This document shows, piece by piece, positions 1-64,000 of a stretch of 64,000 bases of DNA. The DNA is taken from contig NC_008278.1 of NCBI RefSeq assembly GCF_000058485.1, positions 4,024,962 through 4,088,961 on the forward strand. Reading direction: 5' to 3'. The position numbers and the translations under genes were made by a program. Numbering within the stretch: position 1 is the stretch's first letter; each line of letters starts with the position of its first letter. The stretch comes from Frankia alni ACN14a (GTDB lineage: Bacteria > Actinomycetota > Actinomycetes > Frankiales > Frankiaceae). The notes under the pieces were generated by a model. It worked only from the letters and a program-made list of their open reading frames with translations. It was not told the origin of the DNA and did not search any database.

Positions 1-14
1 ACCCTGGCACGCCC

Positions 15-872
15 ATGACAGCGACACCGCTGCCCGGGGGGCGCGTCAACACGGTCGTCCGGATCGGGGACACCGTGCGTCGATGCATGCCGGACCGCGC
101 CGAGTTCGTCCACCGTCTCCTTCGCCTGCTGGCGGACCGCGGCTTCGAGGCAGCGCCGCGGCTGCTCGGCGTCGACGGCCAGGGCCGCGAGATCCTCACC
201 TACCTGCCCGGCCATGTCGCCTGGCAGGACGACCAGCCGGCCGCCGTCACCGCCGACGACAGCCTTGCCCGCCTCGCCGAGCTGGTTCGCCGGCTCCACG
301 ACCTGACCGCGTCGACGGCGCTGGCGCACGGCGGCGAGGTCGTCTGCCACAACGACCTGGCGCCGCGCAACACCGTCTACCGGCCGGTGGCCGGGGCGCT
401 GCGCCCGGTGGCACTGCTGGACTGGGATCTGGCGGCGCCCGGCCGACGCATCGACGACGTCGCCCACGTCTGCTGGCAGTTCCTCGGACTCGGCCCGTCG
501 GCGACCGACCTGACCGAGGTGATCCGGCGGATCGCGGTGATCTGCGACGCCTACGGGCTGCGTCACCGTGACCGCCTGATCGCGACGATCCTGTGGTGGC
601 AGGACCGATGCTGGCGCGGCATCGAGCGCGGTGCGCGGGCCGGGCAGCCCGGCGCCCTGCGCCTGCGCGAGGCCGGCGCCGTCGAGGAGGTGCGCGCCGC
701 GCACCGCTGGGTCGCCGCCCATCGCGGCCGCCTGCAGGCCGGGCTCGTCGGGCGCCGCCCGCCCGGGGACGGCGGCGGTGGGGGCAGGCACCGGGGCCGG
801 GAGGGTGACGCGGTTGCGCGGAACCCGGGTCACGTACACGGAAAGGATATCGATCACGACGTAGGGTGGTGA
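15..872 (+). CDS. APH-family phosphotransferase (aminoglycoside/choline kinase-like)
   Basis: A 285-residue protein with the kinase-like fold of aminoglycoside and choline phosphotransferases. The catalytic loop CHNDLAPRNTVY (about residue 112) supplies the Asp and Asn of the Brenner motif HxDxxxxN, here as HNDLAPRN. LLDWDLAAPG (about 135) supplies the metal-binding Asp. The substrate is unknown: families like this act on sugars, amino alcohols or antibiotics, and nothing nearby points to one. The ATG at 15 is the only start visible because the window begins just upstream. The last 40 or so residues are Gly/Arg-rich and probably disordered. A relative with the same motif order is encoded at 24582-25331. 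Confidence 0.75.
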   Translation: MTATPLPGGRVNTVVRIGDTVRRCMPDRAEFVHRLLRLLADRGFEAAPRLLGVDGQGREILTYLPGHVAWQDDQPAAVTADDSLARLAELVRRLHDLTASTALAHGGEVVCHNDLAPRNTVYRPVAGALRPVALLDWDLAAPGRRIDDVAHVCWQFLGLGPSATDLTEVIRRIAVICDAYGLRHRDRLIATILWWQDRCWRGIERGARAGQPGALRLREAGAVEEVRAAHRWVAAHRGRLQAGLVGRRPPGDGGGGGRHRGREGDAVARNPGHVHGKDIDHDVGW

Positions 873-999
873 TGATCTTCCGGGGTGGTGGTGCGCAGGA
901 GCTGGAGCCGCGGCGGGAAGGCCGGCCGCGGCCTGTCACCAAGCCGTTCACGAAGCCGAAGCACCCTGTTACAGTGTGCCCCAACGATCGGGGGATCGC

Positions 1000-1539
1000 A
1001 TGACGGAACGGGATGACCCGCGCGCCCAGCCGGACGGCGGCGACCCACAGCCACAGCCCTTCTACGGTCAGCCGCAACCTCCCTACCCTGCGTACGGGGA
1101 CGCCGGCGCGCCGGGCGGCTACGACGGCCCCTACGGCCAGCCGGCCGGCGGGCCGGTCGCACCCTGGCAGGGCCAGCCCTACGGCGGGGCGTATCCGCCC
1201 ACCGGCGGCGCCTATCCACCACCGGGCGGCTACCCGATCGGCCCGCCGCAGCCGTTCCCCACCACCGGCGCCCCGGGGCCGCTCGCCCCGCAGAAGTCCG
1301 TCGCCGTCGCGCTGCTGCTGACCTTCCTGTGGTTGGGCGCGGGGCACCTCTACGCGGGCCGGACCACCACCGGCGTCATCCTCCTCGTCGTCGACCTGTT
1401 CCTGTGGATGCTGTCGTTCTTCATCATCACGTTGATCCTCACCATCCCGGTGTGGCTCATCCTGTGGGTAATCGCCATGGTCACCTCGGCGACGGCGGTC
1501 AACGACTACAACACCAGGATCGGCTACCCGCGGGCCTGA
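1000..1539 (+). CDS. TM2 domain protein with Pro/Gly/Tyr-rich N-terminus
   Basis: About 179 residues from the ATG at 1000, preceded by ATCGGGGGATC; an in-frame GTG at 976 is a weaker start. The first half is a flexible Pro/Gln/Tyr/Gly segment (repeated YGQP, PPGGYP). The C-terminal half, from LAPQKSVAVALLLTFLWLGAG, is a TM2 domain: two hydrophobic helices with the GAGHLYAGRTTTG turn between them. TM2 proteins are small membrane proteins of unknown role. A second TM2 protein with the same architecture lies at 37256-37906, so this is a small paralogous family. Confidence 0.8.
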   Translation: MTERDDPRAQPDGGDPQPQPFYGQPQPPYPAYGDAGAPGGYDGPYGQPAGGPVAPWQGQPYGGAYPPTGGAYPPPGGYPIGPPQPFPTTGAPGPLAPQKSVAVALLLTFLWLGAGHLYAGRTTTGVILLVVDLFLWMLSFFIITLILTIPVWLILWVIAMVTSATAVNDYNTRIGYPRA

Positions 1540-1691
1540 GCGACGCCCACCGCCGCGGGCGGTCGGGCCCGGCGCGCGGCCGGGGTGGCGGCGCAGGTCA
1601 GCCGGCCGGGTGCGCGCCGCTCGGCGCGGGTGCGCGGGCGAGGTCGCCTCGACGAGGCGGGTGGCGTCGGCGTCACCCTGCTCGGCGGCAT

Positions 1692-1727
1692 GTTGTGCAC
1701 GGTCCATCAGCTCAGACCGTGCACAAC
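1692..1727. terminator. Perfect 13-bp inverted repeat between convergent genes
   Basis: GTTGTGCACGGTC (1692-1704) and GACCGTGCACAAC (1715-1727) are perfect inverted repeats around a 10-nt loop. They lie between the convergent TM2 gene and the GrpB-like gene. No U tract follows, which is usual for high-GC terminators. A bidirectional terminator is the simplest reading; a protein-binding palindrome is possible. Confidence 0.6.
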
Positions 1728-1757
1728 GTGCCGCCCTGCAAACGTGCCGCCCTGCAA
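1726..1757. repeat. Two tandem 16-bp copies
   Basis: The unit ACGTGCCGCCCTGCAA occurs twice head-to-tail, directly after (and overlapping by two bases) the inverted repeat at 1692-1727. No function is evident. Confidence 0.7.
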
Positions 1758-1763
1758 AGAGGT

Positions 1764-2327
1764 CTACTCCGGCAGAACAGTGCGTGGCGGTGGGTCGACA
1801 CCGATACCGCGCAGCGCCTCGTCGACGAAGGCGCCCTTGGCGTTGGTGTAGGCGTTGCGGTTGTCGCGGTGCGCCATGGCCAGGCGCTGTTTGAGCCGGG
1901 CGTACCGCCCGCGCAGGTCCGCGTCGGCGCGCAGCGCGTCGCGGAAGGCGAGCAGCGCGCGAGCGTGCGGATCGGCAGCGGCGAGCACGTGCAGGTGATG
2001 GGTGCGCGCGGCCGGACGGGGGCGCAGCAACCACAGGCGGTAGCGGCCGGCCGGATCCTGCGGCCAGTACAGCCAGCCGTCGACGGCCAGCGCCGGCAGC
2101 GCGCCACGCGCGGCGTCGAGGTCGTGCACCGGGGCGAGCAGGTCGACGACCGGCTTCGCCGGCAGGTCCGCCACCGCGGTGGAGCCGATGTGCTCCACCG
2201 CGCCGGCGAGCAGATCCCCGAGGATGTCGGTGACCCGGTCGCGCTGCTCGGCGAACCGGCCGGCCCATCCCGGGTCGTGGGCGACGAGGTCGACCGGCTC
2301 GTCGGTGCCATCCCCCCGCCCGCGCAC
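1764..2327 (-). CDS. GrpB-like protein (UPF0157, nucleotidyltransferase fold)
   Basis: 187 residues. The family signature is seen as VEHIGSTAVADLPAKPVVDL (about residues 40-60), the GS..V....KP..D pattern of GrpB/UPF0157 proteins, which have a minimal nucleotidyltransferase fold. The C-terminal part, KQRLAMAHRDNRNAYTNAK, matches the family's conserved K..L...........Y...K stretch. Members are often fused to dephospho-CoA kinase, but this copy is stand-alone. The GTG start at 2327 lies five bases after the stop of the acyltransferase gene, so it is probably the last gene of that operon. Biochemical role unknown. Confidence 0.8.
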   Translation of the reverse strand: MRGRGDGTDEPVDLVAHDPGWAGRFAEQRDRVTDILGDLLAGAVEHIGSTAVADLPAKPVVDLLAPVHDLDAARGALPALAVDGWLYWPQDPAGRYRLWLLRPRPAARTHHLHVLAAADPHARALLAFRDALRADADLRGRYARLKQRLAMAHRDNRNAYTNAKGAFVDEALRGIGVDPPPRTVLPE

Positions 2328-2332
2328 GGCGC

Positions 2333-3604
2333 TCAGCGACGCCAGGGAGAGCGCGACGTGCTGCGCGGCAGCGGTTCGGTGGCCGCCCAGATGCGTCGCC
2401 AGCGCGCCGTCGGGGTGTCCGGGGCGCCGCGCAGCCGCGCGGAGATCGACACCGGGCCGGTCCCGCTGCGCGCCGCGGCGCGGGGACGGTGGCGGCCCAG
2501 GGCGCGTGCCTCGCCGACGGCCGGCGTCACCGTCCCGTCGGCACCCTCACGGTCGGCCGCGGTCGGCTGGCGCGGTGGCGCGCCGGACCCGCCCGGCGCG
2601 TCCGCGGCGCCGGCCGCCTCGGCCGTCCCGGCCGCCTCGGCCGTCCCGGCCGCCTCGGTCGTCCCAGCCGACTCGGTCGTCCCGGTCGTCTCCGCGCCGG
2701 CCGGGGCGGCAGTCTCGGCGACCGGCGGGATCGAGGCGGACGCGGGTGAGGCGAGGGAGCCGCAGGGCGAACCGAGGGAGTCACCGGGCTGCTCGGCCAG
2801 TGCCGCCCGGGTGGCGTCCCACCAGCTGGTGGCATCCTCGGCGCACAGCCGGTCGACCTCGGCGGCCAGCCGGGCGGTGAACGTCCGCACATCCTCACCG
2901 GGCAGCGGACGCAACGGCCGACCGAAGCGCACCGTCACCTGCGGGCGGCCCGGCAGCGGCCACGACCGCCCCCGCGGCATCGCCGCGAACGCCCCCCGCA
3001 CCCCCACCGGCACCACCGGCACCCCGGCGTTGATCGCCAGATAGGCCGCGCCCAGCCGGAACCGGCCCCGCGCCCCGTCCCGCGACCGCGTCCCCTCCGG
3101 GAAGATCACCAGGTTCCAGCCGTCGCGCAACAGATCCATCGGCGTCGACGACGGCGCCCCACCGCTGCGATCGATCGGCACCGTGGCGAACGCCAACGCG
3201 CTGGACGCCCCCCGCCACACACTGTCGAAGAAGTAGTCCGCCGCCGCCGTCACCGCGGTCCGCGCACGCACCCGCCCGGGCAGCGCACACAGCAGCATGG
3301 GCGCGTCGAGATGACTGGTGTGGTTCGACACGATGATCACCGGGGTGTCGCGGACCTCGTCGAACACCTCCGCGCCATGCGCGTGCGCGGTCAGCGAGGC
3401 GTGCAGCAACGGATTCATCACCCCGCTGAGGAACGCCGCCCGCGTCGTGCGCGCCGCACCACTGCGCGCCCACCCCGTGGGGAACTCCCGCGACGCCGGA
3501 CGCGCCGCGCGGCCCGCGTCCCCGACCGGCGCCCACGGCGGGCCACCCCGACGAACACCCCGCGCGGCCTCGCGCAGCCCCACACCCCGTCGCGGCCTAC
3601 CCAT
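2333..3604 (-). CDS. PlsC-type lysophospholipid acyltransferase with long low-complexity tail
   Basis: Transfers an acyl chain to lysophosphatidic acid or a related alcohol. Motif I is NHTSHLDAP, the catalytic His/Asp pair; motif III is FPEGTRSRDG; AAYLAINAGVPVVPVGVRG is the block after it. The catalytic domain ends near residue 260 and is followed by about 150 residues of low complexity with six-residue repeats of the type GTAEAA. The start is uncertain: GTG 3613, ATG 3604 and ATG 3418 (just before NPLLHASL) are all in frame. It follows the LarA-like gene by about 120 bp on the same strand, and the GrpB-like gene follows five bases later. Context suggests it acylates a product of the reductase and dehydrogenase upstream. 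Confidence 0.82.
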   Translation of the reverse strand: MGRPRRGVGLREAARGVRRGGPPWAPVGDAGRAARPASREFPTGWARSGAARTTRAAFLSGVMNPLLHASLTAHAHGAEVFDEVRDTPVIIVSNHTSHLDAPMLLCALPGRVRARTAVTAAADYFFDSVWRGASSALAFATVPIDRSGGAPSSTPMDLLRDGWNLVIFPEGTRSRDGARGRFRLGAAYLAINAGVPVVPVGVRGAFAAMPRGRSWPLPGRPQVTVRFGRPLRPLPGEDVRTFTARLAAEVDRLCAEDATSWWDATRAALAEQPGDSLGSPCGSLASPASASIPPVAETAAPAGAETTGTTESAGTTEAAGTAEAAGTAEAAGAADAPGGSGAPPRQPTAADREGADGTVTPAVGEARALGRHRPRAAARSGTGPVSISARLRGAPDTPTARWRRIWAATEPLPRSTSRSPWRR

Positions 3605-3725
3605 CCCGATCACCCATCCGTCCCGAGCACCCTCGTCCTACCGGTCCATCCACCACGACCCGCAACCGGCCGCCGCGCGGCCCCCGCCGGCGCACCGCAC
3701 CCCGCGTGCCTCGCCGCGGTGCCGC

Positions 3726-5312
3726 TCACCGCACGTCGGCGATGAGCTGCGGCGGGCTGTGCAGATAGGTGATCGACGGGTCGCGGCCCACCGCACCCGC
3801 CACGATCTCCAACGCATCCGCCAACGTCGACGCCGCCCGGTACCCCAGCCGCGCGCACGCCGCCCGATCCCCACCCACGAAGACCACCTCGGCCAGATGC
3901 GCCCGCGCCGGCGCCGTCTCATACCAGCGGTGGAACGGATGCACCCCGTGATGCGCCAGCGACGTCCGGTACAACGACGCATACCACGGGTCCGTGGCGT
4001 ACTGCCGCTCGAACTTCGCCTCGATCGTCGCCGGATCACTCGACTCGGCGAGCACCTCCTCGTAGAAATCCACATACGACGGCTGATGCAACTGGGAGAA
4101 CCGCGCCGCCACCGGATGGTAGACGATCATCGCTCCGTTCTCCCGGACGACGGGCCGCCCCCGATGGCGGGCGAAGACGTCGCCGAGCGCACCGTGCGCG
4201 GCGAGCACCGGATCCGCCGGCGCCCCACCCTGATACGCCCCGAACGGGGGCAGCCCCACGACGACGACGTCGCTCTGCCCGTCGACGTCGACCCGCTGCT
4301 GGGCGTCGAGCGCCTCCCACGCCGCCACCGCCACCGCCTGCGGCGCACCGGCCGTCACCGAGGTGATCGCATAGTCGGCGGCCAGATCGCGCAGCACCCG
4401 CGCCCGCCCCCGCCCCCCGAGCAGCTCCAGGCCCCGGCCCACCCCGAACGCCAACGCCGAATCAGCCGGCGACCATTCCCACTCCCGGCGGGTCAGAAAC
4501 GGCGCCGGCCCGAGCGCGGCGTTCACCGTCGCCGTGACCGCGAACACCGGCACCGCCGCGCCCAGCACCGCCCCCACCCGCTGCGCCGCCGCGCCCTGCA
4601 CGACTGCGCCGTCCACCGTCCCGCCGCCGCCCGCACCCGCCGCGGCGGCCTGCGTCACCGCCGCCACCGCATGCACCGCGCGCAGCGACGCATACGACGA
4701 CAACCCCTCGACCAGCGCACCGAGCCCACCCTGCCCGGGGCCCTGCACGATCCCGACGGCGACGAGCAGATCGGCCTCGGCCACCGCCCGAGCGACCTCG
4801 ACCGGCTCGCCGGCGTCGCTGCGACCGACCTCGACGAGGTTCGCCGCGTCCTCGGCGTCGTGGCAGGCCAGCTGCGTCGGCCAGAACGACCGGAACACCC
4901 GCTCCCCGACGATCCCCGCCACCTCGGCGGCACCCAGACGCCGGTGCAGCCCGTTGGCCACCACCAGCGTCACCTCGTCGACACCGGCCGCCGCCGCCAC
5001 GGTCAGCACCTGCTCCAGGATCCGCCCGCGTACGTCCACCCCCCGCACCCGCGGCTGCGGAGTACGCAGATCGTCCACGCTGATCGCCAGACGCATCCCC
5101 GGGCGCAGCAGCGCCGACAGCGGCGCGCTGCCCACCGGCTCGGCCAGCGCCGCGCCGATCGCCGCGTCGACGTCACCGACCCCCGGGCGCGGCTGCGGCG
5201 GATACACCACCCGCGTGCCCAGCGGGAACCGTTCCAGCAGCACCCCGGCGCCGGAATGGACCAGCAGCGGGGGAGTCCGCTCGTCGACCTCGAGCACGAA
5301 CCCCGGTCTCAC
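3726..5312 (-). CDS. LarA-like (DUF2088) protein with altered cofactor motif
   Basis: About 528 residues from the GTG at 5312, which has GGAGAGG upstream. The N-terminal half resembles the lactate racemase (LarA) domain: the DDLRTPQP motif stands where the family has DxTRP, followed by ANGLHRR with the conserved His and ACHDAEDAANLVEVG with a second His. The next LarA motif, which carries a His and the lysine that binds the nickel-pincer cofactor (P-H-x-x-G-F-S-G-G-x-K), reads IVQGPGQGGLGALVEG here. That His and Lys are therefore missing by eye. The C-terminal half (DVVVVGLPPFGAYQGG, ENGAMIVYHPV) resembles the LarA C-terminal domain. Probably not a nickel racemase; a lipid-pathway enzyme is inferred from its neighbours. 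Confidence 0.75.
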   Translation of the reverse strand: MRPGFVLEVDERTPPLLVHSGAGVLLERFPLGTRVVYPPQPRPGVGDVDAAIGAALAEPVGSAPLSALLRPGMRLAISVDDLRTPQPRVRGVDVRGRILEQVLTVAAAAGVDEVTLVVANGLHRRLGAAEVAGIVGERVFRSFWPTQLACHDAEDAANLVEVGRSDAGEPVEVARAVAEADLLVAVGIVQGPGQGGLGALVEGLSSYASLRAVHAVAAVTQAAAAGAGGGGTVDGAVVQGAAAQRVGAVLGAAVPVFAVTATVNAALGPAPFLTRREWEWSPADSALAFGVGRGLELLGGRGRARVLRDLAADYAITSVTAGAPQAVAVAAWEALDAQQRVDVDGQSDVVVVGLPPFGAYQGGAPADPVLAAHGALGDVFARHRGRPVVRENGAMIVYHPVAARFSQLHQPSYVDFYEEVLAESSDPATIEAKFERQYATDPWYASLYRTSLAHHGVHPFHRWYETAPARAHLAEVVFVGGDRAACARLGYRAASTLADALEIVAGAVGRDPSITYLHSPPQLIADVR

Positions 5313-5440
5313 TGTCGCGATCCTCTCCACGTCCGCCCCGATGAGCCACACCCTGCGTGCGCCCAGTCCACCCCCGCCGCCCCCGCCATCCCGATCATCC
5401 CGGGCATCCCGGCCCTGGGCGTCCGCCCGGCCGCGGTCAT
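5309..5440 (-). CDS. Possible 43-residue ORF coupled at both ends
   Basis: An ATG at 5440 overlaps the dehydrogenase stop codon in an ATGA arrangement, and its own TGA (5311-5309) overlaps the GTG start of the LarA-like gene as GTGA. The peptide would be 43 residues, Gly/Met/Ala-rich, starting MTAAGRTPRAG, with no recognisable domain. The double four-base overlap fills exactly the gap between the two larger genes and would allow translational coupling across it. It could equally be chance, or a degenerate start region of the LarA-like gene. Confidence 0.3.
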   Translation of the reverse strand: MTAAGRTPRAGMPGMIGMAGAAGVDWAHAGCGSSGRTWRGSRQ

Positions 5441-6624
5441 GACGGCGCCGCCGGATCGAACGCCACCCGCACCGCACCGAGGCGCCCCGCGTCCCACGCA
5501 TGGGCCAGCGCGTCACGCCACCGGGTCAGCGGATAACCACCGGTGACCAGCCCGTCCAGCGGCGCGGTCGCGGCCAGCTCCCACGCCCGCGCCAGCACGT
5601 CGCCCGCCCCCGGATCGGCGCTGGTCCGCGCCGCCCCGACCAGCTCCAGCCCCCGCGCCCACAGCGGCGTCAGATCCACCCGGTCCGACGGGGTACCGGC
5701 CACCACCACCCGCCCACCCGCCCGGGTCGTGCGCAGCGCCGTCGCCAGCGCCTGGGCGCTGCCCGCCGCGTCCACCGCCACATCCACCCCGCCGAGCAGG
5801 AACGACCCGCCCGACGACGGGGTCACCCGCAGCGCATGCGTGCCGCGGCGCACCCCGGCGACCGCCCCGGCCGGGTCGAACACCGCGTCCGCGCCGAACC
5901 GGCCGGCCACCTGCGCCTGACGCGGATGACGCGCCACGACGGCCACCGACCCGGCGTCGGTGAACGCCCGCAACGCCAGCACCGTGCACAACCCGACCGC
6001 CCCCGCGCCGACGACCAGCACCCGCGCCCCGGGCGCCACCCGGGCCCGATCGGCGGCGTGCACGGCGCGAGCCAGCGCGTCGAGGAGCACCGCACGCTCG
6101 TCGGGCAGACCCTCGGGCACCGCGTGCAGCTGACCACGATGGGCCAGCGTGACCCGGCTCCATCCGCCGCCACCGACCCCGACCTCAGCCGCCCGCGCCC
6201 CCACGCCCGCCCCCGCCTCGGACGGCGAACCTGCCCCCGACAGCGACACGGATCCGGCCGGCGGCGCCACCGGATCGACGACGACCCGGGCACCCGCGGC
6301 CAGCACCCGGCCGTCGGGAAGGGCCACCTGCTGCTCCACCCGGCCGACGACCTCCCGTCCCGGCACGAACGGCAACCCGACCACCGCCGTCAGATACGCC
6401 GACGCCCGACCGGTCACCAGCGCCAGATCCGCCCCGCCGATCCCCGCCAGCGACGGCCGCACCCGCACCCAGCGCTCATCCGGCGGCCGCGGATCATCAC
6501 GGTCCACATACCGCAACGGCACCGCCCGCCCCAGCCCGCCCAGCGCCCCGGCACCCGCCTGGGCGACCAGCCGGGCGGCGACGTGGCGCGCCGGGGAGTC
6601 ATACAGCTCCAACCCGCGCGTCAC
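5437..6624 (-). CDS. Zinc-type (MDR) alcohol dehydrogenase-like protein
   Basis: About 395 residues of the medium-chain dehydrogenase/reductase family. The N-terminal GroES-like part contains FVPGREVVGRV. The Rossmann part has the dinucleotide motif VLVVGAGAVGLCTV, then GGRVVVAGTPS. No obvious catalytic zinc Cys/His set or structural four-cysteine lobe is visible, so it may be zinc-free or degenerate. The start GTG at 6624 overlaps the stop of the reductase-HAD gene (GTGA), implying translational coupling. A proline/glycine-rich insertion lies around residues 125-150. Oxidation or reduction of a long-chain alcohol or aldehyde made by the upstream reductase is an inference. Confidence 0.8.
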   Translation of the reverse strand: MTRGLELYDSPARHVAARLVAQAGAGALGGLGRAVPLRYVDRDDPRPPDERWVRVRPSLAGIGGADLALVTGRASAYLTAVVGLPFVPGREVVGRVEQQVALPDGRVLAAGARVVVDPVAPPAGSVSLSGAGSPSEAGAGVGARAAEVGVGGGGWSRVTLAHRGQLHAVPEGLPDERAVLLDALARAVHAADRARVAPGARVLVVGAGAVGLCTVLALRAFTDAGSVAVVARHPRQAQVAGRFGADAVFDPAGAVAGVRRGTHALRVTPSSGGSFLLGGVDVAVDAAGSAQALATALRTTRAGGRVVVAGTPSDRVDLTPLWARGLELVGAARTSADPGAGDVLARAWELAATAPLDGLVTGGYPLTRWRDALAHAWDAGRLGAVRVAFDPAAPS

Positions 6625-8975
6625 CACCCACCCCCCGCACCGCCCACGCCACCGCCAGCACCGACGGCACCGCCAGCACCGACGGCGGCACGGGCCCGCG
6701 TCGCCGCGGCCTGCCAGCCCCGCTCCACCCGACTGCCCACCACCAGCCGCGGTTCCCCCGCCGCCGCCGCCCACTCCTCGATCGGCCAGCCCGCACCGCG
6801 CGCCACCTGGTGCAACGCCACATCCGGGTTCACCGCCACCGGATTACCCACCGCGCGCAACAACGGCAGATCCGACTGACTGTCCGCATACGCCCACGAC
6901 GCGGCCAGATCCGCCCCCGTGCTGCGCGCATGATGGCCCAGATACGCCGCACGCGCATCCCCGACCAGCGGCGAGGACGCCAACCGGCCGGTGAGCAGCC
7001 CATCGCCGCCCACCTCCAGCCGGGCCGCGACGATCTCGTCGAACAGCGGCGCGAACGGCCGGGTCAGCACCTCCACCGCCCCGGTCAGCAGCACCGTGCG
7101 ATGCCCCGCCGCCCGATGCTCCCGCACGCGGCGAATCCCCGCCGGCTTCACCCGCCGCAGCAGAATGTCCCCGGCCACCTCGGCGACCAGCCGCTCCAGC
7201 TCCTCCGGATCGGCCCCCGCATAACGGGCATACACCGCGCGCATCAGATGCCCCCGGTCACGGCGCTCCGCGCGCACATACCCCGGCAGCGCCGCCGCCA
7301 GCCCCGCCAGCTCCCGGGCCCGCCGCCGCGGCCCGGCGTCGGCCAACCGCATCCACAGATACGACTCGATCACCGTCGCGCTCGCCACCGCACCGTCGAG
7401 GTCGAACACCGCCAGCACCCCGTCGCCGGCAGCCAGATGCCCCGACAGCCGCCGGCGCGGCGCGGCCTCACGCGGACGACGCAGCACCGCCGTCACCGCC
7501 GGGCAGTGCACCTGCTGCAGGTAGTGCCGCCAGTCGAAACACGCCGGGTCGAACCCGAACTCCACCTGGTCGGCCGGATCCAACGCCGCGTGCAACGCCG
7601 CCGTCGCATCGTCGACGTAGACCAGCTCCGCCTTCGTGTACGCCCGGTACACATCCGAATAGCGGCGCAGGAACGCCACCCGGCTCTGCGCCCGTTCCAG
7701 CTCCCCGGCCAACGCCCGCGTCCGCGCCGACGCCGGGACCTGCGCCAACGCCCGCCCGGCCAACCCCACCAGCCGCTCGGAATGACGCAGCCGCGCCTCC
7801 ACCGCCGCCGCCCCCGCAAACGGCCACGACGGCACCGCGATCGCCCCCCGGCCCCGCTGCGGCAGCGGATCGGCCAGGAAGTACTCCCGCACATGGGCGT
7901 ACAGATCACGGAACAGCAGCGGGTTACGAAACCCCGAACACACCGTGTAGTAGGCCGGCCGCTCCACCGGCGGCACCGTGGCCGCCGCGGCCAGCGTCGC
8001 GTTGACGACCAGGTCCACCGGGATGATGTCGACGACCGCGTCCGGGGAGGCGGGGAAGTCCGGCAGCTCCCCGCGGCCGTAGGCCAGGATCAGCGGCTCG
8101 GCCATCTTGAACCCCTCGATCCACCCGGGGAACGGCCGCGCCAACGCACTTTCGATGATCGAGGGCCGCAGGATCGTCAACGGCAACGCGCCGTGATGCT
8201 CCTCCAGGAACCGTTCCCCCAACGCCTTGGTGAACGTGTACGCATCGGTCCAGCCCAGCACCTGCGCCCGCTGCCCACCGGCCTCGACCAGCCGGCGCGC
8301 CACCCACGCCCGGCGCAGCTTCTCCGCCTCCGCCGACACCGTCTGCGCCCCGGCCGCGGCGAAGCGCCGCTGCGCCTGCGTGCGAAAACGCGCCGAGTTC
8401 TCCGGCGAGCGCGAGGCGTCCTCGGTCTGCTGACGCACCCGCGACGCCGAATCCTGCTCCACCCGCCAGTCCACGTCATGGACCAGCGGACCCTCGGCGA
8501 TGTGCCCCGAACGCAACCCCGCCACATACGCCGTCGACACGTGCACCAGATGCGGACGCGCCCCCGCCGCGGCCAACGCCCGCAGCAGCTCCTGCAGCCC
8601 GCCGACGTTGATCCGGAACCCGTCGTCGATCGGCGGGTCGAACGACACCTCCCCGGCACAGTGGATGACGACGTCGATGTCGCCGGGCAACGCCGGCAGC
8701 CGCGACAGGTCACCCTCGACGACCTCGACGCGGCGCGCCACCAGCTCGGCGAGCCCCGCCGCCCCGAGCCGCTCACGCAGCTGGCGAAACGCCGGCTTGC
8801 GCGTCATCCGCGCCAGCCGCGCCACCCCCGTGTGACTGCCCCGCGGCCGCACCAGCGCCACCACCGAGGTGTCGGGGAAGTCCGACAGCAACCGTTCCAG
8901 CAGCGCCTCGCCCATGAACCCGGTCACCCCGGTCACGAACACCCGCCTACCCGCGAGCCGCTCGCGCAGCCCCAC
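6621..8975 (-). CDS. Fatty acyl-CoA reductase-like SDR fused to HAD-IB phosphatase
   Basis: About 784 residues, first gene of the minus-strand operon. The N-terminal half is an extended short-chain dehydrogenase of the male-sterility / fatty acyl reductase type: VFVTGVTGFMGEALLERLL binds NAD(P), HVSTAYVAG carries the Ser, and YTFTKALGE carries the Tyr-x-x-x-Lys pair. The C-terminal third (from about residue 525) is a HAD-IB hydrolase: VFDLDGAVAS with the two Asp, LLTGAVEVLTRPFA as motif II, and YADSQSDLPLL as the acidic motif. The residue after DLDG is Ala where Thr is usual. The GTG at 8975 has GGAGG five bases upstream; ATG 9011 and the far end of the frame at 9056 are alternatives. Likely reduces an acyl thioester and hydrolyses a phosphate; substrate unknown. 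Confidence 0.85.
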   Translation of the reverse strand: MGLRERLAGRRVFVTGVTGFMGEALLERLLSDFPDTSVVALVRPRGSHTGVARLARMTRKPAFRQLRERLGAAGLAELVARRVEVVEGDLSRLPALPGDIDVVIHCAGEVSFDPPIDDGFRINVGGLQELLRALAAAGARPHLVHVSTAYVAGLRSGHIAEGPLVHDVDWRVEQDSASRVRQQTEDASRSPENSARFRTQAQRRFAAAGAQTVSAEAEKLRRAWVARRLVEAGGQRAQVLGWTDAYTFTKALGERFLEEHHGALPLTILRPSIIESALARPFPGWIEGFKMAEPLILAYGRGELPDFPASPDAVVDIIPVDLVVNATLAAAATVPPVERPAYYTVCSGFRNPLLFRDLYAHVREYFLADPLPQRGRGAIAVPSWPFAGAAAVEARLRHSERLVGLAGRALAQVPASARTRALAGELERAQSRVAFLRRYSDVYRAYTKAELVYVDDATAALHAALDPADQVEFGFDPACFDWRHYLQQVHCPAVTAVLRRPREAAPRRRLSGHLAAGDGVLAVFDLDGAVASATVIESYLWMRLADAGPRRRARELAGLAAALPGYVRAERRDRGHLMRAVYARYAGADPEELERLVAEVAGDILLRRVKPAGIRRVREHRAAGHRTVLLTGAVEVLTRPFAPLFDEIVAARLEVGGDGLLTGRLASSPLVGDARAAYLGHHARSTGADLAASWAYADSQSDLPLLRAVGNPVAVNPDVALHQVARGAGWPIEEWAAAAGEPRLVVGSRVERGWQAAATRARAAVGAGGAVGAGGGVGGAGGGW

Positions 8976-9374
8976 CCTGACCTCCGCTGCCGTCACCGCC
9001 GACACCCTCATCCGGGTACCCGCACCCGCCGTAAGTCCGGATGGGCGGGTGCACATCCGGTGGGCAACCCTAGGCGACGCCTCGCCCCCGCGGCGCCAAC
9101 CTGCTCATCACGGGTGCGTGCCCAGGCCGCGGTACGCAGGGAAACCTACCGTCCGCACCTCTGCGCGGTGACGGGCAGCCCCACGATCCGGCCAGCCGAG
9201 TGGACAACCACCCCACCCGTCTGCTTCCCCAGCGCGGGGCCACCACCGGGCCACCCCACGGTGGGGGTACCCCCGTGGACCCCCCGAACGGGGGCAGCCG
9301 ACCCGCAGCAGAGAAGACGACCCGCCGCGGCCCGGGGACCCGAGACAGGGGCCGACGCCCCGCCCCGGCGCGGC
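8976..9374. other. Upstream region of the reductase operon
   Basis: No supported gene. It should hold the promoter of the minus-strand lipid-type operon, since the next gene on its other side (exonuclease) reads the same way and ends at 9560. Around 9241-9300 there is a GGGG/CCCC-rich stretch with local palindromes such as CCACGGTGGGGGTACCCCCGTGG-type pairing (about 9254-9282). No clear -10/-35 pair is visible. Confidence 0.4.
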
Positions 9375-9565
9375 GGGTGACCGCCCGCTCAACGGGTGGG
9401 CGCCCGCTCAACGGGTGGGCGCCCGCTCAACGGGTGGGCGCCCGCTCAACGGGTGGGCGCCCGCTCAACGGGTGGGCGCCCGCTCAGCGGGTGGGCGCCC
9501 GCTCAGCGGGTGGGCGCCCGCTCAACGGGTGGGCGCCCGCTCAGCGGGTGGGCGTCCGCTCAGCC
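9375..9565. repeat. 19-bp tandem repeat array, about 10 units
   Basis: The unit GGTGGGCGCCCGCTCAACG repeats with an exact 19-bp period. The GGGTGGG core occurs at 9394, 9413, 9432, 9451, 9470, 9489, 9508, 9527 and 9546, and one degenerate unit starts at 9375. Some units have AGCG in place of AACG. Each unit contains the palindrome GGGCGCCC and can fold a small AGCGGG/CCCGCT hairpin. The last unit provides the TGA stop (9562-9560) of the exonuclease gene. The period is not a multiple of three, so all plus-strand frames stay open with a 19-residue periodicity; those frames are not genes. Confidence 0.95.
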
Positions 9566-10726
9566 GGCGGCGACCGCGCCCAGGGCGGACACCAGCCGCG
9601 TGCACGGCCCCGCCAGCCCCCACCGTTCGCTCAGCGCCAGCACCGCCTGCGGATCGGCCGGGCTGACCGGCAGCCGCCCGTCGACGTCGCCGACGTCGCA
9701 GTCACGCACCACCGCGACCACCCCGACCGCGGCGTCGAGATAGTCACGGGCGGCCAGCAGCCGCCGCCGCGCCGCCACCGGCACCCCCTGCACCTGCCCG
9801 CCACCCCGCCCACCCGGCGCCACCGCAGCAGAAGCAACCGAAGCCGGGGGAGTCGAAGCCGGGGGAGTCGGGGGAGCGGCCGCCGGCGGTGGCGTGTCGA
9901 GCGCGGCGAGGATCGCCGCCAGCGACCCGAACCGGTTCAACAGCGCCGCCGCGGTCTTCGCGCCGATCCCGGCGACGCCGGGCAGCCCGTCGCTGGGATC
10001 GCCGCGCAGCACCGCGAAATCGGCGTAGGCCCGCCCCGGGATGTCGTAGCGGGCGCGCACCGACGCCTCGTCGACCACGGCGAACTTCTCCACCGCGTAC
10101 CGCACCCGCACCCCGGCGGCGTCGTCGACGAGCTGGAACAGATCCCGGTCCCCGGTGAGGATGTCCACCCCACCGCCCCGAGCGCCGCCGCCGTGGCGGG
10201 TCGCGAGGGTGGCGATGACATCGTCGGCCTCGAAACCCGCCGCGGCCGCCCGCGCGATCCCGAACGCGTCCAGCACCGCATCGATGATCGGAAGCTGGAC
10301 GGTCAGCTCGTCGGCGACCTCCTCGACCTCCCCGCCCGCCGCACCGTCTCCGCCCGCCCCCACCCGGCCCGCCGCCGCGTCCCCGACCACGGCGCCACCA
10401 GGCGCCGAGACGCCGGCCCGCCCGGCGGGCACAGCCACCCGGTGCGCTTTGTACGACGCCAGCAGCGCCACCCGGAACGCCGGACGCCAGTCGGCGTCGA
10501 AGCAGGCCACCAGCCCCCGCGGGCGAACCTCGACGATCTGACGGGCCAGCACGTCGAGCAGACCCCGCACCGCGTTGACCGGCGTCCCGTCCGGCGCCCG
10601 CACCGACCGCGGCACCCCGTAGAACGCCCGGAAGTACAACGACGGGGCGTCGGCAAGCAGCAACCCGCCGCCCGGCGCACGCGCCGCGCCGGTCGCCACC
10701 GGATCCACCGCCGGGCCTCCCGCCAT
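9560..10726 (-). CDS. Stand-alone 5'-3' exonuclease (PolI N-terminal / FEN-like)
   Basis: 388 residues from the ATG at 10726, which has GGGGG upstream. It matches the 5' nuclease domain of DNA polymerase I without the polymerase: LLLADAPSLYFRAFYGVP (metal-binding Asp), CFDADWRPAFR, AGFEADDVIATLA, ILTGDRDLFQLV (two Asp), then the helix-hairpin-helix block LRGDPSDGLPGVAGIGAKTA. Two linkers are low-complexity: a Gly/Val-rich one after the second motif and a Pro/Ala one (two 15-bp repeats) near residue 300. Such enzymes remove RNA primers or flaps; in actinobacteria a free copy exists beside full-length PolA. Its stop lies in the 19-bp repeat array. Confidence 0.88.
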   Translation of the reverse strand: MAGGPAVDPVATGAARAPGGGLLLADAPSLYFRAFYGVPRSVRAPDGTPVNAVRGLLDVLARQIVEVRPRGLVACFDADWRPAFRVALLASYKAHRVAVPAGRAGVSAPGGAVVGDAAAGRVGAGGDGAAGGEVEEVADELTVQLPIIDAVLDAFGIARAAAAGFEADDVIATLATRHGGGARGGGVDILTGDRDLFQLVDDAAGVRVRYAVEKFAVVDEASVRARYDIPGRAYADFAVLRGDPSDGLPGVAGIGAKTAAALLNRFGSLAAILAALDTPPPAAAPPTPPASTPPASVASAAVAPGGRGGGQVQGVPVAARRRLLAARDYLDAAVGVVAVVRDCDVGDVDGRLPVSPADPQAVLALSERWGLAGPCTRLVSALGAVAAG

Positions 10727-10930
10727 CACCGACCCCCTACCGTCCAGCCCCCCACCGTCCGCGCCGCCCCACGCCGCCCGACGGCCGTATCACCACCATC
10801 ACGACGGCAGCGCCGCGCCACCGCGCCCCACCCACACCTGATCCCGACCGTACCGGCTGTCCCACCGGGACCAGGCAACGGACCAGAAACAGCTCCCTCG
10901 CCCCGCGCCGACCTGCGTACGCTCCGGATC

Positions 10931-11374
10931 GTGCTGGAAGATCTCGACCGTCGAATCGTGCAGATGCTGTGCCGAGATGGGCGCATGAGCTTCACCGACC
11001 TCGGCCGGGCCACCGGCCTGTCGGTCTCCGCCGTCCATCAGCGCGTACGACGCCTGGAACAACGTGGAGTGATCACGTCCTACACGGCGCTGGTCGACCC
11101 CTCCCAGGTGGGTCTGCCCCTGACCGCCTTCGTCTCGATCACCCCGATCGACCCGAGCCAACCCGACGACGCCGCCGACCGGCTCGCCCACATCGTCGAG
11201 ATCGAGGCCTGTCACAGCGTCGCCGGGGAGGAAAGCTACCTGCTCAAGGTGCGCGTCGCCAGCCCCGGCGACCTGGAGGTCCTGCTCCAGCGCATCCGCG
11301 CCGCGGCCAACGTGTCCACCCGCACCATGGTCGTGCTCTCCACCCCCTACGAGGGCCGCCCCCCCGCCCTGTAG
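10931..11374 (+). CDS. Lrp/AsnC-family transcription regulator
   Basis: 147 residues from the GTG at 10931. It starts straight into the family pattern LEDLDRRIVQMLCRDGRMSF, then the helix-turn-helix LGRATGLSVSAVHQRVRRLE and GVITSYTALVD. The C-terminal half is the RAM ligand-binding domain (CHSVAGEESYLLKVRV). A longer open frame upstream crosses the repeat array and is not coding. It is divergent from the exonuclease and convergent with the sugar transporter. Targets are unknown; amino acids are the usual effectors. Confidence 0.88.
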   Translation: MLEDLDRRIVQMLCRDGRMSFTDLGRATGLSVSAVHQRVRRLEQRGVITSYTALVDPSQVGLPLTAFVSITPIDPSQPDDAADRLAHIVEIEACHSVAGEESYLLKVRVASPGDLEVLLQRIRAAANVSTRTMVVLSTPYEGRPPAL

Positions 11375-11384
11375 CGCGGCGCCC

Positions 11385-11429
11385 GCTTATCCAGAGGGAT
11401 AAATCGGGCACGAAGCCCTCTGGATAAGC
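11385..11429. repeat. Dispersed hairpin element GCTTATCCAGAGGG, copy 1
   Basis: GCTTATCCAGAGGG (11385-11398) and CCCTCTGGATAAGC (11416-11429) form a perfect 14-bp inverted repeat with a 17-nt loop ending CACGAAG. It lies between the convergent Lrp and ABC-ATPase genes and may serve as their terminator. A clear relative, including the loop's CACGAAG, occurs at 59670-59712 inside a coding frame, so this is a dispersed repeat and not just a local terminator. Confidence 0.85.
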
Positions 11430-11462
11430 AGGACCTCAGGTCGGGGGATGCCGGTCAGCCGG

Positions 11463-12710
11463 TCAGTCGGGACGGCCGGTGAGCGCGACGCCGGTGGCCG
11501 CATCGAACAGGTGCAGCCGCCCCGGGTCGAACCACAGCTCGACCTGCGCCCCGCGCACCGCCGTGCTCGCCGCCGCCAGGCGCGCCACGACCTGCTCCCC
11601 GACGCCGGGCACAAGGGCGGCGCCGGCCTCGCGTAGCACCCGGGCGAGACCGGCGGCCTGCCCCGACCCCACGGGCAGCGCAGCGTAGACGTACTTGTCC
11701 GACCCGACCGACTCCACCACCTCTGCGACCACGCTCACCCGACCGCCGGGCCGATCGGCCCCGACGACCGCGACGTCCTCGAAATGCTCCGGACGGATCC
11801 CGAGCACCAGCGACGCACCCCCCGCCCCCGCGGCCGGCGGCGCCGACCCCACCGCACCCTCCCCACCCACATCCACCGCCGCCGGCCGCGCCGCACCGGC
11901 GGACAACGCCCGACGCAGCCGATCGTCCAGCGCCACCGCGCCCAACGGCGAGCGCAGCACATCGCCCTCCACCGACGCCGGCAGGAAGTTCATCGCCGGG
12001 GAACCGATGAACCCGGCCACGAACAGGTTCACCGGCCGCTCGTAGAGCTCCACCGGCGCCGCGACCTGCTGCACCCGCCCCGCCCGCAGCACCGCCACCC
12101 GATCCCCGAGCGTCATCGCCTCGACCTGATCATGCGTGACGTACACCATCGTCGTACCCAGCCGCCGCTGCAGCCGCGCCACCTGCGTCCGCGTCGCCAC
12201 CCGCAGCGTCGCATCCAGGTTCGACAACGGCTCGTCCATCAGGAACACCGCCGGCGACCGCACGATCGCCCGCCCCATCGCCACCCGCTGACGCTGACCC
12301 CCCGACAGCATCCCCGGCTTACGGTCCAACCACGGCGTCAGATCCAGCAGCTCCGCCACCTCGCGGACCCGCTGCTCGATCCGCGCCCGCGGCACCTTCG
12401 CCAACGACAACGGAAACCCGATGTTACGCCGCACCGTCATATGCGGATACAGCGCGTAACTCTGGAACACCATCGCGACATCCCGCTCGGCCGGCCCCAG
12501 CCCGTTGACGACCCGACCCCCGATCCGCAGCTCCCCGTCGCTGATGTCCTCCAACCCGGCGATCATGTTCAGCGTCGTCGACTTCCCGCACCCCGACGGC
12601 CCCACCAGGATCAGCAACTCCCCGTCGGCGACCCGCAGACTCACATCGTCGACCGCCACCTGCCCGTCGGCGAACCACTTGCTCACATGCGCCAGCTCGA
12701 CCTCCGCCAT
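11463..12710 (-). CDS. ABC sugar importer ATPase (SugC/MsmK/UgpC type)
   Basis: 415 residues. The nucleotide-binding domain shows Walker [11 protein letters not shown]-loop [12 protein letters not shown], signature [14 protein letters not shown] and Walker [14 protein letters not shown]. After about residue 235 comes the regulatory OB/TOBE domain ([29 protein letters not shown]) that is typical of the CUT1 sugar group and differs from export ATPases. It follows the second permease gene by ten bases on the minus strand and closes the four-gene operon. A Gly/Ala-rich stretch interrupts the TOBE part. The gene order SBP–permease–permease–ATPase is that of mycobacterial lpqY-sugABC, but the sugar cannot be read from sequence. 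Confidence 0.92.
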
Positions 12711-12720
12711 GACCGCCCGC

Positions 12721-13671
12721 CTATCCCTTCACCGCACCGGACGTCAGCCCGGCGACGATCCGACGCTGGAACACCAGCACGAACACGATGATCGGAATCG
12801 TGATCACCACCGCCGCCGCCGCGATCGACCCGATCGGCTGGGTGAACTGCGACGCCCCGGTGAAGAACGCGATCGCCGCCGGCACCGTCCGCGACGACTC
12901 CGTCGACGTCAACGAGATCGCGAACAGGAAGTCGTTCCAACAGAAGATGAACACCAGAATCGCCGTCGTCACCAGCCCCGGCGCCGCCAGCGGCACGATC
13001 ACCCGCGTGAACGCCTGCCACGGCGACGCCCCGTCCACCGCCGCCGCCCGCTCCAGATCCCGCGGAATCTCCCGGAAGAACGCCGACAACGTGTAGATCG
13101 CCAGCGGCAGCGAAAACGTCAGATACGGCACGATCAACCCGATCCACGTATCGAAGATGCCGATCTGACGCCACAGGTTGAACAGCGGACTGACCAGCGA
13201 GATCTGCGGAAACATCGCGATCAGCAACGCCAGGCCCACCAGCAGCCGCCGCCCCGGAAACACCAGCCGCGCCACCGCATAGGCCGCCATCGCCCCCACC
13301 ACCACCGCCAGCACCGTCGAGATCAACGCGATCCCCACCGAGTTCACCAACGCCCGGGTGAACAGCGACGCGTCAAAAATCCCCCGGTAGTTCTCCCACG
13401 TCCAGTGCCGCGGCACGAAACGCCCGTCCCCGACCGACGCCGGCGTCTTGAACGACAACGACACCAGCCACGCCAAGGGCACCAGCGACACCACCACGAT
13501 CACCGTGTTCACCGCCACCCACCCCGACACCACCGACCCCCGCCGCCCACCACCGCCACGCCCCCGACCACCCCGACGCCCCCGCACACCGAAACGCCCC
13601 CGCACACCGGCCGCCCCCTCGGACGCCATCCCGCCCGCTGCGCCGGCCCCGTCACCCGCCACGGTCGTCAC
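12721..13671 (-). CDS. ABC sugar permease (SugB/MalG type)
   Basis: 316 residues, six predicted membrane segments after a Gly/Arg-rich cytoplasmic start of about 50 residues. The ATPase-docking EAA loop is seen as [20 protein letters not shown]. The GTG start (13671-13669) overlaps the stop of the first permease gene as GTGA, so the two are translationally coupled. It forms the membrane channel with the partner encoded at 13668-14567. Confidence 0.9.
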
Positions 13672-14567
13672 CGGCCCGCCTCCTGCTCCCCGCCGGGCGC
13701 GGCGGTCCCGAACCCCTTCACGAACACGAACGCCACCAGCGCCACCACCAGAAAGATCAGCACGCTCAACGACGACCCGACCCCCAGATTCAGCGCCGTG
13801 AACAGGTTGTCGTACCCGAGAATCGACACCGACCGGGTGTCATACGACCCGCCCGTCAGCACGTAGATGTTGTCGAAGATCCGGAAGGCGTCCAGAACCC
13901 GGAACAGCAACGCCACCAGAATCGCCGGCTTCATCAACGGCACCATCACCCGGACGAACCGCGCCCACGGCCCCGCCCCGTCCACCCGCGCCGCCCGCAG
14001 CAACTCCTCGGGCACCAACGCCAACCCCGCCAGCAGCAACAACGCCATGAACGGCGTCGTCTTCCACACCTCCGCAACGATGATCACCGCGATGCCCCAC
14101 GTCTGCGACGTCAACGGCGCCGCATCCCCGAACAACCCCGACAGATACCCCGTCCCCGGCGTCCAGGCGTACTGCCAGCCGAACGCCGCGACCACCGTCA
14201 CGATCCCGTACGGAATCAGGATCACCGTACGCACCAACCCCCGACCCACCACCGCCCGATGCATCACCAACGCCAACGCCATCCCCAGCACGAACTCGAC
14301 CGCCACCGACACCACCGTGATCACCACCGTGACCGCCAGCGCCTTCCACCACAGCGACGACCCCAGCACCGTGGCGTAGTTCCCCAGCCCCACGAACGAC
14401 GACTGCGCCGGGAAACGCAGGTCATAGCGCCGCAACGACAGATAGACCGCATAGCCGATCGGATAGCCCGCCGCCGCCACGATCACCACCACCGCAGGCG
14501 CACACAGCAGCCACCCCAGCCGCCGCTGCGCCCGCTGCTGCGCCGTGAGCCCCACCCGACCGGCCAT
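13668..14567 (-). CDS. ABC sugar permease (SugA/MalF type)
   Basis: 299 residues from the ATG at 14567, whose A is the last base of the upstream TGA stop (TGATG). Hydrophobic segments begin with [21 protein letters not shown]. The EAA loop reads [19 protein letters not shown], followed by [10 protein letters not shown]. It lacks the long periplasmic insertion of E. coli MalF, as expected for the SugA group. It lies between the binding-protein gene and the second permease gene, all overlapping. Confidence 0.9.
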
Positions 14568-15874
14568 CACGGCACCAACCCCTTCGACTCCAACGCATCC
14601 TCGATCGCCCCCCGCAACCCGCCCAGCGCCGACACCGACACCGAACGCGGCGGGGACAACCGGTCGGCGATCTGCAACGACACGCTCTGATACGCCGGCG
14701 TCTGCGGCCGCACACTGGCGTTGCGCAACGCCGCGTAGATCGCCGCCGCGAACGGATACCCCCCCTCGACGAACGCCCGATCCGAATACAACGCCTCCAA
14801 CGTCGGCGCCAACCCCCCGTCGACCGCCGTACGGATCTGGTTCGCCCGACCCCGCAGGCACCCGATCGCCGCCCGCGCCTGACCCGGATGCCGGCTGTAC
14901 GACGACACCGCCAGGTTGTAACCCCCCACCGTCGTGTGCGACGGCTGACCGGCCACCAGACTCGGCCACTGCGCCCACCCGATCCGACCCACCAGATCCG
15001 GCGCGTTCGCCCGCGCCGACGGATAGACGAACGGATAGTTCAACTGGAACGCCGCCGACCCCGTCTCGAACGCCAACCGGTTGTCGTCCTCCCGCTGGTT
15101 CGACCACGACGGATCCGCCGCCCCCGAATGCGCCAACGCCGCAATCGCCTCCACCGCACGCCGCGCCGGCTCACCCAACGCCACCCGCGTCCCGTCCGCC
15201 GACAGAACCGACCCACCCGCCGAGGCCACCAGCGAGTTGAACAACACCGTGTACCCCTCGTACTGGGCGCCCTGCACCTCCACCAGATGCGGCTTTCCCG
15301 CCGCCGCCAACGCCTTCGCCTGCGCCAGCATCTGCGCCCACGTCGCCGGCGGCCGCGCCACCAGATCCTTGCGATACCACAACAACTGCGCATTGGTGTT
15401 CAACGGCGCCGCATACAACCGCCCCCGCCAGCTGCCCGTGCGCACCGCCACCGGCAGCGTCCCCGCCGTGATCGCCCGCGCCGACGCCGCGTCGAACGGC
15501 ACGATCCACCCCGCCTCGGCGAACTCCGCCGTCCACGTCACGTCCAACGCCAGAACATCCATCGAGGAGTCCTGCGCCGCCAGCCGGCGCACCAGCTGCT
15601 CCCGCTGCCCGTCGGCATCGTTGGGCAACACACTGATCGCGACCCGGTAGGCGCCGCGCGACCCGGCCGAACAGTCCGCCGCCGCCTTCGCGAACGACCC
15701 CGACGACTCGTTGTACACATACCAGCGCACCGTCACCGGCCCCCGCGCCGAACCCGACGCCCCACACCCCACCAACGCCACCACCGCACACACCGCCACC
15801 ACCAGCCCGACCCGGCCCCGCACCACGCAGCGTCGCACCGCCCGACACCCACCCCGGCTCGCGACCCTCGGCAC
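14567..15874 (-). CDS. Sugar-binding lipoprotein of the ABC importer (LpqY-like)
   Basis: 435 residues from the GTG at 15874, with GGGAGG eight bases upstream; the frame is open further up, but that part looks non-coding. Signal peptide: basic start, hydrophobic run GLVVAVCAVVAL, then lipobox LVGC with Cys at about residue 30. The mature part matches extracellular solute-binding family 1: DVLALDVTWTAEFAEAGWI, YAAPLNTNAQLLWYRKDL, VGGYNLAVSSYSRHPGQA. The gene heads the operon, so the promoter should lie in 15875-16206. Trehalose is the substrate of the mycobacterial counterpart; here that is only an analogy. Confidence 0.88.
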   Translation of the reverse strand: MPRVASRGGCRAVRRCVVRGRVGLVVAVCAVVALVGCGASGSARGPVTVRWYVYNESSGSFAKAAADCSAGSRGAYRVAISVLPNDADGQREQLVRRLAAQDSSMDVLALDVTWTAEFAEAGWIVPFDAASARAITAGTLPVAVRTGSWRGRLYAAPLNTNAQLLWYRKDLVARPPATWAQMLAQAKALAAAGKPHLVEVQGAQYEGYTVLFNSLVASAGGSVLSADGTRVALGEPARRAVEAIAALAHSGAADPSWSNQREDDNRLAFETGSAAFQLNYPFVYPSARANAPDLVGRIGWAQWPSLVAGQPSHTTVGGYNLAVSSYSRHPGQARAAIGCLRGRANQIRTAVDGGLAPTLEALYSDRAFVEGGYPFAAAIYAALRNASVRPQTPAYQSVSLQIADRLSPPRSVSVSALGGLRGAIEDALESKGLVP

Positions 15875-16206
15875 CGGCCCGACCTCCCTTCCGGCCTTCT
15901 GGCGAACATGCGGAAGTCCACACCCCGCCCCGCGACGAGGCGACCACCACTCATCCCGCCACACCCGACCACCCACGGCGCAGCTGCCGTGCCCCATCTC
16001 ACGCACCGTAAAACCCCTATGACAGCAATACGCACCAACCCGGCCACCAAGAAAACCGAACACACCCACCGCGTCCCACCCCTCACACCCCTCACACCCC
16101 GCCCAACCCGCCACCCCGACACGCCCCCGACCGCCCACCCCACAGCCGACCACCCCCACACCGCCCCGGCGACCAGCCGACCCGACCACCGGGCAGACTC
16201 ACCAGC
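15875..16206. other. Divergent intergenic region, sugar operon / amidohydrolase
   Basis: About 330 bp without a supported gene. It must hold the start signals of both the minus-strand sugar operon and the plus-strand amidohydrolase. The AT-richest part is around 16005-16040 (GTAAAACCCC, ATGACAGCAATACG), the likeliest promoter zone, but no confident hexamer pair can be named. Confidence 0.4.
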
Positions 16207-17808
16207 GTGACCGGCCCCCACACCCCCCGCCGCACCGTGCTCTACCGGGGCGGCCACATCCACACCCCCACCAGCCCCACCGCCACCGCCATGCTCACCG
16301 ACCACGCCACCATCGCCTGGATCGGCTCCGACGACACCGCCGCCACCCTCGACGCCGACACCGTCATCGACCTGCACGGCGCACTGATCACCCCCGCCTT
16401 CGTCGACGCCCACATCCACACCACCGCCACCGGCCTCGCCCTGACCGGCCTCGACCTCACCGCCACCCCCACCCGCACCGCCGCCCTCGACGCCCTGGCC
16501 GCCCACGCCCGCCACCACCGGCACACCACCGTCTTCGGCACCGGCTGGGACGAGACCACCTGGGCCGACCCCACACCCCCCACCGCCGGCGAACTCGACC
16601 GCGCCACCGGCGGCGCCACCGTCTACCTCGCCCGCGTCGACGGACACACCGCCGTGATCTCCACCGCCCTGGCCGCCGCCGCCGACGCCGCCACCCACCC
16701 CGGCTGGCACCCCGACGGCCTCGTCACCGGCCCCGCCCACCACGCCGCCCGCCGCACCGCCGACACCACCCTGACCCCCAGCCAACGCCGCCACGCCTGG
16801 CAGACCACCCGCACCCACGCCGCCGCCCTCGGCATCGCCGCCCTGCACGAGATGGCCGGACCCGACGTCTCCTCCGCCGACGACCTCGCCGGCCTGCTCG
16901 CCCACGCCCGCACCGTCACCGGACCCGACATCGTCGGCTACTGGGCCGGCGACCTGCCCACCGCCGTCGAACTCGGCGCCGCCTGGGGCGGCGACGCCTT
17001 CGTCGACGGATCCCTGGGCTCCCACACCGCCGCCCTGCACACCCCCTACGCCGACCACCCCCACACCCACGGCACCCTGCACCTCGACGCCGACGCCATC
17101 CGCGACGCCGTCTGCGACGCCACCGACGTCGGCCTGCAGACCGGTTTCCACGCCATCGGCGACGCCGCCATCACCACCGTGCTCACCGGCCTCGAAGCCG
17201 CCGCCGCCAAGATCGGCCTCGCCCGCCTCGCCGCCGCCCGCCACCGCCTCGAACACGCCGAGATGACCACCACCGACCACCTCCCACGCCTGGCCGCCCT
17301 CGGCCTCATCGTCAGCGCCCAACCCGCCTTCGACGCCCGCTGGGGCGGCAAACACGGCATGTACGCCACCCGCCTCGGCCCCACCCGCGCCGCCACCATG
17401 AACCCCTACGCCGCCATGACCCGCGCCGGCATCACCCTGGCCTTCTCCTCCGACGCCCCCGTCACCCCCCTGGACCCCTGGGGCGCCATCCGCGCCGCCG
17501 CACACCACCACACCCCCACCGCCCGCATCTCCGCCCGCGCCGCCTTCACCGCCGCCAGCCGCGGCGGCTGGCGCGCCGCCCGCGCCGACGCCGACGGCCA
17601 CGGCATCCTCGCCCCCGGCCACCCCGCCACCTACGCCGTCTGGGACCACCACGGCGACCTCGTCGTCCAGGCCCCCGACACCCGCATCGCCGCCTGGTCC
17701 ACCGACCCCCGCGGTGCCGTCGCCGGCCTGCCCGACCTCACCGGCCCCACCCCCCACTGCCGGCGCACCGTGCTGCGCGGCCGCATCCTGCACGACGCCC
17801 CGCGCTGA
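16207..17808 (+). CDS. Amidohydrolase family 3 protein (YtcJ-like)
   Basis: 533 residues, GTG start. A metal-dependent hydrolase with a composite beta-sandwich and TIM barrel. Seen: ITPAFVDAHIHT (metal-binding HxH), GTGWDETTW, VDGHTAV, FVDGSLGSHTAAL, ETGFHAIGDAA-type block as LQTGFHAIGDAAI, RLEHAEM, then FSSDAPVTPLDPW with the metal/base Asp. This pattern is that of the YtcJ/Nfda-type exoenzymes, whose substrates are mostly unknown. A second, diverged member is at 39268-40803. Third codon positions are almost all C, in keeping with the C-rich plus strand here. Confidence 0.87.
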   Translation: MTGPHTPRRTVLYRGGHIHTPTSPTATAMLTDHATIAWIGSDDTAATLDADTVIDLHGALITPAFVDAHIHTTATGLALTGLDLTATPTRTAALDALAAHARHHRHTTVFGTGWDETTWADPTPPTAGELDRATGGATVYLARVDGHTAVISTALAAAADAATHPGWHPDGLVTGPAHHAARRTADTTLTPSQRRHAWQTTRTHAAALGIAALHEMAGPDVSSADDLAGLLAHARTVTGPDIVGYWAGDLPTAVELGAAWGGDAFVDGSLGSHTAALHTPYADHPHTHGTLHLDADAIRDAVCDATDVGLQTGFHAIGDAAITTVLTGLEAAAAKIGLARLAAARHRLEHAEMTTTDHLPRLAALGLIVSAQPAFDARWGGKHGMYATRLGPTRAATMNPYAAMTRAGITLAFSSDAPVTPLDPWGAIRAAAHHHTPTARISARAAFTAASRGGWRAARADADGHGILAPGHPATYAVWDHHGDLVVQAPDTRIAAWSTDPRGAVAGLPDLTGPTPHCRRTVLRGRILHDAPR

Positions 17809-17965
17809 CCCACCGCGAAACCATCCCCATAGTCGCACACATGTTCGATATCGTCGAGGGGTGAACCACCGCCGCCCGCCCCGCAGCGGCCCACCGGCGC
17901 ACCCCCACCGCACCGCGAGGCCACATCGTCACCACACGTCGCGCCCCCTTCGGGTCAGGGGCGGC

Positions 17966-19870
17966 GTGGTCAGCGCGGCCCGCGTGACAGAAACTGGTCG
18001 GGTGACCCCCACGCCGGCCACCCCCAGCCCCACGGCCCAGGCGGCCGGCGACACCGCCGCCACGCCGACGCCGCCCGCCACCGTCCCCGCCCAACCCCGC
18101 ACCGGCGTCGAGCCGCCACGGGGGAGCGACCCCCCACCCCTCGCACCCGCCGCAACCTCCACCGAACCCGGCCAGCCCGGGGGAGAGCAGCCCGCGCAGG
18201 ACCGGGCCACGGGGGACCGGGCCGCCCGCCGCACCCGCCGGCGCGCCACCCTGCGCCGACGCACCCCACCGGCCCTGGCCGCCCTGCTCGGCGGCGCCCT
18301 GCTCTACCTCGCCACCCCACCGGTCGGCGCCTGGCCCCTGGCACCGGTCGCCGTCACCGTGCTCACCCTCACCGTCCGCGGCCGCCGCCTACGCGCCTCC
18401 TACGCCCTGGGCCTGCTGTTCGGCCTCGCGTTCTGCCTGCCACTGCTGCGCTTCGTCTCCTTCGTCGGCGCCGACGCCTGGATCGCCCTCGCCGTCGCCG
18501 AAGCCGCCATCCTCGCCCTCGTCGCCCCCGCCACCACCCTCGCCTGGCGCCTGCCCGCACCCTGGCTGTGGACCGGCGCCGTCTGGGTCGCCCAGGAGGC
18601 CCTGCGCGGACGCGCCCCCTTCGGCGGCTTCCCCTGGGGCCGGCTCGCCTTCACCCAGTCCGCCAGCCCGCTGACCGGACTCGCCGCCCTCGGCGGCGCA
18701 CCCCTGCTCACCGCCGTCGTCGCCACCACCGGCGCCCTACTCGCCCTCGCCTGCCTGCACGCCCACACCCTCACCCGCACCACCACCACCCGCCGGCGCA
18801 GCGCACCACGACGCCTCGCCCCACCCCTGCTCGGCGCCACCGCCCTCACCCTCGCCGGCCTGCTCGTCCCCCTGCCCACAACCGCCGAACACGGCACCCT
18901 CACCATCGCCGCCATCCAGGGCAACGTCCCCGCCGACGGCGGCATCCACGCCCTCGGCCGCGCCTTCCAGGTCACCGCCAACCACGTCGCCGGCACCCGC
19001 CAACTCGCCGCCGACGTCGCCGCCGGCCGCCGCCCCGCCCCCGACCTCGTCCTGTGGCCCGAGAACTCCTCCGACCTCGACCCCCAGCGCGACCCCACCG
19101 TCGCCGCCGCCCTGCGCGGCGCCGCCCGCACCGCCCGCGCCCCCCTGCTCGTCGGCGCCGTCCTCGACGGCCCCGGCGCCGGCCACGTCCGCAACGCCGG
19201 CATGATCTGGACCGCCGACGGCTTCACCGGCCAGATGTACGTCAAGCAACACCCCGTGCCCTTCGCCGAATACCTCCCCGGCCGCGCCCTGCTCACCCGC
19301 CTCATCGGCCGCTTCGCCGACGACATGCCCAGCGACTTCCTCGCCGGCCACAACCCAGGCGCCCTGCACGTCGCCGGCACCACCATCGGCGACGTCATCT
19401 GCTTCGAAGTCGCCTACGACGACCTCGTCCGCGACACCGTCGACCACGGCGCACAGATCCTCGTCATCCAGACCAACAACGCCTCTTTCGGCCGCAAGGG
19501 CGAAAGCCAGCAGCAACTCGCCATGTCCCGGCTGCGCGCCGTCGAACACGGCCGCGCCACCGTCCAGGTCTCCACCAGCGGCGAAAGCGCCCTCATCGCC
19601 CCCGACGGCACCCTGCTGGCCAAGACCGGCCTCTACGAACCCGGCATCCTCACCGCAGCCCTGCCCCGACGCACCAGCCGAACCCTCGCCGACCGTGCCG
19701 GAATCCTCCCCGAGGCGGTGCTGCTCACCCTCGGCCTGGGCGCCATGATGGCGGGAGTGATCCGCCGCCGAACCCGCCCCACCGGCGACCCGGACCACAC
19801 CGGCACCACCCCGCAGGCACCACGACCCCACGAGACGACACCCACGGTGACGCCCGCCGGGCCGGCCTGA
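17966..19870 (+). CDS. lnt: Apolipoprotein N-acyltransferase
   Basis: About 634 residues from the GTG at 17966 (AGGGG five bases upstream); GTG 17984 and 18002 are alternatives. It adds the third acyl chain to the N-terminal Cys of lipoproteins in the membrane. After a Pro/Thr-rich start and a basic stretch come several membrane segments (LAALLGGALLYLATPP, LGLLFGLAFCLPLLRFVSFV). The nitrilase-like domain starts at IAAIQGNVP; the catalytic set appears as LWPENSSD (Glu), YVKQHPVPFAEYLPGR (Lys) and DVICFEVAYDDLVRD (Cys). The ppm1-like gene follows 32 bp downstream, the arrangement found fused in Mycobacterium tuberculosis Ppm1. One last hydrophobic segment precedes a hydrophilic tail. Confidence 0.92.
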   Translation: MVSAARVTETGRVTPTPATPSPTAQAAGDTAATPTPPATVPAQPRTGVEPPRGSDPPPLAPAATSTEPGQPGGEQPAQDRATGDRAARRTRRRATLRRRTPPALAALLGGALLYLATPPVGAWPLAPVAVTVLTLTVRGRRLRASYALGLLFGLAFCLPLLRFVSFVGADAWIALAVAEAAILALVAPATTLAWRLPAPWLWTGAVWVAQEALRGRAPFGGFPWGRLAFTQSASPLTGLAALGGAPLLTAVVATTGALLALACLHAHTLTRTTTTRRRSAPRRLAPPLLGATALTLAGLLVPLPTTAEHGTLTIAAIQGNVPADGGIHALGRAFQVTANHVAGTRQLAADVAAGRRPAPDLVLWPENSSDLDPQRDPTVAAALRGAARTARAPLLVGAVLDGPGAGHVRNAGMIWTADGFTGQMYVKQHPVPFAEYLPGRALLTRLIGRFADDMPSDFLAGHNPGALHVAGTTIGDVICFEVAYDDLVRDTVDHGAQILVIQTNNASFGRKGESQQQLAMSRLRAVEHGRATVQVSTSGESALIAPDGTLLAKTGLYEPGILTAALPRRTSRTLADRAGILPEAVLLTLGLGAMMAGVIRRRTRPTGDPDHTGTTPQAPRPHETTPTVTPAGPA

Positions 19871-19902
19871 CGGATATGGCCCCCGATCAGGAAAGGAACC
19901 GC

Positions 19903-20733
19903 GTGGATCTCCACCGCGTTGTCGTCTGCGTCCCCACCTACAACGAGCGGGACAACCTCCCGGACACCGCCCGCCGCCTGCGCGCGGCGAACCCGACGGT
20001 CGACCTGCTCGTCATCGACGACGCCAGCCCCGACGGCACCGGGAAGATCGCCGACGAACTCGCCGACAACGACGACCACATCCACGTCCTGCACCGCGAC
20101 GGCAAAGCCGGCCTCGGCACCGCCTACATCGCCGGCTTCACCTGGGCCCTCGACCACGGCTACGACGTCATCGTCGAAATGGACGCCGACGGCTCCCACC
20201 AACCCGAACAGCTACCCCGCCTGCTCGCCGCCCTCGCCCACGCCGACCTCGTCATCGGCTCCCGCTGGGTACCCGGGGGAGAGGTCCGCAACTGGCCCCG
20301 CACCCGCCTGCTGCTCTCCCGCGGCGGAAACATCTACGTCCGCGCCGCCCTCGGCATGCCGCTGCGCGACGCCACCGCCGGCTACCGCGCCTACCGCGCC
20401 GACGTCCTACGCGACCGCGACCTGACCGGCGTCTCCTCCCAGGGCTACTGCTTCCAGGTCGACCTCGCCTGGCAGGCCTGGCGCGCCGGCTACCGCGTCA
20501 CCGAAGTCCCCATCACCTTCGTCGAACGCGAACGCGGCACCTCCAAGATGAGCAACGCCATCGTCGCCGAAGCCTTCTGGCGCGTCGCCTGGTGGGCCGC
20601 CACCACCCGGCGGCGCCGACCAACCCCCCGCACCCCCCACCTCGCGGCCAACCCCACCCCGCGCCAACCCACCACCGACCCCGACGTCCCCGCCGGCCAC
20701 CCCGACAACGTCACCACCAGCCGCGGCGCCTGA
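19903..20733 (+). CDS. ppm1: Polyprenol monophosphomannose synthase
   Basis: 276 residues from the GTG at 19903, chosen because AGGAAAGGAACC stands just before it; an ATG at 19876 is also in frame. A GT2 glycosyltransferase that moves mannose from GDP-mannose to polyprenyl phosphate, the donor for lipoglycans and protein O-mannosylation. Motifs: VCVPTYNERDNL, VIDDASPDGTG, EMDADGSHQPEQL (the DxD), VIGSRWVPGGEV, and the family block ERERGTSKMS. Being next to lnt is the known actinobacterial linkage. The last 45 residues are Pro/Arg/Thr-rich. Confidence 0.93.
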   Translation: MDLHRVVVCVPTYNERDNLPDTARRLRAANPTVDLLVIDDASPDGTGKIADELADNDDHIHVLHRDGKAGLGTAYIAGFTWALDHGYDVIVEMDADGSHQPEQLPRLLAALAHADLVIGSRWVPGGEVRNWPRTRLLLSRGGNIYVRAALGMPLRDATAGYRAYRADVLRDRDLTGVSSQGYCFQVDLAWQAWRAGYRVTEVPITFVERERGTSKMSNAIVAEAFWRVAWWAATTRRRRPTPRTPHLAANPTPRQPTTDPDVPAGHPDNVTTSRGA

Positions 20734-20809
20734 CCACCACCCACACCCTCACCCCTCACCCACCGCAACCACCACATCACCCCCGAACCATCACCTCAGG
20801 CATGCCAAA

Positions 20810-20840
20810 GGGTCGGGCACGTACATCCCGTGCCCGACCC
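20810..20840. terminator. Bidirectional terminator, 12-bp perfect stem
   Basis: GGGTCGGGCACG (20810-20821) and CGTGCCCGACCC (20829-20840) pair perfectly around a 7-nt loop. The hairpin sits between the convergent ppm1 and rbpA genes and can serve both. Confidence 0.85.
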
Positions 20841-20864
20841 CGCAACCGCCGCCAAACAGCCCCG

Positions 20865-21215
20865 CTACGCGGTACGCCGACCCTCACCGGTCCCGCGCAG
20901 CACCGCCAACCGCTCCGCCAGAACCTCCTCCAGATCATCGGTGGTCCGGCGCTCCATCAACATGTCCCAGTGCGTACGCGGCGGCTTCGACTTCTTCGGC
21001 TCAGGCCGCTCACCATCGACGATCACCGACGCCCCACCGCAGACCTTGCACTCCCACACCGACGGCACCTCCGCCTCAGCCGCGAAAGGCATGGTGAACT
21101 GGTGGCCGTTGGGGCAGTCGTAGGACGCCGACTGCCGTGGGGCAAGCTCGGTGCTGCGGTCAGTCTCGTAGGACACTGCACCGAGACGGCTTCCCCGCAG
21201 GATGCGCTCGCCCAT
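20865..21215 (-). CDS. rbpA: RNA polymerase-binding protein RbpA
   Basis: 116 residues from the ATG at 21215, preceded by GGAGGAGTTAT, a strong ribosome-binding site. RbpA binds the sigma factor and the RNA polymerase beta' zipper and stabilises the open complex; it is essential in mycobacteria and found only in actinobacteria. Seen: the start MGERILRGSRLGAVSYE, the zinc ribbon CPNGHQF...WECKVCGG, and the C-terminal sigma-interacting block KPPRTHWDMLMERR followed by LEEVLAERLAVLR. Divergent from the small membrane protein gene at 21312. Confidence 0.96.
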   Translation of the reverse strand: MGERILRGSRLGAVSYETDRSTELAPRQSASYDCPNGHQFTMPFAAEAEVPSVWECKVCGGASVIVDGERPEPKKSKPPRTHWDMLMERRTTDDLEEVLAERLAVLRGTGEGRRTA

Positions 21216-21311
21216 ATAACTCCTCCGAGCGTCGAGACGTGTGCAACTACCCCTCGACAACGTTCTGGCCAGCCGAGACGTTCCCGCCGAGGAAGGACCC
21301 GTAACACAATC

Positions 21312-21737
21312 ATGAACGCGCAGCGTCCCCACCCCACAGCGAAACGCCCCACCCGCCCCATCCGCACCCTGCACACCGCCACCCTCGGCATCACCCGCGC
21401 CACCGTCGGCGCCCTCGTGCTCACCCGCGCCGTGGACACCCTGCGCATCACCGGCGTCGACCGACTCACCGCCACCCGCCTGGCCTGGGTCGCCCGCCTC
21501 GCCGGCATCCGCGATCTCGCCCTCGGCGCCGGCCTGCTCGCCGCGATGACCACCGGCCGCGACACCACCACCTGGCTGTGGGCCGGAATGATCGCCGACG
21601 CCGCCGACGTTTCCGTCTTCGCGACCTCCACCGCCCGCGGCCACCTGCCACCCGCCATCGGCACGATCATGGCCACCGCAGCCCTCGGCGGGGTCGTCGC
21701 CGCGGCCCCCCTGACCCGCACCGGACCAGGGGAGTGA
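21312..21737 (+). CDS. Small predicted membrane protein, unknown function
   Basis: 141 residues from the ATG at 21312. It has hydrophobic stretches [46 protein letters not shown] and [19 protein letters not shown], suggesting three or four membrane segments. The pattern resembles small DUF4267-type membrane proteins, but I cannot confirm the family. The msrB gene follows 71 bp downstream on the same strand. Confidence 0.65.
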
Positions 21738-21808
21738 CCCACCCCACCAGCCCAGCCCGCCGCACCAGCCCACCGGCCGAACCACCCCAGAGAGGACCCC
21801 GTGACGCC

Positions 21809-22249
21809 ATGACCACCAGCGACCACGCCACCGGCACCACCCCCACCGGCCCCAACCCCGCCGACACCGTCAAGACCGACGAGCAGTGGCGCGCCGAACT
21901 CTCCCCCCAGCGCTACGCCATCCTGCGCCAGGCCGCCACCGAACCCCCCTTCACCGGCGCCTACACCTACAGCAAGGAAACCGGCACCTACCGCTGCGGC
22001 GGCTGCGGCGCGGCACTGTTCACCTCCGACACCAAGTACGACTCCGGCTCCGGCTGGCCCAGCTTCACCGAACCCGCCGTCGCCGACGCCGTCGAACTCG
22101 TCGAAGACCGCTCCCACGGCATGGTCCGCACCGAGGTCCGCTGCGCCCGCTGCGGGGGACACCTCGGCCACGTCTTCGACGACGGCCCCGGCCCCACCGG
22201 CCAGCGCTACTGCATGAACAGCCTCGCCCTCGACCTCGACCCACACTGA
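21809..22249 (+). CDS. msrB: Peptide-methionine (R)-S-oxide reductase
   Basis: 146 residues from the ATG at 21809 (AGAGAGGA upstream). Repairs oxidised methionine, reducing the R-sulfoxide. All landmarks are present: [18 protein letters not shown] with the first zinc Cys pair, [25 protein letters not shown] with the second zinc Cys pair, and RYCMNSLAL with the catalytic Cys. Length is typical for a single-domain MsrB. MsrA is not in the window. Confidence 0.95.
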
Positions 22250-22339
22250 CCCACCCCGTGGACCGGGTCGCCGCCGGTGCCCCCAACGCACCGGCCGGCC
22301 CACCCACCGACCCTCAGCGCCGCGCCAACCCCGCAGACA

Positions 22340-22560
22340 CACCGCCGGCAACGGCGACGGTCCCGGCTCGGCCAGACAGAAACCCTGCACCAACCGCACC
22401 CCGGCCGCCGCCAGGTAGCGCACCCGCTGCGCCGTCCCCACCCCCTCGGCGACCACCTCACCACCGAGTCATCTCCAGCAACCGCACCAGCGCCCGAACC
22501 CGCCAGCTCCACGTCCAACCCGACCAGCATCGCATCGACGAACCACCACCCCGGCCCACC
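22340..22560 (-). pseudogene. Decayed EAL (c-di-GMP phosphodiesterase) C-terminus
   Basis: On the minus strand one frame reads VVAEGVGTAQRVRYLAAAG then VRLVQGFCLAEPGP, the end of an EAL domain (usual VVAEGVET...LG....QGY.F..P). The preceding part, a helix reading RALVRLLEMTR, is in a different frame, and the part before that (VDAMLVGLD) in yet another. At least two frameshifts and the loss of the EAL motif itself make this a remnant. It lies in the 460-bp gap between msrB and the DUF4262 gene, which has nothing else recognisable. Confidence 0.6.
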
Positions 22561-22712
22561 CGACCCCACCGGAAACCGGGCCAGCGCCCGCGCGCCCCGC
22601 AACCACCCACCCGGCTACAGCCTCACCGGGACGACCCACACCCCCGAAAAACTGTCGGTGCCCCCGCCTACCCTCACCCCCATCCCACCACCGACCCCGG
22701 GGGAGGCACACC

Positions 22713-23237
22713 ATGGAAACCGAACTACAGTTCGACGGGCACCGGCGGCACACCGCCTGGATCCGCGACACCATCCACCGCCACGGCTGGGCCGTCCAGG
22801 CCGTCCTCGCCGAACCCGACACCGGCGAACCCGACCACGCCTACACCATCGGCCTCACCGCGCTGCACCACCCCGAACTGCTCATCGCCGGCCTGCACCC
22901 GCACGACGCAGCCGCCCTGCTCAACCAGCTCGCCACCCGCATCCGCGCCGGCGACCCCCCGCCAGCCGACACCACCCTCGACGACCTCGCACCCCCCAGA
23001 CGCCACCACCTGCTCACCCTCGACGCCGCCGCCAGTGACGAGCTGCTCCTCCACGCCAACGCCCTCTACCAGCACCCCGACGGCCCACCCGTCGCCGCCC
23101 TCCAGATCATCTGGAGTGACCCCACCGGCAGGCTGCCCTGGGAAGCCGGCTGCACCGGCGACGCCACCCACCAGCCCCTCGCCGGCCCACCCCCCGACCC
23201 GCCCCACCGCACCACGGGGGACAGGCCCCACCCCTGA
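22713..23237 (+). CDS. DUF4262 domain protein
   Basis: 174 residues, ATG behind GGGGGAGG. The domain is recognised from HAYTIGLTALHHPELLIAGL near the start and from LQIIWSDPTGRLPWE near residue 135, the conserved end motif of DUF4262. Function unknown; members are small soluble actinobacterial proteins. A Pro-rich tail of about 25 residues follows. Confidence 0.82.
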   Translation: METELQFDGHRRHTAWIRDTIHRHGWAVQAVLAEPDTGEPDHAYTIGLTALHHPELLIAGLHPHDAAALLNQLATRIRAGDPPPADTTLDDLAPPRRHHLLTLDAAASDELLLHANALYQHPDGPPVAALQIIWSDPTGRLPWEAGCTGDATHQPLAGPPPDPPHRTTGDRPHP

Positions 23238-23337
23238 CACCACCCCACCAGCACCGCCGCGGCGCCCTGTCCCCATCGCACCGCCGCCGAGCACGTGCCC
23301 ACCCAGACCACGCCGGGAGAGTCAGACGGCGGGGGAG

Positions 23338-24018
23338 TCAGACGACCGCCATGCCAGCCCCCCGCCGGCGCACCGCGAGCACACTGTCCCGCCGCACCCC
23401 CACCGACCCGTCCGGCCAGCGCGCCGACCGCTCGAACTCCTCACACGCCACCACCTCCCACCCACCCACCGCCAACGCCAACGACGCCAGCACCTCACCC
23501 GCCGACGGCAACACCAGCCCCGAATCACCACAACCCGCATGATCACCATGACCCGCAGGGCCCGCCGCATGCCCAGCCACCAGCAGCATCCCACCCACCA
23601 CCACCGCACCCGCCGCCGCCCGCAGAATCTCCACCCGCGGCAACTCCACCTCCGAATGCAGAAACTGCGCCGACACAAGCTCGAACACCCCCACCGGAAA
23701 CACCACCCCCAGATCCATCCGCCGCCACACCACCCGCCCGTCCACCCCGGCCGCAGCCGCCGACGCCGCCGCCCGGCCCAACGCCACCGCCGACACATCC
23801 ACCCCCGTCACCCGCCACCCACGCCGCGCCAGCCACACCGCATCCCCACCCTCACCACAGCCAAGATCCAACGCACGCCCCGGCGTCAACCCACCCACCA
23901 CCCGCACCAACGCCACATTCGGCTCACCACTCCAGATCTGCGGCGCACCGGCGTACCGCGCATCCCAGAACTCCGCCGCCGACCTCCCACCCGACGCACC
24001 CAACCCCGCCTCCACCAT
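23338..24018 (-). CDS. Class I SAM-dependent methyltransferase
   Basis: About 226 residues from the ATG at 24018 (AAGGGTGG upstream). SAM-binding motif I is ALDLGCGEGGDAVWLA, followed by VTGVDVSAVALGRA; FWDARYAG near the start is common in the thiol/tellurite-type methyltransferase group. The motif after it, FELVSAQFLHSEV, fits the same group. The C-terminal part departs from the family and contains a Gly/His-rich insertion. Substrate not assignable. Confidence 0.82.
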   Translation of the reverse strand: MVEAGLGASGGRSAAEFWDARYAGAPQIWSGEPNVALVRVVGGLTPGRALDLGCGEGGDAVWLARRGWRVTGVDVSAVALGRAAASAAAAGVDGRVVWRRMDLGVVFPVGVFELVSAQFLHSEVELPRVEILRAAAGAVVVGGMLLVAGHAAGPAGHGDHAGCGDSGLVLPSAGEVLASLALAVGGWEVVACEEFERSARWPDGSVGVRRDSVLAVRRRGAGMAVV

Positions 24019-24581
24019 CACGACCACCCTTCACAGCGAACCGGCCGAACGAGACACACCGACCCGCACACCCTCACCCACCACCCCCAGCCACCCCAAC
24101 AAACCTTGCCGACCCGGCAAAACCGACAAGCCAGGGAAGCGACCTCCCAGCAGCCAAAAACCCCACCAACCACTACCCCACCAACCACGCCGATAATGCA
24201 CATTATGTCAAGTAGAGCCGAGCCGACCTCCCCCTCGATCGCATCGCTTCAAATCCGGGACGACAGGCGGCCTCGGCAACGGGATCTTCACTGGGCCCCG
24301 GAACTTCGCCGGCCCGCACAGCCGGCCAGTTTTCCCACGTCCGAGATCCATGATCCATTTTGATCAACTTAGGGCGGCCGCAGTCGAGCACTCACATGTC
24401 GATCATGCGATCGCTCCCCCGCGCCTCAGGTGCGTGTGGATGTTGTGTTTTTGATCTTGATCGTCCGGCATCGTCAACATCGTTGATTATCTTGATGAAG
24501 AGCAATCGGTCGGAAGGTGTCGGGCTCGAGCCAGCGACTCGTTTTCACCTCCCGCCGTCTCGTGTACGCGAGGATCCTGGG
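24019..24581. other. AT-richer spacer with strand-composition switch
   Basis: About 560 bp without a convincing gene, less GC-rich than its surroundings. It holds a 14-bp palindrome ATAATGCACATTAT (about 24193-24206), a stretch ATGATCCATTTTGATCAA near 24348-24365, and copy A of the GTTGATTATCTTG element. By eye the plus strand is C-rich before this point and G-rich after it. The open frame starting at 24360 runs into the phosphotransferase gene but its first 70 codons cover the repeat and look non-coding. Confidence 0.5.
24451..24497 (+). repeat. GTTGATTATCTTG element, copy A
   Basis: TTGATCTTGA, a variable stretch, then GTCAAC-ATC-GTTGATTATCTTGATG. The core GTCAAC/GTTGA(T) is an inverted repeat with a 3-nt centre, and GATCTTG / GATTATCTTG are near-direct repeats at the two ends. 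Three further copies in the same orientation are at 25414, 38422 and 44989. Confidence 0.9.
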
Positions 24582-25331
24582 GTGGGTAGCGAAGAGGAGC
24601 CGTTGCCGGGGAATGTCACGATCGGCGTGGTGCGGGTGGGTGGGACCGTGCGCCGCCCGGTCGGGCCGTGGACGGACGCGGTGGATGCGCTGCTGGAGTA
24701 TCTGCACGCGGTGGGATTCGCCGGTGCCCCGCGCCCGCTGGGGCGAGATGGGCAGGGACGTCAGGTGGTGGAGTACATCCCCGGAGAGGTCGGGGCCGCA
24801 GCCGGCACGTACTCGGCTGTGGAACTGGTCTCGATCGGACGGATGCTGGCGGACCTGCACCGGGCCCTCGCCGGCTTCGTGCCGCCGGCCGGGGCGGTGT
24901 GGAACAGGATCATCCCGCCAGACTCGGAGGACGTCGTCTGCCACAACGACGTCGCGCCGTGGAATCTCGTCAGGTCCGCCCGGGGCTGGACGCTGATCGA
25001 CTGGGACGGGGCCGCGCCCAGTTCCAGGTTGTGGGATCTCGCCTACGCTGCCCAGGCCATGGCCGGCCTGCGCGCCGATCGACCGCAGGCGGAATCGGCT
25101 GTACGGCTGCGTGCCTTCGTCGACGGCTACGGCCTGGAGGAGGCGGCCCGGCCGGCGTTGGCGAGCATGCTGGGCCGGCGCGCCCGGGCGATGTACGACC
25201 TGCTGCGCGACGGCGCCCGACGGCAGCTCCAACCATGGGCCAGGATCTGGACCGAGGACGGCCCCTACTGGCTTGCCAGCGCCGACTACCTGGACGCCCG
25301 AGCCGACCTATCGGCAGCCGCCCTGCGATGA
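24582..25331 (+). CDS. APH-family phosphotransferase between two direct repeats
   Basis: 249 residues from the GTG at 24582 (GAGGATCC upstream). Same family as the protein at 15-872: GGTVRRPVGPWTDAVDALLE and GRDGQGRQVVEYIPGEV align with that protein's start. The catalytic loop is CHNDVAPWNLV (about residue 130) and the metal site LIDWDGAAPSSRLWDLA. Substrate unknown. Codon use has more G at third positions than the genes before 24 kb. Copies A and B of the GTTGATTATCTTG element lie 85 bp before and 83 bp after it, in direct orientation, as if bounding a one-gene cassette. Confidence 0.85.
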   Translation: MGSEEEPLPGNVTIGVVRVGGTVRRPVGPWTDAVDALLEYLHAVGFAGAPRPLGRDGQGRQVVEYIPGEVGAAAGTYSAVELVSIGRMLADLHRALAGFVPPAGAVWNRIIPPDSEDVVCHNDVAPWNLVRSARGWTLIDWDGAAPSSRLWDLAYAAQAMAGLRADRPQAESAVRLRAFVDGYGLEEAARPALASMLGRRARAMYDLLRDGARRQLQPWARIWTEDGPYWLASADYLDARADLSAAALR

Positions 25332-25339
25332 AGCCAGGT

Positions 25340-25366
25340 GCCGGGTGCCGGGTGCCGGGTGCCGCG
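25340..25366. repeat. Tandem 8-bp repeats (GGTGCCGG)
   Basis: GGTGCCGG repeats three to four times just after the phosphotransferase stop. No function evident. Confidence 0.7.
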
Positions 25367-25413
25367 ACGAGAATCCCCCACCCTCGGGTGCGTTCCTGTC
25401 AGGTTGATGGAGA

Positions 25414-25460
25414 ATGATCTTGACGGTGGAATCACGTCAACGACGTTGATTATCTTGATG
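25414..25460 (+). repeat. GTTGATTATCTTG element, copy B
   Basis: ATGATCTTGAC, spacer, then GTCAAC-GAC-GTTGATTATCTTGATG. It matches copy A over its last 13 bases and beyond (CTTGATG), and lies 963 bp downstream of it in the same orientation. Confidence 0.9.
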
Positions 25461-25506
25461 GGATCGGCTCGGATGCTGTGGGGTCGACGCGCTTCCTGCG
25501 GGGTGC

Positions 25507-26313
25507 TCACCGCTCCCCGAAGGCGTAGATCACCTCTGCGGTGAGGAGGCGGTCCGCGTCGGTGCGGAGCCGATCGGCCAGGGCGTCGGTGTAGTCGCGC
25601 CGGAACGTTTCCGCCTGTTCCGCGCTGAGGGTGGCGATCGCGTCGTGGTGCGGTCCGCGGGTGTGGGCCTCCCAGGCGTGCTCCAGATCACGGGAGGAAA
25701 AGCGGATGGTCTCCCCCACCTGCTTCGCCGAGGTGAACCCGGCGTCCCGCAGCGCCTGACGGCATCGCGCCTGCGTTCCCAGCGCGCTGGCCGGGTCGGT
25801 GAGGGCCAGGCCGTGGCGGCGGGCATGGTTGCGAAAGAGCCTGGCCGCGACCGGGAAGCCCGCCGCCATCGTCGAGAAGCCGATCTGCCCACCTGGTCTC
25901 AGCAGCCGGCGCCATTCCCTCAGCGCCGCCTGGACCGGCAGGTAGAGCAGACCGGCGGAGCAGAGGACCAGGTCGAACGAGCCGTCTGCGAACTGGGGCA
26001 GAGTGGTGGCGTCCGCCCTGACCAGCTCGATGGTCAGGAGTCCCGCCGCGTCGACAGCCTGCCGCGCTCGGGTGAGCATGCCCGCGGAGACGTCGACGCC
26101 CACCACGTGTCCGGTCGGCCCCGTGGCGCGGGCGGCGGCGATCGCGGCGAGCCCGGTACCGGTCGCGGCATCCAGGATGCGCATGCCGGCCATGGGGGCG
26201 GCGAGCGCGACGAGCCGCTCGGCGTAGCGGACGTGCCAGGTGTGGTTGCTGTATGTCGCGGCGCGCCGGTCGAAGACGGTCTCGACGCTGTCCCGGGGGT
26301 TCGGCGCTGTCAC
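25507..26313 (-). CDS. UbiE/COQ5-type SAM-dependent methyltransferase
   Basis: 268 residues, GTG start at 26313. VFDRRAATYSNHTW opens the protein as in menaquinone/ubiquinone methyltransferase-like proteins. Motif I is RILDAATGTGLAAIAAA, then VVGVDVSAGMLTRAR, and motif II/III SFDLVLCSAGLLYLP and RLLRPGGQIGFST. The C-terminal part (about 100 residues) is helical and probably caps the substrate. No quinone genes lie nearby, so a small-molecule methyltransferase of unknown substrate is the safe call. No clear ribosome-binding site is seen. Confidence 0.85.
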   Translation of the reverse strand: MTAPNPRDSVETVFDRRAATYSNHTWHVRYAERLVALAAPMAGMRILDAATGTGLAAIAAARATGPTGHVVGVDVSAGMLTRARQAVDAAGLLTIELVRADATTLPQFADGSFDLVLCSAGLLYLPVQAALREWRRLLRPGGQIGFSTMAAGFPVAARLFRNHARRHGLALTDPASALGTQARCRQALRDAGFTSAKQVGETIRFSSRDLEHAWEAHTRGPHHDAIATLSAEQAETFRRDYTDALADRLRTDADRLLTAEVIYAFGER

Positions 26314-26445
26314 AGAAGATGGTTATGGCACAGGGCGCGCAGCCGGGCCGGTCGATTTCCATCACTGCTGCGACGAAGCGAGATCCCGGGCCAGGTCGGG
26401 GTGTGACCTTTCCGCGGTGGTCGGTGGGCAGGCTCGGTGGGCAGC

Positions 26446-28455
26446 TCAGTGGGCGGCGTCAGACCAGCGTTGCAGGATCGACACCTCGGCGACGAACCGG
26501 ACCCCGCTGGCGGTCGCCCAGTAGGCGGCCGTGGCGGCGAGGGCGGTTCGCAGCAGGTCGGCGGCGGCCTCGGCGTGCGCGGCGGGGACGTGCAGGAGCA
26601 GTTCGTCGTGCAGGCACAGCACGATCTCGCCGCCGAGGGCGGGCAGTTCGGCGCGGACGGTCACCGCCCAGGCCTTGAACAGTTCGGCGGCGGGGCCCTG
26701 GATGACGGCGTTGCGGGCGAAGCGGCCGCGGGCCTGCTCGGTGACCCCGCCGACGGCCGGGGAGGCCTCGTCGGGTGGCGCGGGATCGGTCAGGCCCCGG
26801 GGTGGGCCTGCCGCGCGGTCGGGTGGGCCTGCCGCGGGGGCGAGGCGGACGAGCCGGCCGCCGTAGGTGCGCAGGTCACGGCCGGAGCGGCCGGCGGCGT
26901 CGGCGGCGTCGAGATAGGCCAGCGCGGTCGGGTAGGCCCGGCGCATCCGGCGCAGGGCTTCCCCGGCCGCGCCGGTGGTCTGGCCGTACATGGCGGCGAG
27001 CATGGCGACCTTGGCGTGCGCCCGGTCGCGGCCGAGCTGCGCGGCGACGGGGGCGTACATGTCGTCGGCCTGGGTGGCCGCGGCGAGGGCGGGGTCGGCG
27101 GAGACGACGGCGAGTACCCGGGGTTCGATCTGGCCGAGGTCGGCGCGGACGAACACCCGGCCCGGTTCGGCGACGACGGCGCAGCGCAGGTCGGCGGGCA
27201 GGTTGTGCAGGCCGGCCTGGGCGGTCATCCGCCCGGCGGCGCCGTCGCTGCCGTGCCAGGCGCCGCGCAGCCGGCCGTCCGGGCCGACGTGGGTGTCGAG
27301 CCAGCGGTGGCCGTAGGTCGTGGCGATCCGCTCGGTGCGCCGCCAGGCCAGGAGCGCGGCGACGGCGGGGTGGGCGTCGCGCAGCGGTTCGAGGCGGCCC
27401 GAGCGGGTGTCGGGGACGTCGACGCCGACCGTGCGCAGCGCGGCCCGCACGGCGGCGGGATTGCGCAGGTCGACGGGTCCGCGCAGGTGGGCGAGGACGG
27501 GGGCGTCGCGGCGGCGGCGGGCGGCGAGTTCGTCGGCGTCGGTGCGCGGCGGCGGGCCGACGAGGTCGGCGAGCAGCGTCTCGGCGGTGGCGCGGTCGAC
27601 GGGCAGGCCGTCGCGTTCGAGTTCGCGGGCGAGCAGCTCCGCGGCGGACTCGGCGCGGGCGGTCAGCACGGCGAGGCTGATCCGGCCGGGACGGGCGCGT
27701 CGGTCGGCCAGGTCGCCCAGCGCCGCCAGCTGACGGTGCTGGGCCTGCAGCGCGAGCGCGGCGAGGGCGGCGGCGCGGCGCAGCGCCTCGGCCGGCCCGG
27801 CGGCGCGGCGCAGCCAGCCCGCGTCGAGCTGGCCGTCCCCCGCCAGTGGACCATCCTCTCCCCCACCGATGCCGACTCCCCCACCGATGCCGACTCCCGC
27901 GGGGCCGGCGCTGATCTCCTCGGGGCCGGTGGGGTCGGGGCCGCGGCGGGTGGGGGGGTCCTCGCCGGTGCCCTCCCACAGGCCGAGCTGGCCCGGCGCG
28001 ACCCTGGTGGTGGGGCCGGGGGGTCGGGCCTGCGGGGGTGCCGGCAGCCCGGCGACGGCGGCCCACACGGCGGGCGGGTCGTCACGGCGCCCACCGTGCA
28101 GCAGCCGGTGGACGGCGGCGAGGTCCCAGCAGGCGGCGAGGCGCACCTGGGTGGCCAGCGGCGCCACCGCCGACGCCGACCACCACACCCAGCGCGGGGC
28201 GCGGCGGCGCTCGATCTCGGCGAGCAGGCCGGCGGCCTCTGCCGACTCGGGCGCGGACACCACCACGGTGACGGGTGCAGGCAGATCCGTGCCGCCGGGT
28301 GGATCCCCGCCGTGGCCGGCGGGCGGCTGGTGGGCCAGCGCGAATCCCACCGTCGGAAGGACCACGAGCGCCAGGGGCTGGCGCGGGACGAACTCCCCCG
28401 ACCACAGGCCCGCGAGCGGTCCCGCGGCCGCGTGCGGCGGGCTGGCCGGCGTCAT
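26446..28455 (-). CDS. Family A DNA polymerase (3'-5' exonuclease-like/polymerase, no 5' nuclease)
   Basis: 669 residues from the ATG at 28455. The polymerase domain is clear: motif A RADLGQIEPRVLAVVS (usual DYSQIELR), motif B region AHAKVAMLAAMYGQTTG, a QG-P-A-E-L-F-K stretch in the O-helix neighbourhood, and motif C LCLHDELLLHV. The N-terminal half corresponds to the exonuclease-like region but is degenerate and includes a linker with two 18-bp repeats (GVGIGG). No 5' nuclease domain is present. Similar actinobacterial proteins are named bifunctional 3'-5' exonuclease/DNA polymerase; role unknown, perhaps repair. Divergent from the FDXHR gene. Confidence 0.87.
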   Translation of the reverse strand: MTPASPPHAAAGPLAGLWSGEFVPRQPLALVVLPTVGFALAHQPPAGHGGDPPGGTDLPAPVTVVVSAPESAEAAGLLAEIERRRAPRWVWWSASAVAPLATQVRLAACWDLAAVHRLLHGGRRDDPPAVWAAVAGLPAPPQARPPGPTTRVAPGQLGLWEGTGEDPPTRRGPDPTGPEEISAGPAGVGIGGGVGIGGGEDGPLAGDGQLDAGWLRRAAGPAEALRRAAALAALALQAQHRQLAALGDLADRRARPGRISLAVLTARAESAAELLARELERDGLPVDRATAETLLADLVGPPPRTDADELAARRRRDAPVLAHLRGPVDLRNPAAVRAALRTVGVDVPDTRSGRLEPLRDAHPAVAALLAWRRTERIATTYGHRWLDTHVGPDGRLRGAWHGSDGAAGRMTAQAGLHNLPADLRCAVVAEPGRVFVRADLGQIEPRVLAVVSADPALAAATQADDMYAPVAAQLGRDRAHAKVAMLAAMYGQTTGAAGEALRRMRRAYPTALAYLDAADAAGRSGRDLRTYGGRLVRLAPAAGPPDRAAGPPRGLTDPAPPDEASPAVGGVTEQARGRFARNAVIQGPAAELFKAWAVTVRAELPALGGEIVLCLHDELLLHVPAAHAEAAADLLRTALAATAAYWATASGVRFVAEVSILQRWSDAAH

Positions 28456-28545
28456 CGTTCGATTCTGACCGCCGGGTCCGACAGTTCGCGCCGGCCGGTG
28501 CCGAGGGCTGGCGGGCAGCCCCGCGCTGCCGGGCGGGCGAGCCTG

Positions 28546-28592
28546 GCCGGTGCGGGCGGTGCGGGCGGTGCGGGCGGTGCGGGCGGTGCCGT
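28546..28592. repeat. Tandem 9-bp repeat (GGTGCGGGC)
   Basis: GGTGCGGGC is repeated about five times in the divergent spacer between the polymerase and FDXHR genes. It is close to the expected promoters; nothing more can be said. Confidence 0.75.
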
Positions 28593-28707
28593 GGTCAGAT
28601 GGACCGGCATGGTGGCCGGGAAAGCGGAAATGCCCCCGTTGGAAACGTGGAGCGGTAAGAATCCCCGTCGACGAGGGATGGGCGTACCACGGGGGAAGGG
28701 TGGATTC

Positions 28708-29037
28708 ATGGCGGGGCGGGACAACGAGTACGAACGTCCCATCCTGCTCGACTGCGGTGGGTGCGACGCTCGGTGGACGGCGCTGACCGCGGCGCACTGC
28801 CCGACCTGTCATGCCACGTTCGCGGGGGCCACGACCGGTTTCGACGCCCACCGGGTCAACGGGGTCTGCCAGCCCCCGCAACGGGTCGGTCTGCGCCAGG
28901 ACCGGGGCTACTGGCTGGTCGCGGGCGAGCAGCCGCCGGGCCGCGTCCTGTACCGCTCCCGGGAGAGGGCCGGCGGGCACGGTGATCCAGGCGGATCGGC
29001 CGGGCCCCCCGGCGGCGAGGTTCGGATGGCCGGCTGA
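28708..29037 (+). CDS. FDXHR-family putative zinc-binding protein
   Basis: 109 residues from the ATG at 28708, with GGAAGGG eight bases upstream. Two metal-type motifs, CGGCDARWTAL and HCPTCHATFAG, are followed by TGFDAHRVNGVC, the FDxHR signature that names the family. A further Cys and Gly-Tyr-Trp (RGYWLV) come later, also as in the family. Such proteins are common in actinobacteria and their phages; role unknown. The polymerase gene is divergent from it, and the desaturase gene is convergent with only 12 bp between stops. Confidence 0.8.
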   Translation: MAGRDNEYERPILLDCGGCDARWTALTAAHCPTCHATFAGATTGFDAHRVNGVCQPPQRVGLRQDRGYWLVAGEQPPGRVLYRSRERAGGHGDPGGSAGPPGGEVRMAG

Positions 29038-29049
29038 CGGTCGCCCGCG

Positions 29050-30045
29050 TCAGCGAGCAGGCTCGGCCGGGCGAGCAGGCTCGGCGGGGCGGGCCTGGCG
29101 GGCGGCGATACGTTCGGCGGTCGGCCAGCGCACGTCGTGGGCCCAGCCCAGGCGTTCGAACCAGCGGATGAGCGCAGCGCTCGGGTCGAGCTGACCGGGC
29201 AGGACGCCGTGGCGGGCGCTGGTGGGGTCGGCGTGGTGCAGGTTGTGCCAGGACTCCCCCAGCGACGGCACGGCCAGCCACCAGACGTTGCGCGACTGGT
29301 CGCGGGCGGTGAAGGGCCGTTCGCCGATGAGGTGGCAGATCGAGTTGATCGAGAACGTGACGTGGTGAAGCAGGGCGATGCGTACCAGGGAGCCCCAGAA
29401 CAGGGCGGTGAGCGCGCCCTCCCACGACATGCTCCACAGTCCGCCGGCGATCGGCGGGATCAGGACCGAGGCGGCGACGCACCAGGGGAACGCGGTCGCG
29501 ACGGCGGCGACGTCGCGGTCGGCGAGCAGATCGGGGCAGAAGCGTTTCGGGCAGGTGCGGTGGCGGTTGAACAGCCAGCCGACATGGGCGTGCAGGAAGC
29601 CCCTGGTCACACCGACGGCGCTGCGGCCGAAACGCCACGGTGAATGGGGATCGGCGGCGGAGTCGGAGTACTTGTGGTGGCGGCGGTGGGCGGCGACCCA
29701 GTCGGTGACGCTCATCTCGACGGCGAGGCTGCCGGCCAGGGCGAGGCCGATGCGCAGCGGCCGGCTGGCCTTGAACGAGCCGTGGGTGAACAGGCGGTGG
29801 TAGCCCACGGTGATCCCGAAGCCGGAGACCAGGTACATCACCGCGGCGATGACGACGTCGTGCCAGCCCAGTCCGTGTCCCCAGGCCACGGGCACCGCCA
29901 GGGCGACGGCGAGCAGCGGGACGACGAGGAACAGCAGGAGCAGGATCTGCTCGAGGGGGGTCTTCAGGCCGGGGGCGATGTCGGGGCGGGCGGGCGGGCC
30001 CGCGTCGACACGCTGGATTGTCGATTCGATCGATTCGGAGGACAC
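29050..30045 (-). CDS. Acyl desaturase (delta-9 type, membrane di-iron)
   Basis: 331 residues from the GTG at 30045 with GAGAGGA upstream. Introduces a double bond into a saturated acyl chain in the membrane. The three histidine boxes are YHRLFTH, HRRHHKYSD and HNLHHADP, and four membrane spans are evident (LLLLFLVVPLLAVALAVPV and others). Homologous to mycobacterial DesA3-type and animal SCD desaturases. The C-terminus is a duplicated ARPAEP tail encoded by a short tandem repeat. No desaturase reductase is next to it. Divergent from the helicase gene. Confidence 0.92.
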   Translation of the reverse strand: MSSESIESTIQRVDAGPPARPDIAPGLKTPLEQILLLLFLVVPLLAVALAVPVAWGHGLGWHDVVIAAVMYLVSGFGITVGYHRLFTHGSFKASRPLRIGLALAGSLAVEMSVTDWVAAHRRHHKYSDSAADPHSPWRFGRSAVGVTRGFLHAHVGWLFNRHRTCPKRFCPDLLADRDVAAVATAFPWCVAASVLIPPIAGGLWSMSWEGALTALFWGSLVRIALLHHVTFSINSICHLIGERPFTARDQSRNVWWLAVPSLGESWHNLHHADPTSARHGVLPGQLDPSAALIRWFERLGWAHDVRWPTAERIAARQARPAEPARPAEPAR

Positions 30046-30211
30046 ATATTTCCTCTCACGAGGGTCGTCGGATACCCGGCAACCCTCGTCGGTTCTCCGA
30101 GCCGGGTCACGGGTGCTGGCCACCGGAAAGCCGGTTCGGGTCCGCCTCAACAGTAGACGGGGGCGTGCCCGCCGGTCGGCGGCGGCGCGCGTCAGGCACG
30201 ATCGGGGGACC

Positions 30212-32848
30212 ATGACACTCACCGACCACCTTCCCGCGTCCTCACCTCCGGTCGCCGGCGCCGCCGTCGATGTACCCGGCGAGCCGGACCCGGACACCCT
30301 CTACGACGCCTTCACCGCCTGGGTCGCCGAGCAGGGCCTGGAGCTCTATCCCGCCCAGTCCGAGGCGCTCATCGAGATCGTTTCGGGGTCGAACGTCATC
30401 CTGGCGACGCCGACGGGGTCGGGGAAGAGTCTGGTGGCGGCCGGGGCGCACTTCGCGGCGCTGGCCGCGGGGCGCCGCACGTTCTACACCGCGCCGATCA
30501 AGGCGCTGGTGTCGGAGAAGTTCTTCGCGCTGTGCGCGATGTTCGGGGCGGCGAACGTCGGGATGATGACCGGTGACGCCTCCGTCAACGACACGGCGCC
30601 GATCGTCTGCTGCACGGCGGAGGTGCTGGCGAACATCGCGCTGCGCGACGGGGTGGACGCCGACGTCGGTCAGGTCGTCATGGACGAGTTCCACTACTAC
30701 GCCGATCCGGAGCGGGGGTGGGCGTGGCAGGTGCCGCTGCTGGAGCTGCCGCGCACCCAGTTCGTGCTGATGTCGGCGACGCTCGGCGACGTGTCGATGT
30801 TCGAGGCGGACCTGACGCGGCGCACCGGGCGGCCCACGGCGGTGGTCCGCTCGGCGCAGCGGCCGGTGCCGCTGTTCTACCGGTTCGTCACGACGCCGCT
30901 GCACGAGACGATCGGGGAGCTGCTGGAGACCCATCAGGCTCCGGTGTACGTCGTGCACTTCACCCAGGCGCAGGCGTTGGAGCGGGCGCAGGCGCTGATG
31001 AGCGTGAACGTGTCGTCGCGGGCGGAGAAGGAGCAGATCGCGGCGATGATCGGAAGGTTCCGGTTCGCCGCGGGGTTCGGCAAGGTGCTGTCCCGGCTGG
31101 TGCGACACGGCATCGGGGTGCACCACGCGGGGATGCTGCCGAAGTACCGCCGTCTCGTCGAGCAGCTCGCGCAGGCGGGGCTGCTCAAGGTGATCTGCGG
31201 GACGGACACGCTCGGGGTGGGGATCAACGTTCCGATCCGCACGGTGGTGTTCACGTCGCTGTCGAAGTACGACGGGACGCGGGTGCGGCTGCTCTCGGCG
31301 CGGGAGTTCCACCAGATCGCCGGGCGGGCGGGGCGGGCCGGCTACGACTCGGTGGGCAACGTCGTCGTGCAGGCCCCGGATCATGTGGTGGAGAACATGC
31401 GGGCGTTGGCGAAGGCCGGCGACGATCCGAAGAAGCGGCGCAAGGTGGTGCGCAAGAAGCCGCCGGAGGGCACCGTCGGCTACGGGGAGCCGACGTTCGA
31501 GCGCCTCGTCGCCGCCGAGCCGGAACCGTTGACGTCGCAGTTCACGGTGACACACGCGATGCTGCTCAACGTCGTCAACCGGCCCGGGGACGCGTTCGCG
31601 TCGATGCGTCACCTGCTCACCGACAACCATTCGGACTCCGCGACGCAGCGCCGGCTGATCCACCGGGCGATCGCGATCTACCGGGCGCTGCTGGCCGCCG
31701 GCGTGGTGGAGAGGCTGGACTCCCCCGACGAGCTGGGCCGCACCGTGCGGGTGACCGGGGATCTGCAGCTCGACTTCGCGCTCAACCAGCCGCTGTCGCC
31801 GTTCGCGCTGGCCGCGTTGGAACTGCTCGACCCGGCGTCGCCGACGTACGCCCTCGACGTGCTGTCGGTGCTGGAGGCGACGTTGGACAACCCCCGCCAG
31901 GTGCTGCACGCGCAGCTGAGCAAGGCGCGCGGCGAGGCGGTGGCGGCGATGAAGGCCGAGGGCATCGAGTACGACCGGCGGATGGAGCTGCTGGAGGAGG
32001 TGACCTACCCGCAGCCGCTCGGTGAGCTGCTCGGCGCGGCGTTCGCGACGTACCGGCGGGGTCATCCGTGGGTCGACGACTACGAGCTGGCGCCGAAGTC
32101 GGTGGCCCGGGAGCTGTTCGAGCGGGCGATGACGTTCGCCGAGTACGTGGCGTTCTACGGGTTGGCCCGCTCCGAGGGGCTGTTGCTGCGCTACTTCGCC
32201 GACGCCTACAAGGCGTTGCGCCAGACGGTGCCGGAGGACGCGCGCACGGACGAGATCGTCGACCTCACCGAGTGGCTCGGGGAGCTGGTGCGCCAGACCG
32301 ACTCGAGCCTGCTCGACGAGTGGGAGCGGCTGAGCAATCCCGATCCCGACGCGGCCGCCGGGGCGGGCCTGGGGGCGGTCGACGAACGGCCGCCGGCGGT
32401 GACGGGCAATGTCCGGGCGTTTCGGGTGCTGGTCCGCAACGCGTTGTTCCGCCGGGTGGAGCTGGCCGCGCTGCGCCGCTACGACCTGCTCGGCGAGCTC
32501 GACGGCCCGGGGGCCGGCGTCGGTCTGGGAGCCGGCGTCGGCCTGGGGGCCGGCGTCGGTCTGGGGGTGGGATCGGCCGGGGGGGACGGTCCGGTGTTCG
32601 ACGCGGCGGGTTGGGAGCAGGCGCTGGCCGGCTACTACGCCGAGCACGACGAGATCGGCACCGGCCCGGACGCGCGCGGGCCGGGGCTGCTGCTGCTCGA
32701 CGAGCGGCCCGGGATGTGGACGGCGCGGCAGATCTTCGACGATCCGGCCGGGGATCACGACTGGGGCATCAGCGCGGAGATCGACCTCGCCGCCTCCGAC
32801 GAGGCCGGGGTGGCGATGGTGCGGGTGACCGCCGTCGACCGGCTCTGA
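30212..32848 (+). CDS. DEAD/DEAH-box RNA helicase with DUF3516 domain
   Basis: 878 residues from the ATG at 30212. A Ski2-like helicase: Walker A ATPTGSGKSLVAAGAHFAAL, TAPIKALVSEKFF, Walker B VMDEFHYYADPERGW, SATLG, then the second RecA domain with VHHAGMLPKYRRLVE, GTDTLGVGINVPIRTVVF and QIAGRAGRAGYDS. The C-terminal 400 residues match the actinobacterial DUF3516 extension. A Gly-Val linker of three 18-bp repeats (GAGVGL) lies near residues 768-785. Likely acts in RNA turnover or ribosome handling. Divergent from the desaturase gene with 166 bp between starts. Confidence 0.9.
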   Translation: MTLTDHLPASSPPVAGAAVDVPGEPDPDTLYDAFTAWVAEQGLELYPAQSEALIEIVSGSNVILATPTGSGKSLVAAGAHFAALAAGRRTFYTAPIKALVSEKFFALCAMFGAANVGMMTGDASVNDTAPIVCCTAEVLANIALRDGVDADVGQVVMDEFHYYADPERGWAWQVPLLELPRTQFVLMSATLGDVSMFEADLTRRTGRPTAVVRSAQRPVPLFYRFVTTPLHETIGELLETHQAPVYVVHFTQAQALERAQALMSVNVSSRAEKEQIAAMIGRFRFAAGFGKVLSRLVRHGIGVHHAGMLPKYRRLVEQLAQAGLLKVICGTDTLGVGINVPIRTVVFTSLSKYDGTRVRLLSAREFHQIAGRAGRAGYDSVGNVVVQAPDHVVENMRALAKAGDDPKKRRKVVRKKPPEGTVGYGEPTFERLVAAEPEPLTSQFTVTHAMLLNVVNRPGDAFASMRHLLTDNHSDSATQRRLIHRAIAIYRALLAAGVVERLDSPDELGRTVRVTGDLQLDFALNQPLSPFALAALELLDPASPTYALDVLSVLEATLDNPRQVLHAQLSKARGEAVAAMKAEGIEYDRRMELLEEVTYPQPLGELLGAAFATYRRGHPWVDDYELAPKSVARELFERAMTFAEYVAFYGLARSEGLLLRYFADAYKALRQTVPEDARTDEIVDLTEWLGELVRQTDSSLLDEWERLSNPDPDAAAGAGLGAVDERPPAVTGNVRAFRVLVRNALFRRVELAALRRYDLLGELDGPGAGVGLGAGVGLGAGVGLGVGSAGGDGPVFDAAGWEQALAGYYAEHDEIGTGPDARGPGLLLLDERPGMWTARQIFDDPAGDHDWGISAEIDLAASDEAGVAMVRVTAVDRL

Positions 32849-32942
32849 CGCGGCGGCGGCGGGCACACCGTCGGGCCCCTTTCGACCGGAGTCACCCCGC
32901 GATCCGGGCCGGGGTGCGCAACCTGGGCGGTATCGTCACCGT

Positions 32943-33578
32943 GTGAGTACCGTACGGGTCTTCCTCCTGGATGACCACGAGATCGTCCGCCGGGGAATTC
33001 GGGAGATGCTCTCGGAGACCGGTGACGTCGACGTCGTCGGCGAGGCGTCCACCGCGGCCGAGGCGCTGCGCCGGATCCCCGCCACCAGACCGAACGTGGC
33101 GGTGCTCGACGCGCGACTGGAGGACGGCAACGGCATCGACGTCTGCCGTGACCTGCGCTCGGCGCATCCCGAGATCGGTTGTCTGATCCTCACCTCCTAC
33201 GACGACGACGACGCGCTGTTCGCGGCGATCATGGCCGGCGCCGCCGGCTATCTGCTCAAGCAGATCAAGGGCACGGATCTGGTCGGCGCGATCCGCACGA
33301 TCGCCGCCGGCCGCTCCCTGCTCGACCCGGCGGTCACCCAGCGGGTGCTGACCCGGCTGCGGGAGGGCCCGGCGGAGGACCGCAAGCTCGCGGCGCTGGG
33401 CGAGCGGGAGCGCCAGATCCTCGTGCTCATCGCCGAGGGTCTGACCAACCGTCAGATCGCCGGGCGGATCCACCTGTCGGAGAAGACGGTCAAGAACTAC
33501 GTCTCGGCGATCCTGGAGAAGCTGGAGCTGTCCAGCCGCACCCAGGCCGCCGTCTACGCGACCCGCATCGACAAGTAG
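32943..33578 (+). CDS. NarL/FixJ-family response regulator (DosR/DevR-like)
   Basis: 211 residues, GTG start. Receiver domain: VFLLDDHEIVRRGI (acidic pair), VAVLDARLEDGNG with the phospho-acceptor Asp, ILTSYDDDDAL (conserved Thr/Ser) and LLKQIKG with the Lys. The LuxR-type DNA-binding domain has GERERQILVLIAEGLTNRQIA and the recognition helix LSEKTVKNYVSAILEKL. The end, SSRTQAAVYATRID, closely follows the end of mycobacterial DosR. No histidine kinase is next to it. The gene ends in a strong hairpin and faces the kinase-ATPase gene at 33839-35761, whose mycobacterial counterpart belongs to the DosR regulon. Confidence 0.9.
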   Translation: MSTVRVFLLDDHEIVRRGIREMLSETGDVDVVGEASTAAEALRRIPATRPNVAVLDARLEDGNGIDVCRDLRSAHPEIGCLILTSYDDDDALFAAIMAGAAGYLLKQIKGTDLVGAIRTIAAGRSLLDPAVTQRVLTRLREGPAEDRKLAALGERERQILVLIAEGLTNRQIAGRIHLSEKTVKNYVSAILEKLELSSRTQAAVYATRIDK

Positions 33579-33607
33579 CGCCCGGCCCGACGCCGGGCCG
33601 GGCGCTA
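33576..33607. terminator. Terminator overlapping the response regulator stop
   Basis: TAGCGCCCGGCCCG (33576-33589) and CGGGCCGGGCGCTA (33594-33607) form a perfect 14-bp stem with a 4-nt loop. The left arm begins with the TAG stop codon of the regulator. It can end transcription from both sides. Confidence 0.85.
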
Positions 33608-33838
33608 CCGGGCCGGGTGGCCCAGGCCGGTGCGGCCCATCCCGGCGCGGCCCAGTCCCGGCCAGCGCGCCCCACGGCCCCACTCCGGCCCCATCCCCCA
33701 CGTCGACGACGACCCACGCGCCGCGGCGCGTCGGTCGCTGGTCGTCGGTCGCTGGTCGTCGCGCCCACGGGCCGCGCAGGGGGTCTGCCGGGCAGGGGGC
33801 CGTGCCGTGCGGGGCGCCGTGCCGAGCGGGGCGGCCGG

Positions 33839-35761
33839 TCAGTCGAGGTGGCTCTGGACGGCCTGCAACGCCTCGGCGACGGTGACGGCGGTGCGGATCA
33901 CCGCGGCGCGCGGCCACGGGTCGGCGCGCGCGGCCATCGCCCGGTGGATGGCCACCGTGGCCTCGGACGGGTCGGGGCCGGCGGCCATGCGCCGGGCGAT
34001 GCGGGCCGCGGCGACCTCGGGCGCGGTCACGCAGTGCAGCTCCACCAGGTCCGCGCAGACGTCGGCGGCGACCGCCGCGGCGGCGTCGCGGTGGCGCGCG
34101 CTCGACCAGGAGGCATCGAGGACCACGCTCTCCCCCCGGCACAGCGCCGCGCGGGCCCGGCGCAGCATCTCGGCGTAGGTCGCGTCGGTGATCTCCGGGG
34201 CGTAGCGGCCGACGCCGAACTGGGCGTCGAACCCCCCGGCATCGGCGTCGGCACCGGCATCGGCGGCCGGCGGCGCCGTGTCGGCGGCGGGCTGCTGGTG
34301 CGGGGCTTCGGCGGGCGGCTCGCCCACGAGCTCCTGGCGGATGATGTCCGAGCGCAGCAGCACCCAGCCGTCGCCGACCTCGGCCAGCCGACTGGCCAGT
34401 GTCGTCTTGCCGGTGCCGGGCAGCCCGCCGACGACGACCAGGCGGACGCGCCCGGCCCGCAGGTGGCGGTGGGCGACGGCGAGCAGCCGGCGGGCGTTCT
34501 CCGCGGCGTCGGGATCCCCCTGGCCGCCGCGGATGCAGGCCACCTTCGCCCGCACGAACGCCCGGTAGGCCACGTAGAAGTGCTGCAGGGACCGGGGATG
34601 CACCTCGCCGCTGAACTCGCGGTAGGCCTCCAGGAACTCGGCGGCCTCCTCGGGGGCGCCGAGCCGCTCCAGGTCCATGGCGAGGAAGGCGACGTCGCCG
34701 AGGACGTCGCCGAAGCGCAGCCGCGGGTCGAACTCGATGCAGTCGAGGATGCGGGGGCCGTCGTCGAGGCAGAAGATGTCGTCGGCGAGCAGATCGCCGT
34801 GGCCGTCGCGGATCCAGCCGGCCCGGGTGCGTTCGGCGAGCAGCTCGGCGCGGCCGGCGAGGTAGCGCAGCGCCAGGCGGCCGATGTCGTCGACGACCGC
34901 GGCGTCGAGCTGGGTGCCGCGGTAGGCGGCGATGCCAGCCATCCCCTCGCGCCACAGGTCCTCCAGGGTGGCCTGTTCCCCCGCGGTGGCGATCAGCGGG
35001 GACGTCTCGCACCGCTGGTGGAACACCGCCAGCGCCCGGGCGACCGAACGCAGCGCCGGGCCGAGCAGGTGGCCGCGGCGCACCAGGGTCGACAGCCGAC
35101 GGCTGGTCGGCATCCGCCGCATGACGACGAGATGGTCGATCACCTCGCCGGAGTCGTCGCGCAGGTCGGCGACGCCGAGGTAGACGTCGGGGGCGAGGCG
35201 GCGGTTGAGCGCCACCTCCGCCAGGCACACCGCCTCCCGGGTCCGCCGGTCGGTGAAGTCGAGGAATCCCAGGTTGACGGGCTTCTTGCGCTTGTAGACC
35301 CGGTCGGCGGTCAGATACAGCACGGCGCTGTGCGTCTCGCGGGTCTCGGTGGCGGCGAGTTCGGCCAGTGACGGGGCCGGTAGTCGGGGGGGCACGGACG
35401 CGCCGGCGGAGGGCCCCGGCCAGGTCGGCGCCGTCTCGCCGCCCGGCCTGGTGTCGCCCGGCCTGGTCGCGGCCGATGGGGCGCCGGCCGGGGAGGCGCC
35501 CGGCGCGGCGATGCCGGCTGACGCGATACCGGCTGACTCGATACCGGCTGACTCGATACCGGCTGACTCGATACCGGCTGACTCGATACCGGCTGAGGAG
35601 ATGCCGGCTGGGGAGGTGTCGGCCGAGGAGGCGCCCGGCGGCGAGCTGCCGGGCGGTGAGCTACCGGCCGACGACGTGCCGGTCGGCGACGGGCTGGCGG
35701 CGTCGCGACTGTCGCCGGCCCCTGCGCCGGGCAGGGCATCCCGCACATACTGGACGGTCAT
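33839..35761 (-). CDS. Bifunctional kinase-like / AAA ATPase protein (Rv2004c-like)
   Basis: 640 residues, ATG behind GGGAGAGG. The first 130 residues are low-complexity with five-residue GIESA repeats. Then a phosphotransferase-like domain: VYKRKKPVNLGFLDFTD, RDGHGDLLADDIF as catalytic loop, and LDCIEFDPRLRFGDV as metal site. The C-terminal domain is a P-loop kinase: VVVGGLPGTGKTTLASRLAE, then VVLDASWSSARHRDAA. This APH-plus-AAA_33 order is that of M. tuberculosis Rv2004c, a DosR-regulon gene of unknown function. It faces a DosR-like regulator gene here, supporting the same link. Substrate unknown. Confidence 0.85.
   Translation of the reverse strand: MTVQYVRDALPGAGAGDSRDAASPSPTGTSSAGSSPPGSSPPGASSADTSPAGISSAGIESAGIESAGIESAGIESAGIASAGIAAPGASPAGAPSAATRPGDTRPGGETAPTWPGPSAGASVPPRLPAPSLAELAATETRETHSAVLYLTADRVYKRKKPVNLGFLDFTDRRTREAVCLAEVALNRRLAPDVYLGVADLRDDSGEVIDHLVVMRRMPTSRRLSTLVRRGHLLGPALRSVARALAVFHQRCETSPLIATAGEQATLEDLWREGMAGIAAYRGTQLDAAVVDDIGRLALRYLAGRAELLAERTRAGWIRDGHGDLLADDIFCLDDGPRILDCIEFDPRLRFGDVLGDVAFLAMDLERLGAPEEAAEFLEAYREFSGEVHPRSLQHFYVAYRAFVRAKVACIRGGQGDPDAAENARRLLAVAHRHLRAGRVRLVVVGGLPGTGKTTLASRLAEVGDGWVLLRSDIIRQELVGEPPAEAPHQQPAADTAPPAADAGADADAGGFDAQFGVGRYAPEITDATYAEMLRRARAALCRGESVVLDASWSSARHRDAAAAVAADVCADLVELHCVTAPEVAAARIARRMAAGPDPSEATVAIHRAMAARADPWPRAAVIRTAVTVAEALQAVQSHLD
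35517..35605. repeat. 15-bp in-frame minisatellite
   Basis: GACTCGATACCGGCT repeats head-to-tail about four times with further degenerate units, encoding GIESA repeats in the kinase-ATPase protein. The unit is a multiple of three, so copy-number change would keep the frame. Confidence 0.9.
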
Positions 35762-36027
35762 GGCCTCTCCCGGAGTTGCGTGAAAGTCTCACGATCCTGA
35801 CGGTCGACGCCCCGTTCCACCGTCGAACAGTCGAACACAGGCGTTCGATGGTTCTCCTTCGTCATGCTCGCCGTCCGTAGGCGATCTCACGACCGCCAGA
35901 GGTTGCCTACCCGGGGGACGTTCGGACCACCCTCGGTGGACATCCGTCCCGGATCAGGGCCGTGCCCTGCACGCCCGGCCACACCGGCCGAGTCTGGGGG
36001 CCCCTCGGCCGGCAGGCGGGGCGACCC

Positions 36028-36546
36028 TCAGCGGTCCTCGAACTGGCGCAGGAACGCCACCCGCTCGGCGCTCGCCCGGTCGACCGCGGCCTCGGCCCGG
36101 GCGAAGGCGTCGTCGTCGACTAACAGCTCCCCGCAGTACCGGTCGACGAGTCCGGCGAGGGTCAGCAGGATCGTGCGCAGCTCGGCCGGGGTCGCCGCGA
36201 TCCACGGCCAGGTATTCTCCCGCATTCCGTGAACCGCGTGCAGAATGTCCTGGACGCTGAGCGCGCGTGGCCGGGGTGCCAGCAGGCCGTGGACTGCCGG
36301 CGGGGAATCGGCCGACCACATCCCGATCCTGGCGCCGAGCGCCCAGGACGTCCACGGATCGCAGGCGACGTCGAACATTCGTCGGCCGCCCCGGAACTGT
36401 ACGTGCCAACAGGTCCGTTTGGCGAGGAAAAGGCCGTACTTCTCGGCCAGCGGCTCCAGAATCTCCATCGCCGCCAGGTCGAACTCGGCGCCGGCTCGCC
36501 CGCCGGCTCGCCCGCCGGCGCCGTCGTCGCCGTGCTCGTGTCGCAT
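36028..36546 (-). CDS. Hypothetical protein
   Basis: 172 residues from the ATG at 36546. It starts with a Gly/Arg/Ala linker and continues as a well-composed soluble domain: ILEPLAEKYGLFLAKRTCWH, RRMFDVACDPWTSWALGARI, ILHAVHGMRENTWPWIAATP. A helical end (ARAEAAVDRASAERVAFLRQ) may be a coiled coil. I do not recognise a family. Third-position GC and absence of frame breaks support a real gene; it is isolated, with 266 bp to the neighbouring kinase-ATPase start. Confidence 0.6.
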   Translation of the reverse strand: MRHEHGDDGAGGRAGGRAGAEFDLAAMEILEPLAEKYGLFLAKRTCWHVQFRGGRRMFDVACDPWTSWALGARIGMWSADSPPAVHGLLAPRPRALSVQDILHAVHGMRENTWPWIAATPAELRTILLTLAGLVDRYCGELLVDDDAFARAEAAVDRASAERVAFLRQFEDR

Positions 36547-37255
36547 CGCCAGCCACCTCAGCCTTCCGGTCCGAGCCCCCGCCGATCGGTTGCGCGGGCC
36601 GGCGGGGCACGCCTGCGTCGCCGGGCCGCGCCAGCGACGCCGACGGCTTTGAGAACCCGCGCTGAACTGTAGAAGACAACCGGGGATCGTGTAACGGAAA
36701 CCGAGCCGCTTGTCCCCGGGATCGTAGATTGTTGGCCCGTCCGACCAGGGCCGCGCAGGTCAGCCGCTCCCGGAAATCCGAAACGGGACGACAAACAGGT
36801 CACGAGTCGACGGGGTTGACCTCTGAACGACAAAGAGAACCGCAGGTCAGCCGATCGAAGCAGTACCACGAAAACCGACGGTGACCCAGCGGGGACGCAT
36901 CGCCGGCGACAGGACAACCCGACGGTTCCACCACGGACGGGCCATCTGGAGACCACGAAGGACCCACAGACCATCTCGACCGGGCGGGCATCCCTGCCGA
37001 GCGCCGCGCGCGGGCAACCAGCCCGGCGACCGACGGCGGGCCGCAGGTCACGCCCCCGACAGTCGCAGGTCGTGCACCGGACAGCGGACGGGGGGCAAAC
37101 GGTGGTCACGCGCCGGGGCGACCTCGGTAGCATCGCCGCAATCACCGCGCCGGCGCGCCTGCGGGCGAGCCGCCGACCAGGTCCGCGGCCCGCCTCGGAC
37201 GGGCCGGGCGCGGCGCCCGGCCGGAGAGCCGGACCCGCACACCCTGGGAGCACCG
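36547..37255. other. 700-bp region without a supported gene
   Basis: Open frames here are Arg/Pro/Gly-rich shadows with no recognisable domain. Composition is somewhat more AT-rich between about 36650 and 36900. It should contain the promoters of both the hypothetical gene (minus) and the TM2–DUF2752 pair (plus). The ribosome-binding site of the TM2 gene is GGGAG, six bases before its ATG. Confidence 0.4.
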
Positions 37256-37906
37256 ATGACCTCGCCATGGCAACCGCAGGACCAGCCGCACGGCTACCAG
37301 GGGCAGCCTGAGCACCCCGACCAGAAGCCCGCCGCCCAGGGCCAGCCCGGATACCCCGAGCAGCCGCCACCCGGCTACCAGCAGGGCTATCCGCATCAGC
37401 AGGGCTACCCGGGCCAGGACGGCTATCCGAGCCCGCCTCCCGGCTACCAGGGGCAGCCCGGCTACGAGGGACAGCCCGGCTACCAGAACCAGCCCGGCTA
37501 TCAGGGGCCTGCCGGTTACCAGGGACAGCCCGGCTACGAGGGACAGCCCGGTTACCAGGGACAGCCGGGCCAGCCCGGTTATCCCGGGCAGATGGGCTAC
37601 GGTCCGCCCCCCGGCTACGGACCGCCCCCCGGGTACGGCGGCGCGGCGCCCTACGACCCGTCCGCCCCCTTCGGCCGGCATCCGCTGACCGGGGAGGCCT
37701 ACTCGGACAAGCAGAAACTCACCGCCGGGCTGCTGCAGATCCTGCTCGGCGGCGTCGGTGCCGGCCGCTGGTACCTCGGCAACACCGGCATCGCGCTGGC
37801 GCAGCTGTTCACCTGCGGCGGGCTGGGCGTCTGGGCGTTGATCGACGGCGTGATGATGCTGACGGGCAACGTCCGCGACCGACACGGCCGGCCGTTGCGT
37901 GACTGA
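37256..37906 (+). CDS. TM2 domain protein with GYQGQP-type repeats
   Basis: 216 residues from the ATG at 37256. About the first 125 residues are repeats of [12 protein letters not shown] and variants, probably a disordered, tyrosine-rich segment. The TM2 domain follows: [40 protein letters not shown] and [13 protein letters not shown], with the short charged tail typical of the family. Its last eight bases overlap the DUF2752 gene start, so the two are coupled. TM2 plus DUF2752 is a recurrent actinobacterial pair; function unknown. Confidence 0.88.
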
Positions 37907-38378
37907 GCCGCCTCCGGCCACGGACCCCGCCGACGCCGACGCCGAGGCCCGACCCGAGTCGCCGCCGGCGGCAACCGGGCCGGGCCGGCGCCGCGCCGCG
38001 GTCTGGGGGGTCGTCGCGGCGGCCGTGGCCGGCCTGACGTACCTGGCAGGCCATGATCCGCACGACCCGTCGACGGTGATGCCCGGCTGCCCCATCCACC
38101 GTGCGACGGGCCTGGACTGCCCGGCCTGCGGAACCCTGCGCGCCACCTACGACGTGCTGCATGGACGGTGGGCGGCGGCCGGCCACGACAACGTGTTCGT
38201 GCTGGCCTGCGCCCCGCTGCTCGCCGGCCTGCTGGCTCGCCAGGCCCGGGCGGTGCGCGACGACCGGTACGCCCCCCTGCCCGCGCCGCTGGCCTACGGG
38301 CTCGGCGGCGCGGCGCTGGTCTGGATGGTCGTGCGCAACCTGCCCGGCTGGCCGCTCACCCCCGGCTCGCACGGCTGA
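37899..38378 (+). CDS. DUF2752 membrane protein
   Basis: 159 residues, GTG start inside the end of the TM2 gene. DUF2752 is recognised by [21 protein letters not shown], whose Cys-Pro-x-Cys-Gly core is invariant, followed by [18 protein letters not shown] and [15 protein letters not shown] as membrane segments, plus an N-terminal one ([19 protein letters not shown]). Function unknown. Copy C of the GTTGATTATCTTG element begins 43 bp after its stop. Confidence 0.88.
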
Positions 38379-38421
38379 GCGCCGTCCGCCCGTCTGTCGG
38401 CCGATGACGGACCCCGATTTG

Positions 38422-38470
38422 GATGATCATCTTGGCGCCCCGCACCGTCAACACCGTTGATTATCTTGAC
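38422..38470 (+). repeat. GTTGATTATCTTG element, copy C
   Basis: GATGATCATCTTGG, a GC spacer, then GTCAAC-ACC-GTTGATTATCTTGAC. In this copy the direct-repeat relation between the ends is plainest: GATCATCTTG and GATTATCTTG. About 60 bp later a 14-bp palindrome GGTTCCGCGGAACC (38530-38543) follows; the same palindrome is at 58790-58803. Confidence 0.9.
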
Positions 38471-38571
38471 GTCGGCATGACGGTTCGGTCGTCAGAGGGG
38501 GGTCGGGGTCGCGTCCGGCGGCGCGGCGTGGTTCCGCGGAACCGCGCACGGATCAGAAGTGGCTGCGCACC

Positions 38572-39216
38572 CTAGCGACGGTCGGGCTCGGAGCCGACCA
38601 GGCCGGAACCGGCCTGCGCCGGCTGATCCGGGATCCCGACGGCTCCGGCGTCGACCGCGGTGCCCGCGGCGGCCTCGATCCCGGCCTCGGCCTCGGCCGG
38701 CGCGTCAGCCCCCGCGCGTACCGGGAAGGCCAGCGCCTCCATCTGCGCGCGACGGTCGGGCGGGATGACCGTCGGGCGGCCCTCGACGAGGTGGACCAGG
38801 ATGCTGTCGCACAGGCCGAGGCAGACGCCGTCGCGGAACAGGCCGGCGCTGTGCACGAACGACGTCGTGCCGATCCGGCCGACCCCGCAGCCGACGACGT
38901 ACGTCGCGGGATAGCGCGCCTCGGCCAGGTAGTGGATGGAGATGTTGGCGACGACGAAGGTGAAGTTGTCGAACGGCACCGGCCTGCCGCCGGTGAAGAT
39001 CCGCCAGTCGAGCGTGATGCGGGCGTCCTCGTAGAAGGAGGCCAGCGCGACGTTGTTCAGGTGACCGTTGCCGTCGAGGTCACTGAACCGCGCCTGGACG
39101 GGGTGACTGAGCGGGTAGCTGGCGAGGCTGAGCCGCTCGGGATCGCGTCTGGGGTCCATCTCGCCACTGTGCACATCCGCGGCGTCGACGGGGCCGCGGT
39201 GCAAGCAATCTCTCAT
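38572..39216 (-). CDS. Hotdog-fold acyl-CoA thioesterase (4HBT type)
   Basis: 214 residues from the ATG at 39216 with GGGAG upstream; a second ATG at 39159 is possible. The 4-hydroxybenzoyl-CoA thioesterase pattern RFSDLDGNGHLNNVALASFYEDAR contains the catalytic Asp and the GH-NN helix. Later VANISIHYLAEARYP and TTSFVHSAGLFRDGV complete the hotdog strands. About 50 Ala/Gly-rich residues follow the domain. Probably hydrolyses an acyl-CoA; substrate unknown. Transcribed the same way as the amidohydrolase gene 51 bp upstream. Confidence 0.85.
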   Translation of the reverse strand: MRDCLHRGPVDAADVHSGEMDPRRDPERLSLASYPLSHPVQARFSDLDGNGHLNNVALASFYEDARITLDWRIFTGGRPVPFDNFTFVVANISIHYLAEARYPATYVVGCGVGRIGTTSFVHSAGLFRDGVCLGLCDSILVHLVEGRPTVIPPDRRAQMEALAFPVRAGADAPAEAEAGIEAAAGTAVDAGAVGIPDQPAQAGSGLVGSEPDRR

Positions 39217-39267
39217 CGGCAGGCTCCCAGCGGCGGACTCATCCCGTCTGACCTGCGCCCGGCGGTC

Positions 39268-40803
39268 CTAGCCCGCGTCGTGCACCGGGACGCCGTCGAT
39301 GATCGTCAGACGGACCTGGCCGGCGGACGGGTCACGCAGGGCCGCGCGCAGGGGCCGGCGCAGCAGGCAGAGATCGGCGCGCGCACCGGGGCGCACCCGG
39401 CGCGGGCGGGACGGGTCCGCGGGGTCGCCGAGGAACAGCGCCAGGGCCGCGGGGGCGTCGAGGCGTTCGTCGGCGCCCAGGACGATCCCGGCGGCGGTGC
39501 GCCGGGTCATCGCGGCGGCGACGGCCCGCCACGGGTCGGGATGACCGAACGGGGCGTCGGTACCGGCGGCGAGGCCGATGCCGGCGCGCACGAGGGAGGC
39601 GGCCGGGTACAGCGACGCCGGATCCTCGTCGGTGACGTCGACGAGGTAACGGTCGCCCCGCTCGGCGACGAAGTTGGGCTGGGTGACCACGACGAGCCCG
39701 GCGCGGCGCACCTGCCCGTACAGCTCGCCGGGCAGGACGGCGCCGTGTTCGAGGCGGTCGCCGCGGCGCGGGCCGGCGAGGTCGAGCGCGGCGAGGGTGA
39801 GCACCGTCTGGACCCGGGTCACGCAGTGCACGGCCACCGGGTGGCCGGCACGGTGCGCGGCGGCGAACCGGGCGGCGAGGGTGTCGAGATCGGGCAGCGT
39901 GTCGTCGTCGAGGATCACCTTCACCGGCCCGCCGACGACACGGCCGCCTTCGGCCGGGGCGTCCGCAGCGACGGTGGGCTGCGGTTCGGGGCGCATGACG
40001 GTGGGCTGCGGTTCGGGGCGCATGAGGGTCAGCCGCTGCGGCAGCTCGCCGGTCGCGGCGGCCGCGGCGAGCGTCCGGTGGTGCTCGGGGGTGCGGCCGG
40101 GGGTCGCGTCGGTGAACCCGGTGATCCCCGCGGCGACGGCGGCGCGGCCCACGGCGGCGAGGTCCACGGCCACCGGGGGCAGCGCGGCGGCGTGGCGGCG
40201 CAGCCAGCCGTCCATCCGCCACAGCCGCCCGGTGGGCGCCCCGGAGGCGTCCCGTTCGACGCCCGGCAGATCGGCACCGTCGATGCCGGCCAGGCGCAGC
40301 GCCGGCGAGTTGAACACCCACAGGGCCCCGCCGCGGTGCTGCACCCGCACCGGCCGGTCGGGCAGCAGCGCGTCGAGGAGGTGCCGGTCGAGGTCGCCGG
40401 CCACCGACGGGTGGTAGCCGACCGCCCGTACCCACCGCTGCGGACCGGTGCCCGGCGCCGCGCGCAGCGCCGCACGCAGCCCGGCGGCGTCGACGACCTC
40501 GGGCGGCCCCGCCCGCACCGACGACGCCGACGCCGCCAGCGACAGCAGGTGCACATGATGGTCGTGCAGGCCCGGCAGCAGCGCGCCACCGGCGGCGTCG
40601 AGCACGTGCTCCCCCGCCCGGGGGCGCAACGGCTCGGCGCTGACCTCGGCGATCCGTGCGCCGAGAATCCGCACGTCCGCGACCCGCGCGGGCGGCAACG
40701 CCCCGCTCAGCGCGGTCTGTGCGGTCAGCGCGGTCAGCTCCGCCCGGCGCACGAGCAACGTCCGACGCTGCGGTTCCTGCGCGGAGCGGCCCACCCCCGC
40801 CAC
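39268..40803 (-). CDS. Amidohydrolase family 3 protein (diverged YtcJ-like)
   Basis: About 511 residues; GTG 40803 taken, GTG 40794 equally possible, and the frame's upper end at 41067 overlaps the lipase gene region and looks non-coding. Seen: LLPGLHDHHVHLLSLAASAS with the metal-binding HxH, GITGFTDATPGRTPE, VKVILDDDTLP, HPVAVHCVTRVQTV, DRLEHGAVL and AAGTDAPFGHPDPW with the last Asp. Compared with the protein at 16207-17808 the segments are shorter and VKVILDDD replaces the carboxy-lysine loop. A nine-residue block (MRPEPQPTV) is exactly duplicated near residue 265 (27-bp repeat). Confidence 0.82.
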   Translation of the reverse strand: MAGVGRSAQEPQRRTLLVRRAELTALTAQTALSGALPPARVADVRILGARIAEVSAEPLRPRAGEHVLDAAGGALLPGLHDHHVHLLSLAASASSVRAGPPEVVDAAGLRAALRAAPGTGPQRWVRAVGYHPSVAGDLDRHLLDALLPDRPVRVQHRGGALWVFNSPALRLAGIDGADLPGVERDASGAPTGRLWRMDGWLRRHAAALPPVAVDLAAVGRAAVAAGITGFTDATPGRTPEHHRTLAAAAATGELPQRLTLMRPEPQPTVMRPEPQPTVAADAPAEGGRVVGGPVKVILDDDTLPDLDTLAARFAAAHRAGHPVAVHCVTRVQTVLTLAALDLAGPRRGDRLEHGAVLPGELYGQVRRAGLVVVTQPNFVAERGDRYLVDVTDEDPASLYPAASLVRAGIGLAAGTDAPFGHPDPWRAVAAAMTRRTAAGIVLGADERLDAPAALALFLGDPADPSRPRRVRPGARADLCLLRRPLRAALRDPSAGQVRLTIIDGVPVHDAG

Positions 40804-41053
40804 CCTACGGCCACCGGCCACCGGCGCGGCGGGCCGCGGACCGGGACGACGACGGGCACGGTGAGCTACTCTCCGGCATCGCTCTGTACCCGCTCGATCC
40901 GTACCAACGTCGATCAGCGCATCGTCGATCAGCACATGTCGATCCGTTCGACGTCGATCCGTTCGACGTCGATCCGTTTCAACGTCGCGAGCCAGGCCGG
41001 CCGCCGATCCGGGCCGGGCGTCGCCGGGCGCGACCGACCGTGGGGAGGCCGCG
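40804..41053. promoter_or_regulatory. Divergent region with tandem GTCGATC motifs
   Basis: The 250-bp spacer between the divergent amidohydrolase and lipase genes contains, at about 40896-40990, at least six GTCGATC- or GACGTCGATC-type motifs, several at 15-17-bp spacing, including two exact copies of GTTCGACGTCGATCC. Such spacing places them on one face of the helix at roughly 1.5 turns. They may be regulator sites or a minisatellite in a promoter. No function is proven. Confidence 0.5.
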
Positions 41054-42250
41054 GTGCAGGTGAGCAACGCGCAGGTCCTCGACCTCGACGACCTGCGCGC
41101 CTACCGGCCGCCGCTGGACGCCCACTTCCCGGTCTACCGCGACCTGGTTGACCACCTCGCCGCCCTCGACGAGTCCCACCTGCATCCGGACGACCCGACC
41201 AGCCATGTCCTCGCGGCCTGCGCCGGCTACGCCTACGCCGAGACCGCCTCCACGCTGCTCGACCCGGACCTGCCGCGGGGAGTCAACGCGGTCTCGGCGG
41301 CCATGACCCGGCTGGGCCTGCCCGGCTGCCGGTGCCGGATCATCACCGAGCAGGTCGACGCGATGCTGATCCGCTCGACGGCGTTCGTCGTGCAGAGCGC
41401 CGACACCCGGGTCGTCATCGTCGCCTACCGCGGCACCGAACCATCGGACCTCCTCAACTGGGGCACCGACCTGGACGTCCACTCCCGCGAGCGCACCCGC
41501 GTCCGGCTGGCGGGCACGGCCGTCGACGACCTGCACGCCGGGTTCCACCGCAACGTGCGCGCCACCGCGTTCGAGGTGTTGCGCACCCTGCGGCGGGCGA
41601 TGGCCGGCCGGTCGATCTACGACACCGACGGCGAGGTCGCCGCCAGTCCCCGCGCCGGCGCCGGCGGCACGACCCGCGTCGGCGGCGCCGGGAGACGGCG
41701 GGGGGCGTCGGCGCGGCCGCCGGCGCTGTACCTGACCGGGCACAGCCTCGGCGGGGCCATGGCCGTCATCCTCGGGCTGCGGATCATGACCGATCCGGTG
41801 TACGCGGAGCTGCGCCGGGCGTTGCGTGCCGTCTACACCTTCGGCCAGCCGATGATCGGCGGCGACGGGACCGCGGCCGCGTACGCGGCAGTGGTCGACC
41901 CGGCGCCGATCGCCCGCTTCGTCTACCGCCAGGATCCGGTCCCCCACCTGCCGCCGGCCACCGTCGGCCGCTACCGGCACATCGGCCGGGAATGGCGCTA
42001 CGGCGGCGGCAGGTGGACCGACACCACCGGCCGCCCGGCGGGCCAGATGCTCAGCGCGCTCGGGTTCGCCGGGGCGCTGGCCGCGTTCCCGCTCGGCCAG
42101 GTCCGGCCGCTGGGTCGGCTGTTCCCGTACACGATCAGCGACCATTTCCCGCACTACTACGTCGACGCGTTGGCCGCCGCCGACGTCTGCGAGTTCGGCG
42201 ACGACGAGCTCAGCGCCGGCCCCGACGGCCGGCCCCGCCCACGCCGCTGA
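41054..42250 (+). CDS. Class 3 lipase-like alpha/beta hydrolase
   Basis: 398 residues, GTG start behind GGGGAGG. The fungal-type lipase (class 3) fold is recognised by VIVAYRGTEPSDLLNWGTDL, ALYLTGHSLGGAMAVILGL with the nucleophile Ser, VYTFGQPMIGG, and YRQDPVPHLPP with the candidate Asp; the His would be in DHFPHYYVDAL near the end. No signal peptide, so it appears cytoplasmic. A Gly/Arg-rich loop precedes the GHSLGGA strand. Probably acts on an acyl ester; the thioesterase and amidohydrolase genes are its divergent neighbours. Confidence 0.88.
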   Translation: MQVSNAQVLDLDDLRAYRPPLDAHFPVYRDLVDHLAALDESHLHPDDPTSHVLAACAGYAYAETASTLLDPDLPRGVNAVSAAMTRLGLPGCRCRIITEQVDAMLIRSTAFVVQSADTRVVIVAYRGTEPSDLLNWGTDLDVHSRERTRVRLAGTAVDDLHAGFHRNVRATAFEVLRTLRRAMAGRSIYDTDGEVAASPRAGAGGTTRVGGAGRRRGASARPPALYLTGHSLGGAMAVILGLRIMTDPVYAELRRALRAVYTFGQPMIGGDGTAAAYAAVVDPAPIARFVYRQDPVPHLPPATVGRYRHIGREWRYGGGRWTDTTGRPAGQMLSALGFAGALAAFPLGQVRPLGRLFPYTISDHFPHYYVDALAAADVCEFGDDELSAGPDGRPRPRR

Positions 42251-42342
42251 CCGCCTGCCGCCCAGCCGGGACGGTGCACCGGCCCGGGACGGACGGGGAA
42301 AGCGCGGGCGCCGGGCGGGTACGCGGCCGATACTGCCTATCC

Positions 42343-42987
42343 ATGGGCAAGACCTACGGGCGCCTCGACGGCCGGCTGCGCGGCTTCATCGAGGAACAGG
42401 TCGTCTTCTTCGTCGCGACGGCGCCCCTGTCCGCGCAGGGCAGCGTCAACCTCTCCCCCAAGGGCCGCGCCGGGACGCTCACCATCCTCGACGATCGGAC
42501 CCTGGCCTACCTGGACTTCGGCGGCAGCCACGCGGAGACCCTCGCGCACCTGCGCGAGAACGGCCGGATCACGCTGATGTGGTGCGCGTTCAGCGGACCC
42601 CCGACCATCGTGCGGGTGCACGGGCGCGGCGAGCCGGTGTTCCGTGACGACCCGCGCTTCGCCGCGCTGCTCGCCCGGTTCGACCCGCGGGCGGCCGACC
42701 CCAGCGGGCTGCGGTCGATCATCGTCGTGACGGCCGAGCGGATCAGCGACAGCTGCGGCTACGCCGTGCCGTTCCTGGAGTACCGGGAGGAACGAAGCCT
42801 GCACCGGGAGTACTTCGGCCGGCGGACCGACGAGGAGTTCGCCGCCTACTGCGAACGCAAGGAGTACAACGGCACGAGCATCGACGGTCTGCCGGCGTTG
42901 CCCCTCCCTCTGCTGCCCCTGCCCGATCCCTGGGTTGGCCCGGCCGAGACCTTGAGTGCCGAGACGCGGAGTGTGGAGAACCGATGA
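42343..42987 (+). CDS. Pyridoxamine 5'-phosphate oxidase-family flavin/F420-type protein
   Basis: 214 residues from the ATG at 42343. PPOX-like split-barrel: FIEEQVVFFVATAPLSAQGS, VNLSPKGRAGTLTILDDRTL, YLDFGGSHAETLAHLRENGR and ITLMWCAFSGPPTIVRVHGRG. The group (with NLSPKG) includes F420 or FMN/heme-binding actinobacterial proteins. Its TGA overlaps the ATG of the LLM gene (ATGA), so they are coupled. The C-terminal region (CGYAVPFLEYREERSLH, YNGTSIDGLPAL) is characteristic of this subgroup. Substrate unknown. Confidence 0.85.
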   Translation: MGKTYGRLDGRLRGFIEEQVVFFVATAPLSAQGSVNLSPKGRAGTLTILDDRTLAYLDFGGSHAETLAHLRENGRITLMWCAFSGPPTIVRVHGRGEPVFRDDPRFAALLARFDPRAADPSGLRSIIVVTAERISDSCGYAVPFLEYREERSLHREYFGRRTDEEFAAYCERKEYNGTSIDGLPALPLPLLPLPDPWVGPAETLSAETRSVENR

Positions 42988-43916
42988 GATTCGCCGTCCA
43001 GCATGCCGTGGCCGATCCTGCCTGGTCGCCGCGGATCCTCACCCCGGACGCGGTGACCGGCTTCGCGCGGGCCGCGGAGGAGTCGGGTTTCGCCGCGCTG
43101 GGGTTCAGCGACCATCCCGCGCCGTCGGCGCGCTGGGTCGACTCCGGCGGGGAGGGCAGCGCCGACCCGCTGGTGTCGCTGGCCTTCTGCGCGGCGGTGA
43201 CCAGCCGCATCCGCCTGTTCACCTGGGCGCTGGTGGCGCCCTACCGCAGCCCGCTGCTGACCGCCCACCAGGTGGCGACGCTCGACGCGCTGTCCGCCGG
43301 GCGCCTGACGCTGACCCTCGGCGCGGGCTACCTGCGCTCGGAGTTCGGCGCGCTCGGCGTCGACTTCGACGGCCGGCTCGCCGCGTTCGACGAGACGGTG
43401 GACGTGCTGCGCGCGAGCTGGGAGCAGCCGAGGCTGACCCACAGCGGCGCGCTGCTGCAGACCCGCGGCACCAACATCCAGCCGCGGGTCGTCCAGCAGC
43501 CGCACCCGCCGCTGTGGCTGCACGGCAACAGCGCCTGGGGGCGGGAGCGGGCCGTCCGCTACGGGCAGGGCGTCGTCACGCTGCTCACGAACGACACCCT
43601 GGCCCGCACGATCCGCACGGCGGCGGTGCCCGGCGTCGACGGGTTCACCCGGGTCGTCGACGACGTCCGCGCCCGGCTGGACGCGGCCGGGCGCCCGCGC
43701 GACGCCGTCGACGTGGTGGCCACCGGCATGTGGCCGCAGCTCGACGCCCGCCAGGGCTGGGACGCGGCGGCCATGCTCGACGACGTCGCGACCTACGCCA
43801 AGCTCGGCGCGGACTGGATCGTCATCGCGGTCTGCGGCGACGACCCCGCCGCGGCCGAGGACACCGTGCGCCGCTTCGGCGAGGAGATCGTCGCCCACGC
43901 CGCGGACCCGGTGTAG
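42984..43916 (+). CDS. LLM-class F420-dependent oxidoreductase
   Basis: 310 residues, ATG overlapping the previous stop. Luciferase-like TIM barrel: FARAAEESGFAALGFSDHPA, RIRLFTWALVAPYRSPLLTA, LDALSAGRLTLTLGAGYLRSE, PHPPLWLHGNS. The pattern matches the TIGR03619-type group of F420-linked enzymes. With the PPOX and SDR genes it forms a three-gene operon. Likely a hydride transfer on a small hydrophobic substrate; details unknown. Confidence 0.88.
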   Translation: MRFAVQHAVADPAWSPRILTPDAVTGFARAAEESGFAALGFSDHPAPSARWVDSGGEGSADPLVSLAFCAAVTSRIRLFTWALVAPYRSPLLTAHQVATLDALSAGRLTLTLGAGYLRSEFGALGVDFDGRLAAFDETVDVLRASWEQPRLTHSGALLQTRGTNIQPRVVQQPHPPLWLHGNSAWGRERAVRYGQGVVTLLTNDTLARTIRTAAVPGVDGFTRVVDDVRARLDAAGRPRDAVDVVATGMWPQLDARQGWDAAAMLDDVATYAKLGADWIVIAVCGDDPAAAEDTVRRFGEEIVAHAADPV

Positions 43917-43919
43917 CCC

Positions 43920-44846
43920 GTGTCGGGTCTGTGCGCGGGTCGGGTGGTGATCGTCACGGGGGGCGGCAACGGGATCGGGCGGGCGCATGCGCTGGCGTTC
44001 GCCGCCGAGGGTGCCCGGGTGGTCGTCAACGATCTCGGCTGCGACCGAACCGGCCGCGGTCGCGACGACGGGCCCGCGGCCGCCGTCGTCGAGGAGATCC
44101 GCGCGGCCGGCGGGCAGGCGGTGGCGAACAGCGACGACGTCGCCGACTTCGCCGGGGCCGGGCGCCTCGTCGCCCAGGCGGTCGAGACGTTCGGGGGCCT
44201 CGACGTTCTGGTGAACAACGCCGGGATCCTGCGCGACCGCACCCTGGTCAACATGACCGAGACGGAGTGGGACACCGTCGTGCGGGTGCACCTCAAGGGC
44301 ACCTTCGCCCCGACGCACCATGCCGGCGTCTACTGGCGCGACGAGCATTCCGCCGGGCGAGGGCGGGCCGGGCGCGTCGTCAACACCAGTTCGCCGTCGG
44401 GGTTGTTCGGCAACATCGGCCAGACGAACTACGGCGCCGCCAAGACCGCCATCGCCGGGTTCACCATCACGGCCGCGTTGGAACTCGCCCGCTACGGCGT
44501 GACCGTGAACGCGATCGCTCCGCTCGCGCTGACCCGGATGACCGACGGTCTCACCGGCGACCTGCCCGAGGCGCAGGCGGCGAGGATGACCCCCGGGCAC
44601 ATCGCGCCCCTGGTGGTCTGGCTGGGCAGCGAGGCGTCGGCCGGAGTGACCGGCCGGGTGTTCGCCGTCGTCGGCGGCAGCATCACCGTGTTGGAGGGCT
44701 GGGTGGCCGGCCCGGCCGTCGACCTCGACGGCGTCTGGGACCCGGGCGCGCTCGGCGAGGTCATCCCCGACCTGGTCCGCGCCGCCGCCCCGAACGCCGA
44801 CCTGACCGGCACCCGTCCCCCGCGTGACGCGTCCACCCACCACTGA
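43920..44846 (+). CDS. Short-chain dehydrogenase/reductase (17-beta-HSD4/FabG-like)
   Basis: 308 residues, GTG start 3 bp after the LLM stop. Classical SDR: VTGGGNGIGRAHALAFAAEG binds the cofactor, VNDLGCDRTGRG is the longer loop of the HSD17B4-type hydroxyacyl-CoA dehydrogenases, NNAG is present in VLVNNAGILRD, and the catalytic set is SSPSGLFGNIGQTNYGAAK (Ser, Tyr, Lys). Substrates of this subgroup are 3-hydroxyacyl-CoA or steroid-like. Last gene of the PPOX–LLM–SDR operon. Confidence 0.9.
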   Translation: MSGLCAGRVVIVTGGGNGIGRAHALAFAAEGARVVVNDLGCDRTGRGRDDGPAAAVVEEIRAAGGQAVANSDDVADFAGAGRLVAQAVETFGGLDVLVNNAGILRDRTLVNMTETEWDTVVRVHLKGTFAPTHHAGVYWRDEHSAGRGRAGRVVNTSSPSGLFGNIGQTNYGAAKTAIAGFTITAALELARYGVTVNAIAPLALTRMTDGLTGDLPEAQAARMTPGHIAPLVVWLGSEASAGVTGRVFAVVGGSITVLEGWVAGPAVDLDGVWDPGALGEVIPDLVRAAAPNADLTGTRPPRDASTHH

Positions 44847-44988
44847 GCCGCCCCCGTGCCCGTCGCCCGCGTGACGCCCACCCACCGCTGATCCCGCCCG
44901 CGCCGAGGTGGCCGGCCGGTCGGCGCCGGCCCGCGCTGAGCCAGCCCGCCGGCGCCGACGACACGACAGGGTCCGACCGCACCACCGA

Positions 44989-45034
44989 GATGATCACCGG
45001 CAGGCCAGCTCGTCAACACTGTTGATTATCTTGT
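44989..45034 (+). repeat. GTTGATTATCTTG element, copy D
   Basis: GATGATCACC, spacer, GTCAAC-ACT-GTTGATTATCTTGTGG. It lies in the convergent spacer between the SDR and TetR genes, which otherwise shows nothing. Same orientation as copies A-C. Confidence 0.9.
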
Positions 45035-45150
45035 GGGTGGGGACGGGGACTGCGGTGCGTTGTGCACCATCGCCGGGCCGGACCGGACAGAACGCACCGC
45101 AACCGACCCGGCCGTGTTCGGCCGGGTGATCACTGTGGCGACGGGGGCCG

Positions 45151-45816
45151 TCAGACGGTGCCGTCGAGGAGGCGTTGCAGGCCCGGCGCGCACAGGTCGA
45201 CGATCCGGTCGCGTTCGGCGACGCTGATCGCCTCGGTATGCACGATCTTGCGCAGGACGCCGAGGCCGAGCAGGTGGGCGAGGACGAGCTCGGCGCGCAG
45301 GGCGGCATCCGGGCCGGTCAGCCGCGAGCGCAGCCGGGCGACGACCTGATCGCGGAAGTTGTCCCGTAGCAGGGTCGCGTGCTCGCCGTGCTGGAGCGCG
45401 AACGCGACCCGGATGAGCGGGTCGCGGCGCTGCTCGTGCGCGTCGAGCAGGGCGTGCAGCAGGTGGCGGCCGAGGTCGGGCAGCGGCGCGTCGAGCAGCC
45501 GGTCGATCTCGTCGCCGAACCGGGCGACCCGCGCGAAGAGCTGCTCCTTGCTGCCGAAGTACTTCAGGACCAGCGGAGCGCTCACCCCGGCGTCCGCCGC
45601 GATCGCCTTGAGCGTGATGGCGGCGTAGGGCTGGCGGGCGAACGCCCGGCGGGCCGCCGCGATGATCGCCTCGCGGCTGACCTCGGCGTCTCCCCGCGTC
45701 CGGCTTCGCCCCCCGGACGCTGCCCCCGTCCCGGACGATGCTGCCACCGGGGCCGATGCCCCCACCGGGGCCGATGCTGCCGGACGACTGTGGGCGGTGG
45801 TCGAGGGGCTCGTCAT
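45151..45816 (-). CDS. TetR-family transcription regulator
   Basis: 221 residues, ATG behind GGAGGA. After about 45 low-complexity residues comes the DNA-binding domain: SREAIIAAARRAFARQPYAA, ITLKAIAADAGVSAPLVLKY with the recognition helix, FGSKEQLFARV. The ligand domain fits TetR_C-type regulators (LRDNFRDQVVARLRSRL). It lies 273 bp downstream of the MFS pump gene on the same strand and is the natural candidate to bind the palindromes at 47701-47741 in front of the pump gene. The spacer itself has no copy of that site. Confidence 0.88.
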   Translation of the reverse strand: MTSPSTTAHSRPAASAPVGASAPVAASSGTGAASGGRSRTRGDAEVSREAIIAAARRAFARQPYAAITLKAIAADAGVSAPLVLKYFGSKEQLFARVARFGDEIDRLLDAPLPDLGRHLLHALLDAHEQRRDPLIRVAFALQHGEHATLLRDNFRDQVVARLRSRLTGPDAALRAELVLAHLLGLGVLRKIVHTEAISVAERDRIVDLCAPGLQRLLDGTV

Positions 45817-46089
45817 GATTCAGTCCTCCGCCCATCCCGGGATGCACCGGACATCCCCGGCCGGGACGCCCGAGCCTGCACGCTACCGCTCACCGGCGCC
45901 GCACCGTGCTCGCCCCGGCACCGTCGGGTCCTCCCGGACCCCGCCTCCTCGCCGACCCCGCGTCCTCACGGCGCCGCCCACCTCGGGTCACCCTGGCCTC
46001 GCCACGCTCTACCCCGCCACGCTGACCCCGTCGCCCGGACCCCGTCACCATGGCTCTGTGGCCATACCCCTGCAGGTCCTGGCCCATGG

Positions 46090-47649
46090 TCAGCGCGACG
46101 TGGTGACCGAGGTCGCGGCGGCCGGGACGGGCTCCCCCAACGGGACGTCGCCGCCGCGGGCCGCGTCCCCGGTCCGCGACGGGCCGGCGGGCTGCCCAGG
46201 CGCGGCCACGTCGGCGCGGCCGCGGGTGGGCACCAGGCAGCCCACTGCGAGGGCGAGCGCGCCCACCACGCCGGCCATCGCGAAAACGGTCTGGAAGGCG
46301 CCCAGGCTCGGCACCGCCCCGGCGGAGGTCGTCATCGTGAGGTGGCTGAGCAGCGCGGCGACCGCGGCACTGCACATCGCCTGCCCGACCGTGCGCAGCA
46401 GGACGTTGAGGCCGTTGGCCGCGGCCGTCTGCGTGCGGGGAACCGCGTTCATGATGAGCATCGGCATGGCCGAGTAGGCCAGCGCCGTCCCGGCGGCGAC
46501 CACCGCCGCACCGACCACGATCATCGGCAGGTTCTCGCTGGTGAACATGCGCAGCAGGTAGCCGAACACGAGGGCGCATGTGCCGAGCAGCAGCGTGATC
46601 CGCGGGCCACGGGAGGCGGTGATCCGCGCGGCGACCGGCGACAGGGCGAACATCGCCACGCCGCCGGGCAGCAGGCACAGGCCGCTGGCGAACACCGACA
46701 GGCCGAGGCCGTAGCCGGTCTCCTTCGGCACCTGGACGAGCTGGGCGGTGGACAGCGAGTTGGCGTAGAAGGAGAAGCCGACCAGCAGTGCCGCCGCGTT
46801 CGGGGCGAGCACCGCGGGCCGGCGCGCCAGGCGCAGGTCGACCAGCGGGTCGGCGACCCGAAGCTGCCAGCGGGCCCAGCCGATGAAGATCACCACCGCG
46901 GCGAGGATCAGGCCGCCGAAGCGCGGGCTGGTGAAGCCCCAGTCGGCCGCCTTGGACAGTGCCAGCAGCAGGCACAGCAGGCCGAGGGCCAGCCCGACCG
47001 CGCCGGGAATGTCGAAGCGGGCGGGGGCACGGACCTTCGACTCGCGCACGAGCAGCCCGGCGAGGATCAGATCGGCCAGGCCGAGCCCGCCGGTGACCCA
47101 GAACATCACGTGCCAGTCGGCGAACTGGATGATCAGGGAGGCGAACGGGACGCCGAGCGCCGCGCCGATGCCGACGGTGGCGCTCATCAGCGCGACCGCC
47201 GACCCGACCCGCTCGGGTGGCAGCTCGTCGCGCAGGATGCTGATCGACAGCGGCACCACCGCGAGGCAGGCGCCCTGCAGACCGCGGGCCGGGATCAGCA
47301 GCCAGATGTTCGACGTCAGCGCACACAGGACCGACCCGGTGGTCAGCATCCCGAGCGCGACCAGCAGCATCCGCCGCTTGCCGAAGATGTCCCCCGCCCG
47401 GCCGAACAGCGGCGTGACCACCGCGCCGACGAGCAGAGTGACGGTGAGCAGCCAGCTCACGTTGGACGCCGACGCGCCGGTGAGCCGAGGCAGGTCGGGC
47501 AGCAACGGCACGATCGAGACCTGCGAGATCGCGGTGAGGATGCCGCCGACGCCCAGCACGGCGCTGAGCTCCCGGGAGCGTCCCCCGCCCGCCGCGGGGG
47601 CCTCCTTCGCGGACGCGGCGCGGACCGGATGCACGGCAGGCTCGTCCAC
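46090..47649 (-). CDS. MFS drug-efflux transporter (DHA2, EmrB/QacA type, 14 segments)
   Basis: 519 residues, GTG start at 47649. A proton-driven exporter. Hydrophobic segments begin with LSAVLGVGGILTAISQVSIV; the loop 2-3 motif is PLFGRAGDIFGKRRMLLVAL, and the segment-5 block LQGACLAVVPLSISILRDELP fits the DHA2 group. About 14 spans can be counted. Substrate unknown. Upstream, at 47701-47741, stands a double palindrome that looks like a repressor operator, and a TetR gene follows downstream, so drug-induced derepression is likely. Confidence 0.9.
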   Translation of the reverse strand: MDEPAVHPVRAASAKEAPAAGGGRSRELSAVLGVGGILTAISQVSIVPLLPDLPRLTGASASNVSWLLTVTLLVGAVVTPLFGRAGDIFGKRRMLLVALGMLTTGSVLCALTSNIWLLIPARGLQGACLAVVPLSISILRDELPPERVGSAVALMSATVGIGAALGVPFASLIIQFADWHVMFWVTGGLGLADLILAGLLVRESKVRAPARFDIPGAVGLALGLLCLLLALSKAADWGFTSPRFGGLILAAVVIFIGWARWQLRVADPLVDLRLARRPAVLAPNAAALLVGFSFYANSLSTAQLVQVPKETGYGLGLSVFASGLCLLPGGVAMFALSPVAARITASRGPRITLLLGTCALVFGYLLRMFTSENLPMIVVGAAVVAAGTALAYSAMPMLIMNAVPRTQTAAANGLNVLLRTVGQAMCSAAVAALLSHLTMTTSAGAVPSLGAFQTVFAMAGVVGALALAVGCLVPTRGRADVAAPGQPAGPSRTGDAARGGDVPLGEPVPAAATSVTTSR

Positions 47650-47700
47650 GTGACTCCTTGACAGATCGGCAGGACATGATCGCGAGGGTGGCGGCTCGCC

Positions 47701-47741
47701 GGTGAACCGCCGTTCACCAGCATAGTGAACGGCGGTTCACC
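47701..47741. promoter_or_regulatory. Operator: two 16-bp palindromes in a 17-bp inverted repeat
   Basis: GGTGAACCGCCGTTCAC (47701-47717), a 7-nt centre, then GTGAACGGCGGTTCACC (47725-47741): a perfect 17-bp inverted repeat. Each arm is itself a dyad GTGAAC-N4-GTTCAC, the size of a TetR dimer site. So two sites lie 24 bp apart, 50-90 bp upstream of the MFS start. The likely binder is the TetR protein at 45151-45816. Confidence 0.85.
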
Positions 47742-48252
47742 AAAGCGAGCAGTGCCCTCGTGACGCCCGCCACCCGTCGCGATACGCAGACACGCAGGTG
47801 GGGCCCCATCCCTCGCCGCCGCCGCGGGGCTCTCCGACCGGCCGACGGGCCTCGATGCCCCCGTGCGGCGGAGCACTCCGGTGGCCACCCGGGGGCCACC
47901 GGCTCGCCTCAGACCGGCCACGACCGCCGTTGCCGCGAGACCCGGCCAACACCGGCCGACGATCATGGTGTTCACGGAACCACACCACGCCCCACAACCA
48001 CCGCCGCCAGCCCGCCGGCCCGCCGGCCCGCCCGGATTCCGGCCAGATTGAGGCCAGATCATGCCGAGGCTTCGGCACGGTTTTCCGGCCGAAAAGCGTG
48101 CCGAGACCTCGGCACGATTCCGTGCCCAGAAGATTACGTAAGGCTACGGACGAGGTGGGTGGCCGGCGGGCATTGCGCACTCGAGGCCACCTGGCACCGA
48201 GCCGCAGCATTCGGCCGGGCGCAGGGGTTGGCACGGCCACGGCGGGGTCCGC
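47742..48252. other. Gene-free 510 bp with a dispersed palindromic repeat
   Basis: No supported gene between the MFS promoter and the end of the xdhC-like gene. It contains the TGCCGAGG element (48041-48125); the rest is GC-rich with Arg/Pro shadow frames. Confidence 0.5.
48041..48125. repeat. TGCCGAGG/CTCGGCA element, copy 1
   Basis: It starts GGCCAGATTGAGGCCAGATC, continues ATGCCGAGGCTTCGGCACGG and ends with GTGCCGAGACCTCGGCACG. TGCCGAG and CTCGGCA occur in several inverted combinations, giving two nested hairpins around TTTTCCGGCCGAAAA. An 80% or so similar copy is at 58907-58990. Confidence 0.85.
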
Positions 48253-49734
48253 CTACGGGCCTGGCTGCTCGGACGGTGCGACCTGCTCGGACGGGACGCC
48301 GCGGTCGGCGTGCATGCGACCGTCGTCGGACGGGTCGCCCCGCTCGGCGTGGATGCGACCGCTGTCGGCCGATTCGCCCTGGTTCGCGTGGATGCGACCG
48401 TTGTCGGAGGTTTCGCCCCAGTCGGCGTGGATGCGACCGCTGGTGGCCCGCAGCGGGCGGCCGCTGCCACCCCAGCGGCTCTGGATGATCTCCGCGGCGA
48501 TCGAGACGGCCGTCTCCTCGGGCGTGCGCGAACCCAGGTCCAGTCCGATCGGGGAGTGCAGCCGCGCGAGGTCCTCTTCGGCGACACCGCAGTCCCGCAG
48601 GCGGCGCAATCGGTCGGCATGGGTGCGCCGCGACCCCATGGCGCCGACGTAGTGCGCCGGGGAGCGCAGCGCGGCGCGCAACACCGGGATGTCGAACTTC
48701 GGATCGTGGGTGAGCACGCAGATCACCGTGCGAGCGTCGACCGCCGCGCGGTGGAGGAAGGCCACCGGCCGTTCGCAGACCACCTCGTCGGCGTCGGGGA
48801 AACGCCGCGTGGTCGCGAACACCGGCCGGGCATCACACACCGTCACCCGGTAGCCGAGGAAGCGGCCCAGCCGCACCACCGCGGCGGCATAGTCGATCGC
48901 GCCGAAGACCAGCATCCGCGCCGGTGGGGCGAACGACTGGACGTACACGCCGATCGCGTCCGGCCGCCGCTGCCCCTGCGGCCCGTAGCGGCGCAGCCCA
49001 CTGCGACCGGCCGCCAGCAACCCGCGGGCATCGTCCACCGCGGCGACGTCAAGACCGGCGACCCCGGACGAACCGACCGTACGATCGGGCCACACCGCTA
49101 TCTGCCCGCCCAGCCCGCCTCCCCCGACGACGGTCAGCAGCGCCACGGTGTCGTCGGCGGCCAGCGCGGCAAGGACCGCGTCCAGCGCAACCCCCGCACG
49201 CCGCTGCTCGCCGGCCCCAACGTCGCGGGCCCCCACATCGCCGGACCGCACATCGCCGGCCCCCACATCAGCAGCCTCCACGTTGCCGTCGGCGGCACGG
49301 TCGGCGGCAGCGGCGACAGCCACCTCGCCGACGGCGTCGGGCCGGTCCACGCCGACGGCGTCGGGCCGGTCCACGCCGACGGCGTCGGGCCGGTCCACGT
49401 CTGCGGCGGCGAACGGGCCGCGGGCCGGGTACGGGACAAGGACCAGGTCGATGATCCCGCCGCAGGTCAGGCCGACAGCGAAGGCGTCGTCGTCGGAGAT
49501 GCCGTAACTCTCCAGGGCGGGGATGCCGGTGCGGATCGCCTCGGCCGCGGCCTCGTAGACCGCGCCCTCGACGCAGCCGCCGGACACGCTGCCGACGACC
49601 TCCCCGCCGGCGGCGACGGCCATGGCGGCGCCGGGCTGGCGGGGCGCGCTGCCCCGTACCCCGACGACGGTCGCCACCGCAAACCCGACCCCCTCGGCCC
49701 GCCAGCGCCGCAGCGCGTCGGCGATCTCGCGCAC
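48253..49734 (-). CDS. XdhC/CoxI-family protein (molybdenum hydroxylase maturation)
   Basis: About 493 residues from the GTG at 49734. XdhC proteins bind the sulfurated molybdenum cofactor and insert it into xanthine dehydrogenase-type enzymes. The first domain has TVVGVRGSAPRQPGAAMAV, GEVVGSVSGGCVEGAVYEAA and GLTCGGIIDLVL. The second, NAD-binding-like domain has LVFGAIDYAAAVVRLGRFLG, VCVLTHDPKFD-type VICVLTHDPKFDIPVL and ALRSPAHYVGAMGSRRTHADR. Between them are three exact eight-residue repeats (24-bp units), and after them about 65 residues of 16-residue GRIHA-type repeats. No molybdenum hydroxylase gene is in the window. Confidence 0.88.
   Translation of the reverse strand: MREIADALRRWRAEGVGFAVATVVGVRGSAPRQPGAAMAVAAGGEVVGSVSGGCVEGAVYEAAAEAIRTGIPALESYGISDDDAFAVGLTCGGIIDLVLVPYPARGPFAAADVDRPDAVGVDRPDAVGVDRPDAVGEVAVAAAADRAADGNVEAADVGAGDVRSGDVGARDVGAGEQRRAGVALDAVLAALAADDTVALLTVVGGGGLGGQIAVWPDRTVGSSGVAGLDVAAVDDARGLLAAGRSGLRRYGPQGQRRPDAIGVYVQSFAPPARMLVFGAIDYAAAVVRLGRFLGYRVTVCDARPVFATTRRFPDADEVVCERPVAFLHRAAVDARTVICVLTHDPKFDIPVLRAALRSPAHYVGAMGSRRTHADRLRRLRDCGVAEEDLARLHSPIGLDLGSRTPEETAVSIAAEIIQSRWGGSGRPLRATSGRIHADWGETSDNGRIHANQGESADSGRIHAERGDPSDDGRMHADRGVPSEQVAPSEQPGP
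48300..48440. repeat. Degenerate 48-bp in-frame repeats at the XdhC C-terminus
   Basis: Three to four units of about 48 bp encode GRIHADWGETSDN-type repeats. In DNA the word GTGGATGCGACC recurs. A second array, three 24-bp units, lies at about 49330-49400 in the same gene. Confidence 0.85.
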
Positions 49735-49782
49735 CGGCGCCACCCCCCTCCGCCGCCCGATCGACCCCCGAGCTGCACACAT

Positions 49783-50361
49783 GCCTGCCCACGGAGCCCC
49801 GCCGCCACCCTAGAACCCGAAACCGACCCGCGTGGAGACACCGTGACCCACGCCCCACCGACCCCACCGACCCCGCCGACCCCGCGCGCCCGGTCGACCT
49901 CGCACGACCCACCGACCAGTGGTGTCCACCGACCCCGTTCTCCCTACCGACCTTCCAGGCCCCGCTGACGGGGCGGCACTTCTGTCGGCGCAATGCCGGG
50001 CCACGCTCCCATGGTGATCTGACGGCTTGCCAGTGCCACGTGATCTGGACGTCGAGGTGTGGACGCTCGGACAGGTTTCGATCATGGTCCGTGCGCGGGC
50101 GGGTGGATGGCAGGAGGCGCGGCGGACGCGGGCGGATGGACGCGGGCGGATGGACGCGGGCGAACGCGGGCGGAACGGGCGGACGGGCGACGGGCGGGCC
50201 GGGTGCGGCGGTGGAGCGGACGAGAACTCTCCTCTGCGGCGCGACAGCGGTAGCGTTCGGCCACCGGGTATTGCGCGAAAACAGCCACGTCCGCGGCGAG
50301 ATCACCCGTATGCGGCGGCGCGGGCGCGCGTGGCTTACTGTCCGTCAACAAGGGAGCACGT
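49783..50361. other. Divergent region upstream of the crotonase gene
   Basis: About 580 bp without a supported gene between the divergent xdhC-like and crotonase genes. At 50095-50215 there is a run of GGCGGATGGACGCGG-type degenerate repeats. The crotonase ribosome-binding site AAGGGAG ends this region. Confidence 0.4.
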
Positions 50362-51126
50362 ATGTCCGACGAAGTTCTGGTCGAACACGCCGACGGGGTC
50401 ACCGTCATCACGATCAACCGCCCGCAGGCGCGCAACGCCGTGAACCGCGCCGTGTCCGAGGGGGTCGCCGCCGCCCTCGACGAGTTCGAGTCCCGCAAGG
50501 ACCTGACCGTGGCGATCATCACGGGCGCGGGCGGCACGTTCTGCTCGGGGATGGACCTCAAGGCGTTCCTGCGCGGCGAGAACGTCGCCATTGAGGGCCG
50601 AGGCCTGGCCGGCATCACGCTGACACCGCCGCGCAAGCCGATCATCGCCGCGGTCGAGGGCTTCGCCCTGGCCGGTGGGTGCGAGGTCGTGCTGGCCTGC
50701 GACCTGGTCGTCGCCGCCGAGAACGCCGCCTTCGGCATCCCGGAGGTCAAGCGGAGCCTCGTCGCCGGGGCCGGTGGCCTGCTGCGCCTGCCCAAGCGCA
50801 TCCCCTACCAGGTCGCCATGGAGCTGGCGCTGACCGGCGACCAGCTCTCCGCCGTCGACGCCCACCGCTACGGCCTGGTCAACGTGCTGACCCCGGTCGG
50901 TGAGGCGCTGGCCGGCGCCCGGGCGCTCGCCGCCCGGATCGCGGCGAACGGCCCGCTGGCCGTGGCCGCGACCAAGGAGATCCTCGCGTCGGCGTCCTCC
51001 TGGCCGGCGGACGAGGCGTTCGACCGCCAGGCGGAGATCATGAATCCGGTGTTCGCCTCCGCGGACGCCAAGGAGGGCGCGTTGGCGTTCGCCGAGAAGC
51101 GGGCGCCGGTCTGGCGCGGCGAGTGA
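50362..51126 (+). CDS. Enoyl-CoA hydratase/isomerase-family protein (crotonase)
   Basis: 254 residues, ATG behind AAGGGAG. Crotonase fold: TVITINRPQARNAVN, ITGAGGTFCSGMDLKAF with the first oxyanion-hole strand, KPIIAAVEGFALAGGCEVVLACD with the second, and FGIPEVKRSLVAGAGGLLRL with the Glu of the catalytic pair. One catalytic Glu (E in PEVKR) is clear, but the other position in GGCEVV also carries Glu, so hydratase activity is plausible. Acyl-CoA beta-oxidation or a dedicated degradation route is likely; no partner genes are adjacent. Confidence 0.9.
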   Translation: MSDEVLVEHADGVTVITINRPQARNAVNRAVSEGVAAALDEFESRKDLTVAIITGAGGTFCSGMDLKAFLRGENVAIEGRGLAGITLTPPRKPIIAAVEGFALAGGCEVVLACDLVVAAENAAFGIPEVKRSLVAGAGGLLRLPKRIPYQVAMELALTGDQLSAVDAHRYGLVNVLTPVGEALAGARALAARIAANGPLAVAATKEILASASSWPADEAFDRQAEIMNPVFASADAKEGALAFAEKRAPVWRGE

Positions 51127-51721
51127 CCCTCGCCCGGCGAGGGAACTGACGGCGCGCGGCGGCCGCGGGCGGACACTTCCTCACTCCGCGCGGCCGCCGC
51201 GCACGTGCGGACGACGGAGCCGAGCAGCGCCAACGCGGGCCGGCGGACGGCGGACGGCGCGGACGGGCCGCCGGCGGCGGCGAGAGTGCGGCGACGCACC
51301 CACGCCGACGGCGAGCCGAGTTGGCGGCGGGCCGAGTCGGCGGCGAAGCGAGTCGGCGGCGAGCCGAACGGCGGCCGGGCGGCTTGCACGGCTGCCTTGA
51401 GTCACCACGATGGAGCCGATCGCGCCCGCGGGCGGGGACGCTGCGCCCGCTGCACACTACGCGCAGGTGCCGGCGGACACCTAGGACCACCAGGCATGAC
51501 CCCACAAAGGTGTGCTCGGTATTGTGCTCAGCTGTGGACATTTTACGGTAATGTCCCCGCCTCGGGCACGTGCCTGTTGTCACAGGCAGTGAACATCGCA
51601 GTCGTGGTTCCGGCCAGGCGCACCCTGCTGCCGACGAGATCGGAGTCCGCGCGCACCGTTCGCTGATCGTCGCCCGTTCTCGTCGATCGTCCGCTGCCAG
51701 CCACCGAGGGGTTCGCTGCTT
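51127..51721. other. Long leader region of the orphan binding-protein gene
   Basis: About 595 bp without a supported gene. At 51310-51375 a GGCGGCGAGCCGA-type degenerate repeat occurs. Between 51490 and 51600 the sequence becomes AT-richer and holds several dyads, described separately; the promoter of the binding-protein gene is probably there. Confidence 0.4.
51536..51556. promoter_or_regulatory. Dyad GGACATT-N7-AATGTCC near the likely promoter
   Basis: GGACATT (51536-51542) and AATGTCC (51550-51556) are perfect inverted repeats around TTACGGT. Close by are the palindrome GGCACGTGCC (51560-51569) and CCTG-TTGTCA-CAGG. Upstream there is a direct repeat of TGTGCTC. These lie about 165 bp before the ATG of the binding-protein gene and could be an operator or an RNA leader. 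Confidence 0.45.
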
Positions 51722-52936
51722 ATGCGCCGCCACGTCCAGTTACGTCTTGCGACCGCCGCGTTCACCCTGATCGCGGCCGTCGCCACGGGCTGCGCCGGCG
51801 GCGCGGCGGGCGCCGCCGGCGACTGCGACGCCCCCGGGGTGACCAAGGACGCGATCCGCATCGGCGTCGTGTACCCGGACACCGGCGCGGTGTCGGGACC
51901 GTTGCAGGCTGCCCGCGCCGGCATCGACGCCCGGCTGGGCGCGATCAACGCCAAGGGTGGCGTCAACGGCCGGAAGATCGTCTACGAGTGGCGGGACGAT
52001 CAGGGCACGCCGACGGCGAACGCGATCGCGGCGCGTGACCTCGTCGAGCACCAGCAGGTCTTCGGCCTCATCGAGTCCACGATCGCGGCCAGCGGCAGCG
52101 CCCAGTACCTCAGCGACCAGGGCGTCCCCGTCACGGGGCTGGCCGCCGAGGGCGTCTGGTCGAAGTACCGCAACATGTTCTCGTTCTCCTACACCACCGG
52201 CGCCGCCGTGGACACCTACGGCACGTTCGTGAAGTCCCGCGGGGGCAGCCGGTCGGTGCTGCTGCAGACGGCGCTGTCCGGCGGCGTCTCCGACGTGGGC
52301 ACCAAGCTCGTGCAGAGCATGACGGCGGCCGGCGTCAGCGACGGCGGGACCGTCAGCTACACCCCGGGTGCCGACAACCCGACGACGATCGCCCAGCGGG
52401 TCGTCGACAGCGGCGCCGACACCCTGCTCGCCATCACCGACACCGACGCCCTCGTCCAGGTTCTCGCGCAGCTGCGCGCCAGCGGGCACGCACCCAAGGT
52501 CGTCATGGCCGTCAACGGGTACGACGCCGGGCTGCTCAAGCGGTACGGCGCCGCGATGGCGGGGGTGACGGTGCCGCTGTTCTACCGCCCGTTCGAGTCC
52601 AGCGGGCCGGCGATCGCCGCCTACGTCGACGCGATGAACCGCTTCGCGCCGCAGATCGACCAGCCACAGCAGGACATCCCGCTGATGTCCTACATCCAGA
52701 CGGACATGTTCATCCGCGGGCTGGAGGAGGCCGGCGACTGCCCGACCCGGCAGGGCTTCATCGACGGGCTGCGCGCGGTGACGAACTACGACGCCGAGGG
52801 CCTCATCCAGCCCATCGACATCGCCCACGGCCAGGGTCGCCAGACCACCTGCTACGCCTTCGTGCAGGTCAACGACGCCGGCACCGCGTTCGACGTCGTC
52901 AAGGAGCAGCTCTGCGGCAAGGAGATCACCTCCTGA
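51722..52936 (+). CDS. Branched-chain amino acid-type ABC binding lipoprotein (orphan)
   Basis: 404 residues, ATG with GAGGGG upstream. The signal peptide RRHVQLRLATAAFTLIAAV ends in a lipobox ATGC (Cys about residue 24). The mature part is a type I periplasmic-binding protein (Leu/Ile/Val family): IRIGVVYPDTGAVSGPLQAA, INAKGGVNGRKIVYEWRDDQ, FGLIESTIAASGSAQYLSDQ, VPLFYRPFESSGPAIAAYVD. No permease or ATPase genes are nearby, so it works with a remote transporter or as a sensor. Confidence 0.9.
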   Translation: MRRHVQLRLATAAFTLIAAVATGCAGGAAGAAGDCDAPGVTKDAIRIGVVYPDTGAVSGPLQAARAGIDARLGAINAKGGVNGRKIVYEWRDDQGTPTANAIAARDLVEHQQVFGLIESTIAASGSAQYLSDQGVPVTGLAAEGVWSKYRNMFSFSYTTGAAVDTYGTFVKSRGGSRSVLLQTALSGGVSDVGTKLVQSMTAAGVSDGGTVSYTPGADNPTTIAQRVVDSGADTLLAITDTDALVQVLAQLRASGHAPKVVMAVNGYDAGLLKRYGAAMAGVTVPLFYRPFESSGPAIAAYVDAMNRFAPQIDQPQQDIPLMSYIQTDMFIRGLEEAGDCPTRQGFIDGLRAVTNYDAEGLIQPIDIAHGQGRQTTCYAFVQVNDAGTAFDVVKEQLCGKEITS

Positions 52937-53040
52937 CCCGCCGGCGGGGCCGGCGAACATCCGTTGACCCCGCCGACGTCCCCCCCAGACTTCGACGGTG
53001 TCGACGATCGACGTCGTCGGGGTCCACGGGAGGCGTCAGG

Positions 53041-53175
53041 GTGCAGGCGGTCCGTTTCCACTCCTACGGCGGCCCCGCGGTGCTGCGGGTCGAGCGGGTG
53101 GACGTGCCGGAGCCGGGTCCCGGCCAGGTGCTGATCGAGGTCGGCGCGGCGGGGGTGACCCTGCCGGTGGTACGG
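53041..53175 (+). pseudogene. Truncated quinone-oxidoreductase-like dehydrogenase N-terminus
   Basis: GTG at 53041 begins MQAVRFHSYGGPAVLRVERV and DVPEPGPGQVLIEVGAAGV, a textbook start of a zinc-type quinone oxidoreductase. After about 45 residues it runs into [11 protein letters not shown] and loses all similarity; no NAD-binding part follows. It is a 5' fragment that abuts the minus-strand glycosidase-like gene, so the rest was probably deleted. Confidence 0.65.
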
Positions 53176-53222
53176 CTCGTGCGCGGCCGTCGCGGGCGTC
53201 GGGGCCGGCGTGGCGCGCCGGC

Positions 53223-54149
53223 TCAGGGTGCCGGGTGCAGCTCCGTGCGCAGCTCGTGGCTGCCGTCGGGCCGGGCGGCCTCGTAGTACAGCCGGTGGGA
53301 GCCGTCGGGCAGGGGCACGACGCTGACGTAGCGCAGCGCGCCGTCGCCGTCCGGGGAGGACGCGGCCGGCTCGGTGCCGACGGCGTGGAAGCGGTCGGGG
53401 GTGATGCCGACGGCGAGGCCGGTGCGCTCGGCCCAGTTCTGCGCGGCGCTGGCCCGGCCGTCGTAGTAGGCCACCGGCTGGGTGCCGCCGGTGAGCACGG
53501 CGCTGATCCGCACGCCGCGGGCGTCCCAGTGGCCCGGGCGGGGGGCCAGCGCCGTCCCGGTCCAGGTCCAGTGCACGCCGTCGGGGCTGGTGGCGTGCCG
53601 GCTGTCCATCCGGTCGGTGGCCAGCGGGTCGTCGAGGGGGTGGCAGGACGCCCAGAGCTGCCACTGACCGTCGAGCAGGGCCACGACCGGGTCCTTCACG
53701 GCGAGGGTGGCCGGGTCGCCGGGCAGCACGGTGCGCCGGCGCTGCGGGTCGAAGGCGGCCGGGGAGTCGGCCTCGAGCAGGTCGACCCACCAGTGCGGGC
53801 TGTCCGGGGTGGCGCAGCTGACGTAGAGGCGCCAGGAACCCTGCGGGGTCGCCACCAGGGCGGGCCGCTCCAGGCTCTCCGCGCCGAACGGGTCGCGTGG
53901 GACCTCGGCGATCTCGGTGAAGGTCTCCCCGTCGGTGGAGCGGGCGATCACCAGCCCGTAGCCGCGGCCGGAGCCGACCGGGCGGCGCAGCCGGTAGGCC
54001 AGGTAGAACACGCCGTCCACCAGCACCGCGCAGGGCGCGCCGGCCCAGAAGCCGGGGCCCGACCCGGGTGAGGCGGCGACGGTGGTCGCGGGCTGCCGGC
54101 CGGGCAGGGGAACGGTCTGGGACGTCGTGTGCTGCTGGCTGATTGCCAC
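53223..54149 (-). CDS. Five-bladed beta-propeller glycosidase-like protein (GH43/GH32-like)
   Basis: 308 residues, ATG start. Blade motifs are seen as [73 protein letters not shown], and [17 protein letters not shown]. The ERPAL and KDPVV strands recall the catalytic Asp/Glu strands of GH43/GH68/GH32 clans. No signal peptide. The activity cannot be assigned and it may not be hydrolytic. Confidence 0.7.
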
Positions 54150-54338
54150 GCCGCAACCCTACCGTTTCGCCTGCCGGGGGCCGTCGGGCAAGCGGGCCCC
54201 GGCGGGGGCGGCGCGCGGCTACCATCCTGATTTCACCGGTCGAGTTACCCGGCTATGCCCGCGCGTGGCCGCCGACCGGCGCCGACCCGTGCCCGGATCG
54301 GCCGACCCCGATCCCCGTCCCTGGAGGAGCGACCGGCG

Positions 54339-55274
54339 ATGGCCCTTCCCGACTTCCTCGTGCTCGGTGTGCCCAAGGCCGGCACGACGGCGCTGCACGC
54401 CGCGCTGTCGCAGCATCCGGGGTTGTTCCTGCCCCAGGTGAAGGAGCCGAAGTTCTTCCTCTCCGAGGGCCCGCCGCCGGCCCGCGGGGGCCCCGGCGAC
54501 GCCCAGACCTACCAGGAACACGTGTGGCGCCGCCGGGACTACGAGGCGCTGTTCGACCCGGCGCCCGCCGGGACGCTCGCCGGCGAGGCGACCCCGTTCT
54601 ACCTCTACGACCTCGACGCGCAGAACCGGATCCGCCGGCTGCTGCCGAAGGTGCGGATCATCGTCCTGCTGCGTAACCCGGTCGACCGCGCCCACTCGAA
54701 CTGGACGCATCTGTGGGCGGCGGGGCTGGAGAGCGAACGCGACTTCGTCCGCGCCTGCGCGCTGGAGGCCGAGCGCCGCGACGCCGGCTGGGCGCAGTTC
54801 TGGCACTACGTCTCCCTCGGCCGCTACGGCGAGCAGCTCGCCCACCTGTTCGGCCTGTTCTCCCGTGACCAGGTGCTGCTGCTGCGCTACCGGGACCTGC
54901 GCGACTCCCCCGTGGCGACGCTGGACCGGGTCTGCGAGTTCCTCGGCGTCGAGACCGGGCTGGTCGGCCTCGTGCCGTCGGAGAACGTCACCCCGTTCGT
55001 CGCCGACACCCCGGTGAACACCGCCCTGCGGGCGGCGCTGCGCACCGGGGGGCGCATCGGCCACCACTTCCCCGTGCCGCTGCGCCGCGTGGTGCGCGAC
55101 CCGCTACTGTCCGCGCTGCAGCGCCAGAAGGGCGGCCGGCCGAAGCTGACCCCCGAGCAGCGGCGCGCGGTGCTGCCGTACTTCGTCGACGACATCGCCC
55201 GGCTGGAGGAGATCACCGGCCTGGTCTACCGCGACTGGCTCACCGTCGGCCTCGAACCCGAGGTGATCGACTGA
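54339..55274 (+). CDS. PAPS-dependent sulfotransferase
   Basis: 311 residues from the ATG at 54339, behind GGAGGAG. Transfers sulfate from PAPS to a hydroxyl or amine. The 5'-phosphosulfate loop is LVLGVPKAGTTALHAALSQH, followed by KEPKFF; the 3'-phosphate-binding strand is IIVLLRNPVDRAHSNWTHLW. FGLFSRDQVLLLRYRDLRDS matches the conserved helix-strand of heparan-type bacterial sulfotransferases. The C-terminal helices (RRAVLPYFVDDIARLEEITG) are typical. Acceptor unknown. It converges on the DUF2237 gene. Confidence 0.92.
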   Translation: MALPDFLVLGVPKAGTTALHAALSQHPGLFLPQVKEPKFFLSEGPPPARGGPGDAQTYQEHVWRRRDYEALFDPAPAGTLAGEATPFYLYDLDAQNRIRRLLPKVRIIVLLRNPVDRAHSNWTHLWAAGLESERDFVRACALEAERRDAGWAQFWHYVSLGRYGEQLAHLFGLFSRDQVLLLRYRDLRDSPVATLDRVCEFLGVETGLVGLVPSENVTPFVADTPVNTALRAALRTGGRIGHHFPVPLRRVVRDPLLSALQRQKGGRPKLTPEQRRAVLPYFVDDIARLEEITGLVYRDWLTVGLEPEVID

Positions 55275-55315
55275 CCGGGTCGGAGGGGGACGAGGTCAGC
55301 CTGGCCGTCCCGGGA

Positions 55316-55741
55316 TCAGCTCAGCGAGCGCGGGTCCGCGGGAACGTCGACGGCGTGGGCGCGCAGCGCCTCCAACGGGATGACCTCCAGGGCCCGCTCG
55401 TGGGTCGAGGCGAGCACGACCGGGGCGGCGACCCCGGCGTCGTAGGCCTGCAACCAGCGGACGGCGACGACGCACCAGCGGTCCCCGGGGCGCAGACCGG
55501 GGAAGGAGTACTCCGGCCGGGGCGTCGACAGATCGTTGCCGACCTGACGTTGATGCCGCAGGAAGTCGGCGGTCACGACCGCGCAGACGGTGTGGTTGCC
55601 AAGATCCTCCGGACCGGTGCTGCAGCACCCGTCCCGGTAGAAGCCGGTCACCGGATCGGTGCCGCACGGTTCGAGCTCGCCACCGAGAACGTTGCGCTCC
55701 ACTGCCACCCGCCCATTTTCTCCCACGCGCACGATGGTCAC
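55316..55741 (-). CDS. DUF2237 family protein
   Basis: 141 residues, ATG start. Highly conserved family blocks are seen: NVLGGELEPCGTDPVTGFYR, DGCCSTGPEDLGNHTVCAVV, GNDLSTPRPEYSFPGLRPGD and RWCVVAVRWLQAYDAGVAAP. Five Cys residues are in the conserved positions, suggesting a metal or disulfide site, but function is unknown. It begins 25 bp after the helicase stop on the same strand, so the two probably form an operon. Confidence 0.93.
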   Translation of the reverse strand: MTIVRVGENGRVAVERNVLGGELEPCGTDPVTGFYRDGCCSTGPEDLGNHTVCAVVTADFLRHQRQVGNDLSTPRPEYSFPGLRPGDRWCVVAVRWLQAYDAGVAAPVVLASTHERALEVIPLEALRAHAVDVPADPRSLS

Positions 55742-55766
55742 ACAGGGTCTGGCCAGATCGGGCCGG

Positions 55767-58367
55767 TCATCCGGCGGTGACGACCGGCACGTCCATCCCG
55801 GCCGGCGCGACGGCAGTGGCCGGGACGGGGTCGCGCAGCTCGTGGGGCAGCGGCCGGGCGTGCACGACGGTCAGCTCGCTGACCGCGCGGGTGAGCACCA
55901 CGTACAGGCGGCGCAGGCCCAGACGGGGGTGGATCTCCCCCGCGACGATCGACGCCGGCTCCACGACGATGACGTGGTCGAACTCCAGGCCCTTGGCCAG
56001 CGACGCGGGTACCAGGCAGGCCCGCGACGGCGTGTCGTCGGCGCCGAGCACGTCGACACCCAGGCCGGCGCCGGCCAGCGCCGCGGCGAGGGCGGCGACG
56101 TCGGCGTCCGCGGCGACGACCGCCAGCGAGCCGGCGCGACCGAGCGCGGCGGCGACCTGATCGGTGACGATGGCGGCCACGCGCACGTCGGCGTCGGCGG
56201 CGTCGGCGGCATCGGCGGCGTCGGCATCGGCATCGGCATCGGCATCGGCGGCCAGGATGACGAGCGCGCCGGGTGCGGTGCGCGCGGAGGTGGGCGCGGT
56301 GAGCTCGGCGGAGATGTGGGCGAGCAGGCGGCCGGCGAAGGCGATGATCTGGGCGGGGACACGGTAGCCGCGGGTGAGCACCTCCAGGTGCGCGCCGGGT
56401 CGGCCGAGGTGGGCCAGCTGCGCGTGCCAGGACGTGGCCGCCCACGGGGTGGTGCCCTGGGCGAGGTCACCGAGGACGGTGAGCGAGCCGTCGGCGCAGC
56501 GCCGAGCGAGCGCGCGGCACTGCATCGGGGAGAGGTCCTGGGCCTCGTCGACGATCAGGTGGCCGACGCCGGGGGTGCCGTCGATGAGGTCGCGGGCCTC
56601 GTCGATGCAGAACGCGTCCGCAGGCGACCAGCGCGGGGTGCGGACCCCGCCGGGCGGCGCGGCGGCGAGCAGGATCTGCTGCTCGGCCGGGTCGAGCACG
56701 CCGTCGGCGGCGCGGGCGAGCAGAGCGGGGTCGGTGAGCAGCCGGCGGACCAGCGCGGGCGCGTCCACCTTCGGCCAGACCGCCTCGACGGCGTCGCGGA
56801 CCGCCCGGCCGCGGGCGAGGGTGCGCAGGGCGCCGTCGGTGAGGAAGTGCCCGCCGGCCTCGGCGTGCCGGCGCACGGCGGCGGCGAGCCGGGTGGCGAG
56901 CCGGTCGCGGGCGGCGGCATAACGGATCGTGCCGGCGCGCAGCCCGGCGGCGGCGTCGGCGAACAGGCCGGCGAACTCCTCCTCCCCCACCGTCCAGCGC
57001 CCGACCGAGGTGACCACCCGCACCGGCCCGTCCGGGGAGCGCAGCCCGTCGTGCAACGCCCGGCGCACCACGGTGGCCAGGCGGGCATCGCCCTTGAGCG
57101 TCGCCGCCTCGACGCCGTCCACCCCGCGCGCCGCGACCGTGTCGACGAGCTCGTCGAGCGTGCTGTGCCGGACGGTGAACTCGCCCAGGGTCGGCAGGAC
57201 GGCGGCGATGTAGCCGAGGAAGGCCCGGTTCGGTCCGACGACGAGCACCCCCGCCCGGGCAAGCCGCTCGCGGTGGGTGAACAGCAGGTAGGCGGCGCGG
57301 TGCAGGCCGACGGCGGTCTTGCCGGTCCCCGGCGCCCCCTGAACGCACACGCTCACGGCCAGGTCGGCGCGGACGATCTCGTCCTGCTCGGGCTGGATCG
57401 TGGCGACGATGTCGCGCATCGGACCGGACCGCGGCCGCTCGATCTCCCGTTCGAGCAATCCCCCGGCTGCCAGTCCCCCGGCTGCCAGTCCCCCGGCCGG
57501 CGGGGCACCTCCCGGCGGCACCGATGCGCCGGTGGTGGCGTCGCCGGGGGCCGATCCGGATCCGGTGAGCGGCTCGTCCTCGAAGGCGGTGAGCTCGGGA
57601 CCGTCGTAGCCGAAGCGTCGCCGCCGCAGCACGCCCATCGGGTCACCGCGGTGGGCCCGGTAGAACGGCCGGGCGACATCGGTGCGCCAGTCGACGACCA
57701 GCGGGTCGTCGCCAGCCGACTCGCGCACGTGCCGCCGCCCGAGGTAGAACCGCCGCCCCGCGGCCCCGTCAGCCTCGAAGGACCCGTCAGCCTCGAAGGA
57801 CCCGTCAGCTCCCGGCACCCCGGAGACTCCCGGGGCGCCGGAGACTCCCGGTGCGCCGGAGACTCCCGGTGCGCCGGAGACTCCCGGTGCGCCGGAGACT
57901 CCCGGTGCGCCGGAAGCTCCCGGTGCGCCGGAGACGCCGCGATCCACGGACCCGCCGCGGCCATCGCGCGCCCCCCGGGCATCGGGGGCGTAGTCGAGAC
58001 GGGCGAAGAACAGCGGCGCCGTCCCCTCGCCGTCGGCGAGACCGGCGATCCGACGCTTCCTGGCGATCCGCAGAAACTCGATCGTCACCTTGTCGTCGAC
58101 CGGGTCGCCGCCGGCGACCTGCGTGCCCTCGGCCTCGGCCCGCATCCCCGCCAGCGCCGCGCGACCCCGCCGCAGATAGTCCCGCTCAGCCTCCAGCTCG
58201 GCCCGCCCCGCGGCCGCCGCCTGCGCCACCGCCTCGGCCGCCGGATCCACCTCGCCTTCCCCCTCGGTTCCTGCCCCTTCGGTTCCTGCTCCGCTGCACC
58301 CCCCGGCCTCGACCCCAGTCTCTGGCTCGGCGTTCCGTCCGACGCCCCGACTCCCAGTCCCCACCAC
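55767..58367 (-). CDS. HelD/HelR-type RNA polymerase-associated UvrD-like helicase
   Basis: 866 residues, GTG 58367 or 58364 behind AAGGAAGGGG. A superfamily 1 ATPase that frees stalled RNA polymerase; actinobacterial HelR also displaces rifamycins. Seen: N-terminal coiled coil AGRAELEAERDYLRRGRAAL, VVDWRTDVARPFYRAH, Walker A VCVQGAPGTGKTAVGLHRAA, VVGPNRAFLGYIAAVLP, Walker B LIVDEAQDLSPMQCRAL and GYRVPAQIIAFAGRLLAHI. Three low-complexity insertions are built of in-frame repeats: SGAPGV (18 bp) near residue 145-180, LAAGG near 290 and a DADA run near 700. No rifamycin-associated element was found upstream. Confidence 0.9.
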   Translation of the reverse strand: MVGTGSRGVGRNAEPETGVEAGGCSGAGTEGAGTEGEGEVDPAAEAVAQAAAAGRAELEAERDYLRRGRAALAGMRAEAEGTQVAGGDPVDDKVTIEFLRIARKRRIAGLADGEGTAPLFFARLDYAPDARGARDGRGGSVDRGVSGAPGASGAPGVSGAPGVSGAPGVSGAPGVSGAPGVSGVPGADGSFEADGSFEADGAAGRRFYLGRRHVRESAGDDPLVVDWRTDVARPFYRAHRGDPMGVLRRRRFGYDGPELTAFEDEPLTGSGSAPGDATTGASVPPGGAPPAGGLAAGGLAAGGLLEREIERPRSGPMRDIVATIQPEQDEIVRADLAVSVCVQGAPGTGKTAVGLHRAAYLLFTHRERLARAGVLVVGPNRAFLGYIAAVLPTLGEFTVRHSTLDELVDTVAARGVDGVEAATLKGDARLATVVRRALHDGLRSPDGPVRVVTSVGRWTVGEEEFAGLFADAAAGLRAGTIRYAAARDRLATRLAAAVRRHAEAGGHFLTDGALRTLARGRAVRDAVEAVWPKVDAPALVRRLLTDPALLARAADGVLDPAEQQILLAAAPPGGVRTPRWSPADAFCIDEARDLIDGTPGVGHLIVDEAQDLSPMQCRALARRCADGSLTVLGDLAQGTTPWAATSWHAQLAHLGRPGAHLEVLTRGYRVPAQIIAFAGRLLAHISAELTAPTSARTAPGALVILAADADADADADAADAADAADADVRVAAIVTDQVAAALGRAGSLAVVAADADVAALAAALAGAGLGVDVLGADDTPSRACLVPASLAKGLEFDHVIVVEPASIVAGEIHPRLGLRRLYVVLTRAVSELTVVHARPLPHELRDPVPATAVAPAGMDVPVVTAG
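57815..57940. repeat. 18-bp in-frame minisatellite in the HelR-like gene
   Basis: GGAGACTCCCGGTGCGCC repeats about six times (first and last units degenerate), coding for SGAPGV repeats between the N-terminal coiled coil and the first helicase domain. Hexamer GGCATC repeats at 56215-56240 in the same gene code for Asp-Ala. Confidence 0.9.
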
Positions 58368-59223
58368 GACCCCTTCCTTAACCCGGTAAAGAATACGCGG
58401 CGTTCGACACCCTCAGGGGCACCCCGCACGCTGGCCGTGACGCACCAGAACCGGCAGGACGGACAGGACGGGGGCGATGATGCTGCCCGTCGGTGCAGTG
58501 GGTCAGCGGTCGGTTGGACGAGCCACGTCCTCCACCCGCGGCCGCGAAGATCGACGTCGAGTGCTGGCTGCGCTGTCGCGCCCGCCCGCCGTCGAACCGT
58601 CGACCGGGATGCACACCGGCTACGGCCGATCGCGGCGCGTGGGAAGGGACTGCGGTGCCATGGGCGCGATCCGCAGGCGTCAGACCGCGCACACCACTGC
58701 AACTGGCCGCGCCCGAACGACGAGGCGGTACTTCGACGGTCCCGGCCACCTGCCCGCCGCGGCCGGTCGCGGTGCACGGGAAGGCGTGCGGTTCCGCGGA
58801 ACCGCGCCGCGACCCGCGCCCAGGTAGCAACGCCGGCTACCAGTACCGACTCGGGCCCTGGCTCCGGGTCCACGGTCGTAGCTCACGGTGCCCCTTCGGC
58901 CGCCCGGCCAGATCCCGGCCAGATCATGCCGAGGGTTCGGCACGGTTCGGGCCCGAAGACCGTACCGGACCCTCGGCACGTTTCTGTACTCATCTGATCA
59001 CGCATCAGGAAACGGGCGACGGAAGCCCGCCGGGGCAGGGCAGTCACCGAGCCGGCCAGCCGGCCGGAAGATCACCTTTACTGCAGCGAAGGGATCAGGT
59101 GGCGTCTCCATCGGACGCGGCGTTGCTGCACCGCACGCGACAGACACCGGGGCGAGGGACGGCGAGACTGCGGTGGCGGACGCGGCACGGGGCCGGGCCC
59201 GGGGACGAGGGGAGGTCGGGTGC
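58368..59223. other. Gene-free 850 bp with palindromes
   Basis: No supported gene between the HelR-like start and the decarboxylase-like start. It holds the palindrome GGTTCCGCGGAACC (58790-58803, also at 38530-38543) and the second TGCCGAGG element (58907-58990). Both promoters, divergent, must be here; a possible AT-rich promoter stretch is CTTAACCCGGTAAAGAATAC at 58377-58396. Confidence 0.5.
58907..58990. repeat. TGCCGAGG/CTCGGCA element, copy 2
   Basis: GGCCAGATCCCGGCCAGATC, then ATGCCGAGGGTTCGGCACGG and later CGGACCCTCGGCACG. It aligns with the copy at 48041 along its whole length, with inner-loop differences that largely keep pairing (GGTTCGGGCCCGAAGACC). Confidence 0.85.
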
Positions 59224-60285
59224 GTGGCTCGCAGGGCGCAGGGCGGGACATGGTGTGTCCAGGACCGGCTGGTCAGCCTGCCGGTGACGATCACGGACGC
59301 GCGGGCCGCCGTCGCGGTCTTCCGGGCCGACCCCACCGCCGCCCACACGGTCCTGGCGGGTACGGGCCTCACCCCTTGGACCGTCGCGGGGCGCGCCGTC
59401 GCGGTGCTGCTCGTCGTCCGCTACGGGCCGTGGGTGCTGGGCAGCTACGACGAGGTCGGGGTGGGAGTCGCGGTGCGGGGTCCGGGTCGGCGGCGCGGCC
59501 TGCACCTGGTCGACATGCCGGTGACCGGGGTGTTCACCCGCGACGCCGGCCGGGCGATCTGGTCGCTGCCGAAGTGGCTGATGACCGCCGAGACACAACT
59601 CGACGATCACATTACGTCGATCGCGATCGGCACCGCACCCGAGCCGGCCGCCCCACAGCGCCCCCTCCCGCTTATCCAGAGGGACGAAACGGACACGAAG
59701 GCCTCCGGACATGTCGTTGAGCCCGACGGTGGACGCCGGCGCGCGGACGACGGCGCGGACACGCCACCCGGCGGCACAGGCGAGAGCGGAATCGGGCGCC
59801 GCGACGACAGGAGCGACGGCAACAGCGGCGGCGACGACGACGACGGCGGGAGTGGCGGGAGTGGCGGGCCCGACGGCGGCGGCGACGACGGCGGCGACGG
59901 GGGCGGGGGCGGCGGGGGCGACGGGGGCGTGCTGCGGGTCCGGCTGGAGGCGGGTGGAGTGCGGGTGCCGTTCCCGGTGGTCGTCCGCATCCCGCTGTGG
60001 TGCGTGCTGCCGGACGGCCCCCGGGCGGGGGTACTGCTGCGCGGGGCGATGCCGGTGCGGTTGCACGGCGTCCGCCTGGGCCGGGGTCGGACGCGGGTGG
60101 AGCTGGGGAGCCATCCGATGGCCGAGCGGATGGCCGCGCTGGGGATGACCGGCCGGCCACTGCTGACCGTGACAGCCTTCCGCCTGCGCGGCGAGCTGGG
60201 TGCCTTCTCCGCTGTCGCCGTCCGAGGCGGTAGTGGGCGCAAGTCCGGCCGCCGCGGGTGGACGGGCACGGGTAGAGCGAGGTAG
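59224..60285 (+). CDS. Acetoacetate decarboxylase-like protein with a large insertion
   Basis: 353 residues from the GTG at 59224 with GGGGAGG upstream. The first 138 residues match the ADC family: VLLVVRYGPWVLGSYDEVGV, HLVDMPVTGVFTRDAGRAIW and SLPKWLMTAE, the last containing the Pro-Lys pair that holds the Schiff-base lysine in ADC. Residues about 139-235 are an insertion: Pro/Arg, then Asp/Gly runs. The family's C-terminal half resumes at VLRVRLEAGGVRVPFPVVVR and ends with LTVTAFRLRGELG. The insertion contains the hairpin repeat at 59670-59712. Function may be altered or lost; the frame stays open. Confidence 0.75.
   Translation: MARRAQGGTWCVQDRLVSLPVTITDARAAVAVFRADPTAAHTVLAGTGLTPWTVAGRAVAVLLVVRYGPWVLGSYDEVGVGVAVRGPGRRRGLHLVDMPVTGVFTRDAGRAIWSLPKWLMTAETQLDDHITSIAIGTAPEPAAPQRPLPLIQRDETDTKASGHVVEPDGGRRRADDGADTPPGGTGESGIGRRDDRSDGNSGGDDDDGGSGGSGGPDGGGDDGGDGGGGGGGDGGVLRVRLEAGGVRVPFPVVVRIPLWCVLPDGPRAGVLLRGAMPVRLHGVRLGRGRTRVELGSHPMAERMAALGMTGRPLLTVTAFRLRGELGAFSAVAVRGGSGRKSGRRGWTGTGRAR
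59670..59712. repeat. Dispersed hairpin element GCTTATCCAGAGGG, copy 2, inside a CDS
   Basis: Starts GCTTATCCAGAGGGA like the copy at 11385 and shares GG-CACGAAG in the loop, but the right arm is GGCCTCCGGACATG, with several mismatches. It lies in frame in the decarboxylase-like gene (residues about 149-163, LIQRDETDTKASGH). Confidence 0.85.
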
Positions 60286-60330
60286 GGCGGGGCGTGGGTC
60301 AGGGCCGGAGTCGGGCCGCCGCCGCGTGGG

Positions 60331-61023
60331 TCAGGCGTAGTCGGGCAGGGCGCGGCGCAGGGCGTCGAAGGCTCGCCGGGTCGCCGTGACCGCCGTCGGA
60401 TGGCGCGTGGCGACGTCCTCGCCCGCGCGCAGCCGCGCCCAGTTCTCCCGCGCCAGGACGCGCTGCACGGCGATGATCTGGGCGGCGGCGAGCCGGGCGG
60501 CGAGGTCACCGGCCTGGGGCGCGGCCTCGCTGAGCGCGTCGGCGAGGTCGTGCTCGTCCTGCCCGGCGTACTGCGCAACCCGACCGAGCAGGCTCGGGGT
60601 CTCGAACACCAGGGCGTGGAAGGCGAGCACCTCGGGGTGGTCGTTGAGACCGGAGACGGGTTCGCGCCGGTCGAGCCCGGCGAGCAGGTGCGCCGCCACG
60701 GCGGTCAGCGGCGCCACGCCGGGAGCCCGCGCGCGCACCACGCGGGCCGCCTCGCCGCGGTGGTCGAGGATGCGGTGCAGGACGAGGTCTTCCTTGGTGG
60801 GGAAGTAGGCGAACAGGGTCGGCTTGGACACCTCGGCCGCCGCCGCGATCTCGGCGACGGAGACGTCGTCGAAGCCGCGTTCGAGGAACAGCGTGATCGC
60901 CGCGGCGGACAGCGCGTCATGGATGCGTCGCCGGCGCAGCGCGCGCAGCCCGGTCGGTTCGCCTGCGCGCCGCCCGGACGGGTCGTCCGCGCGCAGCCCG
61001 GTCGGTTCGCCCGGGCCCGGCAT
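60331..61023 (-). CDS. TetR-family transcription regulator
   Basis: 230 residues, ATG at 61023. The DNA-binding domain is RRRRIHDALSAAAITLFLER, FDDVSVAEIAAAAEVSKPTL and FAYFPTKEDLVLHRI. The ligand domain ends with RRAFDALRRALPDYA, in the MftR/AcrR style. The first 30 residues contain an eight-residue block (GEPTGLRA) twice, from a 23-bp direct DNA repeat (60941-60963, 60989-61011). The gene starts 15 bp after the APC permease stop on the same strand, so it may be co-transcribed and control that operon. Confidence 0.87.
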   Translation of the reverse strand: MPGPGEPTGLRADDPSGRRAGEPTGLRALRRRRIHDALSAAAITLFLERGFDDVSVAEIAAAAEVSKPTLFAYFPTKEDLVLHRILDHRGEAARVVRARAPGVAPLTAVAAHLLAGLDRREPVSGLNDHPEVLAFHALVFETPSLLGRVAQYAGQDEHDLADALSEAAPQAGDLAARLAAAQIIAVQRVLARENWARLRAGEDVATRHPTAVTATRRAFDALRRALPDYA

Positions 61024-61038
61024 CCGGGGATCCCGGGG

Positions 61039-63006
61039 TCAGGCGACGTGGACGAAGGGGCGGTGGTCGGGGTCGGGTTCGGCTTCGCGCAGCACCTCGC
61101 GGGTGACGGTGGCGACCTCGCCGGCGCCGAAGAACAGGAAACGCAGGAAGTTCACGATCGGGTTGCCCTCACTCCACTCGAAGTACACGTTCGGTCGCAC
61201 GCCCGTGGTGTCGCGCAGGTGCAGCAGCAGCGCGGCGATCGCGTTGGGGACGGACGTGCTGGTCAGACGCAGGATCCGGTAGCCGTGGCGGTCCTCGCCG
61301 CAGACGTCGAGCTCACCTTCGAACTCGGAGGAGTCCGGGATGCTGACCTCGAGGAACAGCAGCGGGACGTCGTCGGGTACGAACAGTTCCTGCCGGGCCT
61401 TGCGGACCTTGTCGGCGTACTCGGCGGCGTCGCCGGCGTCGAGCTCGTTGGCGACCAGGTGCAGCGAGCCGGCCTCGGCGGACTCGCGCACCCATCGCTC
61501 GGCGAGGGGGTCCAGGCGCACCCCGGTGACGCGCAGCTCGAACGAGCGCGCCACCCGGGAGGAGAACGACACGACGATGATCGCGATGATGAAGATCGAA
61601 CCGATGATGAGCCCGTCGGGCCGTTCGATGATGTTCGCGATGGTCGTGTAGACGAACACGACCGCGATGGCGCCGAAGGCGATCGCGAGCCGGCGCCGGC
61701 CGCGGCGCAGGGTGGACAGTGTGACCGCGAGCGCGGCGGAGGTGATCAGGACGAGGACGCCGGTGGCGTAGGCGCCGCCCTGCTTGTCGACGCTGGCCCG
61801 GAAGACGATCGTGACGACGAACCCGATGAGGGTGAACACGATGACCAGCGGCCGCACGGCGCGAGCCCACGTCGGCGCCATCCCGTAACGGGGCAGGTAG
61901 CGCGGGACGAGGTTGAGCAGGCCGGCCATGGCCGAGGCGCCGGCGAACCACAGGATCAGGATCGTGCTGACGTCGTAGACGGTGCCGAAGGCGGCGCCGA
62001 GCTGTTCGTGGGCCAGGTAGGCCAGGGCGCGCCCGTTGGCCGGCCCGCCGGGTTCGAACTCCTTCTCCGGGATCAGCAGCGTCGTGCTCAGGCTGCTGGT
62101 GATCAGGAACACCGCCATGATCGCCGCCGCGGTGGTCAGCAGCTTGCGGGCGCCGCGGATGCGGCCGACCGGGTTGGCCTCGCTGTCGCCGGGATCGCCG
62201 CGGACCAGCGGCATCACCGCGACGCCGGTCTCGAAGCCGGACAGCCCCAGCGCCAGCTTCGGGAAGACGATGAGTGCGAAGCCGATCAGAGCGAGCGGGT
62301 CGGGATGTTCGTTGACGAGCAGCGCGTGCCAGTCGCTGAACAGGTGCGGATGGCTCGCGATCTTGATCAGGGCGTCGACGACGACGACCGCGTTGAGGCT
62401 CAGGTAGATCACGACGAGGACGACGGCGATGCCGACGGCCTCGGTGAACCCGCGCAGGAAAACGCCGCCGAGCAGGGCGAGCAGCACGAGGGTGACGGCG
62501 ATCTGGTGGCCCTCCAGCGCGTGTGGCGCGTAGGGGTTCTCCAGGATGTGGGCGGTGGCGTCGGCGCCGGACAGGGTGATCGTGATGAGGAAGTCGGTGC
62601 AGGCGAACCCGAGCAGCACCAGGACGAGGACCTTGCCCTTCCACCAGGACAGTTCCTTTTCCAGCATGGCGATGGAGCCCTCGCCGTGCGGGCTGTCCCG
62701 GGCGACCTGCCGGTAGACCGGCAGCGCGCCGACGAGGGTCACCAGCACCAGCACCGCCGTCGCGATCGGGCTGACGGCGCCGGCGGCGAGTGCGGCGATG
62801 CCCGGCTGGTAGCCGAGGGTGGAGAAGTAGTCGACGCCGGTCAGGCACATCACCCGCCACCAGGGGTGCAGGTGGTGTTCCTCGGCGGGCTGGGCGTGCG
62901 GGCCGGAGTGCTGCTGGGCCTGCTCGGCGCCGGCGAGCAGCCAGGCCCGCAGCCGCCGCGGGCCGGCCAGCCGCCGCGCCGGTGCGGCTTCGGTCGTCGG
63001 GGTCAC
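61039..63006 (-). CDS. APC-superfamily permease with cytoplasmic C-terminal domain
   Basis: About 655 residues from the GTG at 63006 (GGAAGG upstream; GTG 63018 also possible). Opens with [20 protein letters not shown] then [14 protein letters not shown], and has about 12 membrane spans ([60 protein letters not shown]). After about residue 470 comes a soluble domain ([20 protein letters not shown] to the end). Related actinobacterial amino-acid or potassium transporters have this layout; the substrate is not assignable. No clear riboswitch is seen upstream. Confidence 0.87.
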
Positions 63007-63288
63007 GGGGCAGCGCACCTTCCAGCCGGGGAGGACATCCCGAGCATCCTCCCCCGCGCGCCCGGCCGGCACGCGCCCCGGGCGCGCCCGGGCGCGCTGC
63101 GACGCCACCCCGGCTGTCGTCGCCCCGCGCCGTGATGGGGCCGTGGTAGCCGGAGAACCCACGGGTGAATTCGCGGCGAATACTTGACCACCGCATCCTC
63201 TGCGACAATCCGCGCACGCCGGTGCCGCTTACAGTGAAAACACCACCAAATCGGCTCACACGCTATGCACATCGGGGTGAACGAACGC
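63007..63288. promoter_or_regulatory. Divergent region, permease / binding protein
   Basis: About 280 bp between divergent starts. The stretch GCTTACAGTGAAAACACC (63227-63244) is AT-richer and the most promoter-like part. GC-rich palindromes are present nearer the permease. I could not identify a conserved riboswitch core. Confidence 0.4.
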
Positions 63289-64000
63289 GTGGACTGGCTG
63301 AGCACCGAGAACGTCGTGGCCGTGATCACCGCGCTGGTCGGCGTCGTGGCGACCTTTGCCGGGATCTGGTACGAGCGACGAGTTCCGCGCCGAAAGCGGA
63401 TCGGTTACCGCGTGCAGATGGACATGCCCATCGGCAGCGACAACCGGCACGGTCCGCCTCGGGCGAACATTCGGCTCGGTCTGTTCAACGACCTCCCCGA
63501 CATGTCCGACGCCACCCTCGTCCTGCTTCGCATCGAAAACGACGGCGCGCAGAGCATCACCGACACCGACTACACCAGCCATGAGCCGCACGGACTCACC
63601 GCCGTCTTCACCGAACGAACCGTCCGGGGGGTCGCCGTCACCGAACCCGGAGACGAGCACCTCATGGACCATTTCACGCCGTCGAACGGCATGGCACACG
63701 ACGGCGGCAGGATCTACCTTCCCCGGGTCCCGCTCAACCGCGGACAGCACTACAAGCTGCTGGTGCTGCTCAGCGGCGGCGGTGTCGGCAGCGAGGTCGC
63801 GGTCATCGGCGGGATCCGGGACGGCAAGGTCGAGCGCAACCGCAGCACGACGGTCGACGACAAGCCACCGCTGTTCAGCCGGCCCTCCCGGTGGATCACC
63901 AGCGTGCTCACCGTCGGCGTCGTCGCGCTGGCGAGCATCATCGTCACCGGCGAGGACGCCTCCCCCGCCCCGGCGCCGCCTCCGGTCGGCTGCGCCACGG
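63289..64000 (+). CDS. Membrane-anchored substrate-binding-type protein (5' part; runs off the window)
   Basis: At least 237 residues, still open at the end. GTG 63289 (GGGGTG upstream) begins VDWLSTENVVAVITALVGVV, a single membrane anchor followed by FAGIWYERRVPRRKRIGYRV. A beta-rich domain follows: IRLGLFNDLPDMSDATLVLL, RIENDGAQSITDTDY, and VRGVAVTEPGDEHLMDHF. Then a second hydrophobic segment, WITSVLTVGVVALASIIV, and a Pro-rich stretch. ATG 63265 is an alternative start. The layout matches actinobacterial proteins in which a periplasmic phosphate-type binding domain follows; that part is outside the window. Confidence 0.7.
   Translation, partial: MDWLSTENVVAVITALVGVVATFAGIWYERRVPRRKRIGYRVQMDMPIGSDNRHGPPRANIRLGLFNDLPDMSDATLVLLRIENDGAQSITDTDYTSHEPHGLTAVFTERTVRGVAVTEPGDEHLMDHFTPSNGMAHDGGRIYLPRVPLNRGQHYKLLVLLSGGGVGSEVAVIGGIRDGKVERNRSTTVDDKPPLFSRPSRWITSVLTVGVVALASIIVTGEDASPAPAPPPVGCAT

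Follow-up and report, generated by a model that had tools for sequence, protein, structure and literature searches.

The minus-strand operon at positions 2333-8975 of the analysed window (the whole stretch of 64,000 nucleotides from Frankia alni ACN14a) is probably the core of an ether-lipid module. Judging from gene content, an MDR-type dehydrogenase and a LarAH14-type protein appear to stand where an SDR reductase and an alkyl-DHAP synthase (AGPS) stand in other lineages, and Frankia seems to have switched while keeping the first pair as metal-less relics. Conserved synteny, losses of catalytic residues, the loss of cofactor genes, the mutual exclusion of LarAH14 and a close AGPS outside the genus, and repeated switching between the two gene pairs were all observed. 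The features of the region are as follows.

1764-2327, minus strand: GrpB-family gene (Pfam GrpB, 1.5e-41), a neighbour outside the conserved module
2333-3613, minus strand: PlsC-type acyltransferase CDS (Pfam Acyltransferase, 5.6e-24) with a long low-complexity C-terminal part
3726-5312, minus strand: LarAH14-type LarA homologue CDS without the nickel-pincer lysine (Lar_N, 7e-32); likely GTG start at 5312, with GGAGAGGA upstream
4713-4760, minus strand: degenerate cofactor loop AVGIVQGPGQGGLGAL; in most relatives this loop reads YVNVNLVAMDGGHKSV or nearly so
5437-6624, minus strand: MDR-type dehydrogenase CDS with its zinc ligands lost (Pfam ADH_zinc_N/ADH_N)
6621-8975, minus strand: fatty-acyl-reductase/HAD-IB fusion CDS, 784 aa from the GTG at 8975 (Pfam NAD_binding_4 and HAD; match to PDB 7eoz)
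6855-7412, minus strand: HAD-IB phosphatase domain (Pfam HAD, 3.6e-31), with motif I FDLDGA at 7383-7406 and motif IV at 6858-6890
7995-8936, minus strand: reductase (NAD_binding_4) domain, with GxxGxxG at 8907-8933 and YxxxK at 8220-8243

A conserved four-gene operon

The genes for the fusion, the MDR protein, LarAH14 and PlsC form a genuine operon. The fusion and MDR genes overlap by 4 bases, gaps of 124 and 112 bases separate MDR from LarAH and LarAH from PlsC, and 5 bases lie between PlsC and the GrpB gene. All four genes are present in 71 of 80 named actinobacterial loci, which are the best 80 of 575 confirmed matches rather than a random draw, and strand and order are identical in all 71. 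The missing gene lies past the contig end in eight of the other nine loci, and the ninth (L113) has no PlsC match in the 1.6 kb left. Gene order is thus shared far beyond chance. Outside the class, 78 of the 79 fusion-bearing genomes sampled have a LarAH14 match. The one exception (G419) and G253, whose LarAH14 match reaches only about 35% identity, look like assembly cuts: in both genomes MDR adjoins the fusion, and the contig stops there or shortly afterwards. The tight packing described in the original prediction is therefore borne out by spacing and gene order, and the neighbourhood comparison on which that prediction staked itself found the gene set clearly conserved. The low end of the predicted range, 1764-2327, is occupied by a bystander: the GrpB gene was rejected as an operon member, since just two (L033 and L034) of the 20 family or class loci mapped, and 0 of the 80 named loci, have it next to PlsC. 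An acyl-CoA ligase gene occurs near the operon in 13 of these best 80 of 575 loci, all labelled Nocardioides. A search of titles and abstract beginnings among openly licensed papers returned nothing recognised as describing this operon, and no report of alkyl-ether lipids in Frankia stood out.

Pfam backs each of the four protein assignments made at the outset. NAD_binding_4 (2.7e-51) and HAD (3.6e-31) match within a single open reading frame, whose start is ambiguous: GGAGGT stands just upstream of the GTG at 8975, but translation could also begin at the ATG at 9011 or 9056. Residues 2-497 match the fatty acyl-CoA reductase of PDB 7eoz (1.9e-52), and this similarity, together with the NAD(P)-domain motifs, points to a fatty acyl reductase (FAR). 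Of the 13 genomes from narrow-sense Frankia, 9 contain an orthologue of the fusion, and GxxGxxG and YxxxK are kept in all nine. A Sterile C-terminal domain scores 33.1 bits, slightly below its cut-off of 35.4. The HAD part carries the DxD nucleophile, the Thr/Ser and the acidic motif IV of a putative HAD-IB phosphatase, as FDLDGA, LLTG and YADSQSDLPLL, with a T to A change in FDLDGA relative to most relatives; its TIGR01490 score is 94.4 bits, below the cut-off of 98.3. In the predicted PlsC-type acyltransferase, the HX4D and FPEGTR motifs are found as NHTSHLDA (3302-3325) and FPEGTRS (3083-3103).

Alkyl-DHAP synthase in place of LarAH14

In the class sample of 196 genomes, 49 have the fusion: 26 with LarAH14 outside the genus, 5 within the genus, and 18 without LarAH14. 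A close AGPS was found in none of the 26, in all 5 and in all 18. In the last group, 16 of the 18 genomes have AGPS on the contig that carries the fusion, no more than about 4 kb away from it, and seven loci are ordered fusion-SDR-PlsC-AGPS; 15 of the 18 fusion loci were fetched, and coordinates alone were used for the remaining three. The AGPS of one such genome (G052) matches the alkyl-DHAP synthase PDB 2uuu at 2e-128, and that of the window's genome, encoded at a separate locus (G000:C1:3023244-3024902), does so at 1.2e-119. Since homologous fusion loci thus carry a true AGPS and an SDR instead of MDR and LarA, ether lipids are indicated. The dedicated route to an unusual lipid envisaged in the original prediction gains support in its ether-type phospholipid variant, the product being deduced from these loci, while the wax-like variant is weakened.

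The exclusion extends beyond the class sample. A close AGPS occurs in 0 of 100 LarAH14 genomes outside the genus, and neither the 11 other Frankiaceae nor the 63 phylum genomes among them (16 of 79 were left out as same-genus repeats) contain one; it is present in all 6 further genus genomes and in 13 of 13 genus genomes overall. A tree of the fusion protein, built by a quick method from 84 fetched loci hand-picked to thin near-copies, has well-supported branches that force three switches between MDR+LarAH14 and SDR+AGPS. We therefore rejected a single lineage effect as the explanation of the exclusion, with the qualification that the switch of G211 depends on a long branch of this quickly built tree. 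Several other observations count against the ether-lipid module. Distant AGPS-like paralogues (at most 44% identity) occur in many genomes, including LarAH14 ones, and one in the window's genome reaches 298 bits to 2uuu with the HHH motif kept, so LarAH14 genomes are not uniformly without AGPS-like enzymes; 55 of the 63 phylum genomes have no AGPS-like match at 1e-60. Four of the 13 genus genomes (G002, G006, G008 and G009, all fragmented) yielded AGPS and no fusion, and in the window's genome the AGPS has neither an SDR nor a PlsC from these families next to it. This genome holds FAR, acyltransferase and AGPS together, the first two in the operon and the third elsewhere.

A different role for MDR and LarAH14 is rather unlikely. 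The pair might make or modify something else, such as a 2-hydroxy fatty acid, a diol or a head group, with the AGPS exclusion reflecting lineage or habitat. Characterised LarA-family enzymes, as described in PMC7583248 and PMC11770544, racemise or epimerise 2-hydroxy acids, which would suit such a role, as would the small number of independent switches in the sample (three). However, in 16 of the 18 AGPS-type genomes AGPS neighbours this very fusion, the exchange of pairs took place separately in three lineages, and within the genus the presence of AGPS goes with decay of MDR as well as of LarAH14. Moreover, Arg75 of LarA, which in a known enzyme is described as binding both the substrate carboxylate and the phosphate of NPN (PMC12611868), aligns by sequence only with a Ser in all 107 LarAH14 loci outside the genus. 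A pathway ending in fatty alcohols or wax esters, with the reductase making alcohols and the PlsC-like enzyme esterifying them, would agree with the FAR match to a solved reductase and with the ligase gene in 13 of 80 named loci, yet is improbable as it accounts for neither the HAD domain nor the cofactor genes, nor for AGPS lying next to the fusion.

Decay of two metalloenzymes and loss of cofactor genes in Frankia

In the MDR protein of the window, the catalytic Cys is replaced by Gly in GIGGAD (6427-6444) and the His by Arg in PGRE (6346-6363). The four structural Cys are also missing, and the protein does not have the residues of a zinc-dependent MDR alcohol dehydrogenase. The catalytic Cys and His are lost in all nine genus genomes with a readable gene, whereas readable loci outside the genus keep the Cys in 101 of 101 cases, the His in 100 of 101 (the exception being L116) and the four structural Cys.

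DUF2088 is the older name of Lar_N, and the protein of this family, singled out in the original prediction as the surprising part, deserves that description: it is a LarAH14 protein with a lost cofactor site. Against NCBIfam NF052592 (LarAH14/15/16), the window's protein scores 554 bits, below the curated cut-off of 740, while three intact relatives score 902, 919 and 905 bits. The Lys and Asn of its cofactor loop are lost. All 107 loci outside the genus, which comprise 98 distinct sequences, have the NPN-carrying lysine (Lys198), versus 0 of 9 genus genomes. The first catalytic His (His123) and the nickel-binding His (His214) are kept in the window; within the genus, they are lost in 5 of 9 and 2 of 9 genomes, respectively, and His123 is replaced by Asn or Gly, varying between Frankia species. 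We rejected alignment artefacts as the source of these losses, given that neither Lys nor His occurs anywhere in the window's loop and that the lysine is lost in 9 of 9 genomes.

The genes for the nickel-pincer cofactor show a matching distribution. In 21 of the 80 named loci, larB, larC and larE all fall inside the flanking sequence fetched (tblastn, 21-23, with Pfam support on examples), which suggests that LarAH14 normally uses this cofactor. LarC was found in 26 of 27 genomes that have LarAH14 and lie outside the genus, versus 26 of 163 genomes without LarAH14. Within the genus, 12 of 13 genomes give no LarC match and the thirteenth (G012) only a 46-residue fragment, LarE exceeds the cut-off in 0 of 13, and the window's genome has neither. 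Retention of larC in 2 of the 18 AGPS-type genomes (G174 and G211) counts against the ether-lipid module. As the lysine and the larC and larE genes are missing, we rejected a literal reading of the window's protein as an NPN isomerase. The predicted four-enzyme lipid set is conserved in relatives, but MDR and LarA are degenerate here, and the losses of metal and cofactor residues and of larC and larE leave no working four-enzyme set in this genome.

Selection on the two genes has been relaxed without being lifted. Relative to the reductase, the median ratio of dN/dS is 2.19 for MDR and 1.48 for LarAH within the genus and 0.71 and 0.68 outside it; these medians leave out three rows in which genes were missing (G014-G026 and two of G007-G004). 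Across the 7 pairs compared, dN/dS itself stays below 1, at 0.15-0.44 for LarAH and 0.21-0.70 for MDR. Both frames are thus open and constrained, which counts against the relic reading because a pure relic would not explain it. Open frames, purifying dN/dS and the retention of His123 in 4 of 9 genomes would fit metal-free enzymes with rebuilt active sites, but we give this little credence, as Lys198 is present in 0 of 9 genomes, the losses vary by species in a drift-like manner (His123 to Asn or Gly), and non-systematic inspection of the aligned loops revealed no new shared motif.

Proposed pathway and comparison with known systems

In the proposed ether-lipid module, the reductase would convert an activated acyl chain to a fatty alcohol (or aldehyde), PlsC would acylate the glycerol backbone, and the HAD domain would remove a phosphate. 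In most sampled carriers, nickel-pincer LarAH14 and zinc MDR may carry out or enable the step in which the backbone receives its alkyl chain and its oxidation state is set; in other lineages, FAD-dependent AGPS and the SDR reductase would fill their place. Frankia in the narrow sense would use the AGPS at another locus, having lost larC and larE. Its MDR and LarAH14 would persist as metal-less relics under relaxed but still purifying selection, with reductase-HAD and PlsC intact. The lipid product, the substrate of each enzyme and the functionality of the swap are deduced from this arrangement. More tentatively, and with some doubt on our part, LarAH14 might itself form the ether bond as a nickel-pincer synthase that borrows a hydride. 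It would take a hydride from the fatty alcohol (or start from the aldehyde that the reductase supplies), the aldehyde would add to a backbone hydroxyl, and return of the hydride would give the ether, with zinc MDR setting the backbone oxidation state. We know of no chemistry in which a nickel-pincer enzyme forms an ether. If correct, this would be a LarA-family reaction beyond the racemisation or epimerisation of 2-hydroxy acids and a further bacterial ether-lipid route beside AGPS, Elb and Ger/PlsA.

LarAH14 is an orphan for which the genomic evidence now provides a likely pathway (ether lipids), partners (the reductase-HAD fusion, a zinc dehydrogenase and PlsC) and a substitute (AGPS with SDR), which makes its reaction directly testable. 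Should the proposal hold, nickel-pincer enzymes would extend past hydroxy-acid isomerisation, and many actinobacteria would possess an unrecognised ether-lipid route. Frankia offers a natural experiment, in which a lineage without two cofactor genes shows two metalloenzymes decayed together, their partners intact, and a known enzyme family instead; it hints at a yet-undescribed role for LarAH14-type nickel enzymes. Copies from this genus should not inherit the label 'NPN-dependent hydroxyacid isomerase' that NCBIfam uses.

Among known systems, the operon's LarA protein belongs to the LarAH14 lineage (NF052592; Desguin et al. 2020, PMC7583248), with its three intact relatives above the cut-off and the window's copy below it, without the NPN lysine and two cofactor genes. 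A 'Frankia sp.' LarAH14 was reported to be inactive in seven racemase assays after purification and provision of NPN, its strain not being given in the main text, and the passages on LarAH14 there make no mention of a lipid operon (PMC7583248). The closest solved structures by sequence are the single-histidine LarA_Sp and LarA_Bw (PDB 9q2u and 9q3j; PMC12611868). Like LarAH14, that group is described as having Asn in place of the second catalytic His, but its genes lie among sugar genes whereas LarAH14 lies in a lipid operon; an unidentified ligand in one of these proteins was modelled speculatively as a phosphorylated sugar (PMC12611868). In Myxococcus xanthus, as described in PMC9131029, MXAN_1676-1674 pairs a FAR-type reductase with an acyltransferase, AGPS and an NAD-dependent reductase-family protein, and the elb operon also has a HAD protein. 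The passages on these loci name no LarA or MDR, and FAR is fused there to acyltransferase or ligase/ACP domains, not to HAD (PMC9131029). Our fusion comprises reductase, Sterile-like and HAD parts with no ligase or ACP match, which sets it apart from the Elb arrangement of ElbD ligase, ACP and acyltransferase domains. The reductive Ger and PlsA-PlsR routes to ether lipids and plasmalogens likewise form ether bonds in bacteria, according to PMC9702350 and PMC11868695; PlsA/PlsR are described as reducing an existing ester, unlike the route proposed here for this module.

Gene order of the operon and its conservation

The genome of Frankia alni ACN14a is a single contig of 7,497,934 bases, on which the four genes of interest form a tightly packed operon, with GrpB coming next after the acyltransferase.

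Genes of the operon (window coordinates)
6621-8975, minus strand: fusion of a fatty-acyl reductase with a HAD-IB phosphatase
5437-6624, minus strand: zinc-type dehydrogenase (MDR)
3726-5312, minus strand: LarA homologue of the LarAH14 type (LarAH)
2333-3613, minus strand: acyltransferase (PlsC)

Elsewhere in the window, a 5'-3' exonuclease gene (9560-10729) adjoins ABC transporter genes on the minus strand (11463-15107; a MalK-like ATPase and two permeases), and GC skew is strongly negative (about -0.3) over 12001-24000, stopping near 24 kb, which is probably an effect of gene orientation.

The four genes occur together and in the same order in 18 of 20 fetched loci of relatives; among these 20, L048 is truncated where its contig stops, and L052 contains the fusion and PlsC genes but lacks MDR and LarAH. 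A further set of 80 loci, the best 80 of 575 confirmed, was retrieved through the LarAH14 alignment. All four genes are present in 71 of these best 80, invariably in one order and on one strand (71/71); counted singly, the fusion is found in 74, MDR in 79 and PlsC in 77, and the gaps correspond to contig ends with one exception. These loci span Nocardioides, Kribbella, Actinopolymorpha, Actinomadura, Actinoallomurus, Streptomyces, Haloactinopolyspora and Nitriliruptorales. Across the phylum, the fusion was found in 82 of 396 sampled genomes, and 78 of the 79 fusion genomes outside the class have a LarAH14 match. Adjacency was inspected in five phylum genomes: the four genes lie together in G245 and G480, G226 has the fusion and MDR with LarAH about 2.5 kb further on, and the contig stops at or within MDR in G419 and G253.

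Alkyl-DHAP synthase and LarAH14 as proposed alternatives

Within the class sample the fusion was found in 49 genomes, of which 18, all outside Frankia in the narrow sense (the window's genus), lack LarAH14. Fetched fusion loci cover 15 of these 18 genomes, and most of the 15 inspected contain an FAD protein, an SDR and PlsC; the FAD protein of G052 matches the PDB alkyl-DHAP synthase (AGPS) 2uuu at 2e-128. Seven loci (L157-L161, L172 and L173) share the order fusion-SDR-PlsC-AGPS, and in L162-L164, L166, L167 and L169 AGPS, PlsC and SDR lie beside the fusion on the opposite strand. Judged by coordinates, 16 of the 18 genomes carry AGPS close to the fusion; in G209 it is on a separate contig while the SDR still adjoins the fusion, and in G211 it lies about 2 Mb away, next to PlsC and an SDR.

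Diiron desaturase-like genes adjoin the fusion in L162-L167, and diiron, acyl-ACP-desaturase-like proteins flank or accompany it in L104, L112, L115, L128-L131 and L170. The diiron proteins at fusion loci give weak FA_desaturase_2/Rubrerythrin matches and are candidates for alkyl-chain desaturation or hydroxylation, perhaps toward plasmalogen-like lipids.

Close AGPS proteins were defined by at least 63% identity to the G052 AGPS and at least 777 bits, the next matches reaching at most 392 bits. They occur in 25 of 196 class genomes, namely the 18 fusion genomes without LarAH14 and all 7 narrow-sense Frankia genomes of the sample. An added search found them in 6 of 6 more narrow-sense Frankia genomes, in none of 11 other Frankiaceae and in none of 63 fusion genomes outside the class. 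Close AGPS is thus present in 13/13 narrow-sense Frankia and in 18/18 class fusion genomes outside that genus without LarAH14, and absent from all 100 LarAH14 genomes outside it (27 + 11 + 62), 62 of which, including G253 with a distant match, were assigned by profile match with residues unread. G419 has neither a LarAH14 match nor AGPS, and its contig stops just past MDR.

Two points count against mutual exclusion. AGPS-like paralogues of at most 44% identity are common and may be active; at 1e-60, none was found in 55 of the 63 genomes outside the class. In addition, four narrow-sense Frankia assemblies (G002, G006, G008 and G009) contain AGPS with no fusion found, although at least in G008 this looks like an assembly cut because a piece of LarAH14 stands at the contig start.

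When 84 fusion proteins are placed in one tree (IQ-TREE quick, LG+G4), three state changes are required, all forced by well-supported branches, against 21.1 on average with shuffled labels; this is a rough handling of relatedness, and three events are few. The AGPS groups are narrow-sense Frankia (9 rows, nested within LarAH14-bearing Frankiaceae), families f19 and f35 (14 rows, next to two f19 genomes that carry LarAH14) and G211.

Cofactor dependence of LarAH14 and decay in Frankia

LarAH14 normally works with the nickel-pincer cofactor. Of the best 80 of 575 loci, 21 carry relatives of all three cofactor biosynthesis genes, larB, larC and larE, in their flanks (LarC 23, LarE 22, LarB 21), and Pfam backs these assignments in example loci. 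Among the 196 class genomes, LarC is found in 26 of 27 LarAH14 genomes outside narrow-sense Frankia and in 26 of 163 without LarAH14 (Fisher 1.6e-16, relatedness ignored); the single LarAH14 genome without a LarC match, G027, is a fragmented assembly. In other Frankiaceae, LarC was found in 20 of 22 genomes and LarE above the cut-off in 21 of 22, and in 12 of 22 the single Lar_N match is the operon's own. The cofactor-binding lysine, first catalytic His, Asn of the second-His loop and nickel His are kept in 107/107 loci outside narrow-sense Frankia (98 distinct sequences, some contigs having been fetched twice by two tools). This correspondence was drawn from HMMER alignments to 9q2u and others and from residues named in PMC7583248 and PMC12611868; which of two loop Asn aligns with the second His of LarA is uncertain.

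In narrow-sense Frankia, the lysine and loop Asn are gone from LarAH in 9/9 genomes with a readable loop, His123 being retained in 4/9. The catalytic Cys and His of MDR are gone in 9/9 genomes with a readable MDR, and its structural Cys are mostly lost. LarC gave no match in 12 of 13 genomes and a 46-residue fragment in G012; LarE had no match at the cut-off in any of the 13. Where readable, the motifs of the reductase and of PlsC are intact, and the HAD motif keeps both Asp with Thr changed to Ala. Five loci outside this genus have FDLEG as HAD motif I; the second Asp is lost in them, and their phosphatase may be inactive.

Computed with our own Nei-Gojobori script on the best tblastn piece of each gene, dN/dS is below 1 in all 7 narrow-sense Frankia pairs. 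Relative to the reductase it is nevertheless elevated, with medians of 2.19 for MDR and 1.48 for LarAH in these pairs, compared with 0.71 and 0.68 in 15 pairs outside the genus, the pairs having species in common and so not being independent; the LarAH ratio of pair G005-G001 is 0.70. The best interpretation of the Frankia LarAH and MDR is that they are relics or structural remnants. The window genome's own close AGPS (C1:3023244-3024902; L174:9245-10978) is unlinked, about 1 Mb from the operon, with no SDR or PlsC of the AGPS-type families alongside, and its motifs agree with those of AGPS-type loci. Just upstream of it is a gene that, judged by eye, resembles an F420/luciferase-type oxidoreductase.

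Proposed pathway and comparison with known systems

In the proposed scheme, the fusion reductase would supply the alcohol, PlsC would form the ester and the HAD domain would remove the phosphate, while the ether bond and backbone reduction would fall to AGPS and SDR or, in the other version, to LarAH14 and MDR. The roles given to AGPS, acyltransferase and reductase are taken from the known ether-lipid pathway (PMC9131029); a hydride-borrowing scheme for LarAH14 is our own proposal. For a single-His LarA relative, PMC12611868 describes an unidentified ligand that the authors, on a speculative basis, modelled as a phosphorylated sugar, which would suit a glycerol-phosphate backbone.

According to PMC7583248, a LarAH14 of 'Frankia sp.' showed no activity in seven assays. 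If that strain belongs to Frankia in the narrow sense, the lost lysine would explain the inactivity; if it belongs elsewhere, the right substrate may have been missing from the assays. The passages of PMC7583248 and PMC12611868 consulted here make no mention of any lipid operon. Upstream of the operon, 13 Nocardioides loci (e.g. L087:2430-4043) carry an AMP-binding acyl-CoA ligase, in several together with a peroxiredoxin, and this ligase recalls the ligase domain of ElbD.
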